This document shows, one piece after another, positions 1 to 64,000 of a stretch of 64,000 bases of DNA (its first letter is position 1; each line of letters opens with the position of its first letter). The notes beneath the pieces are model-generated. The model was given only the letters and a program-made list of their open reading frames with translations, was not told where the DNA came from and ran no database searches. The position numbers and the translations under genes are program-made. This DNA comes from Isoetes taiwanensis (Eukaryota; Streptophyta; Lycopodiopsida; Isoetales; Isoetaceae): NCBI GenBank assembly GCA_021234155.1, contig JAJEKV010000057.1, positions 6,169,821 to 6,233,820 on the forward strand, read 5' to 3'.

Positions 1-1795
1 TTGGATAAGGATTCAGGTTTTGATTTAATCTAGATTCTCTGTTTTGTTATTTCTTTTATGTCCTTCCCCAAATGCAAGGGAGCTGGGAAAGAGAAATGTT
101 CGCGGCGGCCTTGGCCGCCTTGATAAATCTCTTGTAAAATAAAGGTTAAATGTCTTAGTTCCAATAATACAAACCATGAATTATTTGGCTTAGGTAATAG
201 TTTGGCTTCAACATTTTTTACTTCCTTTCTCATTCTCTTGCTCCCATAGCCACTCCCCCGAGCACCATCGTATCAAACAGGCTCAATTTTGCAAGAAATG
301 GAACTTGGGCACCTGCTTGTGCTGGGCATATGTTTCTGCCCTTTAAAGAAAAGTGTTTTGTAGACCCTCTACATGAGGGGACTGCTACTGAAATTTGTAA
401 ATGCCATATCAAAAGTCTCTTCTGATTTCGTTCGAGATTTGATCACTTGTGCAATTGGCTCAACATATTTGTCCGTAATGCATTCACTTATCTATTTTTA
501 TGTTCGGGATTAGCACATTTATAGTTTTTTGAGCCGTTGATCTGGGATCATGAACTGAAGGTCATTTCTACTAGATGCATCTACTTAGATATTGAAATTT
601 CAGTACTAAATTTATATTGCAAGTGACAATGAAAATCTATTTGGCAATAGCTCAAAGTACATGGGTCTACTTAAAGATAACAAAATTTGAATACTAAGTT
701 TAAATTGCTAGTGACAATGCGATCCTTCTATTCTGCACTAATCTGGCAGAATCCGCAATAGCATTACTTCTATCTGAACAAGTTAAATCCTAAGGTTTTG
801 GATGGGTTGGAAAGCCTTTATTTGAACAATTTTTCTAATAACTCAACCATTCCCTAAGGGTTTGGGGAGGTTGGAGAACCTTTATTTGGAAAGATTTTCT
901 GAAATCCTAGTAATCATGTGACATATCCAATTAAGCAAATCATTACAAGTGGGTATACCTTATTCAGAAAACCACTCAATTGATAATAAGTGACATGTTC
1001 AAGAGCAATGGGAACAGTGAAAATCTTGCTTCACGATTCTAATCATTGTCTACCCAGTTGCCTTTATCTTTGGATCTAAAGTTCAATGAGGCAACATGCG
1101 TAGGTTGGTGAGCTATTCTCTATTTCAACTGAGCTTGCACCCAGGAAATGAATGTCGCCTTTACCAAGATCCACTAAAGAAGCTAAATGATGGACGGGTC
1201 TCCTTTTCTGCAATCATTTGATGATTTCATATAAAGAAGGCCCAAGTTTTTGCCACGGAACAACGAATTTTGCGCCAGCTTTCTGTCAACAATTGCCCAC
1301 AGTTTCAATGCAAAGATGCTTCTTGTGGTGGCCTTCTGCAACTTACAATAATGAAGAATGTTTTACTAGCGCTCTGCCGACAGTTGTTCCTTGAGGAACT
1401 CTTCTTTTGACAAACATTTCAGTAGGTCAACAATCTTTTGCAGCTTCCAAATGTCAGCAGCGTGTGGATCCTTAAAAGTGTGATTATATTCTTGACTGTC
1501 CAGGTAGTTTTGTTGGTAAAGCAAGCACTGGGCTCTGTCATGCAGACGAAAAGAATAGCAAACAGATATTGCAGCCCAGAACACGGTGCAATGGGTCAAT
1601 TTTCCATGATCATGCAATTTATTTGAAGCCTTTAAACTCTAGTGGCATCAGAAGCTTGCTCTACATCTCCCTTATCAAGTTCCAAAAATAAAAATGGCCA
1701 CTGTTCACTGGCTGGATCTAAAGACTGCTTTTTATCCTGTTTCAGATATGACCCACAAAAAATACGCTGGCTGACCCTGACAGCCAACAAAAAAA
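1..1795. other. Non-coding flank downstream of the PPR gene
   Basis: I see no gene here. The open frames are short, overlap on both strands and show no recognisable motif. The stretch is AT-rich and ends at the 3' side of the minus-strand PPR gene, so part of it (about 1.3-1.8 kb) may be that gene's 3' untranslated region. Confidence 0.5.
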
Positions 1796-4414
1796 TCAAT
1801 ATAAATCCCCACAAGAGCAAACCCCGTTTTTGAAATGGTGCAAACGGTAAATGTCCCTGATTATAATCTCTCGTCCTTCAATCTTTGATATAATTTTGGT
1901 CGCACTATGGCAATCCATACATACTCGAAGATTTTTTGTAGCTTGGATTATTGTATCTGGAGGTGTGCTGATAAGACCAAATGCTATAGCCAACTTTTCA
2001 CAATGTCCACATAATGCATCTTCCTTGTCTTCATCTGACATATCCTTCAAAACTGAATCTACCTTTGGAGCATAACCCGCCTCTTTCATTTTGTCACTTA
2101 ACCTTTTCAGCATAGCATAGATCTCTTCACTTTGTGGGTGGCTTTTGTCCCCAACAATAAACTCATGAACGTTCTCATTAACCTCAATCCATGCCTTTGC
2201 AGGTTTTTTCCATGCTTGTGCACGCCATCTATGTTGTTCTATTCCCACTGCATCTTTCGACATGAAAGCATCAGAATAGATGCCCGACATTATAACATAT
2301 GCACCTGCATAAGCAGGATCCAAATGAACAACCTTATCAAAACACCTTCTCCCTAGTTCCACATTACCATATGTCCTACAGGCTGTAAGTAAAGATGTCC
2401 AACCAAAAACATCTGGTTGAATAATTTGGAGTAAATTTTCCGCTTCATTCAGGTATCCTGAGCGAGAAAGAAGATCAACCATGCAGGTATAGTGACATAT
2501 GTCAGGAAGAATGCTATGGTAATCACTCATAAATTTGAAGTATGTAACACCAAGATCCACTAGGCCTGCGTGACTACATGCAGCGAGAATACTGGCAAAT
2601 ATCACTCCATCTGGCTTGATGCCTTTACATTGCATATTTTCAAGGCATTGCAAAGCCAACTTGACGTTGCCACACTGAGCATGTCCTGCGATAATGGAAC
2701 CCCATGTCAGCACATCTCGTCTCGCCAATGCATTTTCAACTACATGTGCTTCTTCAAAGTTCCCGGATCTAGCATACAAATCAACAAGGGTATTTCCCAC
2801 AACAATGTCGGATTGAAGCCCACTTTGTATGACCTGCTCATGGATGAGTCTCCCTTGCTCTATGGCTCCTATGCAGCAACAAGCTTTCAAAATTGCCGAG
2901 AACGTGACTTTGTTAGGTTTTAGCCCATTAATCTGCATATTTTGGAAACATTCTAGTGCAGGAAGACCATCACCACAACGAGCATATGTTGTAATAATTG
3001 CATTCCATGACACTATATCTTTACTTGGCATATTTTCAAATATCCTATATGCCTCCTTTATGTTCCCACATTTGGCATACATGTCAATAAGAGCATTGGC
3101 TATAGTTGTATCAGAGGTAAGCCCATGCTTAATAATGAGTTCATGTATGTTTTTACCCTCTTCTATTCCATCCACATTGCCACATGCTTTCAAAATGCTC
3201 AAGAATGTGGCTTTGCTAGGACTGACCCCCTCATTTTGCATTTTCTCAAAACATTCAAGGGCAAGAAGGCCTTCTCCTTCCTCAATATATGCTTCTATCA
3301 TTGTATTCCATGTCACAACATTTGGTTTCACGCCTTCATGTTGCATGGTCTGGAAGCATTGCAATGCAAGATTGGAATCTCCATGTTTTCCTAATCCAGC
3401 AATCATTGCATTCCATGAAACGGTATCTCGATTAGGCAATTTCTCAAAGATATTTTTGGCCTCCTCCAATTCACCACACTTACAATACATATCTATGAGA
3501 CTATTCCCAACAACATTGTCATATACAAGGGCACTATCAATAATCTGCTCGTGAATATGCCGACCTTCTTCTATGGCACCTGAGCTGCTACATGCTTTCA
3601 GGGCAGCCAAAAATGTGACCTTGTCTGGCTCTGTCATTGTGTCTTGCATGTTCTCAAAGTAATCAAGTGCAAGGGAGCTCTCGCCATGCTGCACATGTCC
3701 TGCAATAATTGCATTCCATGAGACAACGCTTCTACTCTGTAATCTTCCAAAAATCTCTCGTGCTTCTTGCAGGTTCCCACATTTGGAATACATATCAACA
3801 AGAGTATTTCCTATAACAATATCATAATTAAGCCCATTCTCAATTATCTGCTCATGAATTCTCTTACCCAGTCCGATGTCACCAGTGCTACTACATGTTT
3901 GTAAAATTTTCAAAAACGTGCATTTGTCCGGCTGTGCACCTTCACGCTGCATTCTGGCATACAACTGCAGGGCCTTGTCATGTTGACCAAGCTTAGCATG
4001 AGCAGAGATAACTGCATTCCAAGTGTATGGTGTTGGCTTTACAACATTTCTGAATGCTTGATTTGATTCCACCAAGCTTCCACAAAACGTAAACAAACGA
4101 ATGAGGTTGTCAGCCAAAACTGCAATAGAATCAAGTCCACCATGAATCATTAAGGACTGCACACGCCTACCCAGTCCTAAATTTTCCTCTTTTGTGCATT
4201 CATGTAGCATACGATACGCAAGGTCCCGAGATATAGGTGTACCCCCATACTGCATAGTCTCTGCAGATTCAACTGCTTCATCCAACCATCTCCATCTCAC
4301 ACATCCAAAATCCCTGCTGATACTTCAGCTTAGAAGATACTCAAAATTGAGAAAGCAGAATCAAACTTGACTTTTGTACCTGACGGATTTATTTGATGAT
4401 AAATTCTTGCCCAT
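1796..4414 (-). CDS. PLS-class pentatricopeptide-repeat protein with C-terminal E and DYW domains
   Basis: This is a sequence-specific RNA-binding protein of the family that directs C-to-U editing in chloroplasts or mitochondria. The long uninterrupted frame (1796-4300) carries more than a dozen repeats of the P-L-S kind, with motifs such as NALIDMYAKCG and KDIVSWNAII. These are followed by an E/PG-box region (AWKKPAKAWIEV) and a DYW deaminase domain. Deaminase residues are present: the H-x-E of HCEKLAIAFGL, CMDCH, and the final C-S-C. The protein ends GDLY instead of the usual GDYW. The frame opens at a GTG (4298-4300); the first in-frame ATG is at 4253-4255. A 63-nt GT-AG intron (4317-4379) would join an upstream ATG exon (4380-4414, MGKNLSSNKSV) in frame, which I prefer. 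Organelle targeting cannot be judged from this N-terminus. The family is certain; the start is inferred. Confidence 0.92.
4317..4379 (-). other. Candidate short intron at the 5' end of the PPR gene
   Basis: On the minus strand CAG|GTACAA (donor at 4379) and ATCAG|CAGG (acceptor at 4317) bound 63 nt. Splicing removes the in-frame stop at 4325-4327 and joins a 35-nt ATG-started exon to the long frame without a shift. Transcript data are needed to confirm it. Confidence 0.5.
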
Positions 4415-5041
4415 GCCGCATTCGAGATCCTGCCATCTTCCACAAGCTTCTACACTGTAATACGCAACTGGCTCCGGCCATACACGAGATTTGCTGGCAA
4501 CAAACCGTTGCATTTAACCGGTTAAAGTGCATCTGACTGAACAGGCGAGCTAGCCCGCCCTTAGGTATTTCGAGTTCTGGTTTGGGTTGCCGGTACCCTT
4601 GTTTCTAGTTCAATATTTTAAAGGTTGTGTTTTTAACCAATTGCTCAGATTGTGAGTGTGACTCGGTGCATTACGTATTCAGCAACTGCACCCCGATCTA
4701 AATTTCATATAAAGAAAGGCCCTGTGGACGAATTCTTTCCTGGCTAGAAATTTGCCCACGGGACCTTTGCCCTAAAGAACGGAAAGGGCATGCCATTTTC
4801 AGCCCTAGATCATCGCCACATGAACGGCTAAGATTTCGCTTATTGCAGAATGTGGTGTAGCACCAGATTAAGTTTCCGAAATGTTGTTTTGGTGTGGGCT
4901 TACAAAAGGTTTTCAAAGGTTTGAAAGTGTATTCGTATGGTATTATGGTATATTTCTGATGTCAGCATATGGGTTTTGGTTATGCAATGGTCTGTAGGGT
5001 TTTGTTTGCAAATTTCAGTTTTTAGAAGTGCAGTCGTGCCC

Positions 5042-6342
5042 ATGTATTCGCGGCCGCATGGAGCGGATGGATCAGAGGAGATGGAGTTCCGTCGACAGCT
5101 GAGGAGGGCGCCGGCATGCCGTCTTGCAGTAGCAGGTTAGTGTGGTGTTTGTTTTTGTGGATGTTCTGTGCCAGTGGTTCATATTTATGTGGTGTGAAAC
5201 GGCTACTCCTGCCAAATCTTTGGAGGTCGCCTTCATCCTTGTTGTCTGCTTAATTGTGTTGCTGGTGTAATGGATTTTCTGTTTCGGCTGTGCTATTCTG
5301 CAATCCAGGTAATATGTTGAAGAGGGCAGCCAGATCTAGAAAACAGAGTTTACCTCCTGATGCTAAATTCGCTTGTGTTGATGATGCCTTTTCTGTGGAG
5401 GATAGGGAGGGCATGTCGAAGGCTAGGGGTAGAGTAGATGGTGAGGATGAGGGAACCGGTTTGTTGGATGTAAGCCTTACTTTGGGTTATGCTGGGGCTG
5501 ATGTTCCCCTTTCCATGTTTGAGAAACTTGTGGATTTCTTGAAGACCCAGACTGTTGCTGGTGCTGTAGCCCTTGAAAGGGGATCAGACGTGGACCACTT
5601 GCACTGCCAGGGGGTGCTTAGGACGACCTTGAAGACTCCTCGTGCCGTAAATGCTGCCATCAAGAGGTTCTTTGGGTGGGGAGCTCAAAGACCGACGGGC
5701 ATCCTCCTGATATGCAAGGCGCTTAAAAATACGAGAATGCATTGTTTTGAGGGATTAGTAGGATACTGTTTAAAGGATTTTGGTAAAGTCCATTTCAAGG
5801 TTTGTTTGCATAATGTCTCTGAGAGGCAGGTGGAGATGGGGAAAGATCTCTATCTGCTTCATGGTGCAGGTGACTTGAAGAGTGTCGTTGTGTTGGATAA
5901 CAAAAATCTCTTGCACAGGGCTCATCACTTTGTTAAATACCATGGCAGGAAGCAACTGTCTGCTTCTCTGGTTTATACTGTATGCCGGATGCTCAGGACT
6001 GGTAAATTCATTTTGTCTAGTCAATGGATCTTGCCTACTAACTGTGCTTTTATTTCAGAGCATCGGGTGAAGGCTGCATGGAGAATAACTCTGAATCCCT
6101 CGCAGGCCATGCCTAGTGACGTACGATGTGTGATTTTTAATGTTCCTGCAGGTATGCAACCTGTGGAGCGAATAGATAAGGCACGGAGGAGGTACTATGA
6201 TGATGTCCTCAGTCCTGGAGATGGGGATGAGGGTTTCGTGGATATTGATGACAATGAATACAGGCCTGGAATGGAAGGGACTTCTGACCAACCTGATTAT
6301 ATCTCCTTGGATTGTGTTGATTACACAATGGCTGTGAATTGA
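5042..6342 (+). CDS. HUH-endonuclease (Rep-like) protein, probably Replitron-type transposon protein
   Basis: The spliced frame (exon 5042-5135, exon 5309-6342) encodes about 375 residues with no internal stop. The centre has the hallmarks of a rolling-circle HUH nickase: an ERGSDVDHLHCQGV segment with the H-L-H metal site at 5596-5604, and about 55 codons later GYCLKDFG with the candidate catalytic tyrosine at 5764-5766 and a lysine three residues on. The following HNVS...GKDLY segment and the layout resemble the proteins of eukaryotic Replitrons (HUH transposons described from green algae and other eukaryotes) rather than Helitron Rep-Hel, as no helicase is present. The N-terminus is basic (KRAARSRKQS); the C-terminus is acidic. 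An upstream in-frame ATG at 4937 is an alternative start. An intact frame among broken neighbours suggests a recent or selected copy. The HUH call is fairly firm; the Replitron assignment is recognition from memory. Confidence 0.68.
5136..5308 (+). other. Intron in the HUH-endonuclease gene
   Basis: A GT-AG interval of 173 nt lies between GCAG|GTTAGT and ATCCAG|GTAATA. Removing it joins codons for LAVAG to NMLKRAAR in the same frame. The downstream frame also stays open through part of the intron, so an unspliced start at 5254 is possible but less likely. Confidence 0.55.
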
Positions 6343-6658
6343 CCATTGCTTCTGGAATTTATGTTTATGTTAATTACTTGGCAGTTTGTGAAAGAAGGCA
6401 CAGAGTCGAGATACTTGTAGAATATGTTGTGGTGTTGGTCGGCTATGGCAAACATCAAGCCCAGCTAGTAACCACTTCTGAAGTTTTTCTGGGAAAACAA
6501 AGCTCGGCTTTTGTTGCCTGGCTCTAGGTCATTTATCTGTGAACTATAAAGCTTATACCTCTGTTGCCAGTGGCACGCTTCCGTTTCGGTAAAATCATAT
6601 TTTTCTAACCCTATGGAAACCAATTGTTTTGTCAAATTTTTATGCTAGTTGTATTTCA

Positions 6659-7622
6659 GGCAAAATCATCATATATGGACAATCCTTGCTGCGAAAGGAC
6701 ATCAATATCCAGAAATCGATCACGTTCCAATGTGCTTTATCAAGGATTTCGTGGCCACAGTTTTTGTTTACTTTGCTATACAAAATTTGCAGGGACAAGC
6801 TACCTGGTTTGCTTCAACATTCCGGCAGTTTGCACTGGAGTGAATATTCAAGGTAAGGCTTTAAGCTAAACATGCACAAGTAGCTCTGTTTTAGATTTAT
6901 CTACACAAATAGGTTTCTTTTGCTTCAAGTCTCTGCGGGAATAGAGGATAATATTAAATTTGGGTTTCTGATGGCTTTTACAATCACCATGCTGGCATGG
7001 AGTCCGGCAAATTTGATAATGAGGTTGATGTTATCAGATGGGGCACGGATTATCTTCTCAAAGCTAACTCTGGACCAACTGAGCTATGGGTTCAGGTTGG
7101 AGATCCTACAGCAGATCGCCATTGCTGGGAAAGGCCGGAGGATATGGACACCCCTCGAAAGCTTTACAAAGTCGACCAAAATAATCCTGACACAGAAATT
7201 GCAGCAGAAACTGCAGCAGCCCTTGCATCCTCTTCTATAATCTTTGCAAATATTGACCCAGATTACTCCTTTCGATTACTACAGTCTGCCATAAATCTCT
7301 TCGATTTTGCTGATGCATATAGAGGGTCGTTCAAAGGCGAATGTCCTTTTTATTGCTCATACGATATCATGATGAACTTTTGTGGGCAGCTGCATGGCTT
7401 TATAAGGCGAGCTCCTCAAACAAATACTTGGATTACATTCTTAAAAACCAATATTTAAGCACTTCTTCGAGCGAATTTAGCTGGGATAACAAGTTCCCAG
7501 GATTGCAAGTTTTATTATCAAACCTTTATTTTTCAGGCAATACTGCACTTGAGAAATTCAAAAATCAAGCAGATCGATATTTCTGCTCGACTATACCATC
7601 CAGTTCGCAAAATCAAGTCCAG
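6659..7622 (+). pseudogene. Glycoside hydrolase family 9 (endo-1,4-beta-glucanase) pseudogene, N-terminal half
   Basis: Three reading frames in turn spell the N-terminal half of a plant GH9 cellulase: IKFGFLMAFTITMLAW, then IRWGTDYLLKA, WVQVGDP, CWERPEDMDTPR, TEIAAETAAALASSS and CPFYCSY, then HDELLWAAAWLYKAS and FSWDNKFPG. Frameshifts fall near 7000 and 7360. The Y-D-A-G-D-N catalytic motif has decayed to AGIEDN. Nothing after about residue 250 of a normal 490-620-residue enzyme is found, so the second catalytic region is missing. A GT-AG gap (about 6852-6928) may be a true intron, with 6659-6851 a poorly conserved first exon. It is a truncated host gene copy, possibly moved by a neighbouring transposon. 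Confidence 0.82.
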
Positions 7623-9079
7623 GCAAATGTTATATGTCTGATCTGCATCTCTAGCTTGGCTATTGGCTACCAGCTTTTTGCTCCAGTGATTTGTAACTTC
7701 CATGATGTGGTGGTATTGAAGTTGAATAAAGCACTCTTCCAGTTCTATTCTGGGCCAAGCAGTCGTGTTTCTCTGCGTTCCCATCATTTCCTGCATACAG
7801 GAATCTTCCTCCACGGATCAGGGTTGCTTTGGAGTCCCAGAAGAAGCAGAAGGGCTGCAATGCACGTTATTTCCAGACCTAAACATGCTGACATCAGGAA
7901 CTCAAAGCAGCACTAAACACTTATGGCCTTGAAATCTTTACAGAGTACAAATAAAAGACCAGGACTTCAGAAAAAGACAAAGTATTCTCCTAAGATTCCT
8001 CTCAAAATCAAATAAATCAATAGGTATTCAAGTTATTTCATCTTCCTATTTGCTGTTCTTTTGCCTCCTGATCTTATTTTATGTTAGGCTTTGTTTTCTT
8101 ACAACAAAATAACAAAACAGACCAATCAGCCCATGACAGAGAGAGGCAAGCTCCAAGCTTGGTGTTGCACCTCTGCTCCTGCGGGGATATCTTGCGGGAG
8201 AATGTTCTTGGCCTTGTGCCTCGACAGTAGCAAACCCCTCTCTCAAACCCCTCTCCTCATGGGAAGTTATGCCGGCGTTGGGGAAGCTATGGTAGGGCAG
8301 AGTTTTTGAAGGCCCATCACAGTTATTCAGTCGGCTGATTCGAAAACTTGAGCATCTCGGATCTATTAACCTCAATCTGAGATGATCGGCAGCCCTTTCA
8401 AGGGGTTTTGGCCACAAGTGCTTTGTGTGGCAATTTTAGTTTACAGTGCTCAAGAAAAGTTTCATATCTTCTCTATTTGCTCTGGATCCGCCTTGGGATC
8501 AGTCTTGGGTTCCCGTTCCTCTAATTGCATCTGCAGTTTGGGAGGGCAAAATTACAGAAGCACGTCTTTGCAAAACAATTTTTATCACATCATCCATCAC
8601 AGCAGGGCATCTTTGAGCCTATTGGAATTGTTCCAGTCAGCTAGTTTCTAATTGCATCAATTAGGAGTGTTCGGTTTCACCTTCTGCTAGATATGCAAGC
8701 AAACTTGTTGCTTCTTAAATATTTCTAGAGAATACATAGAGGCAAATAGAAGTATTCCAATAGATTACAGAATTATTATGGCCGTCTTGGGGCACCTGTG
8801 TCCCCAAGACGTTGGTTATGATGATAGATATAAGTGCTCACGTCATTATCCGATGAATACAAGTTCTTGGATTGAGAGTTGTTTGTAAGACTGCATTATG
8901 AAGGGGAGTTTGTAACAACTTGTCAATTGGTATTTTTTTATCATGGATTTTGGAAGTCGGAACGCAGGTATGTTCGTAGCAACTAGCAATTCATAATAAT
9001 ACTTTTGACATCACCTTCAAACAATGGCAGTTATGTATTCAATAATATTTCCAACCATAACTGTTCTTCATAGAATATC
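7623..9079. other. Intergenic region without a recognisable gene
   Basis: Short frames on both strands have no motif I recognise. A 10-bp perfect inverted repeat (CGTCTTGGGG at 8783-8792, complement at 8802-8811, 9-nt loop) is the only structured element seen. Confidence 0.4.
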
Positions 9080-9890
9080 ATGATTGCGGCATATGAAGAT
9101 TATGGACAACTCAAGGAGGCCATTATGCTATTTTAGCAAATGCCTTCGAAAGATATTGTAATATGGAATGTCTTGATATCTGCCTTTGGACGAGCAGATC
9201 AGAGTGATGCAGTCTTCCAATTTTTTCAGCAAATGTCTAAAAGGAATGTGATATCGTGAAATGGAATACCATGATGTCATTCTTTGCTTAGGAAGGACAG
9301 TTCCAAAAAGGCCCTTCATCTGTTTCAACAAATGCCTGAGAGAAATTTGGCTTCATGGAACATCATGATCAGTGCCTATGTGCAGCAGCTGCATTTTTAA
9401 GAAGCATTTGAAATGTTTAAATAAATGCCCTGTCGTGAAGTGGTGTCATGGACCACTATGATAGCTTATGCTAAACAAGGAAGCTGAAAGAAACACTCCA
9501 TACTTTTGAAAGTATAATTGTGCGGAATATTGTATCCTGAATTGCTCTGATCTATGCCTTCCTATAAGAAGGATATGTCAATGAGGCCCTTTAACTTTTC
9601 CAGCAAATGCATGAGAAAGATATTGTGTCATGGAATGCTTTGCTTTCAGGATACAAAGAAACGAGAGAAATTCATGATGTGCTTCAACTTTATGAGAAGA
9701 TGCACGTCACTTTGCCTTATCTAAAGGGAAACAGATTCATAGGGATGTTTTCATTAGCACATTCAAGTCTGACATCGTTGTGGTAACTGCTCTAATCAAC
9801 ATGTGTGCGGGAACTTGGAGGAAGCAGATGCCGTATTTGATCAATATCAAAGCCAATTTAGTTTATTAGTATCATGGGTTTGTGCGTTGC
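9080..9890 (+). pseudogene. PPR-repeat pseudogene
   Basis: Degenerate plus-strand frames contain consecutive PPR signatures: MIAAYEDYGQLKEA, QMPSKDIVIWNVLISAFG, FQQMSKRNVIS, QQMPERNLASWNIMISAYV, CREVVSWTTMIAYAKQG, EKDIVSWNALLSGY, then KSDIVVVTALINMC and GNLEEADAVFDQ. Stops at about 9137, 9257 and 9399 and several frameshifts show it is dead. The repeats are of the short 'QMPxRNVxSWNxMI' style, different from the repeats of the gene at 1.8-4.4 kb, so it comes from another PPR family member and not a local tandem copy. Confidence 0.8.
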
Positions 9891-10278
9891 TGAGATTGTT
9901 AGCTTTGTGTTACCACCCATCCAATCTTCATATTTTACTAATCAAGGTAGTGTGCTTGGCTGCAGCATGTTATGCACACTTTGCTCATAGTGGAAAGCGC
10001 AATTGGAGCACACTTTACAACAGTCATGCATAAGAAGATAATGGAATCCGTGCAAAGAATGGTTGATTGCAAAAGCACAAGGTCATATACATGGACAGAT
10101 TCAAGGAATAGAATGCTGTAGTTTTTAATACAAGACTTATGCATTATTAAAAGCTGGCTAAATACACCATGGAGGATCCCTTTATTCTTAAGTATGACAA
10201 TGAGAAAACTAGGAGAAGGAAATTACAGGATTGTCCCATAAATTATAGCACCGCTTCATTCTTGGTCATTAATCAATA

Positions 10279-10306
10279 CTAGTTATGGTGCCCGGCGTTG
10301 CCGGGC
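10279..10306 (-). mobile_element. Helitron 3' terminus (hairpin plus CTAG)
   Basis: On the minus strand there is a 7-bp-stem hairpin (GCCCGGC, loop AAC, GCCGGGC; 10290-10306), then ACCATAA and the terminal CTAG (10279-10282), followed by a T. This is the canonical 3' end of a Helitron inserted between A and T. The same layout ends the complete Helitron at 19,933. The element should extend to higher coordinates, but I could not find its TC 5' end, so its length is unknown. Confidence 0.65.
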
Positions 10307-11749
10307 TTTAGTAGTGATTTGGATGGGGGATGAATAGGTGAGGCACCATTTAATGTGTAGGCCGAATGTATTTTAATGCCTAGGTGGAATGTAATATGTC
10401 AGGAATGGCATGTAGTGTTCGTTTGGCACATGACTAGCTATTATGTGAAAGTGCATGTTTAATGTGGTTTTCATGCCATTTTGTTATATTGTACATCATC
10501 TTATTGGAATGTAGTTACCACTGTCTATGTTGTTGCTTCTATAAGAATAATTTGCCACATTATTACGGAAGGAATTTATAGATCTAATTTCATGTTTAAA
10601 ATTAAGTATGATGGTAATGGCTGCATCATCACAAACGTGCAAAATTGAAGGTAGTGATTACATGGAGATATCTATACATGAAATATAGAACGAACATTAT
10701 AGGGTGTTTTGAAGTAGTTGTCTGTGTGTTGATTTCGTTTAACATAGCCTCTAGTATTTAAACCACCAGTATATCCATGAATGCATGGTCCGTTGGTTGT
10801 ATAATTTATTGTCAATATAATAGGAATATAGTTCGGCAGATGATGGCTTCCCCTAAATCCAGCAAAGTAGTTTGTTTCATTCTGCATCTGTTGTAATAAT
10901 AATAATCACTGAAAATATCAAAAGGCTTATAAAAATCTAATGCATTAATATATTGATTTTTGGTCTTCCTCGTTCACCCATATTTCCATATGCTTTGTTA
11001 AGAAACTGGTAGACATTGCTATTTCAAGGTAGCGAATGAACATATAAAGCCTCAACAGCTTAATTGAGAATATATCGATGTTTCTAACTTATTGTAGATA
11101 AATGTTCTTGTAATGACATTATAATGTTGGGCTTCATTCCATATATTTCAGATAAGTGAGAAAATGGCAACTGAAAGAGCTTTTTTGTGTTTGCAAGGAT
11201 GTATAAATACCAAAATACATTGTGTTTAATTTGCGATATATGGAAGAGGTTATCATTATGTTTATTCAATGCAACATGGCGATGTGGATGAAATATGTCA
11301 TTCATAAAGTAGTTCATGGGGCAAGTATAAAATAATGTCCTAAGTTCCATCTTGCCATTGAGTTTGCCGATAAGTTGTTGTAACATTCATGATGAACAAC
11401 TTTACGAACGTTCTATTTTACTTCTAATGGTCGTGGCATAGACCCGAGAAACCCCAATTTATGGCCTTTAGTCATAGTGGACTATTTGTTTGTTCAACAT
11501 GAAAAACCAATGTGGATTAATGTTTGTCTTGTTGCAATTTGAGGTGGTTGTTTTGTTTTTTGTTCTCACTTTGTTACATGAACTTTGGACTAAAGAAGCA
11601 CATTCGATTCGTAAATGTCATGGCATTTGGACTTTAGCTTGGGAATACAACACAATGGAGCTAGTGTGTATAGTGGCACTTTGGGATATAAGGCAAAGGT
11701 AGAATGCAGAGTTGTTTACGAAATTATGGGTTTGAAACTTGGTTCCGTT

Positions 11750-11872
11750 TATATAATTAGGGGTTTGGTATTACACTCTAGCTTCTGTCCAATGTGGATT
11801 TTGTAGTTACGTCTATATAATTAAGGGTTTGGTATTACACTCTAGGTTCTATTCCAATGGGGATTTTGTATC
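11750..11872. repeat. Tandem duplication, about 64-bp period
   Basis: The block TATATAATTAGGGGTTTGG...GGATTTTGTA starting at 11,750 recurs at 11,814 with a few changes. Two copies only. Confidence 0.75.
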
Positions 11873-14800
11873 TTTTGTTTCAACATGGATGGCAACCCTT
11901 GCATGACGTTATGTAATGGTGTGACAGACCTCAAGAAATAAATGGCACTTTTAATCATTACTACATGGGGTTAGATAGGTATTACCACTATCACAAAGAC
12001 AAATATTATGCCTACATGAGTAAACAGCTTGAACATGCTATGTTCTATTTAGAAACAAACTCTGAGAGAGGCATCGATATAAATGGCCTCGATACAGAAA
12101 GGAAAATAGGTATTATTGATAATTCTAGTAAGATGAACTCATTCTTCCATATTCCTATTAATCCAGCCCTTTCTTTATACTCCTAGTGAGACACATGAAC
12201 ATGTACCCATCTCTAGCAAATACATTAAAGTCCATGTTTATGGCAAAATGTTCAACATGAATAAAATAGGTATTGTATGACAGAAATTTGGCATTCCACA
12301 TAAGGAGATAATATAGAAATGTATAAATAAATGAAATAAGTATATGATACACAAACTGTGATTCCAAATAAGATTGAAGTGGGAAATGTGATTGATGGTT
12401 TCTAACCAAAAGGAGGAGCATGAGGCACGGGAAGTAGCTCCAAATAAAGGCAACTGGAACTTTGTATTACAGATGGGCTCCTTACATTCTGCACATAGAA
12501 GACAGAGGAAGCCATCACCAGTAAATGTGAGTGAACCTAAGAAACACAATAAAACCATACCTTTGTTAAGGAATTTTATGCAAATTGGCTTACAGCAAAT
12601 GCAAATAGCTCAAATAGTTGTTGATGGCCAAATATGAGTCTAGGCCGGGGTCATCACTGCAATAAAAGTATCAAAATGTTCTTGGATGCACATATGGACA
12701 CAACCTGCCGTTGTAATGTAATGTAACTGTGAAGCAAGATTGTCGGCTTCAAATGTTACGTTTCAGGTGGATACGAAGGCAATCACACCATTTGTACAGC
12801 AATGCAACAAAAGTATCTGGATCAGTTTAAATAGTAATTTGTCCATGGGCATGTGCATGTTCACAGCAAGTATTGCACTGCAGACATCATCTGTCTTAAT
12901 ATGCATACCTAGTTTGGTGAATCTTTGCAAAGTAACTGAAGTCTGAGAATTCTAAATGCAAGGAGCTAAGGCCAAGAAACAAAGAATATCATAGTGGACA
13001 TGTCGTGACTGCATAAAAATGTATTAGGATAAAAAGATTTGAACAAAAGGAAAGAGAGTTTTGAGGATCAATATACATGAAGAAAGAATACATAAGGACA
13101 TACATTAGTATCTGAAAATACAGCACAGAACTTACTACATGTGCAGACGTATGAGTCGATCCGTTTGGCTAGCAAGCTTGATCTTTTCCAGAACATAATT
13201 GCAACGTAGATGCTTAACATGTCGCCGTTTCAAAAGCTCAAAACACATCCGGGGTTGGCATGCTTGATGATGAGAACAACTGCAAAGATACTAACGGCTT
13301 CTATTGTCCAGACCAAATCCGAGCCAAATCTTGTTGTATGGCGCCTCATCAACTTCAGAGGATATGGCATATTTTGATGTTGTCTTGAAAACATGAAAGA
13401 GCTAAGCTGGAATATGAAATCATTGTCATCTTGAAAATGCGAAACAGGTAACCTGCAATACAAATCATTGTCAACCTAAACTACATTTGAAAGAGCCAAC
13501 AGTCATCTACATTTTCAAAACCCAAGATCATTCTGTTTTGAAAATGCATTGAATCCATAATGAACTAGTCGTCTGGAGGTTAAATAACAAATGTTCTTTG
13601 ACGGATTTATGAACAGGAGGAAGAATGACTGAAGCCCTGTATTCCAGAGAAATTGAAACTAAAAAACAAAAACCTCAAATGAAAAGACCAAATTTGTAAT
13701 CACGTACTACAGTGTAGAAGCACTTGGCGCTTATATTTCTCCCTATACCAGAGACAAATTTTAGTTGTAGCAGTTTTGTGGTTTGAACTATTTATACATG
13801 ACAGAAATTACCTTCTCGCAAGGGTAATGCTTAATTAATCTAAAATGTGACATCCAATGGTGAGAGGAAAAGAAGTACAATTGAGGTAGCTACATGAAGA
13901 AGACTTATCTGCTTCAAAATGATGTCATCAAGGCCATACATGCACATCTAGCATACAAAAGCATTTCATAGGCAGTAAGCTGCAACGCCCAAAGGTCTCC
14001 AGTCTCTTAGACCTGTCCTGCATGCTCCATAGCATAAGCCTCACTTGCAAGTAAAAACTATCTTTAAAGCAAAGGGCTTCTAATCTTTAAAACAAAGGGC
14101 AGCAGCTTTACCTGAAGGATTATGGAGCAAATATTCTTTAGGACGAATCAACAACACTGGATGGACAAATAGCAAACAATAGAAGGACAAAACCGCATCT
14201 ACGCCAACAACAGACTTCGATTCACAGCAGCAGCATCCGGAACCTCCTTCTTATACCTCTCAATCTGCATGCACCTGCAACCTGCCACCACCTCTATCCA
14301 GCTCCCGACAGCTAAAAACGATCCTATCCAAAAAGAACTTACCAAAACGGCGCCTCCATCGAGCCGTCCTCTTTTTTTTTTCCTTCTCCCTTGGTCGAGG
14401 CCCTTTTTTTTCCCTTCTCGATTTTCGGCTCACCAGAAAACTTTGCCGGCAGACAAAATAAGCCAAACCTTAGAAAAACAAACCAAGTAAAAAATCCTAA
14501 AAGTTTTCGGGGCATCGGAAAAACCAAACTTAAACAATAGGATTTCAAGGACAGGTAAACCTTCAATACAAACTAATCAGTTATGCTTTAGGCTAGTTTA
14601 TAGTTTTGTGAATATGTCAACTTGACAGTATGCCACATCACAAATTGTCTCTCTTTTTTCTCTCTTAAAAGTCCACATTAGAGTTGTAACTAAATATTGA
14701 ATTGAGTTCAACGTCTTGCTTGCAAGTTAAATGTTCTATTATGAATGAAATGCATTCTCATCTTTAGAAGAAAACATCTTTCATTTAAGAAAACAAATAC

Positions 14801-16913
14801 CTACAATGTGAAGTTGTTCTTTTCTATAACCCAAGGGGGGTTCACATAGTTATAGCCGTACAATTCATGTGAGTGACCCAAAAGGGTTTATTTTGGACTT
14901 GAACCATACATATACTCTTACTGAGGGGCTTTTTTAGGTGACTCTAGTTCAATATGTGGCTGAAATGGGGGTTTTTGGAAGATTTCTAAGGCGTATACAA
15001 GGGGGTTTTTGGCGACCCCTTGCACGCACATGTGGTACCCCCTATATGATAGGTGCACCCCCCGGGCTATAACCTCAGAATGTGGTCCGCCTGTACCATT
15101 GCTGGAAGCTTCATTTTGTTGATGTTGGCCTTCATAGCTTGGGTTTTGCAGAACCTTTGCTACCAGGTGTTGAAGCCTAGATAGTGTTGTTCCATTATCG
15201 TGGGCCATTAATAGAGCATGACATTGGAAGGTATTGCTCATCGTCTGTGACGGTAGAATGGGCACTAGCAGAGGATAATATACAGGGTCTAGAAAGAATT
15301 GGATCAAGTGGTTGGATTTCAACGGTTGGCGGAAGAAGAGAACATTCTAAATCTACCATTTTTGCAGGCAAGTTAAATTATTTTCTGTATAATTTGAGTT
15401 ATTTTAACATGGTCTGATCATATAATATAACATGGGCCCATTGCAAGTAGCACATCAGATAAGGACAACCTACATTAGCAGCCCAAGACTATACAATGCA
15501 GATTTATTAGTGTTGAATGCATTTGCATAAACTGGAATCAAGGTGGTAGTAGGGATTGGAATGAGAATCTGTTAAGGCTGACAGATGCAGACCAAGCCAA
15601 ATCATGGGTAAGCCATTATAGCTTACTCTATGGTCTCCCAGATAGATACAGTCAATAGCAAGACCAATTGTTACTTGGATATGTTCGTGGTTGCTTTTTG
15701 TCAAGTTTAATCAGGTTCTGGATTGAGATACTATTATTACCATGTAGAATGGCAAGATCAGGTGCAAGTAGTGACATGATGGGGCCATTTTAAAGATAGG
15801 TCTACTCGGATTGTGCAAAATGGGATCGGCATAAATGAGCAGGTATGATTCTACAAACTCTTGATGAGTCTGATTAGTGAATGCTATATCTCTTACTTTC
15901 AACTGCTTTTAGGCTTGGCAGAAAGAATTATAAAGAATAAAAGGAATATGATTTTTACGAGCTTCTTCAATCTGATTGTCAGCTTTATAAGTGAAACTTG
16001 TATCAACCAAAATAACAAGGTCGCCCACAACAGACCACAATCGAAATTTCATTTTTTTTTCCTGTATAAAGTACAGATATATACAGTTTCCCTTGCCTGT
16101 CTATATACTTTCATATGGCTAGGCAATTTTCATACCAGGGCAATTTTTCATATGTTCTTATTATGGCAATTTTCTTGGAAAAAAATTATGTTCTGCAAAT
16201 ATTTCTACATCCTTTTGTTCAAGAGCCATGTTTTCGTATAATAAAAGGCTATCTTTTGTGCATCTAATTAAGCATCAAGATTCCCAAAAAATAGTGGAAA
16301 GGAAAAGAAAAATCTATATTATATATAGAACAAAAGTCATGCCTGCATAAAATGCATAAAAGCCCTGAAGGAAGAAAGACATAACAGGATCTGTAGAGAA
16401 ATTAAAAGAGCAGAACATAGAAAAGAAAGCCTATCTACTTCATCTCTATCATTCCCTACCATTACCTTTCCACCATCTTCTCTATTGAGAGACCTTCCAA
16501 AAATCATTTGTTCTTCGCTTTTCCATTTCCTCAGAAGCTCACATCAGCTATTTCATTTTGCTCTTTTAAAGCCATGCCTTATTGATAAGCCTCAAAGATG
16601 ATTCAACCTCCAGTCTCTGCTTTGTGCTAAATAAAAAAGAGGAGACCTTTGTTCTATGCTATGTGTCGGACATAAGAATGAAGTAATAAAAAACATTTAG
16701 CTGCTATCTGCCATAGCCGCTTCTGTTGGCGCTAAAATACATGAAGAATCTACCATTTTCCAAGAACATGAAGAGTCTAATGTTGAAGAACATGAAGAAT
16801 CTGCCATTCAAAATGTGGAAAAAAATCACAGCTATGAGGGAAGACCTTGCACATTCCAGCTAGCCTTTCTTACATGCATATGGGCTCAGGCCAACAAACA
16901 TATTCACCATGTG

Positions 16914-17051
16914 CCTAGGTATTTTTGCCAATGTGACCTAAACTTTAATTAATGTTCACACAAAGATAGCAAATAATTATATCCCTAGCTATTTTTGCCA
17001 ATGTGATTCAAACTTTAATTAATGTTCATACAAAGTCACCAAATAATCATG
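16914..17051. repeat. Tandem duplication, 70-bp period
   Basis: CCTAGGTATTTTTGCCAATG... (16,914) is repeated as CCTAGCTATTTTTGCCAATG... (16,984), including the shared CTTTAATTAATGTTCA segment. A further shorter repeat of ATAATCATCATATTATAT follows at 17,101-17,160. Confidence 0.75.
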
Positions 17052-17639
17052 TCATGAGTATGGGAACTTATACCTTGCTCTTATGTCAAGAATGTTTAAC
17101 ATAATCATCATATTATATTGCAACAAAAGAGTGTTGCAACATAATCTTCATATTATATCTACTAAAAGTGTTGTTGCATTGTACTAGAGAGTGGATTTCA
17201 AGAGATTCCAATGTCTTTGCCAAGCATTTGGAAGACGAAAAACTACATTTTTATTTCGTAACTAGAAAATTAGTGCTGATTTTGATGACATTAATATAAG
17301 GAACTTCATATTATAAATTTCAGAGGCAACAGAACATTATCAAAACATGTAATTTCTGTAAAAAGTAATCAAACGTGCTTTTGACTAGTTTTTTTTTTTT
17401 TTTTTTTTTTAATTGAAGGCTATGTATATATATTAAAGTCCGTATAGAAATATTACAAAATAAGCTCGAGAGCATTTTAAAGGAGAGAACCTTTTTGGAA
17501 AGGGCAGGTTAGAGGCCCTGGTCAGACAGAATTATCAAAAAGTTAAGTCAAAATATCTCAGATAATTCAAAAAATATGAGAAACTGTTTGAGAAACTGTT
17601 TATAGAAATGTTCATCTGCATGAAAATCTTCTTTTCTTG

Positions 17640-19932
17640 GGCTCCCTCCAAGAGTGGTCCTTTCTGCCCATGCCCTTGATGAGACAGTAAGGGCAGTTAC
17701 ACAGGCTTCCCTGGGTTGAATCTATCTTTCTTGTCCTTCGCGGTGCATAAAATATATCTTTTTTCATCAAAATAGGTAGTGCAGGCACAGTGATAGTGGC
17801 ATCCTTCTCCATGCTCATTCGGTACCTCGACCCCAAATTGAGTCAGCCATAAAGCATTTGCATGAAGATTCATTCTTCTCCACCTCAATCTCTTAAACAT
17901 GATAAGTATATTGCCTGCAATCAATAGAGATCAAGAATCAGAAGTAGAACTTTTAATCCTGATTACCACAGATCTCCAAAACCCAATTAATATCATATTG
18001 GATTTGCTTGATAATTGCATTAGGCCAAACAATTTCATCCTTGAAGACTAAAGCATTTCTCCCCTTCCAGATTCTCCATAGGAGGATGTACCTCCGCCAT
18101 TCTACTGGGTTGGCCAAGAAAAAGAGGTCATGGCTTGCATATTGGCCAGATTAGAAATATTTAGCTCAGTTTTAGCCAATTCCAGTGTCCATTCTGCCCA
18201 AAGACAATTTTTAAAGAGGTGTTCTTCATTCTCCTGGTCCTGCAGGCACCTAACACAAATATCAGAGTTAGACATATTTAACCTCCATCTCTTCTTATTG
18301 GTAGCAAGGACTCTATGCCAAAGCTGCCACTTTCGGATGGATGGGGCTCTGCCACATAAAAGTTAAGTTCCCGGTGGCTCTTTCTGGTCAATGTTCCATT
18401 TGGTATGAATGGAAATATTTTGATTCCTATTGAGGTACCTGTAAGCCAAGTTGACCCTGTAACCACAAAAACCATTAATATGCCAAAATTCATCAGAGTT
18501 ATGCCAATTTCTAGCTGCCAATCTCAGGGAAATACTATTGAACAGCTGCTTGAAATCATCACCCAGATCCCTAAGAACAGACTCATGATAATTGAAATTA
18601 TGGATGATATCCCTAATGTAGATAATACCTTTAGTAGTCCATTGCTTGGTTAACTTAGGGAAGTTAGTAGCCAAGAACATGTTGGGATCATCCAGAATCA
18701 ATGAGGGGCTCCAAAAAATTGGCTGATCCTGAGAGAGCCCCTCTTTCCATGTGTACATACCCTTAATCTTAGTCCAAGCTCTGATCCATTTCTTGATAAT
18801 CAAGGGTATGGAGGAGGGGGCCGTGAAATCAAAATAGATACTATGAGGGAGCTGCAGCTTGAGGTTTCTCCATCCAAAGGGATGGCATTTTTCAATATAA
18901 TAATGAATGAGGCAACTTACAGGGTGATTAGTTTGGTTGTTGCATGCTTTGAAAAAATATTTGGCAGCCAGAGCAGTAGCCTGCTTTTCAATGTTAATCA
19001 CCCCTAGTCCTCCCTTACTTTTTTGCTTGCAACATTCCTCCATAGAGATTGGAATCCAACACCTTCGACTTGATCCCCCTGCAATGAACCTTCCAATAAT
19101 ACTTTGCATCTTGGCAAGCACTTTCTTAGGAGCCATGATAATTGAAGATTGGTAAATCTGAGAGGAGGAGATAACCGAATTTGCCAGGATGGCTCTTCCG
19201 TTTTTGGACAGAAACTTAGAGTTAAGAGAATCAACCTTCCTGTAAAACTTGTCAATAAGGTCCTCCCAGAGGTCACAAGCATTGACTCTAATAGCATATG
19301 GAATGCCAAGAATTTTAGTCTTTGTGTTAGGGAAGAGATACATACATCCTAAAGATAAAGCTGCCTGCTCACCCTCCTCTTGATGCCTTGAGATAAGCTT
19401 AGTCTTAATGGGGTTAATCTTGCACGCTGAGCATTTGCCAAAGTCCTCCAGGATAACTTGAGTGTTGTGAATGGATTGCTCCTCCAGATGTACAAAAAGA
19501 AATGTATCATCTGCAAAATGAACATTCAAGATCTCATTTTTCATCTGGGGGGGAGACTAAGGCCTTTGATTAGATGAAGATTCCTTGCTCTCTGAAAATT
19601 GCTATTCAGCCCTTCCATGACAATGAGAAATAAAAAAGGAGCAAGGGGGCATCCCTGCTTAACTCCTCTTTTAATATCAAAGAAGGGATTGCATTCCCTA
19701 TTTATAAGAACAGCAGATCTAGAATTCTTTAATACTGCTTGAAAGATGGAAATGACAGCATCCGAGAATCCCAATTTTTTGCCAACACCAACTCAGAAAA
19801 TTCCAGCTTACCGTGTCAAAAGCCTTTGTAATATCGAGCTTTAGAAGGCCAATTGGTTGGTTGGAATCCTTAGCCCAAGTGATGCCCAAGGAGGCAGCAG
19901 CCATATTATCTAGGATATACCTTCCTCTAAGA
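17640..19932 (-). pseudogene. LINE 1 reverse transcriptase, C-terminal two thirds, with zinc-binding tail
   Basis: Starting just left of the Helitron, the minus strand reads RGRYILDNMAAA, LLKLDITKAFDTVSWNFL, KRGVKQGCPLAPFLF and then the catalytic VHFADDTFLF (the F/Y-A-D-D motif near 19,510). After it come the thumb region (MEECCKQKSKGGLGVINI) and the zf-RVT-like tail (CVRC...HLFKNCLWAEW near 18,200). The 393-codon frame 18,363-19,544 is the longest piece; a frameshift separates it from the 19,541-19,774 and 19,719-19,904 frames. It copies element RNA at the nick by target-primed reverse transcription when active; this copy is dead. Confidence 0.88.
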
Positions 19933-21818
19933 CTAGTAATGGTGCCCAGCGATGCTGGGCATAAGTTAGGAATCTATATGGATGAAAACCTATTCAGCTT
20001 AGACTCCTTTTCATAAATCTAATATAATAGAAACCAAGCCCTGCATTGCTGAGCTTTAAGAGGCTTTTGTGCATTCGACACCCTTCCTCTTCCCTTTGCC
20101 TTTTACTCTATTCTGCATTTCCCTTTTCCCTCGTTTCCCTACACACTTTCCTTTTTTCTTTTTCATTTTTTCTACACATCTTCTTTTTCCATTCTTTCTT
20201 TTTTCCTTTTTTTACCCCCTTCTCCCTTTGCTTTCCTTCACTTTCCCCTTTCCCCTTTCCCCTTCCCTTTTTTTTTCTGACGGCCTTCCATTTTCATCCT
20301 TTCCTCGCCCTTCCCATTTTTCCCTTTCTTTTTCCTCTTCCTTTTTCTTTTCCTTTTCACTTTCTCTTTCCCTTTTCCCATGGTTTTTTTTCGTTCTCTT
20401 TTCCCCACCTTTTCATGTGCCCTTTTTCTTCCTTTCCCCATCCTCTTCCTCTTTATCCCTTGCCCTTTTAAATCTCATTTTCCCATTTCCCTCTCCCTTT
20501 TCCCGTGGCTCATTTTCCCTTACCTTTCCCCTTCCGCCTTCCTTTTTCTTTTCCTTTCCCTTCCCCTTCATTCTTTCTCCACCCTTTTCTTTTCCCCGTG
20601 CCCTTTTCCTTTCCTTTCTCCCTTCTTTTTCCTTTTCTCTTTCCCTATGCCTCTTTCCATTCCCTTTTCTCTACCTTTTTTATGTGCCCATTTTCCTCCT
20701 TCCTCACCCTCTCCTCCTTTTCTCTTTTCTACTTTCCCCTTTCCTCTGCTCTTTTTCCCCTTTCTCGCTCTTTCCCTCTTTCTTTTTTTTTTTTCCGGCA
20801 AGCCTTTTTTTCTCTTTTCTCTTTCTCTTGTTCAATTCCTTATTTCTCACCCTTCTCATGTTCCCCTTTTCTCCCTTCCTTTTCCTCCTTTTCTGACCCT
20901 TTTCTCTTTTCCTTTTCTCGGCCTTTTTCCCTTTCCCTGTTTATAATGGACTTTTTCCTTTCCGTTTTTCTCCTTTCCTGATTCTTTCCCTCTTTCTCTT
21001 TTACCTGTGCCCTTTTTACCTTTCCTTCACCCTTTCTCCCTTCCTTTCCTTTTCCCATGCCCTTCCCACATTTTTTCTCTTTCCTTTTTTTCTATGCCCG
21101 CTTTCCTATTTTTCTCCACCCTTTCCCTCTTCCCCTTTTCTTTTTTCTACGTCCCTTTTTTCGCTTCTTTTTTTTTCCCTTTCTTCACCTTTTCCCTCTT
21201 TCCTTTTTTTCTCTTGCCCTTTCCCCCTTCCCTTTTCTCATTTCCATCTTCCCTTTGTCTAATGCCCTTTTTTCAGGTTCCATTTCCTCCTTTACTCCTT
21301 TTTTCATTCTACTTTCACTTTCCCTTTTTCCATGCCTTTTTCCCCTTCCCTTCTCCTGTTCCCCCTTCTTCCTGCCTTTTCCTCATTTTCCCAACCTTTC
21401 ACTCTTTTTTCCTTCTTTTTCCCATTCTTGACCCTTTTCCCCACTCTTTCCCTTTCTCCTATGCCATTTCTTATTTCCTTTTCCCCTTTACCTCTTCCCC
21501 TTTTCCTCGTGCCCTTTTCTCAGGTTCCCTTCCCCCCACCCTTTTGATTTTTTCTTTCCCTTTCCGTTTTCCCATGCATTTTTCTCTTCTCTTATCCCAC
21601 CCTTTTCCCTTTCTCTTTTTCCCTTTCCCCCCGATTTTGCCCTTCACGCTTCTCTTTCCCCCTTTACCTTTTCCATAAGAGATCAAAATATGATCAATCA
21701 CTTCACCCCGGAAGTTGTCGCGAGAAATCTAGGCCTTTGGATGCATCTAGATGATCTCGCCATTCAAATTAGGGCTTGATCCAATCCAAGACTTACTTTA
21801 TAACATTATAATATAAGA
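19933..21818 (-). mobile_element. Complete non-autonomous Helitron, 1,886 bp, inserted in LINE 1
   Basis: The minus-strand 5' end is TCTTATATTATAATG (right edge 21,818) and the 3' end is hairpin GCCCAGC-ATC-GCTGGGC, ACCATTA, CTAG (left edge 19,933). The flanking LINE sequence joins perfectly if the element is removed: ...AATGCATA (minus strand, from 21,819 up) plus TCTTAGAGGAAGG (19,932 down) restores the codons for QNAYLRGRYI. Insertion is exactly between A and T with no target duplication, the rule for Helitrons. No Rep or helicase gene is inside, so it depends on an autonomous relative. Most of the body is a pyrimidine tract. Confidence 0.9.
20063..21677. repeat. 1.6-kb polypyrimidine tract with degenerate internal repetition
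   Basis: The plus strand is almost purely C and T (runs of CCCTTTTTCC type), broken every 50-110 bp by a short purine-containing beacon of the form RTGCCC or close to it (near 20,418, 20,597, 20,693, 21,007, 21,055, 21,092, 21,260, 21,506). This suggests expansion from a short minisatellite unit. All long frames read through it (up to 275 codons, F/S/L/P only) are compositional artefacts. It fills the Helitron body. Confidence 0.85.
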
Positions 21819-22490
21819 TATGCATTTTGAGTATTGCTTATAACCTCTTCAAGAATGGGTTTGAGCCTTGCGACTATAGTACATGTAATTAACTTATAAA
21901 CCACATTAGTCAAAGAGATGGGTCTATAATCCAAAAAAAGTGGTTGGGAGCTCAATCTTGAGATGAGGGCAATCGATTGGTGTTGATCCCGCAGTCCAAT
22001 TGTTTGAGGGACAAGAATTCATTAGCCAGGAAACAATATCCTTACCAAGGAGCTCCCAAGACTTCTTAAAAAATTAACTGAAGGCCATCGTGGCCTATGG
22101 TTTTACCATTCTCCATCTCCTCGAGAACCTTGAACATTTCAAAGAAGGTAAAAGGTTCCCCGAGAGTCTCATTCATACCATTGGTAACTTTCTCACTTAG
22201 ATATGCATAAAATTTTCTACATCAGCCCCGCTAATGTCCCTTCCTCCCCATGATTCGAAAAGTGTTTCTAGCAAAGACATTTCATTGGGTGTCATTCTCA
22301 ATGTTGTTGACTTCCCATAAAATGCTTTGTGAATGTGATTCTTCCTAACTCGCGCTTTGGCTCTTTGGAAAAAAAATAAAATCAAGGTTCATAGAGCTAA
22401 GACAAACCTTCAATCTACCTCTTTTGTAATTCAATTGATTCCTTGGATGTTCCAAATAATACCTTTAAGATCTATATCCATTGGTAGGAG
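21819..22490 (-). pseudogene. LINE 1 endonuclease start and N-terminal reverse transcriptase
   Basis: Minus-strand pieces read KGIIWNIQGIN (start of an APE-type endonuclease, near 22,470), then after an apparent deletion QRAKARVRKNHIHKAF, then VLEEMENGKTIGHDGLQ, YRPISLTNVVYKLIT and ARLKPILEEVISNTQNAYL, which stops exactly at the Helitron edge. These are the conserved first blocks of LINE reverse transcriptase and continue into the piece left of the Helitron. Several frameshifts are present. Confidence 0.8.
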
Positions 22491-22639
22491 GTAGGATTTT
22501 TTCTTGGGGATCTTTTGAGGTCCCAGAGATTGTCTTTCACCATTTTTCTTCCCTCTTTCCTTCTATTATTGATAGAGTAGACCAAGCCACTTCCTCCAAT
22601 GAGGAGGACCTATAGTTGACCTGAAAGTCAAGTCATCCT

Positions 22640-23265
22640 CCGAGTCTTCCTTTCTAGACTCTTCATAAAAGACCAAAATTATCATTCAAAATACCAAGAT
22701 CCAAAGTGGAGATACCATAGATGGGATTGACCTTGATAAAACTTTAGAGGGAAATTGGAATATAATACCTTCATCGTAAATAAACTTTTTAGGGAAAGCC
22801 TAATTGTTGATGTTGCAAATTGCCTTTTGATTTTCTTCCAAATATTTGGCCTTGGGTATCCGAACTTGTTCGCCATCGTTGCTCCATATCCCTATAATCG
22901 GTTTCTCCTTACCTTTTGTGTTATCCTTGGAGGAGCCACAGGTTTTTGCCGGAGGATACTTGGAGTAAGAGATGTTAAGATCAAAAATACCCGATTAGGA
23001 ATTTTGCAAGGGATTTTATCTTCCGTGTGGAGAAAATTTTCTTTGAATACAAAACAGATGGGAAGTTGGTTTTGGGAATGGATATTTGGATAATCTCACC
23101 CAAACCGCTGGCTATGGCTTTTGAGATGGGAGGCAATCCAAGAACCCATAGGAAGATTGGAGCTAGAAATCCGGTTAGCAGAATTTTATTAAACAAGTGG
23201 GTTTTGAAAAAAGGGTGAGAGATGAGCGCCTTTCTCTTTGGCGCCGGGACTGCGGGTACACCCAA
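22640..23265 (-). pseudogene. Possible LINE 1 ORF1 (DUF4283-like) remnant
   Basis: Minus-strand frames give LAPIFLWVLGLPPISKAIASGLGEIIQIS and later a lysine-rich tail (YLEENQKAIC). A 'P-I-W-V-x-G-L-P...A-L-G' pattern is typical of the DUF4283 domain in plant LINE ORF1 proteins. The match is weak and rests mainly on position, directly upstream of the endonuclease start. Confidence 0.4.
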
Positions 23266-25500
23266 TCCCGATGGATGAGGCTTTGCTCAAGTCGTTCTCC
23301 AAGGGTCGGGTTTTGTGGCTCCCCTAAGGACATGAGAGAACCATTAAAGCAATTATAGTTCTAACTAGGGATAATCGCTCTAGAATAGCTTTTGGTGGTA
23401 GATCTTAAATGTTTTAACATGTACTTTCGGCAAGATCCTCTCTGCTTTGTAATCGCTCTCTCGTGGTTACTGGCACAACTCTCAAATTATTTGGCTATAG
23501 GCAACATTTGAGAGAGGAATCTTTTCCTCCCGAGGTCTCAAATGCTGGTTGGGTGGAACCCATTTTCATCAAGCAACATTCTTTGATCTTCACCCGCCAA
23601 GTCTTCTGATCTTGGGATTGTAGTTTGGAGGTTTGGGTGGGTGGCAAATTGATCCGCTATCCCCGGCCCTTCGTTTCCTCAAGTATTCCTAGTTTAACCA
23701 TTTTTTTTTCTTTCCGGTGATTGATGGGACTCATTTGCCCTTGTTAGATCTCCCTCATACCGCTTTTTTGGGTATGGTCGGTCAGGCCTTGATTAGGATG
23801 GCAGCTTTTCCCTTTTTTCTTCGTGATTTTCTTTTCCCTTTTCTTTTTTTACCCCTTTTTATAGAAAATAGAAAGTACGGCCTCTTTTCGCTTTTCTTTA
23901 TTTCAAAATTTCTTTGGTTCTTTTTCGCCCGTCTTCCTCGTTTCTTTCTTGTTCTCTCTCTTGAATTGATCTTTCCCCTGAACCATGAAATCCAAGGGGA
24001 CTATCAAGAAACTCCGCAAGTTTGAGGATCCTCGCCCTCCTCAAGAAGGGAGCCTATGAGTACAAAGACACTCCGACCCTCCTCGTTCAAAGTCGGGATC
24101 AAATCTTTGTTTTGATGACAAAAAGGACCCACCGATCAAGATGAAGGAGTTAAAGGTTGCATTTGACATAATCGAGGAGCAAAGAAGAGGCCGCAGAAAT
24201 TGTATGGGGGTGCGTAAAAGGAAGGACAAATCTTGGTCTCAGAAATTAGAGATGCAAAGACTCGAGAACCGCCGATAAGGAGGGGAAAGCTAGTGACATG
24301 GATCCGGTATGGCAAATGTTACAAAAAATTCAAGAAATGGACGCTCTTCTATCACCTTATCGAGTGAAAAACAGAGCACTCAAAGGAAGATTGCCGCAGC
24401 CTCAAAAAATCAGATATTTAGAAGGTCCATGACTCAAATGTCGTGATGCGCCAAGACTTTAGCTGAGGAGCTTGAAGATCTCGTGGAAATCAATAGCGCC
24501 CTTCGTTCGATCGTAATTTGGGAGGAAGCAGATGATCATGTGATTGAAAATTTTAGGAAAGGTTTCAAAAATAGGCTTCCCTTTGCCGCTGAGACCCTCA
24601 AAGAAGTAGAGATGGATTATAAACTTACCACCTCCTCTCAAGCTTCTACTAAATGCAAAATTGTCGACAAAGAATGGATACTTCCATCCCAACGATTGGG
24701 GAAAGTGAGATCGCCAAAACTGTACCCAAAGATCAAAGAGAAAAACGGACAAAAATAAAACAAAAGGTTTCTAAGCAAGTACTCAAATCTTCTGGTTCAT
24801 TATGGGCAAGCACGACAAGATCAATGGTAACTCTTATAAAACGCCTTGCTCAATTCTTGTGTTCCTAATAATGTTGCCAATCGATTCTATGAAATCTGAA
24901 ACTAATAATGGAGGTAAAGCGGATTTTTGGACCTCGCTATTATAGATAACTCGCTATTCTTAAAATATCGATCATGGCATCCTCGTCCATTTCCTCAAAA
25001 GTGTCCTCCGTTAAGTGTTGTGAAGCATTGGGTGACCAAAACTCGCTTGATCCCCATTCTCTCCATCCTTAAGTTAGATAGTAAAACTTTCCGGATCGTG
25101 AGAGCGCCCTATGATCTTAACTAAGAAAATATCCCTCATCTCGAGGCACCTCATGTACATCATGAAATGGGACCCTTCTACATTCGGTGACTTTTCTTTG
25201 ATCTCTACTGGCCCCAAACACCTTATCCTAACAATATCACGCTTGGGGAGTGCTACCGCCAACTTTTAGCAATAATTTTGTACTGCCTCAACCGTGGCAC
25301 AATTTTTGTGCCGCTCAATGCAAAAGGTCGTGCAAGCAATGAAGAATGAAAACGGGCTTTTAATTATCGACCGAATGCGATTATAAGGATAGATTCAAAG
25401 ATCCTTATATATAGAAAGGAAATATACTAAAATAAAAATTCAATAAATCAAATCTAAGATTCGGCTGAGATCAAGGCACCGAAAGGTGCACTATCATCCC
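23266..25500. other. Decayed repeat-like DNA without a recognisable gene
   Basis: Short frames on both strands (for example 24,483-24,758 plus) have no motif I can name. The stretch 23,880-24,900 has a lysine- and glutamate-rich reading in several frames and may be a retroelement gag remnant, but I cannot support that. Confidence 0.35.
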
Positions 25501-25519
25501 TTTAGAGGATCAACACTCC

Positions 25520-27962
25520 TTAGAAGATTCCAAAGGAGTAGAGCTCACTTTGTCTAAGTCTCCGCTTGAGTTGAGCCCCGTGGAAGAATGCAATAATTGG
25601 TTCTATGTTGTTGAAACTTGGAAGGAGGAAGTGGTTTTGTGAACGTATCGGGGCTGCCATGTGATGAATATTACGACAAGGAATCGCGGATAGTCCCTTC
25701 TTGAACTTGTTTCCGAGATAATGAGAACGCACTTTCATGTGCTTGGATTTTTGATGGTATTTAAAATCTTTGTCGAAAGTGCTATGGCACTTTGGTTATC
25801 ACAAAAAATTATGATCTAAGCTCATGTCAAGGTGGAGATCATCTAGAATTTTGTGTAATTAAGCAGCTTCTGGGAGCCTCATAGGCGACTATGTGTACTC
25901 ATTTCCACGATAGATTGAGCAATGATTAATTGCTTTTATAACTCCAAGTGAAAATGCTGCCATTGAAAAGAAAGCAAGACTATGCTCCTTTCTGCTGCAC
26001 GTGAGGACATAAGGTCCAAAGCTCATTATTGGAAAGTGCTTGCCAACTTTCAATTATGTGCATGGGGATCTTAACGACACTGTGAGAAAGTTTCGTGCAC
26101 CATTGGATCGAAAAATTTTACGGTAGTATGATGTTGCGTGTAATGTGCATTATGCTTCTTTGGGCGCTATGACCTTCTTGGTTGTGGATGCAATCGGTGA
26201 TGGCGAACCGCATGTGCGGGGAAGAGAGATGTGGTACCAATAAAGCGAGATGGGAATGTTTGGGACTAGTAGGGATGATGATTCTGAAGGACATGCAAAT
26301 GGACCAGCTTTTGAAAGTGAAGGTTCAGAAGATAATGGCAAGGCAATGAGATCTTGAGGAGAGGAACGTGGGTTTAAAAGAGAGCTGCCTTGTTCTTTCT
26401 CGAGAATTGGACATCATGGCTATAGAAGAATTTTTTCTTGGCAGAATGAAATAGCTTATAACCTTTCTTTGTAGTGGAGTAGTCCTAAGGATGATTTTTA
26501 CGATTGAAGGCATTTTGAACTGGATGTTTGAGGTAGAGAGCATAAGCTAGCCATCCGAAAATGCCGTGATGGGAGAGATTTGGCCTTTCTTTGGACAAGA
26601 AGGGAGTGGGAGCACACCAGGCGATTGCGAATATAGACTGTTGTATTGAGTGCTTCAGTCCAAAAGTATTTGGGCAACTGGGCATGGATCAAGAGGCATC
26701 TAGCTTGATCTTTAAGGTTCTATTCATGCACTCTACCATACCATTTTGTACTAAACTTCCTGCCAATGTAGTTCTGTGCTCGATACCCTGGTCCTCACAA
26801 AATTTGGTGGTTGAGCAATGTTCTCCCCCATTATCTATCATAATGCTATTTGGTTCAGCGCCAAGCTGGATATGGACCCATTGACAATGGGCTTTCAAAA
26901 CAAAAAAAACTTTACTTCATAGAATTACAAAGTTAGATGCATCATCTATGAACGTGAGAAAAAATTGAGTACCTCCAATAGTGACAGGATGTGGCTCTGA
27001 GATATCTGAGTGGATTCAATCTCCTGGTGATGATGCAGGATGGTTTGAAACTGGGAATGGCAACCTATGTTGCTTGCCAAGTATGCAAATGGAGTAGGGC
27101 CCTTTAAGAGAGAAAAATTTTGGAAGTCATGTGACATCATCAATTGTATATTGAATACTCCTTGCTCTTGCATGCTCCCGTCATTGATGCCAAAGAGAGT
27201 TTTCAGATGTGGTATGTGTGGAGAATGCAGCTCCTACTGCAACAGAATATAGGTTATATAGATTTCCTTGGCAATTGCAATAGGCTAGGGTGTCTCTTTT
27301 GTTCTCGACCAATGATGGTAATTCTTCCATCTACTATAAGCAAGGCATATCCCAAGTCTTCAAGTTGGGCAACACAAATGAGATTGTGTTCTAAACCTGG
27401 AACCAAAAGAACATCGGATAAGATGAGAAACTTATCCTTAGATAAGTAAATCTTGGTTATGACTATTTTGGATGCTTTCAGGATGTCTCCATTGTTTGTT
27501 TTAACAAGTTACATGTTCTGCAGATCTCGGAGTTGAATGAAAGCAAGCTCCTCAGCTGTCATATGATTTGTTGCCGTATAATCAAGCCACCAAACTTGAC
27601 ACTTGAGCAGGTGGTCGTGAATGCATGAGCCTCCTTGAAATCGCCAGCTGTAGTAAAACTGGCAATGGCTAGTGCAAGAGCAACATTAGACACATGAGCT
27701 TCAGTATTTTTGGCTGTCAAATCAGCTTTTAGCTTCTAACTTCTATCTCGAAGATGATTGCATCGCTTGCAATAATCACATCGAAGCTTGGGCTTGGTCT
27801 CCACTGGTCTCTCAACTTTTGGCTTTGCTCTAGAGAACATGGCCACTTGGGCATCAACCACTAAATGTTTATCAAATTGTGGGGCTCATGCATGTATTAT
27901 TCACAGATAAACAAGGAAAGAATTGCTGTGCTCAAAAATGCCAAACCACTGTTGTTGTACCA
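25520..27962 (-). mobile_element. Ty1/copia retrotransposon remnant
   Basis: In minus-strand order there is a gag zinc knuckle (LRCDYCKRCNHLRD near 27,760, last Cys lost), a GAG-pre-integrase block (near 27,200), and an integrase core: FIDDASNF, then IMIDNGGEH, VQNGMVECMNRTL and KYFWTEALNTTVYIRNR (27,000-26,600). Further along comes an RNase H region with FCDNQSAIALS (near 25,800). The order gag-integrase-RNase H is that of copia. Sequence between about 26,490 and 26,000 is too short and garbled to hold the reverse transcriptase, which appears deleted. A TGG-started stretch after ...AACA (plus strand ...ACCA|TGTTCTAAG at 27,961) could be a primer site next to a 5' LTR, but I found no second LTR. 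Confidence 0.78.
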
Positions 27963-28500
27963 TGTTCTAAGAGATAAATACTAGACATAATTAAGTTTTT
28001 GTAGGAGAGCATGAGTCCTTGGCTCTAGACATTAATTTTGTTGTCCATAATACAATCTCTACCTAGTGAGAAAGAGGCACAATAGGAATCACATGCACAC
28101 CTTAGGATCTCACGTATAACAAGATGGCATATTAAACGGGAGCAAATCGTCAAAATGGGAGCGAAGGGAATATTCCTCAAAGATTCTTTTTTTTCAAAAA
28201 AAAGGAGCTAAAGTGTGGTTTAAAATGTTTTGAACCCCCCCCCCAAAAAAAAAAATCACCAATTTTTTTGTGCAGAGAGAGAATTGATTATGTTAATGTG
28301 ACACTTTTCACAGCAATTAAAACTTCCTTAAAGTATGTTTTTGGAGAGAACATCTAATTTAAGAAAATATTGCTTTGAACCTAAATTTGAAGTGAAGTCT
28401 TCAACTGAAATTGTAGTATTTTCAAAAATTGAAGATAAAATCCTCATATTCACATGCAAAATTTACGCCTTTTCCTAAGACTCCGGTTATGTGCAAAAGT
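27963..28500. other. Spacer between copia remnant and DUF7869 locus
   Basis: No gene seen. It contains a C9A10-type homopolymer junction near 28,237-28,256. It may include LTR sequence of the copia remnant. Confidence 0.3.
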
Positions 28501-28544
28501 GTGAGGAGTGATGAAAGAGGGATCCAGCACATCATCGTGCTCGT

Positions 28545-31500
28545 TTATGCCTTCATCATCACCTTCACTTCTTTCACTATCACTTGAGGAAGTGCTAGAT
28601 TTATCTTCCTCGTCACTATCAACAGAGGGTGAAGCATTGCCACTCTTTTCATCTTTTTCCTCATAATTACAAGCTTTTTAAGCAAGTTGATCGATCCTTT
28701 GACGTAGATGATTGTCGATTTCAATTTGAAATCATGGCACAATATAGTCACGTCATGTAGGTTTAGCTCATCCCTACAACCTATTTTCTTGGCCTTTTTT
28801 TTTTTCCTTGGCTTCTCATTTCTAACTCATATCTACCTTCAAAAGTATTTTTTCAACGTGTAGCAAGCCGATTGAATCTTGAGCTTAGTCACTAAGCCTT
28901 CCTCCTTGATTGTATTGAGTACTTTGGCTATCCAAAAGATCGCTTTTTTTATCCTCTTCTGTTGGAAGAGCAATCGAAGATACCCTTGGCAATTTCTGTG
29001 ATATTACCTGGAGTCTCATTCTTGCGTTTTGGTCTGAGGTACACGACCCGGTCCTCATCTTCCTGTACTGGAGGTGCTACTGTAGCATTGCTGGAACCTG
29101 CCTGGTGTTGAGGTTGATGGAAGGCATTAGGCCACTCAAAAGGTTCCTGCAACTGCCTTAGAGTTAGGTTTTGAAGCATAATCTGTTGTTCAACAAAGAA
29201 ACTTCTCCACTATATTTGGTTCTCTTCTAAGAAGTACTTAAAGCCCCAAGGAAATTCCATTCTCAATTGCTTTTAAAGATTTCACTGGGGTACTTTTCTT
29301 TTGCTTTGACTCTTTTAGATTCTTCAAAGGAAGTTGCTCAGCATGTTCTACCAAAGAAGTGTCTGGAACAGATTTGAGGAAGTGCAACCCCTCTGCTGGA
29401 CTCCAGTCTTTAGTTGTATATTTCTTTCTCTATAAGAACTTTCTCCATTCTTTAAATAAAAACTTGATATGATGTTGAAAGGTAAGATCATTCAACTTAT
29501 TCACAGCTTGTTCTTTATCATAACGTCGAGAGAAAACAAATTCTCTAAAGTCAGCAATCTCCTTGAGAAGCTCAACCACTGGAATGGGAGTGTAAGAGTC
29601 TTCAATGATTCAAAAAGCAGGGAAGATAAAAAGTCTTGGCTTCTTCTAAGGCGCTTATCGAAAAATCTCTTTGAACATCTACTCTATTTGATCGTGAGTG
29701 TGGCCTACAAGTAAGAATTGAGCTTTATTTTTCTGAAGATCCCTAGCTCCACTAGCATGGCACAGTAAGCAAAGAGTGTTTGGTTCTTGTTCTCTCTGGT
29801 GGTATTGTCAAGTTTCAGGTAGAGCATTGGTGGTAATTGCTCTTGTTCACAAAGCACCTTGTTAAGAATTATATTGTGATGTTCGGGTCACCATGCAAGT
29901 TAGGATACGTTAAAAAGACTTTGCACTTCATACTTTCTTTGAAGATCGTAACTCCAACTAGATGGACCTTAACAAAGCATTCCTCTGGCACATCTTTAGG
30001 AATATTCAAAAAATGAGGTAGAGTTGTTATGCGTTTTTATCCATTCCATCAATCACAAATGCATACATATCCCGCAAGAGACATTCAAGAGCTTTTTTCT
30101 GTGCTTAGCAAGTTTCCTTCTCTCGGCTATTTGTTGTTCACGGTGTCTAGCAAGATTTTGTTGAACAATATATGTTGAAGAAATCAGGTCAGAACAAACC
30201 TATGAAGCAAGTACTGGGAATGAAAAAACTTTAACTTACTTCTTTCAACCCCAGTCTTTACAATTTATTTTTGACTCTTCAATTCTGCACACCTTGAGCA
30301 AACGGACATCCTATGTTTTCGAGGAATTTTCACGAGACCGAATTCACTCTTCCAAATCCGCCAGAAGTGTGAGTAAGAGATGTGTTGAGACTGCATGCAT
30401 ATCTCCTTATATTCTTGGAAGACATCTTTCTTTGTGATGTTGTCAGTCAAATGATACATATTGCTATTATGCAACTTTTCACATGTTTCTCTAAAATATT
30501 TCTCCATCCATGTGACAGCAGCCAGGGTGTGCATTGTTATCATCCTTCTTGGCCCACATTGATCGTCAATGGATGTATTTTTATCCAGTCCCTTGTGTAT
30601 CCGAGACATTCTAGTGGACCCTAAATGGTGGACAACCATAAAACATTTACGGCATACTTGTTCCACGGTTTATGTAATACAAGAATGTGTGGGCGTTCTG
30701 GTCTTACAGATAAGCTAAATAGGCATTCAGTTTGCTAGAGTCATAGAACTGTAATTGTCTCTAACTGCACGCTAGCCATGTTGAATTTGTTGATGCAATC
30801 CAGTGAACATCATTTAGTAGTTTTTTAGAAGTCTCCTCATTTTCTACTCATCAAAAAGATTTCTTCTTCTTACAGAGGAACATGCTCTCAAGCTAAAATC
30901 CACCTTGAATTTCTTGGAAGATTGGCTAGAGAACGTGTAATCTCGTTGCTCCTCCTTAGAGTTCACCCCTCGTTCATCATCTGAGGAGAGAGCAACTCTA
31001 GGAATCATCTCCTCTTCCCACAATGGTGTGCTTGTAGACGAAAATAAACCATGTGAAGTGTACGGGAAAATGCGGGGCCTGATGTTAAAAGTAGGGGACG
31101 GCCCATAAGATGTTGTGGCAAATGATGTTGTGGCAGCATGTTGTTGAGGAGGCATTTCAAATGTTTCTCTCAGAGCATCTTGAAATTCTGCATAGCCATG
31201 TGTCACATGCATTGTTGGAACAGGTGCAGAAGCTATAACATCATCCTCATTTGTAGTAAAGTCATGGTGTGAGAAGTTATAAAGAATCTTGCATTCCTCA
31301 TAACATGCTGCGGACTTTACACTTCTAATTGGAGTAGGTGAAACTACAAATGGAGGTGGCGATGCGCTCGAATCACCTATTGAGATCTTTCATCTAGTGC
31401 CGGCCAGGACTTGGTGATGGTTGAAAAGGTGGTGGTACTCTGTTAGTTGCTGGACTGAGAGTGTCCTCAAGAAGCAACAAAGATTTTGTTGAGACTGGTG

Positions 31501-31615
31501 TTGGAGAAGTGTCAGCATCAGGGGGAAACACATTTTGGCCAGGTGTTTCCTCTGATGAAGAGGAACCAGAGACAATGAATGGGGGTGGAAGTCTGTTTTG
31601 AACAGGTTTAGCCAT
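28545..31615 (-). pseudogene. DUF7869-family transposase-like protein gene, degenerate
   Basis: Minus-strand blocks in order: a low-complexity Pro/Ser/Thr N-terminus (MAKPVQNRLPPPF from 31,615); VCRKCFMVVHHLGSTRMSRIHK (near 30,620); HISYSHFWRIWKSEF...IPRKHRMSVCSRCAELK (about 30,380-30,270); LECLLRDMYAFVIDGMDKN (30,061-30,033); LPPMLYLKLDNTTRENKN (29,818-29,781); and FRKIKLNSYLVGHTHDQIE (29,707-29,680). The D of 'IDGMD', the 'LDNxTRENKN' and the 'VGHTHxxID' blocks are the signatures of a large eukaryotic family (DUF7869) that looks like a DDE-type transposase. A basic tail follows down to 28,545. Frameshifts and stops break the copy; some gaps may be introns. It is divergently placed to the ParB-methyltransferase gene, about 1 kb away. 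Confidence 0.62.
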
Positions 31616-31737
31616 CCTCAACAACTGCAAATGGAAAGTGAAGGTAAATAACCAAGATGTCTGTTGTGCTACTGCTAATCGAGAATATAAAATGGTTTTG
31701 AAGGAGAAAGAAATTATTTAGAAGGAAACCAAAAAGC

Positions 31738-31955
31738 TATTCCAGAATACACTTTAGTCCAACGCACAAAGCCCAAGTATATTCTGGAATACACATTGGC
31801 TTCAGTTGTTGGACTAAAGTGTATTTCGGAATACATTTTCAATTAATGAGTAAGGCCAAAGTGTATTCTTTGGCTTTCGTTATTCAGCAAAAGTGTATAC
31901 CAGAATATACTTTAGTCCAACAAGGAAAGATAGTGTGTATTCTGTAATACATTTT
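31738..31955. repeat. Array of TTCnnGAA palindromes in the divergent intergenic region
   Basis: About six copies of a palindromic core occur within 220 bp: TATTCCAGAATA (31,738), TATTCTGGAATACAC (31,780), TGTATTTCGGAATACA (31,820), TATACCAGAATATA (about 31,896) and TGTATTCTGTAATACA (about 31,936). Several are joined to CTTTAGTCCAAC in alternating orientation, making larger inverted repeats (31,738-31,763 against 31,807-31,835). The location between two divergent genes suggests a regulatory or transposase/partition-protein binding array. Confidence 0.75.
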
Positions 31956-33851
31956 GGCTTTGTGTAGAATGTTGTTTGTCTTATCTCGAGTTCTTTAGGT
32001 GTTTTCCAGACTACAAATGTGTTTTTTAACTATAAAAAGTCTAAAATATTTTGGAAGTAGCTGTCTATTTCTTCATTAAGCTTTTTTACCAAAGCCTATT
32101 TTTGTCGTGTTTAGGATCTTATTTTTGTGATTTGTATCCCAGAGTACGTTTTACAGTATGATTTGTCCTCTTTTTTGGTGCATCTAACAACAACTTTCTT
32201 ACAAGCAAGGTGCACGCCAGAAATCTACGGGGGTACCATCAAGATTACAAAGAAGCCACACCCATAGAAGAACGTTGACACGGCTTCTTGAGCCGGCTAT
32301 TCTGATTAAGCACAAACTCGTTCATGACAAAGGGGCACCTAACGAAAGTACAATACAATAATGTTCTTGCATGTAATGTCCAAAAGCCACGGAAATAAAA
32401 GGTATCTTTACGCAAGTGAGTTTGATTGCATAAGGCGGATAAGAGACATTTCCAGGCTGGCGGCCGAGTCCAAACAAAGGTGGAAGGACCTCCTTTAAAA
32501 TATCACAAGGTTTTATTATTCTTGACAAAGCCTATTTCAAACTGTCTAGGGTGAAGCGACCTTTTGTACAAGATATGGCTCACTACTCGCACAAAGGAAA
32601 GACTTTTCGCCTAATTGGCCGAGTTCGAAAGAGTCAAAGTGAAGACTTTGCCTACAATGAGTCAAAGCAACGAGGGGTATGGGGTGATATTGGATTGCGG
32701 GGAAGGTGATTCTTCCAAGAGGCGAGGATGCAAAAAGTTCAAGAGTCCGTCAAAGAACAAGTTGTAAAATGAAAGAGGCCAAGAGGTTGTTGTTGTTAAG
32801 GGCGAAGAAAAAGAAGACAATGGAAATAGTTGTGGCGGATACTCAAAAAAAAAAAATCCTAAAAACAAAAGGCAAGGGCAAAGCACCAGGTGTGGCTATG
32901 AGCGAAAGAAGGTGGACAAAATGACCCGAAAAGAATGGAAGAGATAAAGCTGGCTGAAGTTTGTGCAAGGAGTTATTTATCTGCCGGTGACTTGTATGAA
33001 ACTGCCCCAAAGAATGAAGCGGGAGAAAGGCCGCCGGGTTGAAAAAATTTATCACGAATCACTTGAGGAACTGAAAGCAGAATTAGGAACAACTCTAACA
33101 CTCACATATATGGCTCCCATTGTGGTGCTTGTGGGCGAGAACCACGGTTACCTGAGACCCACAAAAGTATGACCGAGAGAAAATGCCCACACGCATACCG
33201 CATTATGTTTTGGGAGGAAACCATAACTTCAAGGCAAGAAGACAAGCGTACAAAGAAAATACAATTCCGGATATACTTTACGTTCTCCTAAACTAGTGGC
33301 TAACAAGCATAATCTGAATAATTGAGTGCAAACTCAAAATGAGTTTTGTAAACAAGCTCGAGTTCATGCATGGAGTTAAGTCATCTTCAAGGAAAAGTCT
33401 ACGGTGGCGACCTGAAGAAGCCTACACCTCGTTAGAGCTTAAAGAAACATGTGCAATAGAGTGTTGCCTTAAATCTGGCCGAGGCCAATAAAAAGAACCT
33501 CACAATTGGTTTTCGGTTCTTGTTCGAGAGGGCAGTGCATTACCAATCGAAAGTCATTTGCGAGATATGGGAGCTTTAATTACCATGTTTGAGCCGGGAG
33601 GCGAAGAGCAAGGGAGAGGTTTTTCAAAAAATAAAGGCTCGGGCGTCCCAAAAAAAGAAATGACAATTCTTGTATGGAGAGAGCTATAAGGGTTCTGAGA
33701 CTTCAACCTATTAGAAAGGCTTTTTAAAAGGTGGTGGACAAGGAGTTCACATTAGAAAGATCTCTAACGAGTTGCACAAGTAAGTTTCTTCATTGTATGT
33801 TTGTTTTGCATCTTGAAGTTGTTTAAAGCGTGCATTACAATTTGGACAAAA

Positions 33852-33991
33852 TGTGATTCGAATACACCTCCACTGTGGTTAGAGTGCGGATGTGTATTTT
33901 GGAATACACCTTCAAAAAGCGTGAAGGAATAAAATTGTATTTTCTAGTACATTTTTTCGAGCTAGAAAATCAAATGTGTATTCTAGAATAC
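33852..33991. repeat. Second cluster of the TTCnnGAA palindromes, inside the ParB-methyltransferase gene
   Basis: TGTGATTCGAATACAC (33,852), TGTATTTTGGAATACA (33,893), TGTATTTTCTAGTACA (about 33,936) and GTATTCTAGAATAC (33,978) occur in a stretch that is probably intron (a donor-like CAA|GTAAGT lies near 33,780). Two more, TATTCTGGAATAC (34,399) and TATTCTGGAATAG (34,483), lie inside the 34,388-34,567 intron. Confidence 0.7.
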
Positions 33992-34387
33992 CTTACACTT
34001 CTTTGAGGCGACAAAATCGGTAGAGAGAAGGATGGTAGAAGTTGGAGATTCTGGACTGACGGTTCACCATGTTGAAACGAGAATAATTTGTTCTCATGGA
34101 TTCATAGTATTTGCACAAAAAATGGTGGGGTGTGTGAAGCCACATTATTTTACTCCCATCATTGTTGATATTTCTTATGGCTTTAAAATTAAAGACAGCC
34201 GTTACGATGATTGGGCATTCATGCACACTAAGTTCAACAACTTCATCGAAGGATTCCAGAAGATGACAACAGCTAAGCACTGGAGGCTGGTTGTTTTTCA
34301 TTCTAGCATGCAAGTTGACCTGGTTGAGGCCAGCTTCAAAAAGTATTTTGGGTCCTCCGACCAAGCGGGCTATGAGAATTTGGTTTG

Positions 34388-34567
34388 GTAAATTTCCTAT
34401 TCTGGAATACATTGTTTTCCGTGGTTGTGTTTTTACCTTATGGTTGTATTTTACTAAAACAAGTACTTTTCCTCTTTTGCTTTTATTCTGGAATAGGAAG
34501 CGTGAAATCTTTTTACTTCTTCTTAACATTTGTTCTTCTTACTAACTAGACTTGTTTTTATCCTTAG
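34388..34567 (+). other. Intron in the ParB-methyltransferase gene
   Basis: TTTG|GTAAAT and TCCTTAG|GTACAA bound 180 nt. Removing it continues the frame from ENLVW into YKTNINYHLWRSWLL, in the style of the family. Confidence 0.6.
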
Positions 34568-34844
34568 GTACAAAACCAACATCAACTACCATCTTTGGAG
34601 GTCCTGGTTGTTGAGCAAAGTCGAATATCTTCACGTTGCTTACTGGAGCTTCGATGCAAGAGGGTTATGGAGCACTTTAGCACTGCTCCTTGCTCAAACT
34701 TCTCCAATGTTTTGGAGTTTCCAGGAGTGTTGCAGAAGCTGCAAGACTCAACTGCGCAGGGCTGAATGTAAATCATTACCAGAAGCCCCAGAAGCTTATC
34801 AACCTTTCACGTCAAGGTAGCCTATGCACTTAAAAAGGGCCGCA

Positions 34845-35436
34845 TGTTAGTCCTGCGGCCTCCCAGTGCGAGGACTATTCATGCATATCGACGAACCGTG
34901 GTCAAGCTCAAGGATCCTCGATCGACCCGGGTCAGCCATCAAAGGCTCCCAGGAAGACCAAAGCCCGGAACCGCCTTGATCCAAAACTGTGGCGTCAACA
35001 AGCTCAGCTTCGGACAAGTGACGACCCGTCCACGCCGCGTCCCGGCGTCGGCGTGATTCTAGGCACTTCAAAGAGCCACCGCCAACATTCCACCGCAAAT
35101 CGGGCTCCTCCTTCGAGTCGGCACCGAGATCAGTCAGAGTGTCTATATTGGGCCCAAGGCCATTGTACTATATATATGAGTAGAGCTAGCACATGAGTTT
35201 TTAGATGAGTTTTGAGTCTTGTCTCCTTTCAGTTTTCTCTCTATTGCGAGAGCTCATGTACTTTCATCATTGATATCAAGGGAAGCTTATCATCTTTCTC
35301 TCATTTGTTACGTTTTCTTCTTCTCCTTCTCTTCTTGCAAATCCAGCGTGACATAGTCCCCCTGACTCTCTGTTAGATCCACGGGTCCTCCACGCAGGGC
35401 TGTCTTCCAGGAGTTCCCGAACCCGGACCCCAAACA
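34845..35436 (+). repeat. 5' LTR of gypsy element 1
   Basis: It begins TGTTAGTCC and ends CCAAACA. A TATA-like CTATATATAT lies near 35,168, followed by the R/U5 part that is nearly identical to the 3' LTR. No clear TGG primer-binding site follows it; the next bases are CCGCCGCGCTGCCGG. Confidence 0.93.
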
Positions 35437-35859
35437 CCGCCGCGCTGCCGGAGTGCGATTCTATCCTACTTTTTAAGCCATATGCGTCTGGTAATTTCCA
35501 CGCCCGGAAGAACTCCTTTCTCGTGACGCGGCCTCGCTTGCGGGCCATCGGCGTCGAAACTGTTCGGCGACATGTATGGATGCGCTTATGACATAGAGGG
35601 AGGCCATCTTCGGTCTAGGGCTCGGTCGGCGCCACCCACCCCTGCGTGTCAGTCTGGTCCCAGTTCCCGCCCCAAAGCGTGCAAACATTGCTCACAACCT
35701 CGGTCCCTCATCACTGCTCGGGGAGCCTTATCGGGCTCAACCTTCTCAACCGTACTTTCACACCCAAACATGCCTACATCCAACATTCTTGAGGCTATCG
35801 CCTCTTCCTTCACAACCATCATCTCCCCGGGTGGGCAACGGCTATCCACATGTCTCCTT

Positions 35860-37240
35860 TAAGCCTACCGGGGAATATCCTTTCCCTCGTTTCCCCTTTG
35901 CTCTTCTGTTTACAACCTTACGGATCTCAAAACCAATGCTCCAAATACTTTTCCGCCAACCGCTAGCCACCCCTTCATCGGGGTCCTTTCAGCACCATGC
36001 CACATCCAACTCAACCTCAATATCCTCACTATATTTGTTCTGTCGCCCCGGCACTTTCACATCTACCTTCCGGACTCAATCCCGGCTTATCCCACCTTTG
36101 GCAACACAAAAAGGCAAAACCAGATTAGACCAAAGTGCTTTCAGCCCACATGGAAGAATTTGAGGCTCTAGCTGCCCTAAATGGTCATGCGCAACCTCAA
36201 CTGAAATTCCACATCTTTTTCCACCACCTCTGCGTGGCTCTCCTCATCAATGGCTCATGTCCAACAAAAGCCATTGGAAACAAGATCGGTCCGAAATGCG
36301 CCCTTGCTTTACGTCTCATTACGGGACCACGGATGATGATCAACTTCATCTCAAGCAACTCAATGAACTTCAACAAGAGCCCACGGAGTGCCTGGATTTT
36401 GGATCGACTTCACGATACCTGCTAAGTAAGCTCAAGGAGTACCCCACACGAGCCGGTTTTTTGGTGCGGTTTCTCCAAGGACTTCCTCCCGCTATTCGAC
36501 TCATGATCAATACTGGCGTCCCAAGACTTTTGGAGCGCCGGCTATCGACCTTGTCAATCACTCACTCAATGTTTCCTCCTCGAGGCGTGGCTCTTCAAGA
36601 GCTCCGATTCATTCCACTGTCATGGTTCCACAAAAACGGTACGTTCGGCCTCAACACGCTAATCCACAGTATCCAAATCTGGTGCCATATTTGCAAATAC
36701 CAAGGCCATTTGGCAAATGAGTGCAACTCCACCAATGGCCCGCCTCATTGCAAGCGATGCAACATGTGCAATCATGCCCGCGGAAGAGTGCACTTTCGCA
36801 CTCATCCCACACCGCTCAAGAACAAAATGGTTTATCAAAGTGCAAACCACACCTCGGCAACAATCGCACTATCGGCAAACCACCGCCCGGTGCAGCCCAC
36901 GCAACTCTATCGCCAGCGGGGAGCAACCACGGGGATCCAACCAACGTCCTCCTCCTTTGATCCTTCTAAAGCTCGGTGTTATCACCGCCAAGAATGGGGT
37001 CATACCACCACGGCGTGTCCTCAACTTCCACAAGTTCAGTGCCTTCACGGCACAAATCGGACCACATCGGTCCGCCTCACGGCTTACCAACTCGGCTTGC
37101 TAATGGCAAACAAGGCCCGACCGGTTCTTAAGAAGCCACCAAGAGCACCTCAAAGAATCACGCTATCAACCAGCTCCAAAGAAATCAACCTCACCGGATC
37201 AACAAGCCCAAGAGGAAATTTTTCGTGCACTTAATCCTCC
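35860..37240 (+). pseudogene. Gypsy 1 gag (capsid and nucleocapsid)
   Basis: Frames 36,135-36,425 and 36,257-37,234 give the capsid region (VRFLQGLPPAIRLMINTGV). A CCHC zinc knuckle, CHICKYQGHLANEC, follows (about 36,690-36,730), with a second degenerate one (CYHRQEWGHTTTACP, Cys replaced by Arg). The tail is rich in Gln, Thr and Pro. It packages element RNA in cytoplasmic particles. Frameshifts break it into pieces. Confidence 0.75.
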
Positions 37241-37769
37241 CGTCCGGCCATCAAATTGGGTTGGTTTAGTTTCACGCTGCACCAAGGCATCACGCCCCTT
37301 GACCATTATTCAATGGCACGCGAACTCGCGCTTTTGCGTATTGACACCATTCCTCATGAGGACGAAAAAAGGTTCACTTTGCACTGACTTGGAAAAGCTC
37401 ATGCCACATGTCATGCCCAAAGTTCGCCAAAGCATTTTGAACCTCATGCAAGGCTTTGAGGCCGCACATTGGCAAATGTTCATGCCACCACTAGAGCTCA
37501 ACAAAGACAAGATACCCTTCAACATCTCAACCTCCACGCCTCGGACATATCCCAATATTGCTGCCGGGGTTGACTTACTCAAAGAAGTTGCCGCTTCCAC
37601 GCCACGCACTCGCACCGATTGGAACCCGCAGATCCTTTTTCTCATGTGCCTCTCGAACTCCAAGAGGAGCTCGCCAAGATCAAAATTCCTCTAAGCTTGG
37701 CAACCATTTTAAAACTCGTCACGCTCTCTCAAGGACCGGTTACCACTCCCAACTGTTTTTAGTTGGGGC

Positions 37770-38050
37770 GTGGCTACCTCTACACCCACGGTCCATGCCA
37801 CGGTGGGTAATCGCCAAGTCAACCATGTTCAAATAGATGGAGGTAGCGCCTTGATCAATCTCATCACGGATAAACTCCGCAAACAAATGGGCATCACACA
37901 ACTCTTTCGCGCCCCATATGACATCAAATTGGCTAATGGCCATATCCGCGCGACCTCAAAGTCACACCTATTCTTCACATCAACATTGGTGATCTCCGCT
38001 TCCCCATGGAATTTGGAGTTTGGAAAGCTGGCGAAGATCCGGTGACTATG
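37770..38050 (+). pseudogene. Gypsy 1 aspartic protease
   Basis: The frame has VNHVQIDGGSALINLI, the D-[TS]-G region of a retropepsin with G in place of T/S, followed by DIKLANGHI, a usual second strand. It would cut the gag-pol polyprotein. The frame is lost soon after 38,045. Confidence 0.7.
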
Positions 38051-38779
38051 AAATGCTGGTCGGCAAACCTTTTTCTCCGCCCGGGCAAGAGTATCCATTC
38101 TCGGGCCACGGACGGGTTAGTCATCACCGATGGTCATCTCAATGCCACCATGGACTTGCAAACGAGCGGGATCATTTCGCTGACAATGCGGAACCCTCTC
38201 TCTTTCATTAACCGATTCTGAAGAAGCTCGAATATTTATCAAGTTCGGGCTCCACTGCGCGAAGTGCGCCTCGTCATCCTACCTCCGAATATCTGATCCT
38301 TGGGGAGAAATGACTCTTGATCGGACCACGGTGGTCGCTGGCTTTGACCCCCTACCCGGCTCCTTTGCAATCGAATCCAACGTTGATCACTTTTCAGATC
38401 TTTGAACCTCCTGCAACTCCCCGCGATGTACACTTGGCCGCCGCATGAAGCAACCTGCCGGATGAGGCCGAGCAACCTCTCTTTTTCACCACGCAAAGTG
38501 CCACGCATCCGGTTATGCTCCAACCTCCTGCACACATTGTCGGGGATATCGAAGTCATACCCCATATTCGGACTCGAAGTCGAGATTGTGGGCGTCGGCA
38601 ACAATCAACTTTGTCGCATTCTTTGCCAAATCTTCCGGCTCCTTATCGTAGGGGCCGCTAAGTCGTTCAAAAATTCAAACACATTTTTACCGAGTTACAA
38701 AGATCTTGGGAATCAACAAAAGCTTGGGGAACTCACCATTCCTACCAAATCGATGCACGACCCGGTGTAGCAACGGCGA

Positions 38780-39960
38780 TGCTGGCTCAACCCTAATTAC
38801 CGCAGATCGGCCAAGGCGGAAATTGACAAACTCCTTCTTTGCAGGTTTGATCTATGAGGTCAAACATTACGAATGGGTGAGCCCCATCGTCATTGCCCTT
38901 AAACACAATGGTAAGATCCGGCGTGCATTGTGGGACTATCTGAACTCAATGGGGCCACGAAAAAATTGATCATTTTCCACTTCCCTTCACGGACCGGGTT
39001 AGGAAGAAGTGGTCGGACATGAGATGTACTCCTTTATGGATGGTTTTTCGGCTACAATCGGATCTCAATCAAAGAATCGATCAACTCAAGACCACTTTCA
39101 CCACCCGGGGCACTTTTGCCTACAAGGTGGTTCCTTTTGGATTATCCAACTCTCCATCAACGTTTCAACGCATCATGCTCTCGGTTTTCATGATTTCATG
39201 AAGGAAAATCCCTTCTTGCAAATTTTTCAAGATGACTTCTCTCCCTCTGATTCCATGGCTGACCATTTGGATAAATTGGAACTTCGTCTTCCAGAAATGT
39301 GATGAGTCCCCCATTAGTCTCAATCCCGAGAAATGCACCTTTTGCGTCACCTCCGGTGTTACGTTAGGCCATGTTGTTAGCAGCGGCGGTATCACCACCG
39401 ATCCCGCCAAAATCGATTATTGTGCTCAAGGCTCAAGCACCGACCAATATCAAGGAGACACGCTCTTTCACGGGTAAGGTCAATTATTACTCCACCTTCA
39501 TACCGGATGGCGTATTGCGAGATCCCATTCATAAACTCACGGGATTGAATCCACCGGGCTTGGAATTCCTGTAGCGGAAGTCGCTTTCAACAATTTGAAG
39601 CTTTTGCTTACCGAGCACGGGTTCTTGTTCCTCCTCAATGGGACAAGCCCTTTCATGTTCATGTCGATGTCTCGGCGTTTTGCTATTGGAGCTGTTCTTT
39701 CTCAAGAATATGATGTGCACACCGACAAACCAAATCGCTTCGCCAAAAACTCAATTCTGGCTGGCGCAACTATTACGCCCGCGGGCGTGAAGCTTTGGGT
39801 CTCATTTTACGTCAGGTCCAACGCTTCCGTCATTACCTTTTGGGCAGTCAAATCAAGTTCTTTGTGGACCACCAAGCACTACTCTATTTAATCAACAAGT
39901 CCACGCCCACGGGCCGCGTTTGCTCGTTAGGTCCTTCTTCTCAAGAATTTGCTCCTTTTG
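38780..39960 (+). pseudogene. Gypsy 1 reverse transcriptase and RNase H
   Basis: Broken frames read WVSPIVIALKHNGKIR, FTTRGTFAYKVVPFGLSNSP-STFQRIML, LQIFQDDFS (catalytic D-D pair, about 39,220-39,240), LNPEKCTFCV and VTLGHVVSSGGI. These are the palm and connection of gypsy reverse transcriptase. RNase H follows (RRFAIGAVLSQEYD near 39,680; FFVDHQALLYLIN near 39,860). At least five frameshifts are needed to read it through. Confidence 0.85.
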
Positions 39961-40249
39961 AAATCGCTTCATAAAAATGGCAAAATCTCATGTCGTTCGG
40001 ATTATCTTTCACGCATCCACCACGGATGATCCCTCAACCGGAGTCTCGGATGCCTTTCACGATGCTCGGCTCTTTTTGGTCACGCGCAACACCACATTGG
40101 TTCCATGATTTTCAGCGGTACCTCCTCACGGGTGCTCTTCCACCCGGAAGGCGAGGCGCTCTCTCTCGCCAGCGACAATCCCGTCGCCATCAATTTCTAC
40201 TGAGAGGTCCGCGGACTACACCATGGTTGCGGGCATCTCTACAAAAAGT

Positions 40250-41345
40250 AAGGACACCATCCTTCCGGCGTGTTCTACCTCATGAAGTTCCGGATATTGT
40301 TCGGGAAGCTCATCAAGGGCTCGGTGGTGGTCATTTTCATGGTGACACCACGACGCGCAAAATCCTTCTCGGGGGTATTATTGGCCCACGCTCTTCAAAG
40401 ATGCTCACGCCCACGCTTGCACGCGTGTGACGGCTTGCCGGTGGGGGGCCCCACGGCCGTGGCGGCTCTTCCCTTGACGTTGGCCGCCACTTCCCTTCAC
40501 CGAAATGGGGAATGGACTTTGTGGGACCTATAGATCCTCTGGCGGCACACTCGTGCGATACATTCCAGTTCTCACCGACTTCGCCACCAAATGGGCGGAA
40601 GCTTGTGCACTTCCGGACAACAACGCCGCAAGCACGGCTAGAGTCCTCTATCAACAAATTATCACGCGATTCTACCGCCCCCACCTGAGCTGGTGGCAAG
40701 ACCGTGGTGTTCATTTCATCAATCATACTATCAAGGAGCGGATTATCTCGATACATCATCACAAGAGCACACCTTACTATCCTCAAGGTAATGGTTTGGC
40801 GAGTAAAGCACCAACAAAACGGGTCACCATTCTCAAGAAAATTTGTGACGCTTCCCCGCCGCATTTGGCGGACAAAACTTCCTTTGTTCTTTGGGCCTAC
40901 AATACTTGTTTCAAGATTGCTCTTGGTCACACTCCTTTTAAATTGGTTTATGGTCGGGAAGCTCTCATGCCGTTTGAATACATCCTTCCAACACTCCGTT
41001 TTCAACCAGCTCGCTCATAATCCACCCGCCGCACTCAAAGAAAGGGTCTATCAATTGGAGCAGTTGGATGAACTTCGACCGGATGCTTATATTCGTGTTC
41101 TTCTTGGACAACGATTGCAAAAATCTTTACATGACAAACGCCTGAAGACAAAAACATTCAAAGAAGGCGATTTGGTTCTTCTTTATGATTCCGGTACAAA
41201 AATTTTCCTGTAAACTCAAGTTTCGCTGGCTTGGCCCTTATCAAATTGTTCAAGTGGTTAGACCAAGCGCCCAACCTGGTTGAGTTAGATGGCACTCCAT
41301 TACCTACGTTGGTTAATGGTTTTCGCCTCAAAGCATTTCATCACA
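40250..41345 (+). pseudogene. Gypsy 1 integrase
   Basis: A zinc-binding part (H-x-G-L-GGGHFHGDTTTRKIL near 40,300) leads to the core: VLTDFATKWAEACALP (first Asp), WQDRGVHFINHTIKE (second Asp) and KSTPYYPQGNGLASK, where the expected catalytic Glu after NGLA is Ser. Then come FVLWAYNT and HTPFKLVYGREALMPFEY. A C-terminal GDLVLLYDS...RWLGPYQIVQVV domain ends near 41,345. No chromodomain is visible. With the Glu lost the copy would be inactive even without its frameshifts. Confidence 0.85.
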
Positions 41346-41449
41346 CGCATGAACATCAACAAACAGAGATAGTTCAAGAAGCAAACACCACAGTAAAGTG
41401 ACTAGAAAGGCGGTATATTATATTATAGTGGAGATTTTTTACAAAATGT

Positions 41450-44400
41450 GGGCGCATGATTAATATTTCCGCTATGGGCAATCGCTATATACAAAAACGG
41501 GCTCGAGCCCTATCTACTAAGTCCTAAGAGGAAAACCCTCTACTCGGGTTCGGGCGCGAGGTGATGCTGAGGAGATGGTAGAGGTTCTCGCTCCCGGATC
41601 CCAGCCGAGGTGCAGAACCACCTCCATCCCGTTGGTCTTGGCCGGGATGTTCACCATCCCGGCACACCAGCCGGGCCCATTCAATGCCACCCGGTTGTGG
41701 CAGCGCCAGAGATCCAGACAATTCATCTTGCAAGTGATCCACTCCTGACAGTTAGTGCAGCAGCCATACTGAGCGCCATCGGATACCTTCGTTACTCTCG
41801 GTTCGTCTTATATAGCCAACTGAGGAACTCCTTGTCGACGTGGACCAATCACACAAATCGCCAACGTGTTTGCAATGCAAGGCTGTTTCTAAAATGAGAA
41901 TCTTTTCTCCCGCCGCATATCTAGCCATGGTACCTTCTGACACATTCCTTTTAATGATATCCCACTTCGAGTTGCCAGCATTGAATGTCATTCCTTCTTT
42001 TCACGCCCGTCGAACATTAATGTGTGTCCTTTGCCACCTGTCACATCCGATCCTTCTTTCACGTCTCATCCTCACCGTTCATTGCTTCTCCCTTTACGCT
42101 TTTTGGGACTTAGCCAAATTTTTTGCCTCTCAATACCCTTCTTGGCATCTTTTGACACCGGCACCATCAACGGTTCCAGCCGCGACTCTTCATACCTCTT
42201 AAGCGCTCGGGTTATCGCCCTAAAACAAACCTTTTCGTTCTTCCTCGCCTTTGTCCTCCGGTGGCTCGACTTTTGTCTTCCGCCTTTGGAATCACTCTTT
42301 TGTTCTCGCACATCGTTACCATGGCTGCCCCAAGATTTTCTACACTTCAAACTACCGCCTCCCAAGGATCCGCCCTTTTTTGCATCTGTATCCTTCTTGG
42401 CGCCCCACTTTCAGGTGAAGCCCTTGTTGGCCCCAATAAAGAAGTCGCTGAATCGACACCAGCTTTTAACGAATTCTCTCAAATGGAACTTCCGGCTCCA
42501 AATCCTGATCAGTTGAAGCGGTTCATCCAATATCGCACGTTAACGACCCTAAGGTTACACCATTTGTGGTCGATGGCACCACCATTTCGTTGACTCAACA
42601 TTTGATTTCGGGGGGTATTTCATATTCCCTTGCACACCCCTTTGTGTATCATGGTTCATATCTGATCTCGATGTCACGAAGTTTGGTGCACCTCCTTATC
42701 ATGCCAATGTCCATCGTCCGACCAATATCGACAAGCCTCACGAAACCTTTGTTAAATTTACGTGGCGAAAAGTTCCTTTGTATTCTATCAAGAACACCCA
42801 TATCAATAAGCCTTTCTATAACCTGGTCCTCATTTGCTACACACCAAACACCACATAGATTGGCCCCAAATGATGTTCTATCGTCTTCTCCAAGAAATGG
42901 ACCGCCTTAGGGGTACCACTTCCATTTTCTCAAGTTTCTGGGGAGGCCACTTTCAAGCCCTCATCCGCCATTACTTCCTCCCACACCACCAAATTCTCAT
43001 AATTCCACTCAGGGCGCCCCCTTCATCACTCACCAAGCTGGCACTTCACGCCCTTTCCCCCTCGGTCATGTCCAAAGTCCGCACACCCATGTCACTTTGT
43101 CTCCTCCTCCACCCCATCCACTTCACACCATTTTTCCCAAACATCACAAACCCAAAAACGCGCGTTCCACCACCACAACACCCTCGCCGGGTTGTTGTAT
43201 CGATTCGACGCCGGGATGCTCAAGCTTTCCGCTCTCAAGTTACAAGAATCCCAAGACGCTCTTATGAGCGGGTTCAACGGCACTAAAGCCTCCCATGCGG
43301 TACACGGGACCTTCAGGCAAATCGCCCAAGTTGCAACTTTGAGGCCAAACTTCAAGACAAGCATGAAGCTCTCTTCTGAGGGCTCATGCGGATCTCAAAA
43401 AGTGCACAAGCTCAAGTCAGCCAACTCGCAGATCCATGTGGCTCACTCCGGTCAGAAATTCAGACTTTATTGAGCACAACAAGTCCAAAGCCGCTCTCCG
43501 AAAGTACCAAGGACTTGAGATATTGCTAAGCTCAATGCCTTGTAATTCGAATCAGGTGAAAATTTCAGCACTCAAGTTCAAAACCTTTCAGCATCGGGGC
43601 GCCAAGTTGCCTCCTTGACGGCCAGCTTTCATTACCGCACCTCTCACCACCTCTCTTCCGGATCGCCTTTTACGAGGTGCGTAAAACGAAGATACCGATG
43701 ACGCTTAGATTGCCGCCGTCGCCTCAATACTCGGGAAATCCTCCTCCCGCCTCAACACTTCTCTGAAACGGGTCCGCGGACTGAATCCTGCCGCTTTTGA
43801 AAGGGACAACCGATCCGCGATCTTGAACAACGGCTGCGGCAGCGAAGCTATTCGATCATCGGGATGAGGCTCGAGCAAAACTTGATCGCCCATACCGCCA
43901 TTCTTAACAGAATGCCTGTTGACTTCCTAGTTCCTTCCTGCTATCACGACTATGTGGTTGCTCGACGCCACCTCTTCCTTTCGAAGTGGCATGCGGCAGA
44001 TGGACCTGTGGATATCCCCCTGAGCAGTGCAGATTTTCTTCAGATTTGGCCAGAACTCTCCATTGAAGACAAAGGGTTGTGCTGTGCCCTTGTGGTCTTT
44101 GATCTCATACACTGTGCCGATCCAGACTTTATCACCTTCAGAGTGGGCCCGCCCCGACTTTTTCTACGGTGACCCCATCGCGGCAATGGGTGCTTCAGGA
44201 TAACAATCCCTATCTTAAAGGATCCCGCCGGACCCAAACTCTTCATCGAGTACATGCCCGAGCTTGCCAATCATTTGTCTCTTCCGGCGAAGCGAGCGCC
44301 AGAACAAATCGTCAAGTATCTCGGGCATCCCGCCAAGATCTTCCCTATGCACAAATTTATATGCAAAGACTCGCCCCATAATCAATTACATAAGCTCGTT

Positions 44401-45230
44401 GGATAGCAAGACGGTCTCCACGGATGGGATAGCCCTCCCATCCAACTCTCGACTCTCTGCTTCTCTTTGGGATCGTTGGTGTCAAGCTCTTGATCCGTGA
44501 TCTTGTCGATCAATTCGGGGAGACCGCCAGCAAACCCACGCCCACCTGCATGGTTCCTTCTCCCTATGCTTCCACGGCGCACCTCCACCCCCGTGTTCTG
44601 ACTTCGATTGGCGCCTTCCTTTTTGGACCAAGGTCATGGATGGTCATGCTCTGATGGACACCACCTCGATCTCGGCGGATCTCCTCGGTGGGATCCACGC
44701 TTTGTTCGGGCGCCATTATTGGGAAGAAGGTGCCACTCGACACCACCACCAATTGGATCTACATTGCTAATGGCGTGGTTGGCAACGCCGCGGATGCGCT
44801 TCATGGTCTTGACACCTTCTTTGCGAATGCCTCCACCTCACCCGATCCTTCTCGTCCATCTTCAAGCAGGATTTTGCGCTGCTCTCAAATGCATTTTGCT
44901 AAGCTCCTTAAATCGGCATTGCCCCATTTTTCATCGCAATCCAGAATGCCAAGAAAGGTTTTGGCCTTGACCTGTCTCCTCATGGAATGTCAAGACATTT
45001 CTTGAGCGCCCGCACGCGCCCTTGAAGACATGGTACGCTCCGCTTTCTTATTGATGCTGATCCTGCCCTTGGCCAAAACACTCCTCCCTCGCTCTTCAAA
45101 CCGCGCCAGGGATCTCATAAGCCAGTACCATAATGGTGCCCGGCCTCACTCCCCGTGAGGATCACTTTCGAGCATTGATGGCTTCCCGCCCTCAGAAACA
45201 CTTCCTCCTTTTCTTCACTCTGAGTGTCGT
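41450..45230 (+). other. Extra 3' coding-like region of gypsy 1, unknown product
   Basis: Between integrase and the purine tract lie 3.8 kb of plus-strand, GC-richer sequence with many medium frames that continue one another through frameshifts. Readable blocks include a Pro-rich part (42,950-43,180), KLSALKLQESQDALMSGF (about 43,210), a well-behaved 43,864-44,172 frame (FLVPSCYHDYVVARRHLFLSKW), FIEYMPELANHLSLP (about 44,240) and NWIYIANGVVGNAADAL (about 44,755). It looks like one or two former proteins, including helical segments, carried by the element. I do not recognise a family. Confidence 0.45.
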
Positions 45231-45244
45231 TTGGTGGGGGGGAG
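45230..45244 (+). other. Polypurine tract of gypsy 1
   Basis: TTGGTGGGGGGGAG lies directly before the TGTTAG start of the 3' LTR, the expected place for the plus-strand primer. Confidence 0.8.
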
Positions 45245-45825
45245 TGTTAGTCCTGTGCCTCCTGGTACAGGACTATTCATGCATACGACAGACCAGGTCA
45301 AGCTCAAGGATCCTCAGTCAGCCACGGGTCAGCCATCAAAGGCTCCATGAAGACCAAAGTGACCATGCACCCGTCAAAGCCATGGGTCGGAGTCAACAAG
45401 AGGCGCCGCCGACAAGTGACGCACGCCACCGCCTCGGCGTCCGAGTGATTCTAGGCACTTCAAGAGGCACCGCCAACATTCCTGCAAATCAGGCCTCCTT
45501 CCAGGAGTCGGCACCGAGATCAGTCAGAGTGTCTATATTGGGCCCAAGGCCATTGTACTATATATATGAGTAGAGCTAGCACATGAGTTTTTAGATGAGT
45601 TTTGAGTCTTGTCTCCTTTCAGTTTTCTCTCTATTGCGAGAGCTCATGTACTTTCATCATTGATATCAAGGAAGCTTATCATCTTTCTCTCATTTGTTCT
45701 GTTTTCTTCTTCTCCTTCTCTTCTTGCAAATCCCGCGTGACATAGTCCCCCGGACTCTCCTGTTAGATCCACGGGTCCTCACAGAGGGCTGTCTTCCAGG
45801 AGTTCCCGAACCCAGACCCCAAACA
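45245..45825 (+). repeat. 3' LTR of gypsy element 1
   Basis: It begins TGTTAGTCCTG and ends CCAAACA, followed by the CCGCA target duplication. From about 45,505 to the end it is almost identical to the 5' LTR; the first 250 bp differ by many substitutions and small indels. Confidence 0.93.
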
Positions 45826-45946
45826 CCGCAATTGTGTGGCTGTGGATATAGACAAGGAGGTTGTTAACTTCATAAAGAACACAAGTTCAGACACTGGATT
45901 GCAGAGGCAGACTATCTCTAGTTGTTTCTGTGTCGTGGGTTTGTGA
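45826..45946 (+). pseudogene. DNA methyltransferase gene, 3' part after the retrotransposon
   Basis: Joined across the element (one CCGCA copy removed), the codons read AYALKKGRNCVAVDID and then KEVVNFIKN, followed by a short tail and stop TGA at 45,944-45,946. An 'A-L-x-x-G-R-x-C-V-x-V-D-x-D' string is the second half of motif I in beta-class methyltransferases, where the acidic D-x-D contacts S-adenosylmethionine. A donor-like GAG|GTATAG overlaps the stop, so a further exon is possible. Confidence 0.58.
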
Positions 45947-47060
45947 GGTATAGCGGTTTGCCTTACTTTAAAACTATTCGATGTTTGATGTGCTTTTGCT
46001 CACTATGCCATGTTTCTTTCTTTGTAATCATTGCTTGGTTCAGCCATTACTTATTTAGACTCACTACAATTTCTTAACAGGTTCACTTTGTATAGTTGAA
46101 ATATAGCTAGCTCCAAATGAGCACCTCATCGAGAACATACACATATTGGCAATACGTCCTCTTGAATGAAATTTATTGAGCCTATTCATCTTGGAATGTC
46201 TGGTAATGGGATGAATCGAGCATGAGCTTCTTGTAGAAAAGATATTTGCTTTTACACCCCTATCCCTCTGGTTAAACTGGAATTCTGAAGTTCCACGGCC
46301 ACCACTTGGGCATTACTAAGTTAAGGTCTTCAATAAAGCACCCTTGTTTTTACTTATATCTGGTAGGTTAGAAGCTTTGGTTATAGAGTTTCACGCTTGT
46401 AAATGAGATGAGAATAATGGCTTGCATATAGGTAGGTTTACTACCACCAAGACATGGCATAACAGGTGGATTGAGATGGAGACCTGGGCAAGATTTGGCA
46501 TTAAAATATTCTAAATTTAATCTTTCATCATAGATGCCCACATATACTTGACTCTTTGAACTTTTGCCAAGATTATTATACTCCCTATGCTTGACTTTTG
46601 GGGTGTAGACTGCACCGTTATCCAACCTAGTGCCCACATATAGACTCTTTGAAAACATCAAATGGCACTGCAGCTGACTTTTTCAATCGGAGTTATGCCA
46701 AGACTATTATGCTCCTTATGTTTGACTTTGGGGTGCATACTGCACCCTTATCCAACATAGAAAGAGTTGATGCAAGAGGTTTAGGTTGGGTTTGTGAAGG
46801 CCTTCGCAAAGACTATAACTCTTCACATATATATTCTATGTAGAATGGGAATTGTCATTTGAAATTCAAAAATGCATATTCAAAATTCAATGTTTGGGGA
46901 AGGACAAAATGCACATGAAAGGACAAAATCCGTCATCCGTATTTACACTGAGATTTATCGCAAGAACACTTGCATGCAATCTTTTACCCAGAAAAAATCT
47001 GCACTGCAAATGTTTGGATGTCTTCCCTCACAACTGATCCTAACATAACAAAGACAGTTC
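45947..47060. other. Spacer without a recognisable gene
   Basis: No coding motif is seen. It includes a duplicated 66-bp block listed separately. Confidence 0.4.
46565..46760. repeat. Direct repeat, 131-bp period
   Basis: TGCCAAGATTATTATACTCC...TTATCCAACCTAG (46,565-46,630) recurs as TGCCAAGACTATTATGCTCC...TTATCCAACATAG (46,696-46,760), about 90% alike. Two copies. Confidence 0.8.
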
Positions 47061-49542
47061 TTTTTTTTTTGAAGAACGTGTTTTACTTCATATTATACAC
47101 TCAAAATATTATAAAGTACTTCCAGAAGTAAGAAATGTCCCTGAAGCATCAATCACTTTTAGATGATTACTCCATATTGGAATTTTAATACGATCAGGCC
47201 AATTGGAGATCTGAAAGCAATTATACAACTTCTTACGAATTTCTTGAAGCACCACCTGAGAAGAAATACGCTTATCATAAAAGACCTTTCTTCGCCTTCG
47301 CTTCCATACACTCCATATTAGCCAAGACTTTGCCATGTGAAATGCAATCCTTTTAGAAGCAGTCCACTGATTTGGATAAATACCCAAAAGAAAGTGCTGA
47401 TTATCCAAAGATACTCCAAAAGAGAATGCAAACCGGGACCTAAGACTACTCACCTCAGACACAAATATAAACAAGATAATGTTTCAATGCACCGCCATAC
47501 ATTGGGCAAAGTGGGCTTACTCCCCGCTTTTAAAGCGATGAACCATCTCATTAACTCTCAAAGAGCGATGAATCACCTGCCAAAGTAGAACATTTACCTT
47601 TGGAGGATTATATTTAGACCAAACAAGGTTCCAGATGGATTGCCATTGAGAAGGCAAAGTCTGTAAGTGCCATTTTCGAGAAGGTGATAAAGTATTTGAG
47701 GAGGTAAGCAATCTGTAGCATGAACTTACTAGCTTATTGCCTTCTTTAATACCTTGAACAAAGTTCCAAAGATCTCTTGTTACCCACCTTCTTAATTAGA
47801 GGAAGAGCACTTGCTACATAAGCCCATATAATCGATATCTTTATCCAACAACCCATATGTCTCCTCAAACCATTGCCAAGGAGCAATGTCAATACCAAAA
47901 TACCAATTGCTCAATAGAAATAATACCGCTCTTCTCCACCTCGCTGGGAATGCGATGCATAAATTCTACAACCGGGTGTAGTTGTCCATGAGTATACAAA
48001 GGCAACCACGTAAAGGGGAAAATGCCCGGAGACAAGCTTCCCAATCAAATGTAATCACTGGCTTTGGACTACCTTCCGCAGGGCGAAGCTAGCCGCTCAA
48101 GATTGGAGAGGCATGTGAAGAAGCTTTCAATGGATATAACAATGCCCAAGGGAGCTCAACTCTCACACCTCGCTATGAAAACCATACACTTCTTTACTGA
48201 TTGTTTAAGTAACTTCATACCGTGATGCACAATCATCTTTCAACAAACTGAACAATAGCTTAGAAGCTAAGACCTTACCCCCAGAAAGAAAGATCCAACA
48301 TACCAAGTCCTCCTTGTTGTTTAAACAACATACATTTCTTCCACGCCAACTTCACAGTGCCTCCTTGATTGGTACACCAGACAAAATCTCTTACAATCTT
48401 TTTTATCTCTGCAAACTTAGAAGCTGGAGCCAATAGAACTGAAACCAAATAAATATGCGTATTGTTCAATACTGACTTAGCTACTTGAATTCTACCTGCC
48501 AAGGATAACTTTGAACCTCTCCACCAAATCAGTTGCCTTTGTAAATTTAAGATAATTTCATCCCATGCTTCATTCATGTCAATATCTAAACCAAAGGGGA
48601 CTCCTAGAAGCTTTGTCTTTGCAGATGGTACAACAACCTTCCAGGCATACTCATATAAAAAAATGCGGAACTGCTTCCTTCCCCACCCATAAAGCAATTG
48701 AAAATATATCCAAAATCTTTTTAATTATCTGCACATTATTCTCTTCACCATCCACTAGCAAGAAGGTATCGTCTGCAAACTGATTAACCAAAACCTGTTC
48801 ACCTTCATCCAATAATAATCCCTTAACCAAACCATCCTTTTCAGCCTCATGCAATAGTGGCGAAAGTCCTTCTGCAGCTAAAGGGCAACCTTGCCTTAGT
48901 CCACGTTCAATTGGAAAAAGCACCAATGGTTCTCCATGATACAATACTACCCCCTTAGCAAAAATCAACATTTTTTTGCATCATAGATCGGAAACCAGAC
49001 CCAAATCCCAATTTCAAAAGCATGGCATCCAAGAAAGTCCACTTCACACTATCATAAGGTTTAGCAAAATCCAATTTTAAATATAGAAGATTTTGACCTG
49101 AACATTGGGCCCAATGAACTCCTTCATATGCTGCCACTATATTATGAAAAATTTGTCGACCTGGAAGAAAGCCTGACTGAGCCGCATCTATTCTCAATCC
49201 CAAAACCTGTTTAAGTCTTTCTGCATAGGCTTTTGCAATAATTTTATAGATAGTAGATAGAAGAGTTATTGGGCGCCAATCATGAATGCTCACAGGTTCT
49301 TTCACTTTAGGAATAAGAGAAATCAAACCCGTATTCAAAATCCTATCAAATTGATGTGAAGTACACAAATCTTTGTAGGCCTCCATAATGCTTACTGACG
49401 TCCATTCCCAATACCTTTTAAAAAATTCTACAGGGATACCATCCATACCTGGACATTTATCTGAAGCCAACTCAAATATTGCTGCTCGCAATTCAGACAG
49501 TTCTTGCATGCCAAGCATAATAACAAAGTCTTGCAACACCAC
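47061..49542 (-). mobile_element. LINE 2, 5' truncated
   Basis: Minus-strand frames give a reverse transcriptase of a lineage different from LINE 1: SDKCPGMDGIPVEFFKRYW, DWRPITLLSTIYKIIAKAYA, AAQSGFLPGRQIFHNI, LLYLKLDFAKPYDSVKWTFL, RGLRQGCPLAAEGLSPLL, then VNQFADDTFLLVDGE (catalytic A-D-D near 48,780) and LLGVPFGLDI. Thumb and tail frames follow (KLSLAGRIQVAKSVL; NPPKVNVLLWQVIH near 47,600). The 3' end is marked by ten T at 47,061-47,070 on the plus strand. The first RT block is cut at 49,542 with no endonuclease upstream, typical of incomplete reverse transcription. Three large frames (196, 107 and 141 codons) are separated by single frameshifts, so it is younger than LINE 1. Confidence 0.9.
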
Positions 49543-49555
49543 TAATCCAGCATAA

Positions 49556-50858
49556 TAAATGGATTTTCAATGATGTAATATGCATTGGGATAATGGACCT
49601 CTTTTGTATTACCTGTCATGTATTATACTATGTCCTACAAGTACTATCTTTTGGGAAAGCGTGGCCCATGGAGAAATTTAAGAAATGTTAAAAATTGAAA
49701 TTGTACATGAGATGTTAAAACAATAAAGCTCAATTTATCAGGTTTAATTTATTAAATATGAATTGGACTATGTTGTAGTGGATGTAAAATAGTGTCAGCT
49801 TTAAACACTATTTAAGGAAGGTGAAGCAGATGATTTGCTCTATTAAATCTCATAACCGAGCTATCAGGTTTTATTTTTTAGTGGCATGCTCTAGCTCCTT
49901 CAATTGTTCTCCAATAACATGAAAGCTGATCTCCAATAAAGATCTAAAAATTTGAATATTGTGATGTATTGTAATCCGCAATAAAGACGTCGGAATATGA
50001 ATATTAGTTGTGATGTATGTTACATTCAAAAATGCTAGATTTGAATATTCTGAGTGCGTAAAACAATTTACTTAGTTGCAATTATGAACATTTTGCATGT
50101 TTGCAGGGTAAGTATAAAATACAGTCGCAAGAAGAAAAAAAAAATTATAAGTATATCTGGAAGTGTATCTGAAGAAAAATACAGCAGCAATTTTGACCTG
50201 CTTACCGATGACATTGTTTGAACATACAGAACTATATACAGAAGAGGAGATATACATAAGTCTATCTCCTCGTCGAGGCTCATCTTGAGTCATATTATAT
50301 AAGTTGTAAGAACAGTAAATAGAAAAAAGATGCCATTGAAATAGAGTAGAAGAGAAGGAAAACACGTATTCTATATAGAGATGCATAGCAACATATGCTC
50401 TATTTGAAATTGTATGTGGCATCGGTATTGTGCTATCTTGACTTGTTCAATGACATTGGCATCTCAGAGCTTGCAGAGGAAGCAAGCGTCAAGGTATTGC
50501 CTCAAGATATGGCGATCTATTTATGTGTATCGCCTCGTGTTCACGCATTATTGCGTAAAGCATAACCTGCTATCGCCCTTTAGCATTTGCACTTAATAAA
50601 ACACAAAGAAGTCATCAAAATGAAATATGCAAAAGAAAATCGACATAATACAATCGGAAAAAACTCAGCCGCAACCAAAAAAATCAATAGAAACATAGGT
50701 AAAATAACCTTTTGAGAAACTTTCTTTGATGATTCAAAAGAGAACCTCCAGAATCCTTAAGTTGCAACTAAAAACTCCAAGAAAACCACAACAAAAGTAG
50801 CCACCAAGAGATTTCTTTGATGATTCAGAAGAGACACCCCAAATCATACAAAACTACA
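49556..50858. other. AT-rich spacer without a recognisable gene
   Basis: Only short frames without motifs on either strand. Confidence 0.4.
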
Positions 50859-51946
50859 ATTCTAGAATGGGGCTCGCATGAAAACGACAAAAACCTCCCG
50901 GTTTCTCATTCATCTCAGCAGATTTTCTACAATGGTGGATAGTGGGTGTAGCCACACACATGCGAACTACCCACGAAGAAAAATAAAGGGAATGTCCAAT
51001 TATACAACTTGGACCCCATGAAATATAATGCTAATAAGATGTTTGGTTTGTGTACCTGCAGAAAGCTTATCACCGGGATTAAAAAATCCCGCCCTTTCGA
51101 GTTTTCGAGGAAAAACCCTAGTGATAAGCCTTCGTCAAGGGGCTTGGACAAACGTAAGGTTGAGAATTCGCTCCAAAAAAACCCACAAATGGAGAAGTCG
51201 AAGCTGCTGCCGCTTGCCAACCTGTACTTGCACATCACCAACACTAAAACAAATGTGACAAAACAAACCTCCCAAAGTGGAGGGGCTGATCACGCGTGCC
51301 ACGCGACAACAAAACAAAAACCTCTTCAAATAGAGGGGCTGGTCACGCGTGCCAGGCAATAAATACATTAAATAATTAAGGGGAGGGAGGGTGGGTTTCA
51401 AAGAATAGAGAATAAGGTATTGCTGAGAGAGAAGAGAAAACGCCGATGAGACGTTGATGAAGAATCTCGCCTAATATAGCGATCTCCCACCAGAGAAGGC
51501 ATGCAATCATGCATGCGAGACATGCATGCTCACCCCCTCTAGAATCTCAATCCGAGGGCTCGGATCGATGGAATTCTAGAATGGGGCTCGCATGAAAATG
51601 ACAAAAACCTCCCGAATAGAAGAGAACTTCCTTATCAAAACGGGATCGAGGACGAAGGTCAAAGGATTATGGCTAAAGAAGAGGCAAGGCTAAGAAAGGA
51701 CATGCCATAACATGAAAGAAATGCCAAATGGGTCAATCCAAGCAGGGAGAAGCCCCTCCCCTACATGGTTTCAAAGAATAGAGAATAAGGTACTGCTGAG
51801 AGAGAAGAGGAAGCGCCGATGAGACGTTGATGAAGAACCTCGCCTAATATAGCGATCTCCACCAGAGAAGGCATGCAATGCATGCATGCGAGACATGCAT
51901 GCTCGCCCCCTCTAGAATCTCGAACCGAGGGCTCTGATCGATGGAA
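50859..51946. repeat. Interleaved direct repeats
   Basis: Two repeat families interlock. A 42-bp unit (ATTCTAGAATGGGGCTCGCA...CTCCCG) is at 50,859-50,900 and 51,573-51,614. A 178-bp unit (TTTCAAAGAATAGAGAATAA...GGATCGATGGAA) is at 51,396-51,573 and 51,769-51,946, about 93% alike. The first unit's second copy begins exactly where the long unit's first copy ends. Nested CATGCATGC palindromes occur in the long unit. Confidence 0.85.
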
Positions 51947-52374
51947 TCGAAATGAAGCTCCAGGCATGGCACTAACATAAGAAAAATCTCTGCGGGCCAG
52001 TCCTGCCAAAACAGCCATCAAACAAGCACTTCCATGTGCCGGATCTGTGCCATAGTCGAAATAAAAAAATGACCTCTTTCCGTCCTTTTTTAGAAAATTT
52101 AGCCAGCCATGTCGAAAAAGGCCTCCAACTGTCAGAGTTTCTGTGGCAGAAACTTTCCGACAGTGCACAATTCGCGGTTTCATTGCTCATGGTGGCACTG
52201 TTGGAAAGTTTTCGCCATGGAAACCCCTCCCCGTGGTGGTTTCATATTACATAAACATTAAGCACTCCATTATTCTTCAATCATGCAACTACTTTATAAT
52301 ACATATAGATAGATAGTATTTTTACGTCATGCCCATTCTATTCTATTGTATTGTATTCTATTCTATTCTTGCCC

Positions 52375-52530
52375 ATTGCGGTAGTAGCTCAGTGGAGTGG
52401 TAAGGCCGTGGGTTGGGGTGGCCTCCACCGTGCTTCAAAACCCACTAACTACTATTGGATGGAAGAAGTGGGTGGGTGCAAGTCCCACCAACATTACTTT
52501 AAAACATAAAATAAAAATAAAAATTGGCCT
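52375..52530 (+). mobile_element. tRNA-derived SINE
   Basis: Internal RNA polymerase III promoter elements are visible: box A TAGCTCAGTGG (52,385-52,395) and box B GGGTGCAAGTCCC (52,474-52,486). The spacing (78 bp) is wider than in a true tRNA and there is no tRNA fold. The 3' end is A-rich (AAAACATAAAATAAAAATAAAAATT). It is non-coding and would borrow LINE machinery. Confidence 0.65.
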
Positions 52531-52532
52531 GT

Positions 52533-52690
52533 ATTACCACATCAAACTCCTTGAAGCAATATGAATTGGCACATATGGATTGGCTTGCCTTATTAGTTTA
52601 AGCCTATAATATACGTAATGAAAATAAAATCATATTCATCATAGAGCCCATATTAGCACATTAAACTCTTTGAAGCAATATGAATTGGCT
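52533..52690. repeat. Direct repeat around CTTTGAAGCAATATGAATTG
   Basis: A roughly 45-bp block with CATCAAACTCCTTGAAGC at about 52,540 recurs with CATTAAACTCTTTGAAGC at about 52,655. Confidence 0.6.
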
Positions 52691-52765
52691 TACCTTTAAA
52701 ATCTCTACTATATTCTATTTTATTCTTATAAGCCTGTAGTATGCATAATAGATGCTTATTAGTGT

Positions 52766-52853
52766 AAGCTTGTAGTATTTGTAAGAGATGCTTATTAGTA
52801 TAATAGATGCTTCTGCAAGCTTATAGTATTTGTAAGAGATGCTTATTAGTATA
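52766..52853. repeat. Tandem duplication, 51-bp period
   Basis: AAGCTTGTAGTATTTGTAAG... (52,766-52,802) recurs at 52,817-52,853 with one change. Confidence 0.8.
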
Positions 52854-53177
52854 ACACTACAGAAGGAAACAATGTATTGGCACATGTTAATTGATTGACA
52901 TTATTAGCTCAAACCTATAGAATGAGTAATAGATGGATATTAACAATGCATTGCCATATGTTAATTGGCTTATATACCTTATTGGCTTAAGCCCACATAA
53001 TGCATAAGAGATGGATAAGGGAAGCGGATTTGTGACGTTCCAAAGACGCGATACCCGGGGCGTGATACCGTCTTCGCCTCGCCACGCTGCATTACGCCAC
53101 CCGGTGGCGACGGTACGCGCTGGCGTGTAGCCAGGTGAGTAGCCCTAGGGGGCAACTTGCCAGAAATATGTGCAACT

Positions 53178-53317
53178 ATTAATGTGCACATTTTCCAATG
53201 TACACATTAATGTGGGCACACATTTACAAGTGGACACTTCATGCCAAGTGGGCCACACCCATAGGTGCAATTAATGTGCACATTTTCCAATGTACACATT
53301 AATGTGGGCACACATTT
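53178..53317. repeat. Direct repeat of a palindromic unit, 92-bp period
   Basis: A 48-bp unit at 53,178-53,225 recurs at 53,270-53,317. Each unit holds two palindromes, AATGTGCACATT and AATGTACACATT, separated by 4 bp and flanked by ATTAAT-type ends, so each unit can fold into a near-perfect hairpin. Confidence 0.85.
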
Positions 53318-53329
53318 CCATGTGTGCAC

Positions 53330-54900
53330 ATTTGGCCACCTAGCCCTTAAAGGCAAGTGGGCCCATTTCCAATTATCCCACATGCCAAAAGAGGATAATT
53401 GGAAACCCTAACCAACCCCCTTGTCTATATAGGGTGGGAAACCCTAACTTGCCCATTTTCGATTTTAGGGCTTTTAGAACTTCTGCTTTGGCCGCCTCAA
53501 CGCCCAAAAACCGCATCCCGCATCACCTTGAGAATTGCATCCTTAGTTTCCCTTGATTCGAGCGTCTCAGCAGGATGGTCGAGCTCAGGTCAGGAGGAGC
53601 CCCTCAAGGATCAGGTATTTGGCCAATTAGATAGTCTAAACCCTATTTTAGTCATTGAATCAGTAGTTTTAGCCTATTAGATTGGCCATAGCAGCCCTCT
53701 AGATCTCTAGATAGCAGAATCTAACTAAAGAACCTAACTCTATGTTGTAGATTAGATCTAGTTCTTTAGTTCTCTGTGAAGTATATGGATGATGTATCTC
53801 TATGAGCTCCTTGTATTGGGAAGGGGGGTAGAGACCTAAAGCTTTGTAGTTGATGCTCCTAGAGTAGCCTCTCTAGCACACCGTGGATTCGCCTCAGGCA
53901 CAAGAGCCACACCGGGATGTGGGTGAAGGGGCCAGACCGGGCCGAGAAGGAGGTTCATGTCCCCGACTCTTGAACGATCCCTCCGGGTGTAAAGCCTACC
54001 GGGATCATTGTGACTAGGCCCAATGGCTTGCCACCGCGTCTTGGGCAAGGCATGGGCTCGACAAATGAAGTGGTGTTCACTTTCCGTGGGTCTAGTCGAC
54101 TGCAAAGGGCCCTCTAGTCACCTTGAGTCAAAGATGTAGATCTCGGAGGGAGTGATCCCTACCGCCCCATCTGGAATCGGGAAGATGAACCCGTGAGTAG
54201 CCCCTTTGGCTATGCATCCGTGGGGCTACTGATCGGTCCCCGACACTTTTCGCACCACTCCAAGGTGTGCAATGTGGGAGGGGCGGATGGAGTGGACAAC
54301 CCTAAGCCATGTTCATATGCCAGCCAAATCCATTGCCATGAATTGCCCTCGCAATGAACTCGAGACCCAAGCCGCCGGGCCATCCCCTTGAGTCCGAGCC
54401 TTGGGTAGGATCCCCCTATATGATGTCTTGATCTTTGTCTATGCAGATATGTGGAGGACCATCCTTCGTGATGGTCATATGATGTTGATGTATATGCTAT
54501 CGACATGTATGCTACGCCTCCAGCCTAGGTAGGCCCCGAGGGAGACGGTGCAATGACCCTTCCACTCTTCCCACCGGAACCCGCCACGCTGTTGCAAAGT
54601 CATGTGGAGGGCCCCTCAGATTAGCATGGAGCTGGTATGGGGATGAACTCCCTGTTTGTATACGGTGAGGGCACCGTGATACGAGTAGGGGACGCCACAA
54701 AGGTATCGAGCTATGTTCTTGGAGACCAAGAGCAAAGCACCGCCATGTTCCCAAAGAGCACTAACTTGATAGGATCCTTAAACCCTAAAAATGGGAAAAT
54801 TTTTTTTTCTCATTTTGTAGTTTATGCTAAGCTAGTAACAGCTTAAAATGAATAGAAATGTAAAAAGATTAAAAATTAGTGAGCCAACATCCAAAAGTAG
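53330..54900. other. Unassigned sequence with a TATA-like promoter
   Basis: GTCTATATAGGG near 53,423 with a downstream AACCCTAAC resembles a retroelement LTR or plant promoter. No coding motif follows. This stretch could be LTR and leader of an unrecognised element. Confidence 0.3.
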
Positions 54901-54910
54901 GAATCTCACA

Positions 54911-55157
54911 CGTCACGCCAGACGCATTTCTACATTCTAGAAATCTGGGTCGGGCAACGCGGTGAGACATTCACTTTTGACACCAAAAAGTTGTAAATTA
55001 CAAGAAAATACCTTGATAATTCTAATTTTAAGCTAAGAATTAGTAGATTTAGCATGTTACATGTTAATTTAATAGTGGGCCCCACCATGTCTCTCACCGC
55101 GCCGCCAGATGTGTTTCTAGATTCTAGGAATGGGCTGGGCGCAACGCGGTGAGACCT
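54911..55157 (+). repeat. Hairpin-ended module pair A (two copies) upstream of a TATA box
   Basis: Two related modules of about 68 bp (54,911-54,985; 55,088-55,157) have a core TTTCTA-ATTCTAG-AA followed by GGGC and CAACGCGGTGAGAC. The second starts GTCTCTCAC, which pairs with the GTGAGAC end. CTATAAATAGA lies downstream near 55,229. Confidence 0.7.
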
Positions 55158-55339
55158 TGCTTAATTAGGTGTTTTAGATGCCTTAGACAACCCAAAAGGT
55201 AGTTTAAAAGTTGACCTAAATTTGGCCCTATAAATAGAACCGCACCCCTCCCATTTTTCCCCGTTCTTCCCTAGAACTTCGCCGTGGATCGCCAAGGCGA
55301 TTTCCCGGGCGCTTAGCTCCGGATCGACAAACCGTAAGA

Positions 55340-56635
55340 TGATGGCACGCATAAAAACAGATCGCCGGAAGCCTCGTGAGGAGCGATCCTCCAAATACCG
55401 CCAGTTCCCGCATCTTTCTGAGAATCCTTCAAGACCGCCTTTCTCCCGAAGGCGAATCTTCTTCGAAACAGGATGCAGTGTTCTGACAGAGCCACTCACA
55501 CAGAAGCTCTTTGAGGACGACCGCCGGACGCCATGAACCGATCCTCGGCCCTAAATTGCAATGTGAGGAGGGAAGAAGCGCCAGCAGCGCCAGGAGCAAC
55601 CCCTGAGGACGCCAACCCACGAGGGAGCACAGGGAACAAAGGACCCATCAACAGCCCGTGAGCAACCCTGTGGCCGAGATCCACCCCGCAGGAGGAGCGT
55701 GCAAGAGAGGAACAAAGAACCACCGGAACTCACCCCGGAGGAAGAGGTCGACGCCGCACGCTTCGGCCCACAAGTACGGGGTTAAAGAGCCACGGGCGCG
55801 AGAACAAAGAGTCGGAAGACGACCGACTACGCCTGTACGGATCCAAGAAGAGGAAGGCCAAGGCCATCAAGGCAAAAAGGCAGAAAGTTGTGAAGGTCGG
55901 GAAGCGGCAGAAACTCTCGTATCAACGAGCCGTCAGCTTAAGAAACCCCGCCTTCCACCGACGACTGACCAAGACTACGCGGTTTCGAGCGCAGACGGGC
56001 AAGCTCTTCAAAGCCCCCTACCGTGAGGAAGAGGTCCCGAAGCGCATACCCCAAGAGCGGGAGGAGGGCGGACAGTGGCTTAAGCCCCCACCGCTCCCGA
56101 CGGATATAGGGTCAAGGCCCCACGGCCACAACGGGAGGGCATATGTGATAGACCCCGCCAAGGTCTATCGAAGAGGATCAAGGAGCACAACGCTTACATG
56201 GCGGCGGGGAGGCCTACAACGATATTACCGAGCACCGGGTGAGAACGATTGAAGGCGACACCGGACGAAGAGCCGCATTAATCGGCCCCTCCACCAAAGC
56301 CCAAGCCTCCCCCGAGCACCGTGGAAGAAGCGAGCAAGAAGAAGAAGTTGGAAGACAGTGGCACTCAAGGAGATCCGCCACTTCCGTAAGAGTTACTTCT
56401 GACTCTCGATTCCCCTGGCCGCCCAAATATTTTGGTCCGCTGGGTCATGCAAGAATACAACACGTATACGCGCTGCGGACCGACGAGATGTCGCCAGAGT
56501 TTTTACAAGAGGCGGCCGAAGCGCATAGTAAAAAGCATTTTGAAGATTCAACGGCCGCACGGTGCACGCGAAGAGGCTTACCCTCATGAGGCAGATATGT
56601 ATCTTGCCGGGCACATCAAGGGAGAACGCCTTTGA
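55340..56635 (+). other. Basic, GC-rich coding-like region, unknown
   Basis: Overlapping frames on the plus strand (for example 55,658-56,026, 55,890-56,252, 56,239-56,589) are rich in Arg, Lys, Pro and Glu and start downstream of the TATA box at 55,229. The only compact block is PWPPKYFGPLGHARIQHVYALRTD, split here as PWPPKYFGPLGHAR (about 56,410). It may be a decayed gag-like protein of a small retroelement; I do not recognise it. Confidence 0.3.
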
Positions 56636-56775
56636 ACCTTGTAAATAACCAAAAATTTTGTTAATATAAAGAAATTTTTGTGTAAATAAAGTGTCAAACC
56701 CCGCTTAAATAGGTCAAGATATCGATCCCTAGCCTTTGTTTTAATTAAATTGGAGTTTTGAGCAAAATTGAGACG

Positions 56776-57043
56776 ATGTCTCACACGTCGCCGCCAGACG
56801 ATTTCTACATTTTAGAAATCGGGCCGGGCAACGCAGTGAGACCATGCCAAAAAAATGCCCAAAACAGCTCCAAATCGACCAAGTAAGGGGTCAATTCTGC
56901 CTAACTCGATGAGTTTAGGGGAATTACAGCCTTAGATCACGTAAATGGAGTGAGCCTAGCCCAATTAGGACCCATGTCTCACACGTCGCCGCCGGAGACG
57001 TATTTCATTCTTCTCAAAATCGGCCTCAAGCAACGTAGTGAGA
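56776..57043 (+). repeat. Hairpin-ended module pair B (two copies) upstream of a TATA box
   Basis: Copies at 56,776-56,843 and 56,972-57,043 both begin TGTCTCACACGTCGCCGCC and end GTGAGACC, so GTCTCAC and GTGAGAC form terminal inverted repeats of each module. CTATAAATAAG follows near 57,219. The pair repeats the layout of pair A about 1.9 kb away. Confidence 0.75.
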
Positions 57044-57342
57044 CCTCGCACTATTTCTTCACCAAATGATCTCCAAGTTGTACAATAGGTTCAAAGTTGT
57101 CCTTAGCATGCTCAAACCCTAGAAATAGTCTTCAAACTTGCAATTGCATCCCTTAATAGGTCAGAATTGCCTAATTTCAGTAAATTCTAGGCCACCCAAA
57201 AATTAGGGTTCCCCCTTTTCTATAAATAAGTCCCCCATTTCTCAATTGGCACCCTGCAAATTTGCTCTCCACCGCTTAGGGCGATCTTTCAGCCCCCGAG
57301 GCTTCGCGCATCCGCTTTGATACTCCCTTCTTTGCTAGATCA

Positions 57343-58035
57343 ATGGCCACCACCGACTTCGAGCGATGATGGTACAAATACAAGGTTCATGTTTGCCGAG
57401 GCATGTCAACGACATCTTCCAAGTCTTTGGGAAAGAAATCGACATCCAAGCCACGCTAAATGCAACCCAAGCATATAGGCGTGTGCTAGCTTAATTTCAA
57501 GCTAGGTAGGACCTTCCCTTGTCCAAGTCCCCCTTGCATAGGATACTTCGCTTCCCGCCTCGCCCTTTCAAGCAGGTTTTTTGGGCTTATGTCCCCAACA
57601 TCGCCAAGTACTTGACTAACAAGGCGCCAGAGGTCGCCTTTCGACTACATGGTCCCCGATGTACCAATAGGACCAAGTACTTTCTCTTTACACCGCAGCC
57701 CCTAGCCATCTTCTTTATCCCACCGCCGAACCCGGGGGGGTAACCTCTATCCCTCCCGATGGAGGTAGACCCCATAGCAAAGGTAAGAGGAAGAGCAGAT
57801 GTCGCTTCAAGTATCAACAGAACAGAAGCAAATGAGGATGAAGAGGAGTCTGACAACGGCGGATACACCTGAGCTCGACTCGCACGAACGGGCGCCAAGC
57901 GCAGTAGGAGCTGATCAATTTCGAAAGCAGAGCCGCCAGGCATCGAAGTTGCTCCCCACCCTGCTAGGCATCACAAGCCTAGCCCCTATCATCATCAACC
58001 GAGAGGAGTATCTACTCTCAACACATCCGTAACCT
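57343..58035 (+). pseudogene. Unrecognised coding remnant downstream of TATA box
   Basis: ATG 57,343 opens MATTDFER, then a stop. With frameshifts it continues as VNDIFQVFGKEIDIQAT, then AYVPNIAKYLTNKAPEVAF and TKYFLFTPQPLAIFF. The run of plausible protein from a start codon placed about 120 bp after a TATA box suggests a once-expressed gene, probably a retroelement gag. I cannot name it. Confidence 0.35.
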
Positions 58036-59520
58036 TCCCGGAATGCGGGAGAGGGAGCTCAGGTTGACTTAATCGCTTCCACCAACTCGCGGCAGACCGA
58101 CATGGACGACTTCATCGTCCGAGCCTCGACTTCCCGCCTCAAGTGAGGGAGGCCGACACCTACTGTGGGAGACGACCGGATATCCGTGCCTACAAAGCAG
58201 ATCGCAATTGATGGACGAGCTGGAGCTGCCAACAGAGGAGGAGTTCCTCGCCTCCAAGAACAGATGGGGATCCGTGGGAAGACCACGAGCATCCTAATGC
58301 CGAAGTCCTTCGACATCACCCCCGCCAAAAGGAGAAGGAATCGACCTCAAGAGGCTCGACCGCATCGATTAAAGACTACTGTGGAGCCGACTGAAATTGA
58401 GGTCGACGAAAAGTACGCGCGCACGTAGCCGAGGCCAAACAAGCCGGAGAAGCTTCGCCACAATAATAACGACAGTCGCCAGTACTACTTGTCACGCCGA
58501 TGGATGGGAGAATAGCTGTAATACACCGCAAGTTCAGTCCCGTGAGGTGAAGAAGGAGTGTTCATGCCGATTGCACTCTCGTGCTTCTGCAGTATGCTCG
58601 AATAGCAACAAACGCCGACTATGCCGCCTTAGTCAAGAGGGCAATGGCACTTGACCTTCTTCGACTTCGCCATACCCCACCGACGCCGCGAGATTATGCT
58701 GGATCGCGCCCTTACATCCCAATCAAGCAGTGGTAGAAGACCCGTGAGGGCCATACAGGAGGCTCTCGTCGGCAAGCATCATCGAACTTGGGTCACCTTT
58801 AGGGGACGCCCAAGTTAAGAAGTTTCTTGAAGACAACCCGCCTTTACCGGGCATTTCAAGACTAGTTAGACTCTTGATCCCTGAGACTTTTTGTATCCGA
58901 AATATTATATGATATATGAATATAAATCCTATTGCACTTTAAATGTTTTGTTGATGTATTTTGCCCCACAATTATACCAACAAGCATAATCAATGCAAGA
59001 GAACAAAGGAACTAACCATATAGCCATGAATCACTTGTGGATGCAAATAGAGGACTAAGCTGCCAGGGGAACGACAAATCCGCGAGACCTTATAGAAGAG
59101 CGCACCCCCGCCTGCACCACCCCCTAAGAACCTATTGGCGATATGGAACCCATGACCCCAGAGAGGAGGAGATATCCCATGAGGACGGACTCGAGCGAGA
59201 TAAAGGCCTTGCCGTCCGCCAAAAAGGTGAGGGGTTCGGTGGCACGCCACCGCCGCGAAGCATCAGCTCTGAGGGCGTGAAGGGACAAGAAGAGGAGCAA
59301 GAGAAGGAGATCCTCCAACCGAATCTTCCGACTCAAGTTCGCATCGCATCCACTGAGGAAGAGGAAGAACAGCCCGAACCAATGATGGAAGGCGAGGAAC
59401 ACCCCGTGATGGACGACAAAGAGACACCGTGGCCTCGACTACCGTAAGAAGGTAGATTCCGACCGGCAATGTATGGAAGGCCCGAATCGAACAGCTCTCG
59501 TGGGAGAACAGTCGATTGGA
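58036..59520. other. GC-rich sequence upstream of gypsy 2 gag
   Basis: The frames are short. A Glu-rich block (59,230-59,430, EEEEEQPEPMMEGEEHP) may be the N-terminal part of gypsy 2 gag. No LTR was identified here. Confidence 0.3.
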
Positions 59521-59547
59521 AGCGTAAGGCATGGCCGGACGAAATGA

Positions 59548-60245
59548 GTGAGTACGGCAACGCTTTATGGCATGAAAGATAAAGACAAAGGCAGAGTTGC
59601 AACAGCCAACTTGAAAGGAGCCGCACGGATTTGGTGGAAGGGTTATGCAAAGGCACACGGGCTTGAGCAGGATGCTTGTAAGTTCAAGAAGTTTGCAAAA
59701 GCCTTCAAGCGCCATTACGCCCCAAGGGAACATAAGTCCAAAGATGATGCAAAGCAGCTCTATAGGCTCCAACAGGAAACAAATCAGTCCAGAAATATAC
59801 AGAGGAATTCATGAGGCTAAGGTCAGATGTGCCGGGTTGGGAGAGAAGCATGCAAAGGGAAAGCTATATCGAGGGGTCAATGAGGAGATCCGCAAGCTTG
59901 TGAGAGAGCAATAAACCCTAGGACAAGATCGTATTTAGTCCAAGGCTATAAGCTTGCGTGGGTCTGGACCTCGTAATAGCGGGCGCGTAAGCAAAGCAAG
60001 ATTTCCGTGATAAAGGCAAGGCGACAGGAAGCTATAGCCCCGTGGCGCCTGGCCCAGCCCAAATTAGAGCCCCACATGGTGGAAACCAGGGAAGCAACAG
60101 GAGAAGAAGCAGGTGTCCTTCAAGGACAAGCGGAGGGGTCAAACTACCCAAAGCAAAGGCGATCCTTTTTGCAAGCCGATGCCCAAGGAAAAGAGGCAGG
60201 AGTGCATAGAAAAGCAAATGCGGTTCCGTGTGCTTCCAGCCAGCC
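59548..60245 (+). pseudogene. Gypsy 2 gag
   Basis: A capsid block (ATANLKGAARIWWKGY, then FAKAFKRHYAPRE and after a one-base shift QKYTEEFMRLRSDVPGWE) is followed by a basic region and a decayed CCHC knuckle (MRFRVLPASHRDKEPA, Cys residues lost; about 60,215-60,260). Confidence 0.75.
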
Positions 60246-60429
60246 ATAGGGACAAAGAACCCGCCTCTACGCCATGAGTGCAGCTCTAGCGAGTTGGGAG
60301 ATTGGGACGACTGCCCGACGACGACGGCCGCGAAGAGGCCCGCGACTACATCTCGTGGTGAGAGTCATATCTTTGCCGCAATAGATACCGAGCAAGCAGA
60401 GCCAAGATAAGGTAATTTCCACAAAAGGG

Positions 60430-60720
60430 AAGGCCAAGGCTAAGTCCTTCATAGTCTTGATAGACTCGGAAGTAGCCATAACTTTAAGGCCCCCAGTAAT
60501 GGTTCGGGGATGTTGAAGTTGAAGCCGCTAAAGTCAAAGCCAAGACCCGTTGTTTTAGCAAGTGGTGCAAGAAGGCGTATCACGGGCAAGAGAATTAACT
60601 TCGACATCGACTTGCCGTGGATTAATATCCGATGGGGCAGAAGTAATGGGCATTGGCAAGTATGACTTGATCATAGGAATGGAGTACCTTGGGCCAGGGC
60701 CATTATCGACCGCGGAAAGC
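60430..60720 (+). pseudogene. Gypsy 2 protease
   Basis: KSFIVLIDS at about 60,447 is the active-site strand (D-S, next residue Glu instead of Gly). MGIGKYDLIIGMEYLG near 60,645-60,690 matches the 'D-V-I-L-G-M-D-W-L' end of gypsy proteases. Confidence 0.65.
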
Positions 60721-61079
60721 GGAAGGTGACCTTCCCAACGCCTCGACCAAGGCAAGATCATTGAGATAACAGTAAGGAAGTTGTTCCCATCATGCAAAGC
60801 AGTATGTCTTCTAAACTACCGCTCAAGTGCATCAAGAGTGAGCAAGTGGCATACATGTTCAAGCTTGAGATTAGTGAGCCGAATTGGAAGGAAGCAAAGA
60901 AGACAAGATGCTCGCCAAGTTGCCGGGCAAATAGCTAAGTTGGTCACGAGTTCCACGATCTCTTTCCGTGATGAGATCAAGCAGCCCCCTCCTTATAGGG
61001 GAGTCGAAAGTGCAGATAGCACTCAACCGTGAACAAAGCCAACAAGCAAGGCTCCATATAGAATGACAACGCAGAGTTG

Positions 61080-62330
61080 TCGAGTCGGAAGCGATTCTGA
61101 GGAGCCGCCGACCTAGGTTTCATTAGACCTAGTGTCTCGCCGCTTGGAGCGCCCATTCTTTTGTCAAGAAGAAGGATGGATCTTTGAGGATGTGCATAGA
61201 CTATAGACAGTTGAATAAGCACACCATTAAGAACAAGTATGCGCTTCCAAGATCGACGACTTGATGGATCAGCTCCAAGGTGCAAAAGATCTTCTCCAAA
61301 ATCGACTTAAGGTCAGGTTATCATCAGATCAGATAAAGGAAGAAGATATCCATAAGACCGCCTTCAACGCTTGCATGGGCATTATGAGTTCACGGTAATG
61401 CCTTTTCGGCTTATCAAATGCCCCAAACGCTCATGAGGCTCATGAACGATATCTTCGTGGAGTTCCCCGGACACCTTTGTAATTGTTTTCTTTGATGACA
61501 TTTTGGTGTATAGCGCATCCCTTTGAAGAGCACGCATAACACTTGAGAAGAGTGCTAGAGAAGTTGAAGAGGCACCAAGCCAGTACGCCAAGTTGTCGGC
61601 GCCACTTCAAAATGTAGAAGGTGGAATACCTTGGTCATGTGATCTCTCGTAAGGCATCTCAACGGACCCCGCCAAGATTGAAGCAAGGATTCAAAGGGTC
61701 GGCGCCAAGAATGTGCATGAAGTCGGTGTTTCCTCGCCTAGCAGGGTACTACAGAAGTTCAGAAAGAACTTTGCCAAGATAGCAGCCCCGCTAATGACTT
61801 TGACGCTGGCGAGAAAGTGAAAGATTGGGCGAGCATTGGCACAAGAAAGCCCAAAAGGGGTTTGAATTGTTGAAGGAAGCTTTAACAACAGCCCCAGCCT
61901 TTAACTCACGGACCCAAAGAAAGATAAGCTTGTAGCACCGACGAAAGTAAGATAGCTACAAGTGCAAAGGTTATGCAAGAAGAGCGCCGCGGTAGCGTAT
62001 GATTCCGTGAAGATGAACGACGCCGAAACGCCACCCACCCACGCATCGTCGAATTGCTTGCGGTTGTCGTGGCATTAAGAATTTGGAGGCACTACCTTTG
62101 GGAAGGAAGTTCCAGCTTGGATACGCACTCACCGTAGCCTCCAATATGTATTCACGCGAACCACACCTCAACCCGAGGCAGAGAAGGTGGATGGAGTTCC
62201 TTGAGGAGTACGACTTTGATATAGTCTACAAGCCGTGGAAGCTCAATGTGGTAGCGGATGCGCTTTCAAGGCATCCCCCGACAACTAGAGTGCATTGCAA
62301 CGCAATTTCGGACGATATCCAAATACTTTG
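61080..62330 (+). pseudogene. Gypsy 2 reverse transcriptase and RNase H
   Basis: Readable blocks: [20 protein letters not shown], split by frame ([15 protein letters not shown]), FSKIDLRSGYHQI, HYEFTVMPFG, VFFDDILVY (catalytic D-D near 61,495), YLGHVISRKG and STDPAKIEA. RNase H ends with YDFDIVYKPWKLNVVADALS near 62,210-62,265. Many one- or two-base deletions break the frame. Confidence 0.88.
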
Positions 62331-62439
62331 GTAAGAGGATTGAAGAGTCCTTGCCAACGGACGGGATTTCAAGGAAGTATGGGCAAGTCTCTAGGGAGGC
62401 TAGAACGTATAAGGAGCCGGAGGCCTTTAAGCATTTTAA

Positions 62440-63140
62440 GAAGGAAGGCAACCTGTTATACCATAAGAACAAGTTGTGCGTGCATCTCAATCATCGTGTA
62501 AGGAAGTTGATCCTCCACGACACGCCACGCCCAATAGCCGGGCCATGCGGGATTCATGAAAACATATTTCAAAGCACGCAGCAGCTATTATTGGCCGTGA
62601 ATGAAGAAGCGGTGGCTCGCTACATCAAGGAATGCCAGCCTATGTCGCCAGACAAAGGCGAGCAAATTTCAATTCCGTGAGCATTGGAGCCATTAGCGTG
62701 CCAAACGCTAAGTGGGAGGTAATCGCGATGGATTTCATCACGACTCCCAAGAACAAAGAAGAGGGAAGGATGCCTTGATGGTAGTGGTCTACAAGTTGTC
62801 TAAGATGGCACATTTTGTGCCTTGCGTGACCACGATACAGCCTATGGATACAAAGAAAGCTCTTCACCAAAGAGATCTTCGTGCTTCATGGCATGCCAAA
62901 GGGAGATCATCTCCCGTGGATCCGGGGTTCATGAGCCTTTTGGCAAGACCTCTTTGGCGACAATCCGCACGGCTATCCATGAGCACGCGATACCATCCTC
63001 GACGGATGGCCGATGGAGCGGACCAACGGGATTTTAGAGGACATGCTACTTAAACTATGTCCGAATAAGCAAAGTATGTGGGAAGAATTTATTCACTTGG
63101 TGGAGTTTGCATACAATAGCACAAAGCAGAATCATCCCAA
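62440..63140 (+). pseudogene. Gypsy 2 integrase
   Basis: After the zinc-binding region (ARYIKECQPM) the core reads KWEVIAMDFITTPKN (first catalytic Asp near 62,730), ALMVVVYKLSKMAHFVPC, then ERTNGILEDMLLKLCPN (Glu near 63,015) and WEEFIHLVEFAYNST. The second Asp region (near 62,925, WIRGS or DPGFM by frame) is damaged. Confidence 0.83.
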
Positions 63141-63312
63141 ATGTCGCCGCTTATGATCAATTACGCTATCGCCGTTTAACTCCGCATTACTTGGCACAAC
63201 CCCGTCAAAAGTGGAAGTTTCGCAGCCAGATGTTGGCCGATATGCGCCAGCCTTTGTGGAAGAAGTTCGAGGTTACCGCTAGCAGCAAGAAGTCGCCGTA
63301 AGAGCATCGCCG

Positions 63313-63813
63313 ATGCCATCGAACAAAAGAAGAGAGTTCAAAGTTGGAGATGATGTTTGGCTCAAGATCAAGGTGAAGCAGCGGCTCGGGATCGGCAATT
63401 GCAAGAAACTTGCTCCAAGGTGGGCTGGACCCTTCAGAATAGTCAAGAGAGTAGGCAATCAATCCTACAAGCTAGACTTGCCAGCACACCTAAAGATTCA
63501 TAAAGTCTTCCACGTAAGTTTGTTGAAGAAGCATACTCCCAATCCGCATTTAAGTCTCGATTCTCCAACGCTGTTGGAAATGACGAGGAGCAAATTGGAA
63601 ATAGTTCCGAATTGATTCTTGATAAAGCTTTCAAGAAGACGAGGAGATCTAATTCTCCCAAGATTTGGTCAAGTGGAAACACTTACCGCTGGAAGACGCG
63701 ACGCGGGTACTTAAGAAAGATTTAGTAAAGCAAGATCCACGCTTTATGGAGCAATGGGACGGCAAGGTCATCTCCGAAGAAATCGGCTCAGGCATGTCGA
63801 TTTGTGTAGGTTA
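63313..63813 (+). pseudogene. Gypsy 2 integrase C-terminus and chromodomain
   Basis: FKVGDDVWLKIK, APRWAGPFRIVKRVGNQSYKL and HKVFHVSLLKKH form the usual C-terminal domain. After frameshifts come LDKAFKKTRRSN, then LVKWKHLPLEDATRVLKKD and ending SGMSICVG with a stop at 63,811-63,813. The K-W-K...L-P-x-E-D-A-T string is a chromodomain, which tethers chromoviruses to chromatin for integration. Confidence 0.82.
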
Positions 63814-64000
63814 ATTCTGGTGTAGTTAAGATTAATCTACGCATGCAACCTATGCTTAGTATGGGTCGCATGCGTTGTTACCGATGATGGGACCACTACG
63901 GTGATCTCTAGGGCGGGTGTAATGTCAATGTAGGCATGACCGCCAAGCCGCTAAACGAGTGAAAGGTAGATTAGAAAGTCTACTTACGTCCCACGGAAGT
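63814..64000 (+). other. 3' UTR of gypsy 2 and possible start of its 3' LTR
   Basis: GGGCGGG|TGTAATGTC at 63,911-63,926 has the look of a purine tract followed by a TG-started LTR. A GCATGCG-type palindromic patch precedes it (63,840-63,875). The LTR cannot be verified because the other copy is not seen. Confidence 0.35.

What the first reader, a model, noticed from the sequence alone, without database searches (positions are those of the whole stretch)
32657..45946. Plant gene joining a ParB-like domain to a beta-class DNA methyltransferase
Seen: GGNH and NKHN signatures of a ParB/sulfiredoxin fold, then a D-I-S-Y motif-IV-like site, an HYQKP block and ALKKGRNCVAVDID, in the IV-before-I order of beta-class N6-adenine or N4-cytosine methyltransferases. 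Known: ParB-methylase fusions are common in phages and bacterial mobile DNA; N4-cytosine methylation occurs in a liverwort and in bdelloid rotifers. Inference: this is a eukaryotic mobile-element or horizontally acquired DNA methylase with introns. The copy here is dead, but intact relatives may exist in the same genome.
Basis: partly seen in the sequence, partly recalled or inferred. Interest (0 to 1): 0.88.

Follow-up and report, generated by a model that had tools for sequence, protein, structure and literature searches.

The report
Plant transposon encoding its own methylase
A dead copy in this window belongs to an abundant family of plant jumping genes that carry a bacterial-type DNA methylase joined to a DNA-binding-like domain, together with repeated palindromes that look like its docking sites, so the element may mark its own DNA.

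Summary
The blocks are real and form one gene. This copy is dead: frameshifts, stops, motif I deleted, motif IV altered, and an 11-kb LTR retrotransposon inside. It belongs to a DNA transposon (left end at 28118) whose DUF7869 transposase-like gene runs the other way (28.4-31.7 kb). The host genome (1.658 Gb; inferred Isoetes taiwanensis) holds many better copies: 150 of 150 scored N6_N4_Mtase matches exceed Pfam's cut-off. Ten fetched elements share this layout; six with both ends seen span 8.0-8.4 kb with terminal inverted repeats and 4-bp target duplications. The methylase is beta-class, nearest to N6-adenine enzymes, and under purifying selection. The ParB assignment rests on motifs and weak profile matches; several tests failed. 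New: palindromic iterons lie between the genes and within the methylase gene; a sister family, found by transposase alone (two elements), has the same fusion but a different palindrome. Best reading: a self-targeting DNA methylase, laid out like VANC anti-silencing systems. ParB-methylase fusions are already reported in algal transposons; abundance in a vascular plant and the iterons are the new parts. Binding and methylation are untested.

The parts
28118..28225 (.). left end of the transposon (terminal inverted repeat AACAAGATGGCATATTAAACGGGAG...); GTAT precedes it (candidate half of the 4-bp target duplication)
   Evidence: 80-83% identity to the left ends of six better copies; letters printed
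28453..31717 (-). broken DUF7869 transposase-like gene, divergent from the methylase gene
   Evidence: PF25273 at 29708-29887, 59.1 bits against cut-off 26, E 5.6e-16; 78-79% nt identity to other copies over 28118-31359
31735..32016 (.). iteron array 1: six degenerate copies of GTGTATTCCGGAATACAC between the divergent genes
   Evidence: 2-4 mismatches each
32957..33461 (+). ParB-like region in broken frames (IYLPVTCMKLP; GGNHNFKARR; LVANKHN; CKLKMSFVNK)
   Evidence: tblastn with an open exon of another copy, 44% over 135 aa for 33168-33527, E 4e-22; 71% nt identity over 32861-33259
33892..33993 (.). iteron array 2: two degenerate palindromes between the ParB-like exons and the motif-IV exon
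   Evidence: 2 and 4 mismatches
34020..34388 (+). methylase exon with motif IV (VDISYGF here; DLPY in four, DIPY in one and DLSY in one of the six copies whose exon was printed)
   Evidence: 64% over 90 aa to another copy, E 4e-37; P0001 and P0002 68% and 63%; other copies
34569..34843 (+). methylase exon with HYQKP (34765-34806); motif I deleted; ends at the retrotransposon
34845..45825 (+). nested Ty3-like LTR retrotransposon (LTRs 87% identical), CCGCA at 34840-34844 and 45826-45830
   Evidence: element type judged by eye from pol-like frames
45830..45910 (+). NCVAVDIDKEVVNFIK..., remainder of the methylase exon; the element cannot be followed further and no right terminal repeat was found

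Best explanation
The window holds a dead copy of an abundant 8-kb DNA transposon with two divergent genes: a DUF7869 transposase-like gene and an intron-containing gene for a ParB-like domain fused to a beta-class (probably N6-adenine) DNA methylase. Shown: element structure, abundance of copies, intact methylase motifs, purifying selection between copies, and family-specific palindromic iterons upstream of the two genes and within the methylase gene. Inferred: the ParB-like part binds the iterons and brings the methylase to the element's own promoter and body, where it writes methyl groups that keep the element expressed or time its transposition.
For: Methylase: 150 of 150 scored genome matches above Pfam's cut-off, from 1443 first-look candidates (most cover only the C-terminal part of the profile, as one exon would); motif-I exon against bacterial ParB-methylases by hhalign, probability 97%, E 3.5e-11; motif-IV exon against phage methylases, probability 96%, E 3.7e-9; best solved relatives MboIIA, CcrM, RsrI. 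Transposon: terminal repeats and 4-bp duplications in 6 of 6 elements with both ends seen, of 10 fetched. Linkage among the three top-150 lists: 22 methylase-DUF7869 pairs within 12 kb, 20 of them divergent with DUF7869 upstream, against 0.33 expected; 44 methylase-ParB pairs within 3.5 kb, all same strand with ParB upstream, against 0.095. Selection: median dN/dS 0.034 (motif-I exon), 0.139 (motif-IV exon), 0.153 (ParB exon), 0.075 (transposase). Iterons: 103 in ten elements, 44 of them perfect, 1 in the flanks of the same 20-kb stretches, 1 in shuffled elements. Sister family: both of two elements fetched by DUF7869 score alone carry the divergent fusion, with palindrome GTATGAATTCATAC (9 per 6-kb piece) and none of the first; the ten first-family elements have none of the second.
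Against: No binding or methylation data. The ParB fold is not proven: Pfam ParB_N gives 0 matches at E 0.001 in the genome, hhalign is not significant (probability 0.3%, E 0.21-0.23), the ParB-named PHROG hit appears for a 333-aa frame but not for the 215-aa exon inside it, and the model has mean pLDDT 65 and pTM 0.45. For the motif-IV exon alone some weak best hits were tRNA methyltransferase Trm14 rather than DNA methylases. The iterons could be read by the transposase or a host factor, and one family A element has only three. The sister-family comparison rests on two elements that look nearly identical in their printed frames. dN/dS used only part of the possible pairs, and single pairs reach 0.5-1.1.
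Confidence: 0.6

Rival explanations
1. The iterons are binding sites of the transposase or of host factors, and the methylase acts without sequence addressing, for example on any DNA or at the terminal repeats.
For: Transposases of many elements bind repeats near promoters (recalled). Array 1 lies upstream of both genes.
Against: In both families palindromes also lie within the ParB-methylase gene, between the ParB and motif-IV exons, and the palindrome differs between families whose DUF7869 domain (64-65% identical) has diverged less than the ParB exon (about 50%).
Confidence: 0.25
2. Methylation times transposition (hemimethylated DNA after replication licenses the transposase, as Dam does for Tn10/IS10; recalled) rather than countering silencing.
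For: A beta-class enzyme related to N6-adenine methylases inside an element with terminal repeats and 4-bp duplications.
Against: The iterons lie mostly between the genes and within the methylase gene, not at the terminal repeats.
Confidence: 0.25
3. The fusion is a passenger, a captured bacterial gene with no role for the element.
For: Relatives of phage ParB-methylases are very common in bacterial sequence (8000 of 8000 scored candidates at E up to 1e-10).
Against: It is kept in two diverged families and under purifying selection comparable to the transposase.
Confidence: 0.05
4. Bacterial contamination of the assembly, or a single host gene.
For: ParB-methylases are common in bacteria; [quoted passage not shown]
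Against: Exons separated at the same place in the copies read, copies on contigs reaching past 51.9 Mb (C907), terminal repeats with target duplications, and a linked DUF7869 gene found in 0 of 14 control prokaryotes.
Confidence: 0.01

Closest known systems
Sola1-1_Ec32 of Ectocarpus and the related algal transposon proteins it cites (PMC12477816, passages read)
   Same: DNA transposon carrying a ParB-like domain fused to an N4C/N6A DNA methylase, on the strand opposite to the transposase
   Different: 21.5 kb and a brown alga there, about 8 kb and a vascular plant here; iterons are not mentioned in the passages read; its protein was not available for comparison
VANDAL/VANC anti-silencing elements of Arabidopsis (PMC5735166: abstract, outline and section 9 read)
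   Same: Element-encoded protein with binding motifs in tandem repeats upstream of the transposase gene and in introns of the element's genes; motifs differ between related families
   Different: VANC induces loss of DNA methylation; here the protein is itself a methylase
Bacterial and phage ParB-methylase fusions (for example Aurantimonas phage AmM-1, Vibrio phage VS-ABTNL-3)
   Same: ParB-like part followed by a beta-class methylase, motif IV before motif I
   Different: Single open frames in phages and bacteria without the transposase and iterons seen here; the ParB part aligns only weakly
MboIIA, CcrM and RsrI methylases
   Same: The HYQKP-to-motif-I exon matches them at E 5e-9 to 8e-7
   Different: Not ParB fusions and not transposon genes (recalled)

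Membership tests
Beta-class DNA methylase (N6_N4_Mtase, PF01555) | Profile match above the curated cut-off | tested here: met
   150 of 150 scored matches in the genome above cut-off; hhalign probability 97%. The window's own pieces: no hit
Beta-class DNA methylase (N6_N4_Mtase, PF01555) | Motif IV before motif I | tested here: met
   DLPY/DIPY exon, then HYQKP and DAFSGSGTT in the next exon; in the window motif I is deleted
Beta-class DNA methylase (N6_N4_Mtase, PF01555) | N6-adenine rather than N4-cytosine product | not testable with these tools
   Nearest solved enzymes make N6-methyladenine (products recalled); D rather than S opens motif IV (rule recalled)
ParB superfamily | Pfam ParB_N match | tested here: not met
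   0 matches at E 0.001 in the whole genome, 2 candidates scored
ParB superfamily | Similarity to named ParB-like families, and ParB/Srx fold | tested here: inconclusive
   phrog_1033 'ParB-like partition protein' E 7.6e-4 for a 333-aa frame, phrog_723 E 0.29 for another exon; DUF6551 E 0.0023, below cut-off; hhalign collinear but not significant; model pLDDT 65 (expected strand/helix order recalled); fold search not answered
DNA transposon | Terminal inverted repeats and fixed-length target duplication | tested here: met
   4-bp duplications AAAC, TAAG, ATAT, ATAT, CATT, AAGA in 6 of 6 elements with both ends seen, of 10 fetched; read by eye
Sola superfamily | Sola transposase | not tested
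   Transposase is DUF7869; whether DUF7869 is a Sola transposase was not established; 0 papers in the library name DUF7869
Sola superfamily | 4-bp target duplication (recalled) | tested here: met

The most novel reading that the evidence does not exclude
A vascular-plant transposon runs a self-addressed, bacterial-type DNA methylation system: each family's ParB-methylase recognises its own palindromic iterons and writes a non-5mC mark (m6A or m4C) on the element, shielding it from or competing with host silencing, with protein and palindrome diverging together between families.
Probability: 0.35. Interest if true: 0.93.

Novelty: new variant of a known kind. Interest (0 to 1): 0.82.

Why it matters
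Whether land plants make true enzymatic m6A or m4C in nuclear DNA is disputed (recalled). Here is a dedicated bacterial-type DNA methylase gene with many open copies in a sequenced vascular plant and a predicted address for the mark, which makes the question directly testable. It also suggests that transposons evolved sequence-addressed epigenetic control more than once, with a writer enzyme here where VANC removes methylation.

Tried and rejected
Single-piece profile searches of the window (Pfam, PHROGs 32, NCBIfam 59) gave nothing significant for either domain. Viral-contig scans with A1 and P0001 and a bacterial/archaeal genome scan with A2 found no relatives. tblastn to phages and plasmids gave only weak hits, mostly on annotated methylases. 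A search for terminal repeats inside the window alone failed; only comparison with other copies showed the left end. TRF found no array in the window, where the copies are degenerate. Family B has no perfect 18-bp palindrome; its site is 14 bp. Contamination and a host single-copy gene were considered and rejected. I first took the host for a fern; the assembly size and piece count (1658.30 Mb, 204 + 909 pieces in PMC8566536, passages seen; 1,658,258,908 bases in 1110 contigs here) point to Isoetes taiwanensis, an inference. A genome-wide count of the iteron could not be made: the pattern search did not complete. The fuzzy terminal-repeat script timed out.

Print searches: ParB with methylase, transposon or plant terms; DUF7869; Isoetes genome; VANC. 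Several listings showed only part of the matching papers (20 of 31, 15 of 101, 10 of 177, 6 of 26, 6 of 34). Among the titles listed I saw no ParB-methylase transposon in a land plant; the one paper holding both 'ParB' and 'Isoetes' is a herbarium inventory. Iyer et al. 2011 and Petroll et al. 2025, cited by the Ectocarpus paper for algae, and a 2016 review asked for by a recalled DOI are not held, so they may describe land-plant cases.
Full report
Observation. They lie in different frames because the gene is broken. Between KKGR and NCVAVDID sits an LTR retrotransposon, 34845-45825, with 87% identical LTRs and CCGCA on both sides; reading past it gives ALKKGRNCVAVDID. Searching the window's broken pieces against Pfam, PHROGs and NCBIfam gave no significant ParB or methylase hit. 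One stop-free piece found two 136-aa proteins at 68% and 63% identity over 67% of the query, E about 1e-31, whose longest contigs are 2.2 and 2.8 kb; a profile search added a third, 74 aa, E 9e-5. The first two end at the tryptophan where the window's frame also stops. The DNA there reads TG|GTAAAT ... TTAG|G, a GT-AG intron splitting the tryptophan codon (by eye).

The same genome. G000 has 1,658,258,908 bases in 1110 contigs and the window is C1064:6169821-6233820. PF01555 gave 1443 first-look candidates; all of the 150 scored exceed the cut-off, most without stops in the match and most covering only the C-terminal part of the profile, as expected of one exon. DUF7869 (PF25273) gave 9903 candidates, 150 of 150 scored above cut-off, and none in 14 control genomes. 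The ParB-like exon gave 3077 candidates, 150 scored at 77-100% identity. Candidates are not confirmed copies.

The element. The window's own DUF7869 gene runs on the minus strand from 31.7 to 28.4 kb, away from the methylase gene. I fetched 20 kb around ten methylase-DUF7869 pairs, chosen for that linkage. In the printed part of the all-against-all comparison (first 200 rows) nine of them align to each other, some over the whole element and some in pieces at 67-80% identity; the tenth, E10, was placed by its ends. Six with both ends seen are 8.0-8.4 kb long by my boundaries and have imperfect terminal inverted repeats and 4-bp duplications AAAC, TAAG, ATAT, ATAT, CATT, AAGA (read by eye); for the other four I did not settle the duplications. 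The window copy starts at 28118; its right end was not found.

Unselected linkage. Using all three top-150 lists: 22 methylase-DUF7869 pairs within 12 kb, 20 divergent with DUF7869 upstream (0.33 expected under uniform placement); 44 methylase-ParB pairs within 3.5 kb, all on the same strand with ParB 1.6-2.4 kb upstream (0.095 expected); 20 ParB-DUF7869 pairs within 9 kb, 19 divergent (0.24 expected). Of eight loci fetched by ParB score alone, one of them the query's own place, six show the motif-IV exon within the 1.5-kb flank.

The methylase. Other copies have motif IV in one exon (DLPY in E1, E3, E4, E8; DIPY in E6; DLSY in E5) and HYQKP...DAFSGSGTT...ALKKGRNCVAVDID in the next. The second exon's profile aligns to bacterial ParB-methylases at probability 97%, E 3.5e-11, and to solved MboIIA (E 5e-9), CcrM (2e-7) and RsrI (8e-7). 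The motif-IV exon aligns to seven phage methylases at probability 96%, E 3.7e-9; in single-sequence searches its weak best hits were divided between DNA methylases and the tRNA methyltransferase Trm14. In the window motif IV is DISY and the motif I stretch is deleted.

The ParB-like part. Better exons read KFVQGVIYLPVTS...IVVLVD...YVLGGNHSFKARRQL...VYCGLTDEEAKIVANTHN...MSFVDKIRFMH. Support is weak: phrog_1033 'ParB-like partition protein' E 7.6e-4 for a 333-aa frame (not for the 215-aa exon within it), phrog_30771 (unknown function) E 9e-4, DUF6551 E 0.0023, below its cut-off. Against: no Pfam ParB_N match in the genome; hhalign not significant though collinear; no relevant solved structure by sequence. 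An AlphaFold2 model has mean pLDDT 65, pTM 0.45, and strands and helices in an order I recall for the ParB/Srx fold; the fold search did not complete.

Selection. Nei-Gojobori dN/dS between copies: transposase median 0.075 (61 of 153 possible pairs of 18 copies, eight of them sister-family loci), ParB exon 0.153 (11 of 66), motif-IV exon 0.139 (37 of 136), motif-I exon 0.034 (96 of 153; median dS 1.6, near saturation); the highest pairs reach 0.55, 0.52, 0.58 and 1.08. Pairs with fewer than 60 shared codons, or with synonymous difference of 0.74 and more or 0.02 and less, were dropped, and the window copy was left out.

Iterons. TRF on the six bounded elements finds 41-43-bp units at about 5.8-6.4 kb in six of six and at about 3.9-4.3 kb in four of six; the consensus of most units contains CAAAGTGTATTCC|GGAATACACTTTG or nearly so. 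With up to 4 mismatches to the inner 18 bp there are 103 copies in ten elements (44 perfect; 3 to 19 per element), 1 in their flanks and 1 in ten shuffled elements. Most lie between the two genes or between the ParB and motif-IV exons; a few lie elsewhere, for example at 0.4 and 6.9-7.3 kb. The window keeps eight degenerate copies in the two places. For two of the best DUF7869 hits (the first and second listed), chosen without regard to the methylase (domain 64-65% identical), I fetched 6 kb upstream. Both hold a divergent ParB-methylase (ParB exon 50-54%, motif-IV exon 39-40%, motif-I exon 45-66%). They have no family A palindrome; they have GTATGAATTCATAC, nine copies each with up to 2 mismatches: six at 0.17-0.9 kb, upstream of the methylase-gene frames and presumably between the genes, and three after the ParB exon. 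The ten family A elements have none of these. The two sites share GTAT....ATAC and differ in the centre, TCCGGA against GAATTC.

Mechanism. The arrangement (a DNA-binding-like domain, a writer enzyme, palindromes at the shared upstream region and within the gene, changing together with the protein) suggests self-targeted methylation. VANC motifs lie upstream of the transposase gene and in introns of the element's other genes (PMC5735166, section 9). Whether the mark protects against silencing or times transposition is open.

Known and new. [quoted passage not shown] So the kind is known. What I did not see in the listings (held library only, several listings partial) is the fusion in a land-plant transposon; I made no search for iterons beside it in particular.

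Noticed in passing
window 5254-6342 (+): A 362-aa open frame with a Replitron HUH endonuclease domain (PF21859, E 5e-20), so the plant also carries replitron-like sequence.
   Followed up: no
window 1796-4324 (-): An 842-aa uninterrupted frame with PPR repeats and a DYW deaminase domain, in line with the high plastome RNA editing mentioned for Isoetes (passage).
   Followed up: no
window 20001-22000: A strongly strand-biased pyrimidine-rich stretch (GC skew -0.66, AT skew -0.62) with long open frames of low complexity on one strand.
   Followed up: no
window 18363-19556 (-) and 47109-49566 (-): Reverse-transcriptase-like remnants; RVT_1 E 1e-4 (below cut-off) for the first, the second judged LINE-like by eye only.
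   Followed up: no
L027:500-1144 and L039:448-1092: The ParB-like exon matches phrog_30771, a 610-position phage family of unknown function (E about 9e-4), which may be a closer relative than classical ParB.
   Followed up: no
intergenic region of E1, E3, E5 (element positions about 4.1-4.3 kb) and L054/L055 about 1.1-1.5 kb: A second repeat with about 20-23-bp period (CACTTTT.AGCTGAAAAA-like in family A, AATAGAAAAATCGGCTGTAGA-like in family B) near the upstream region of both families.
   Followed up: no
E3 (L030/L031), upstream part of the methylase gene: A conserved N-terminal region (QWFVTRGADGKYSTLTFLYVCKSAG...) of unknown family precedes the ParB-like part.
   Followed up: no
iteron centres in the window (31735-32016, 33892-33993): Six of eight decayed palindromes have TG or CA where intact ones have the central CG (one keeps CG, one has TA), as expected from deamination of methylated cytosines.
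   Followed up: partly
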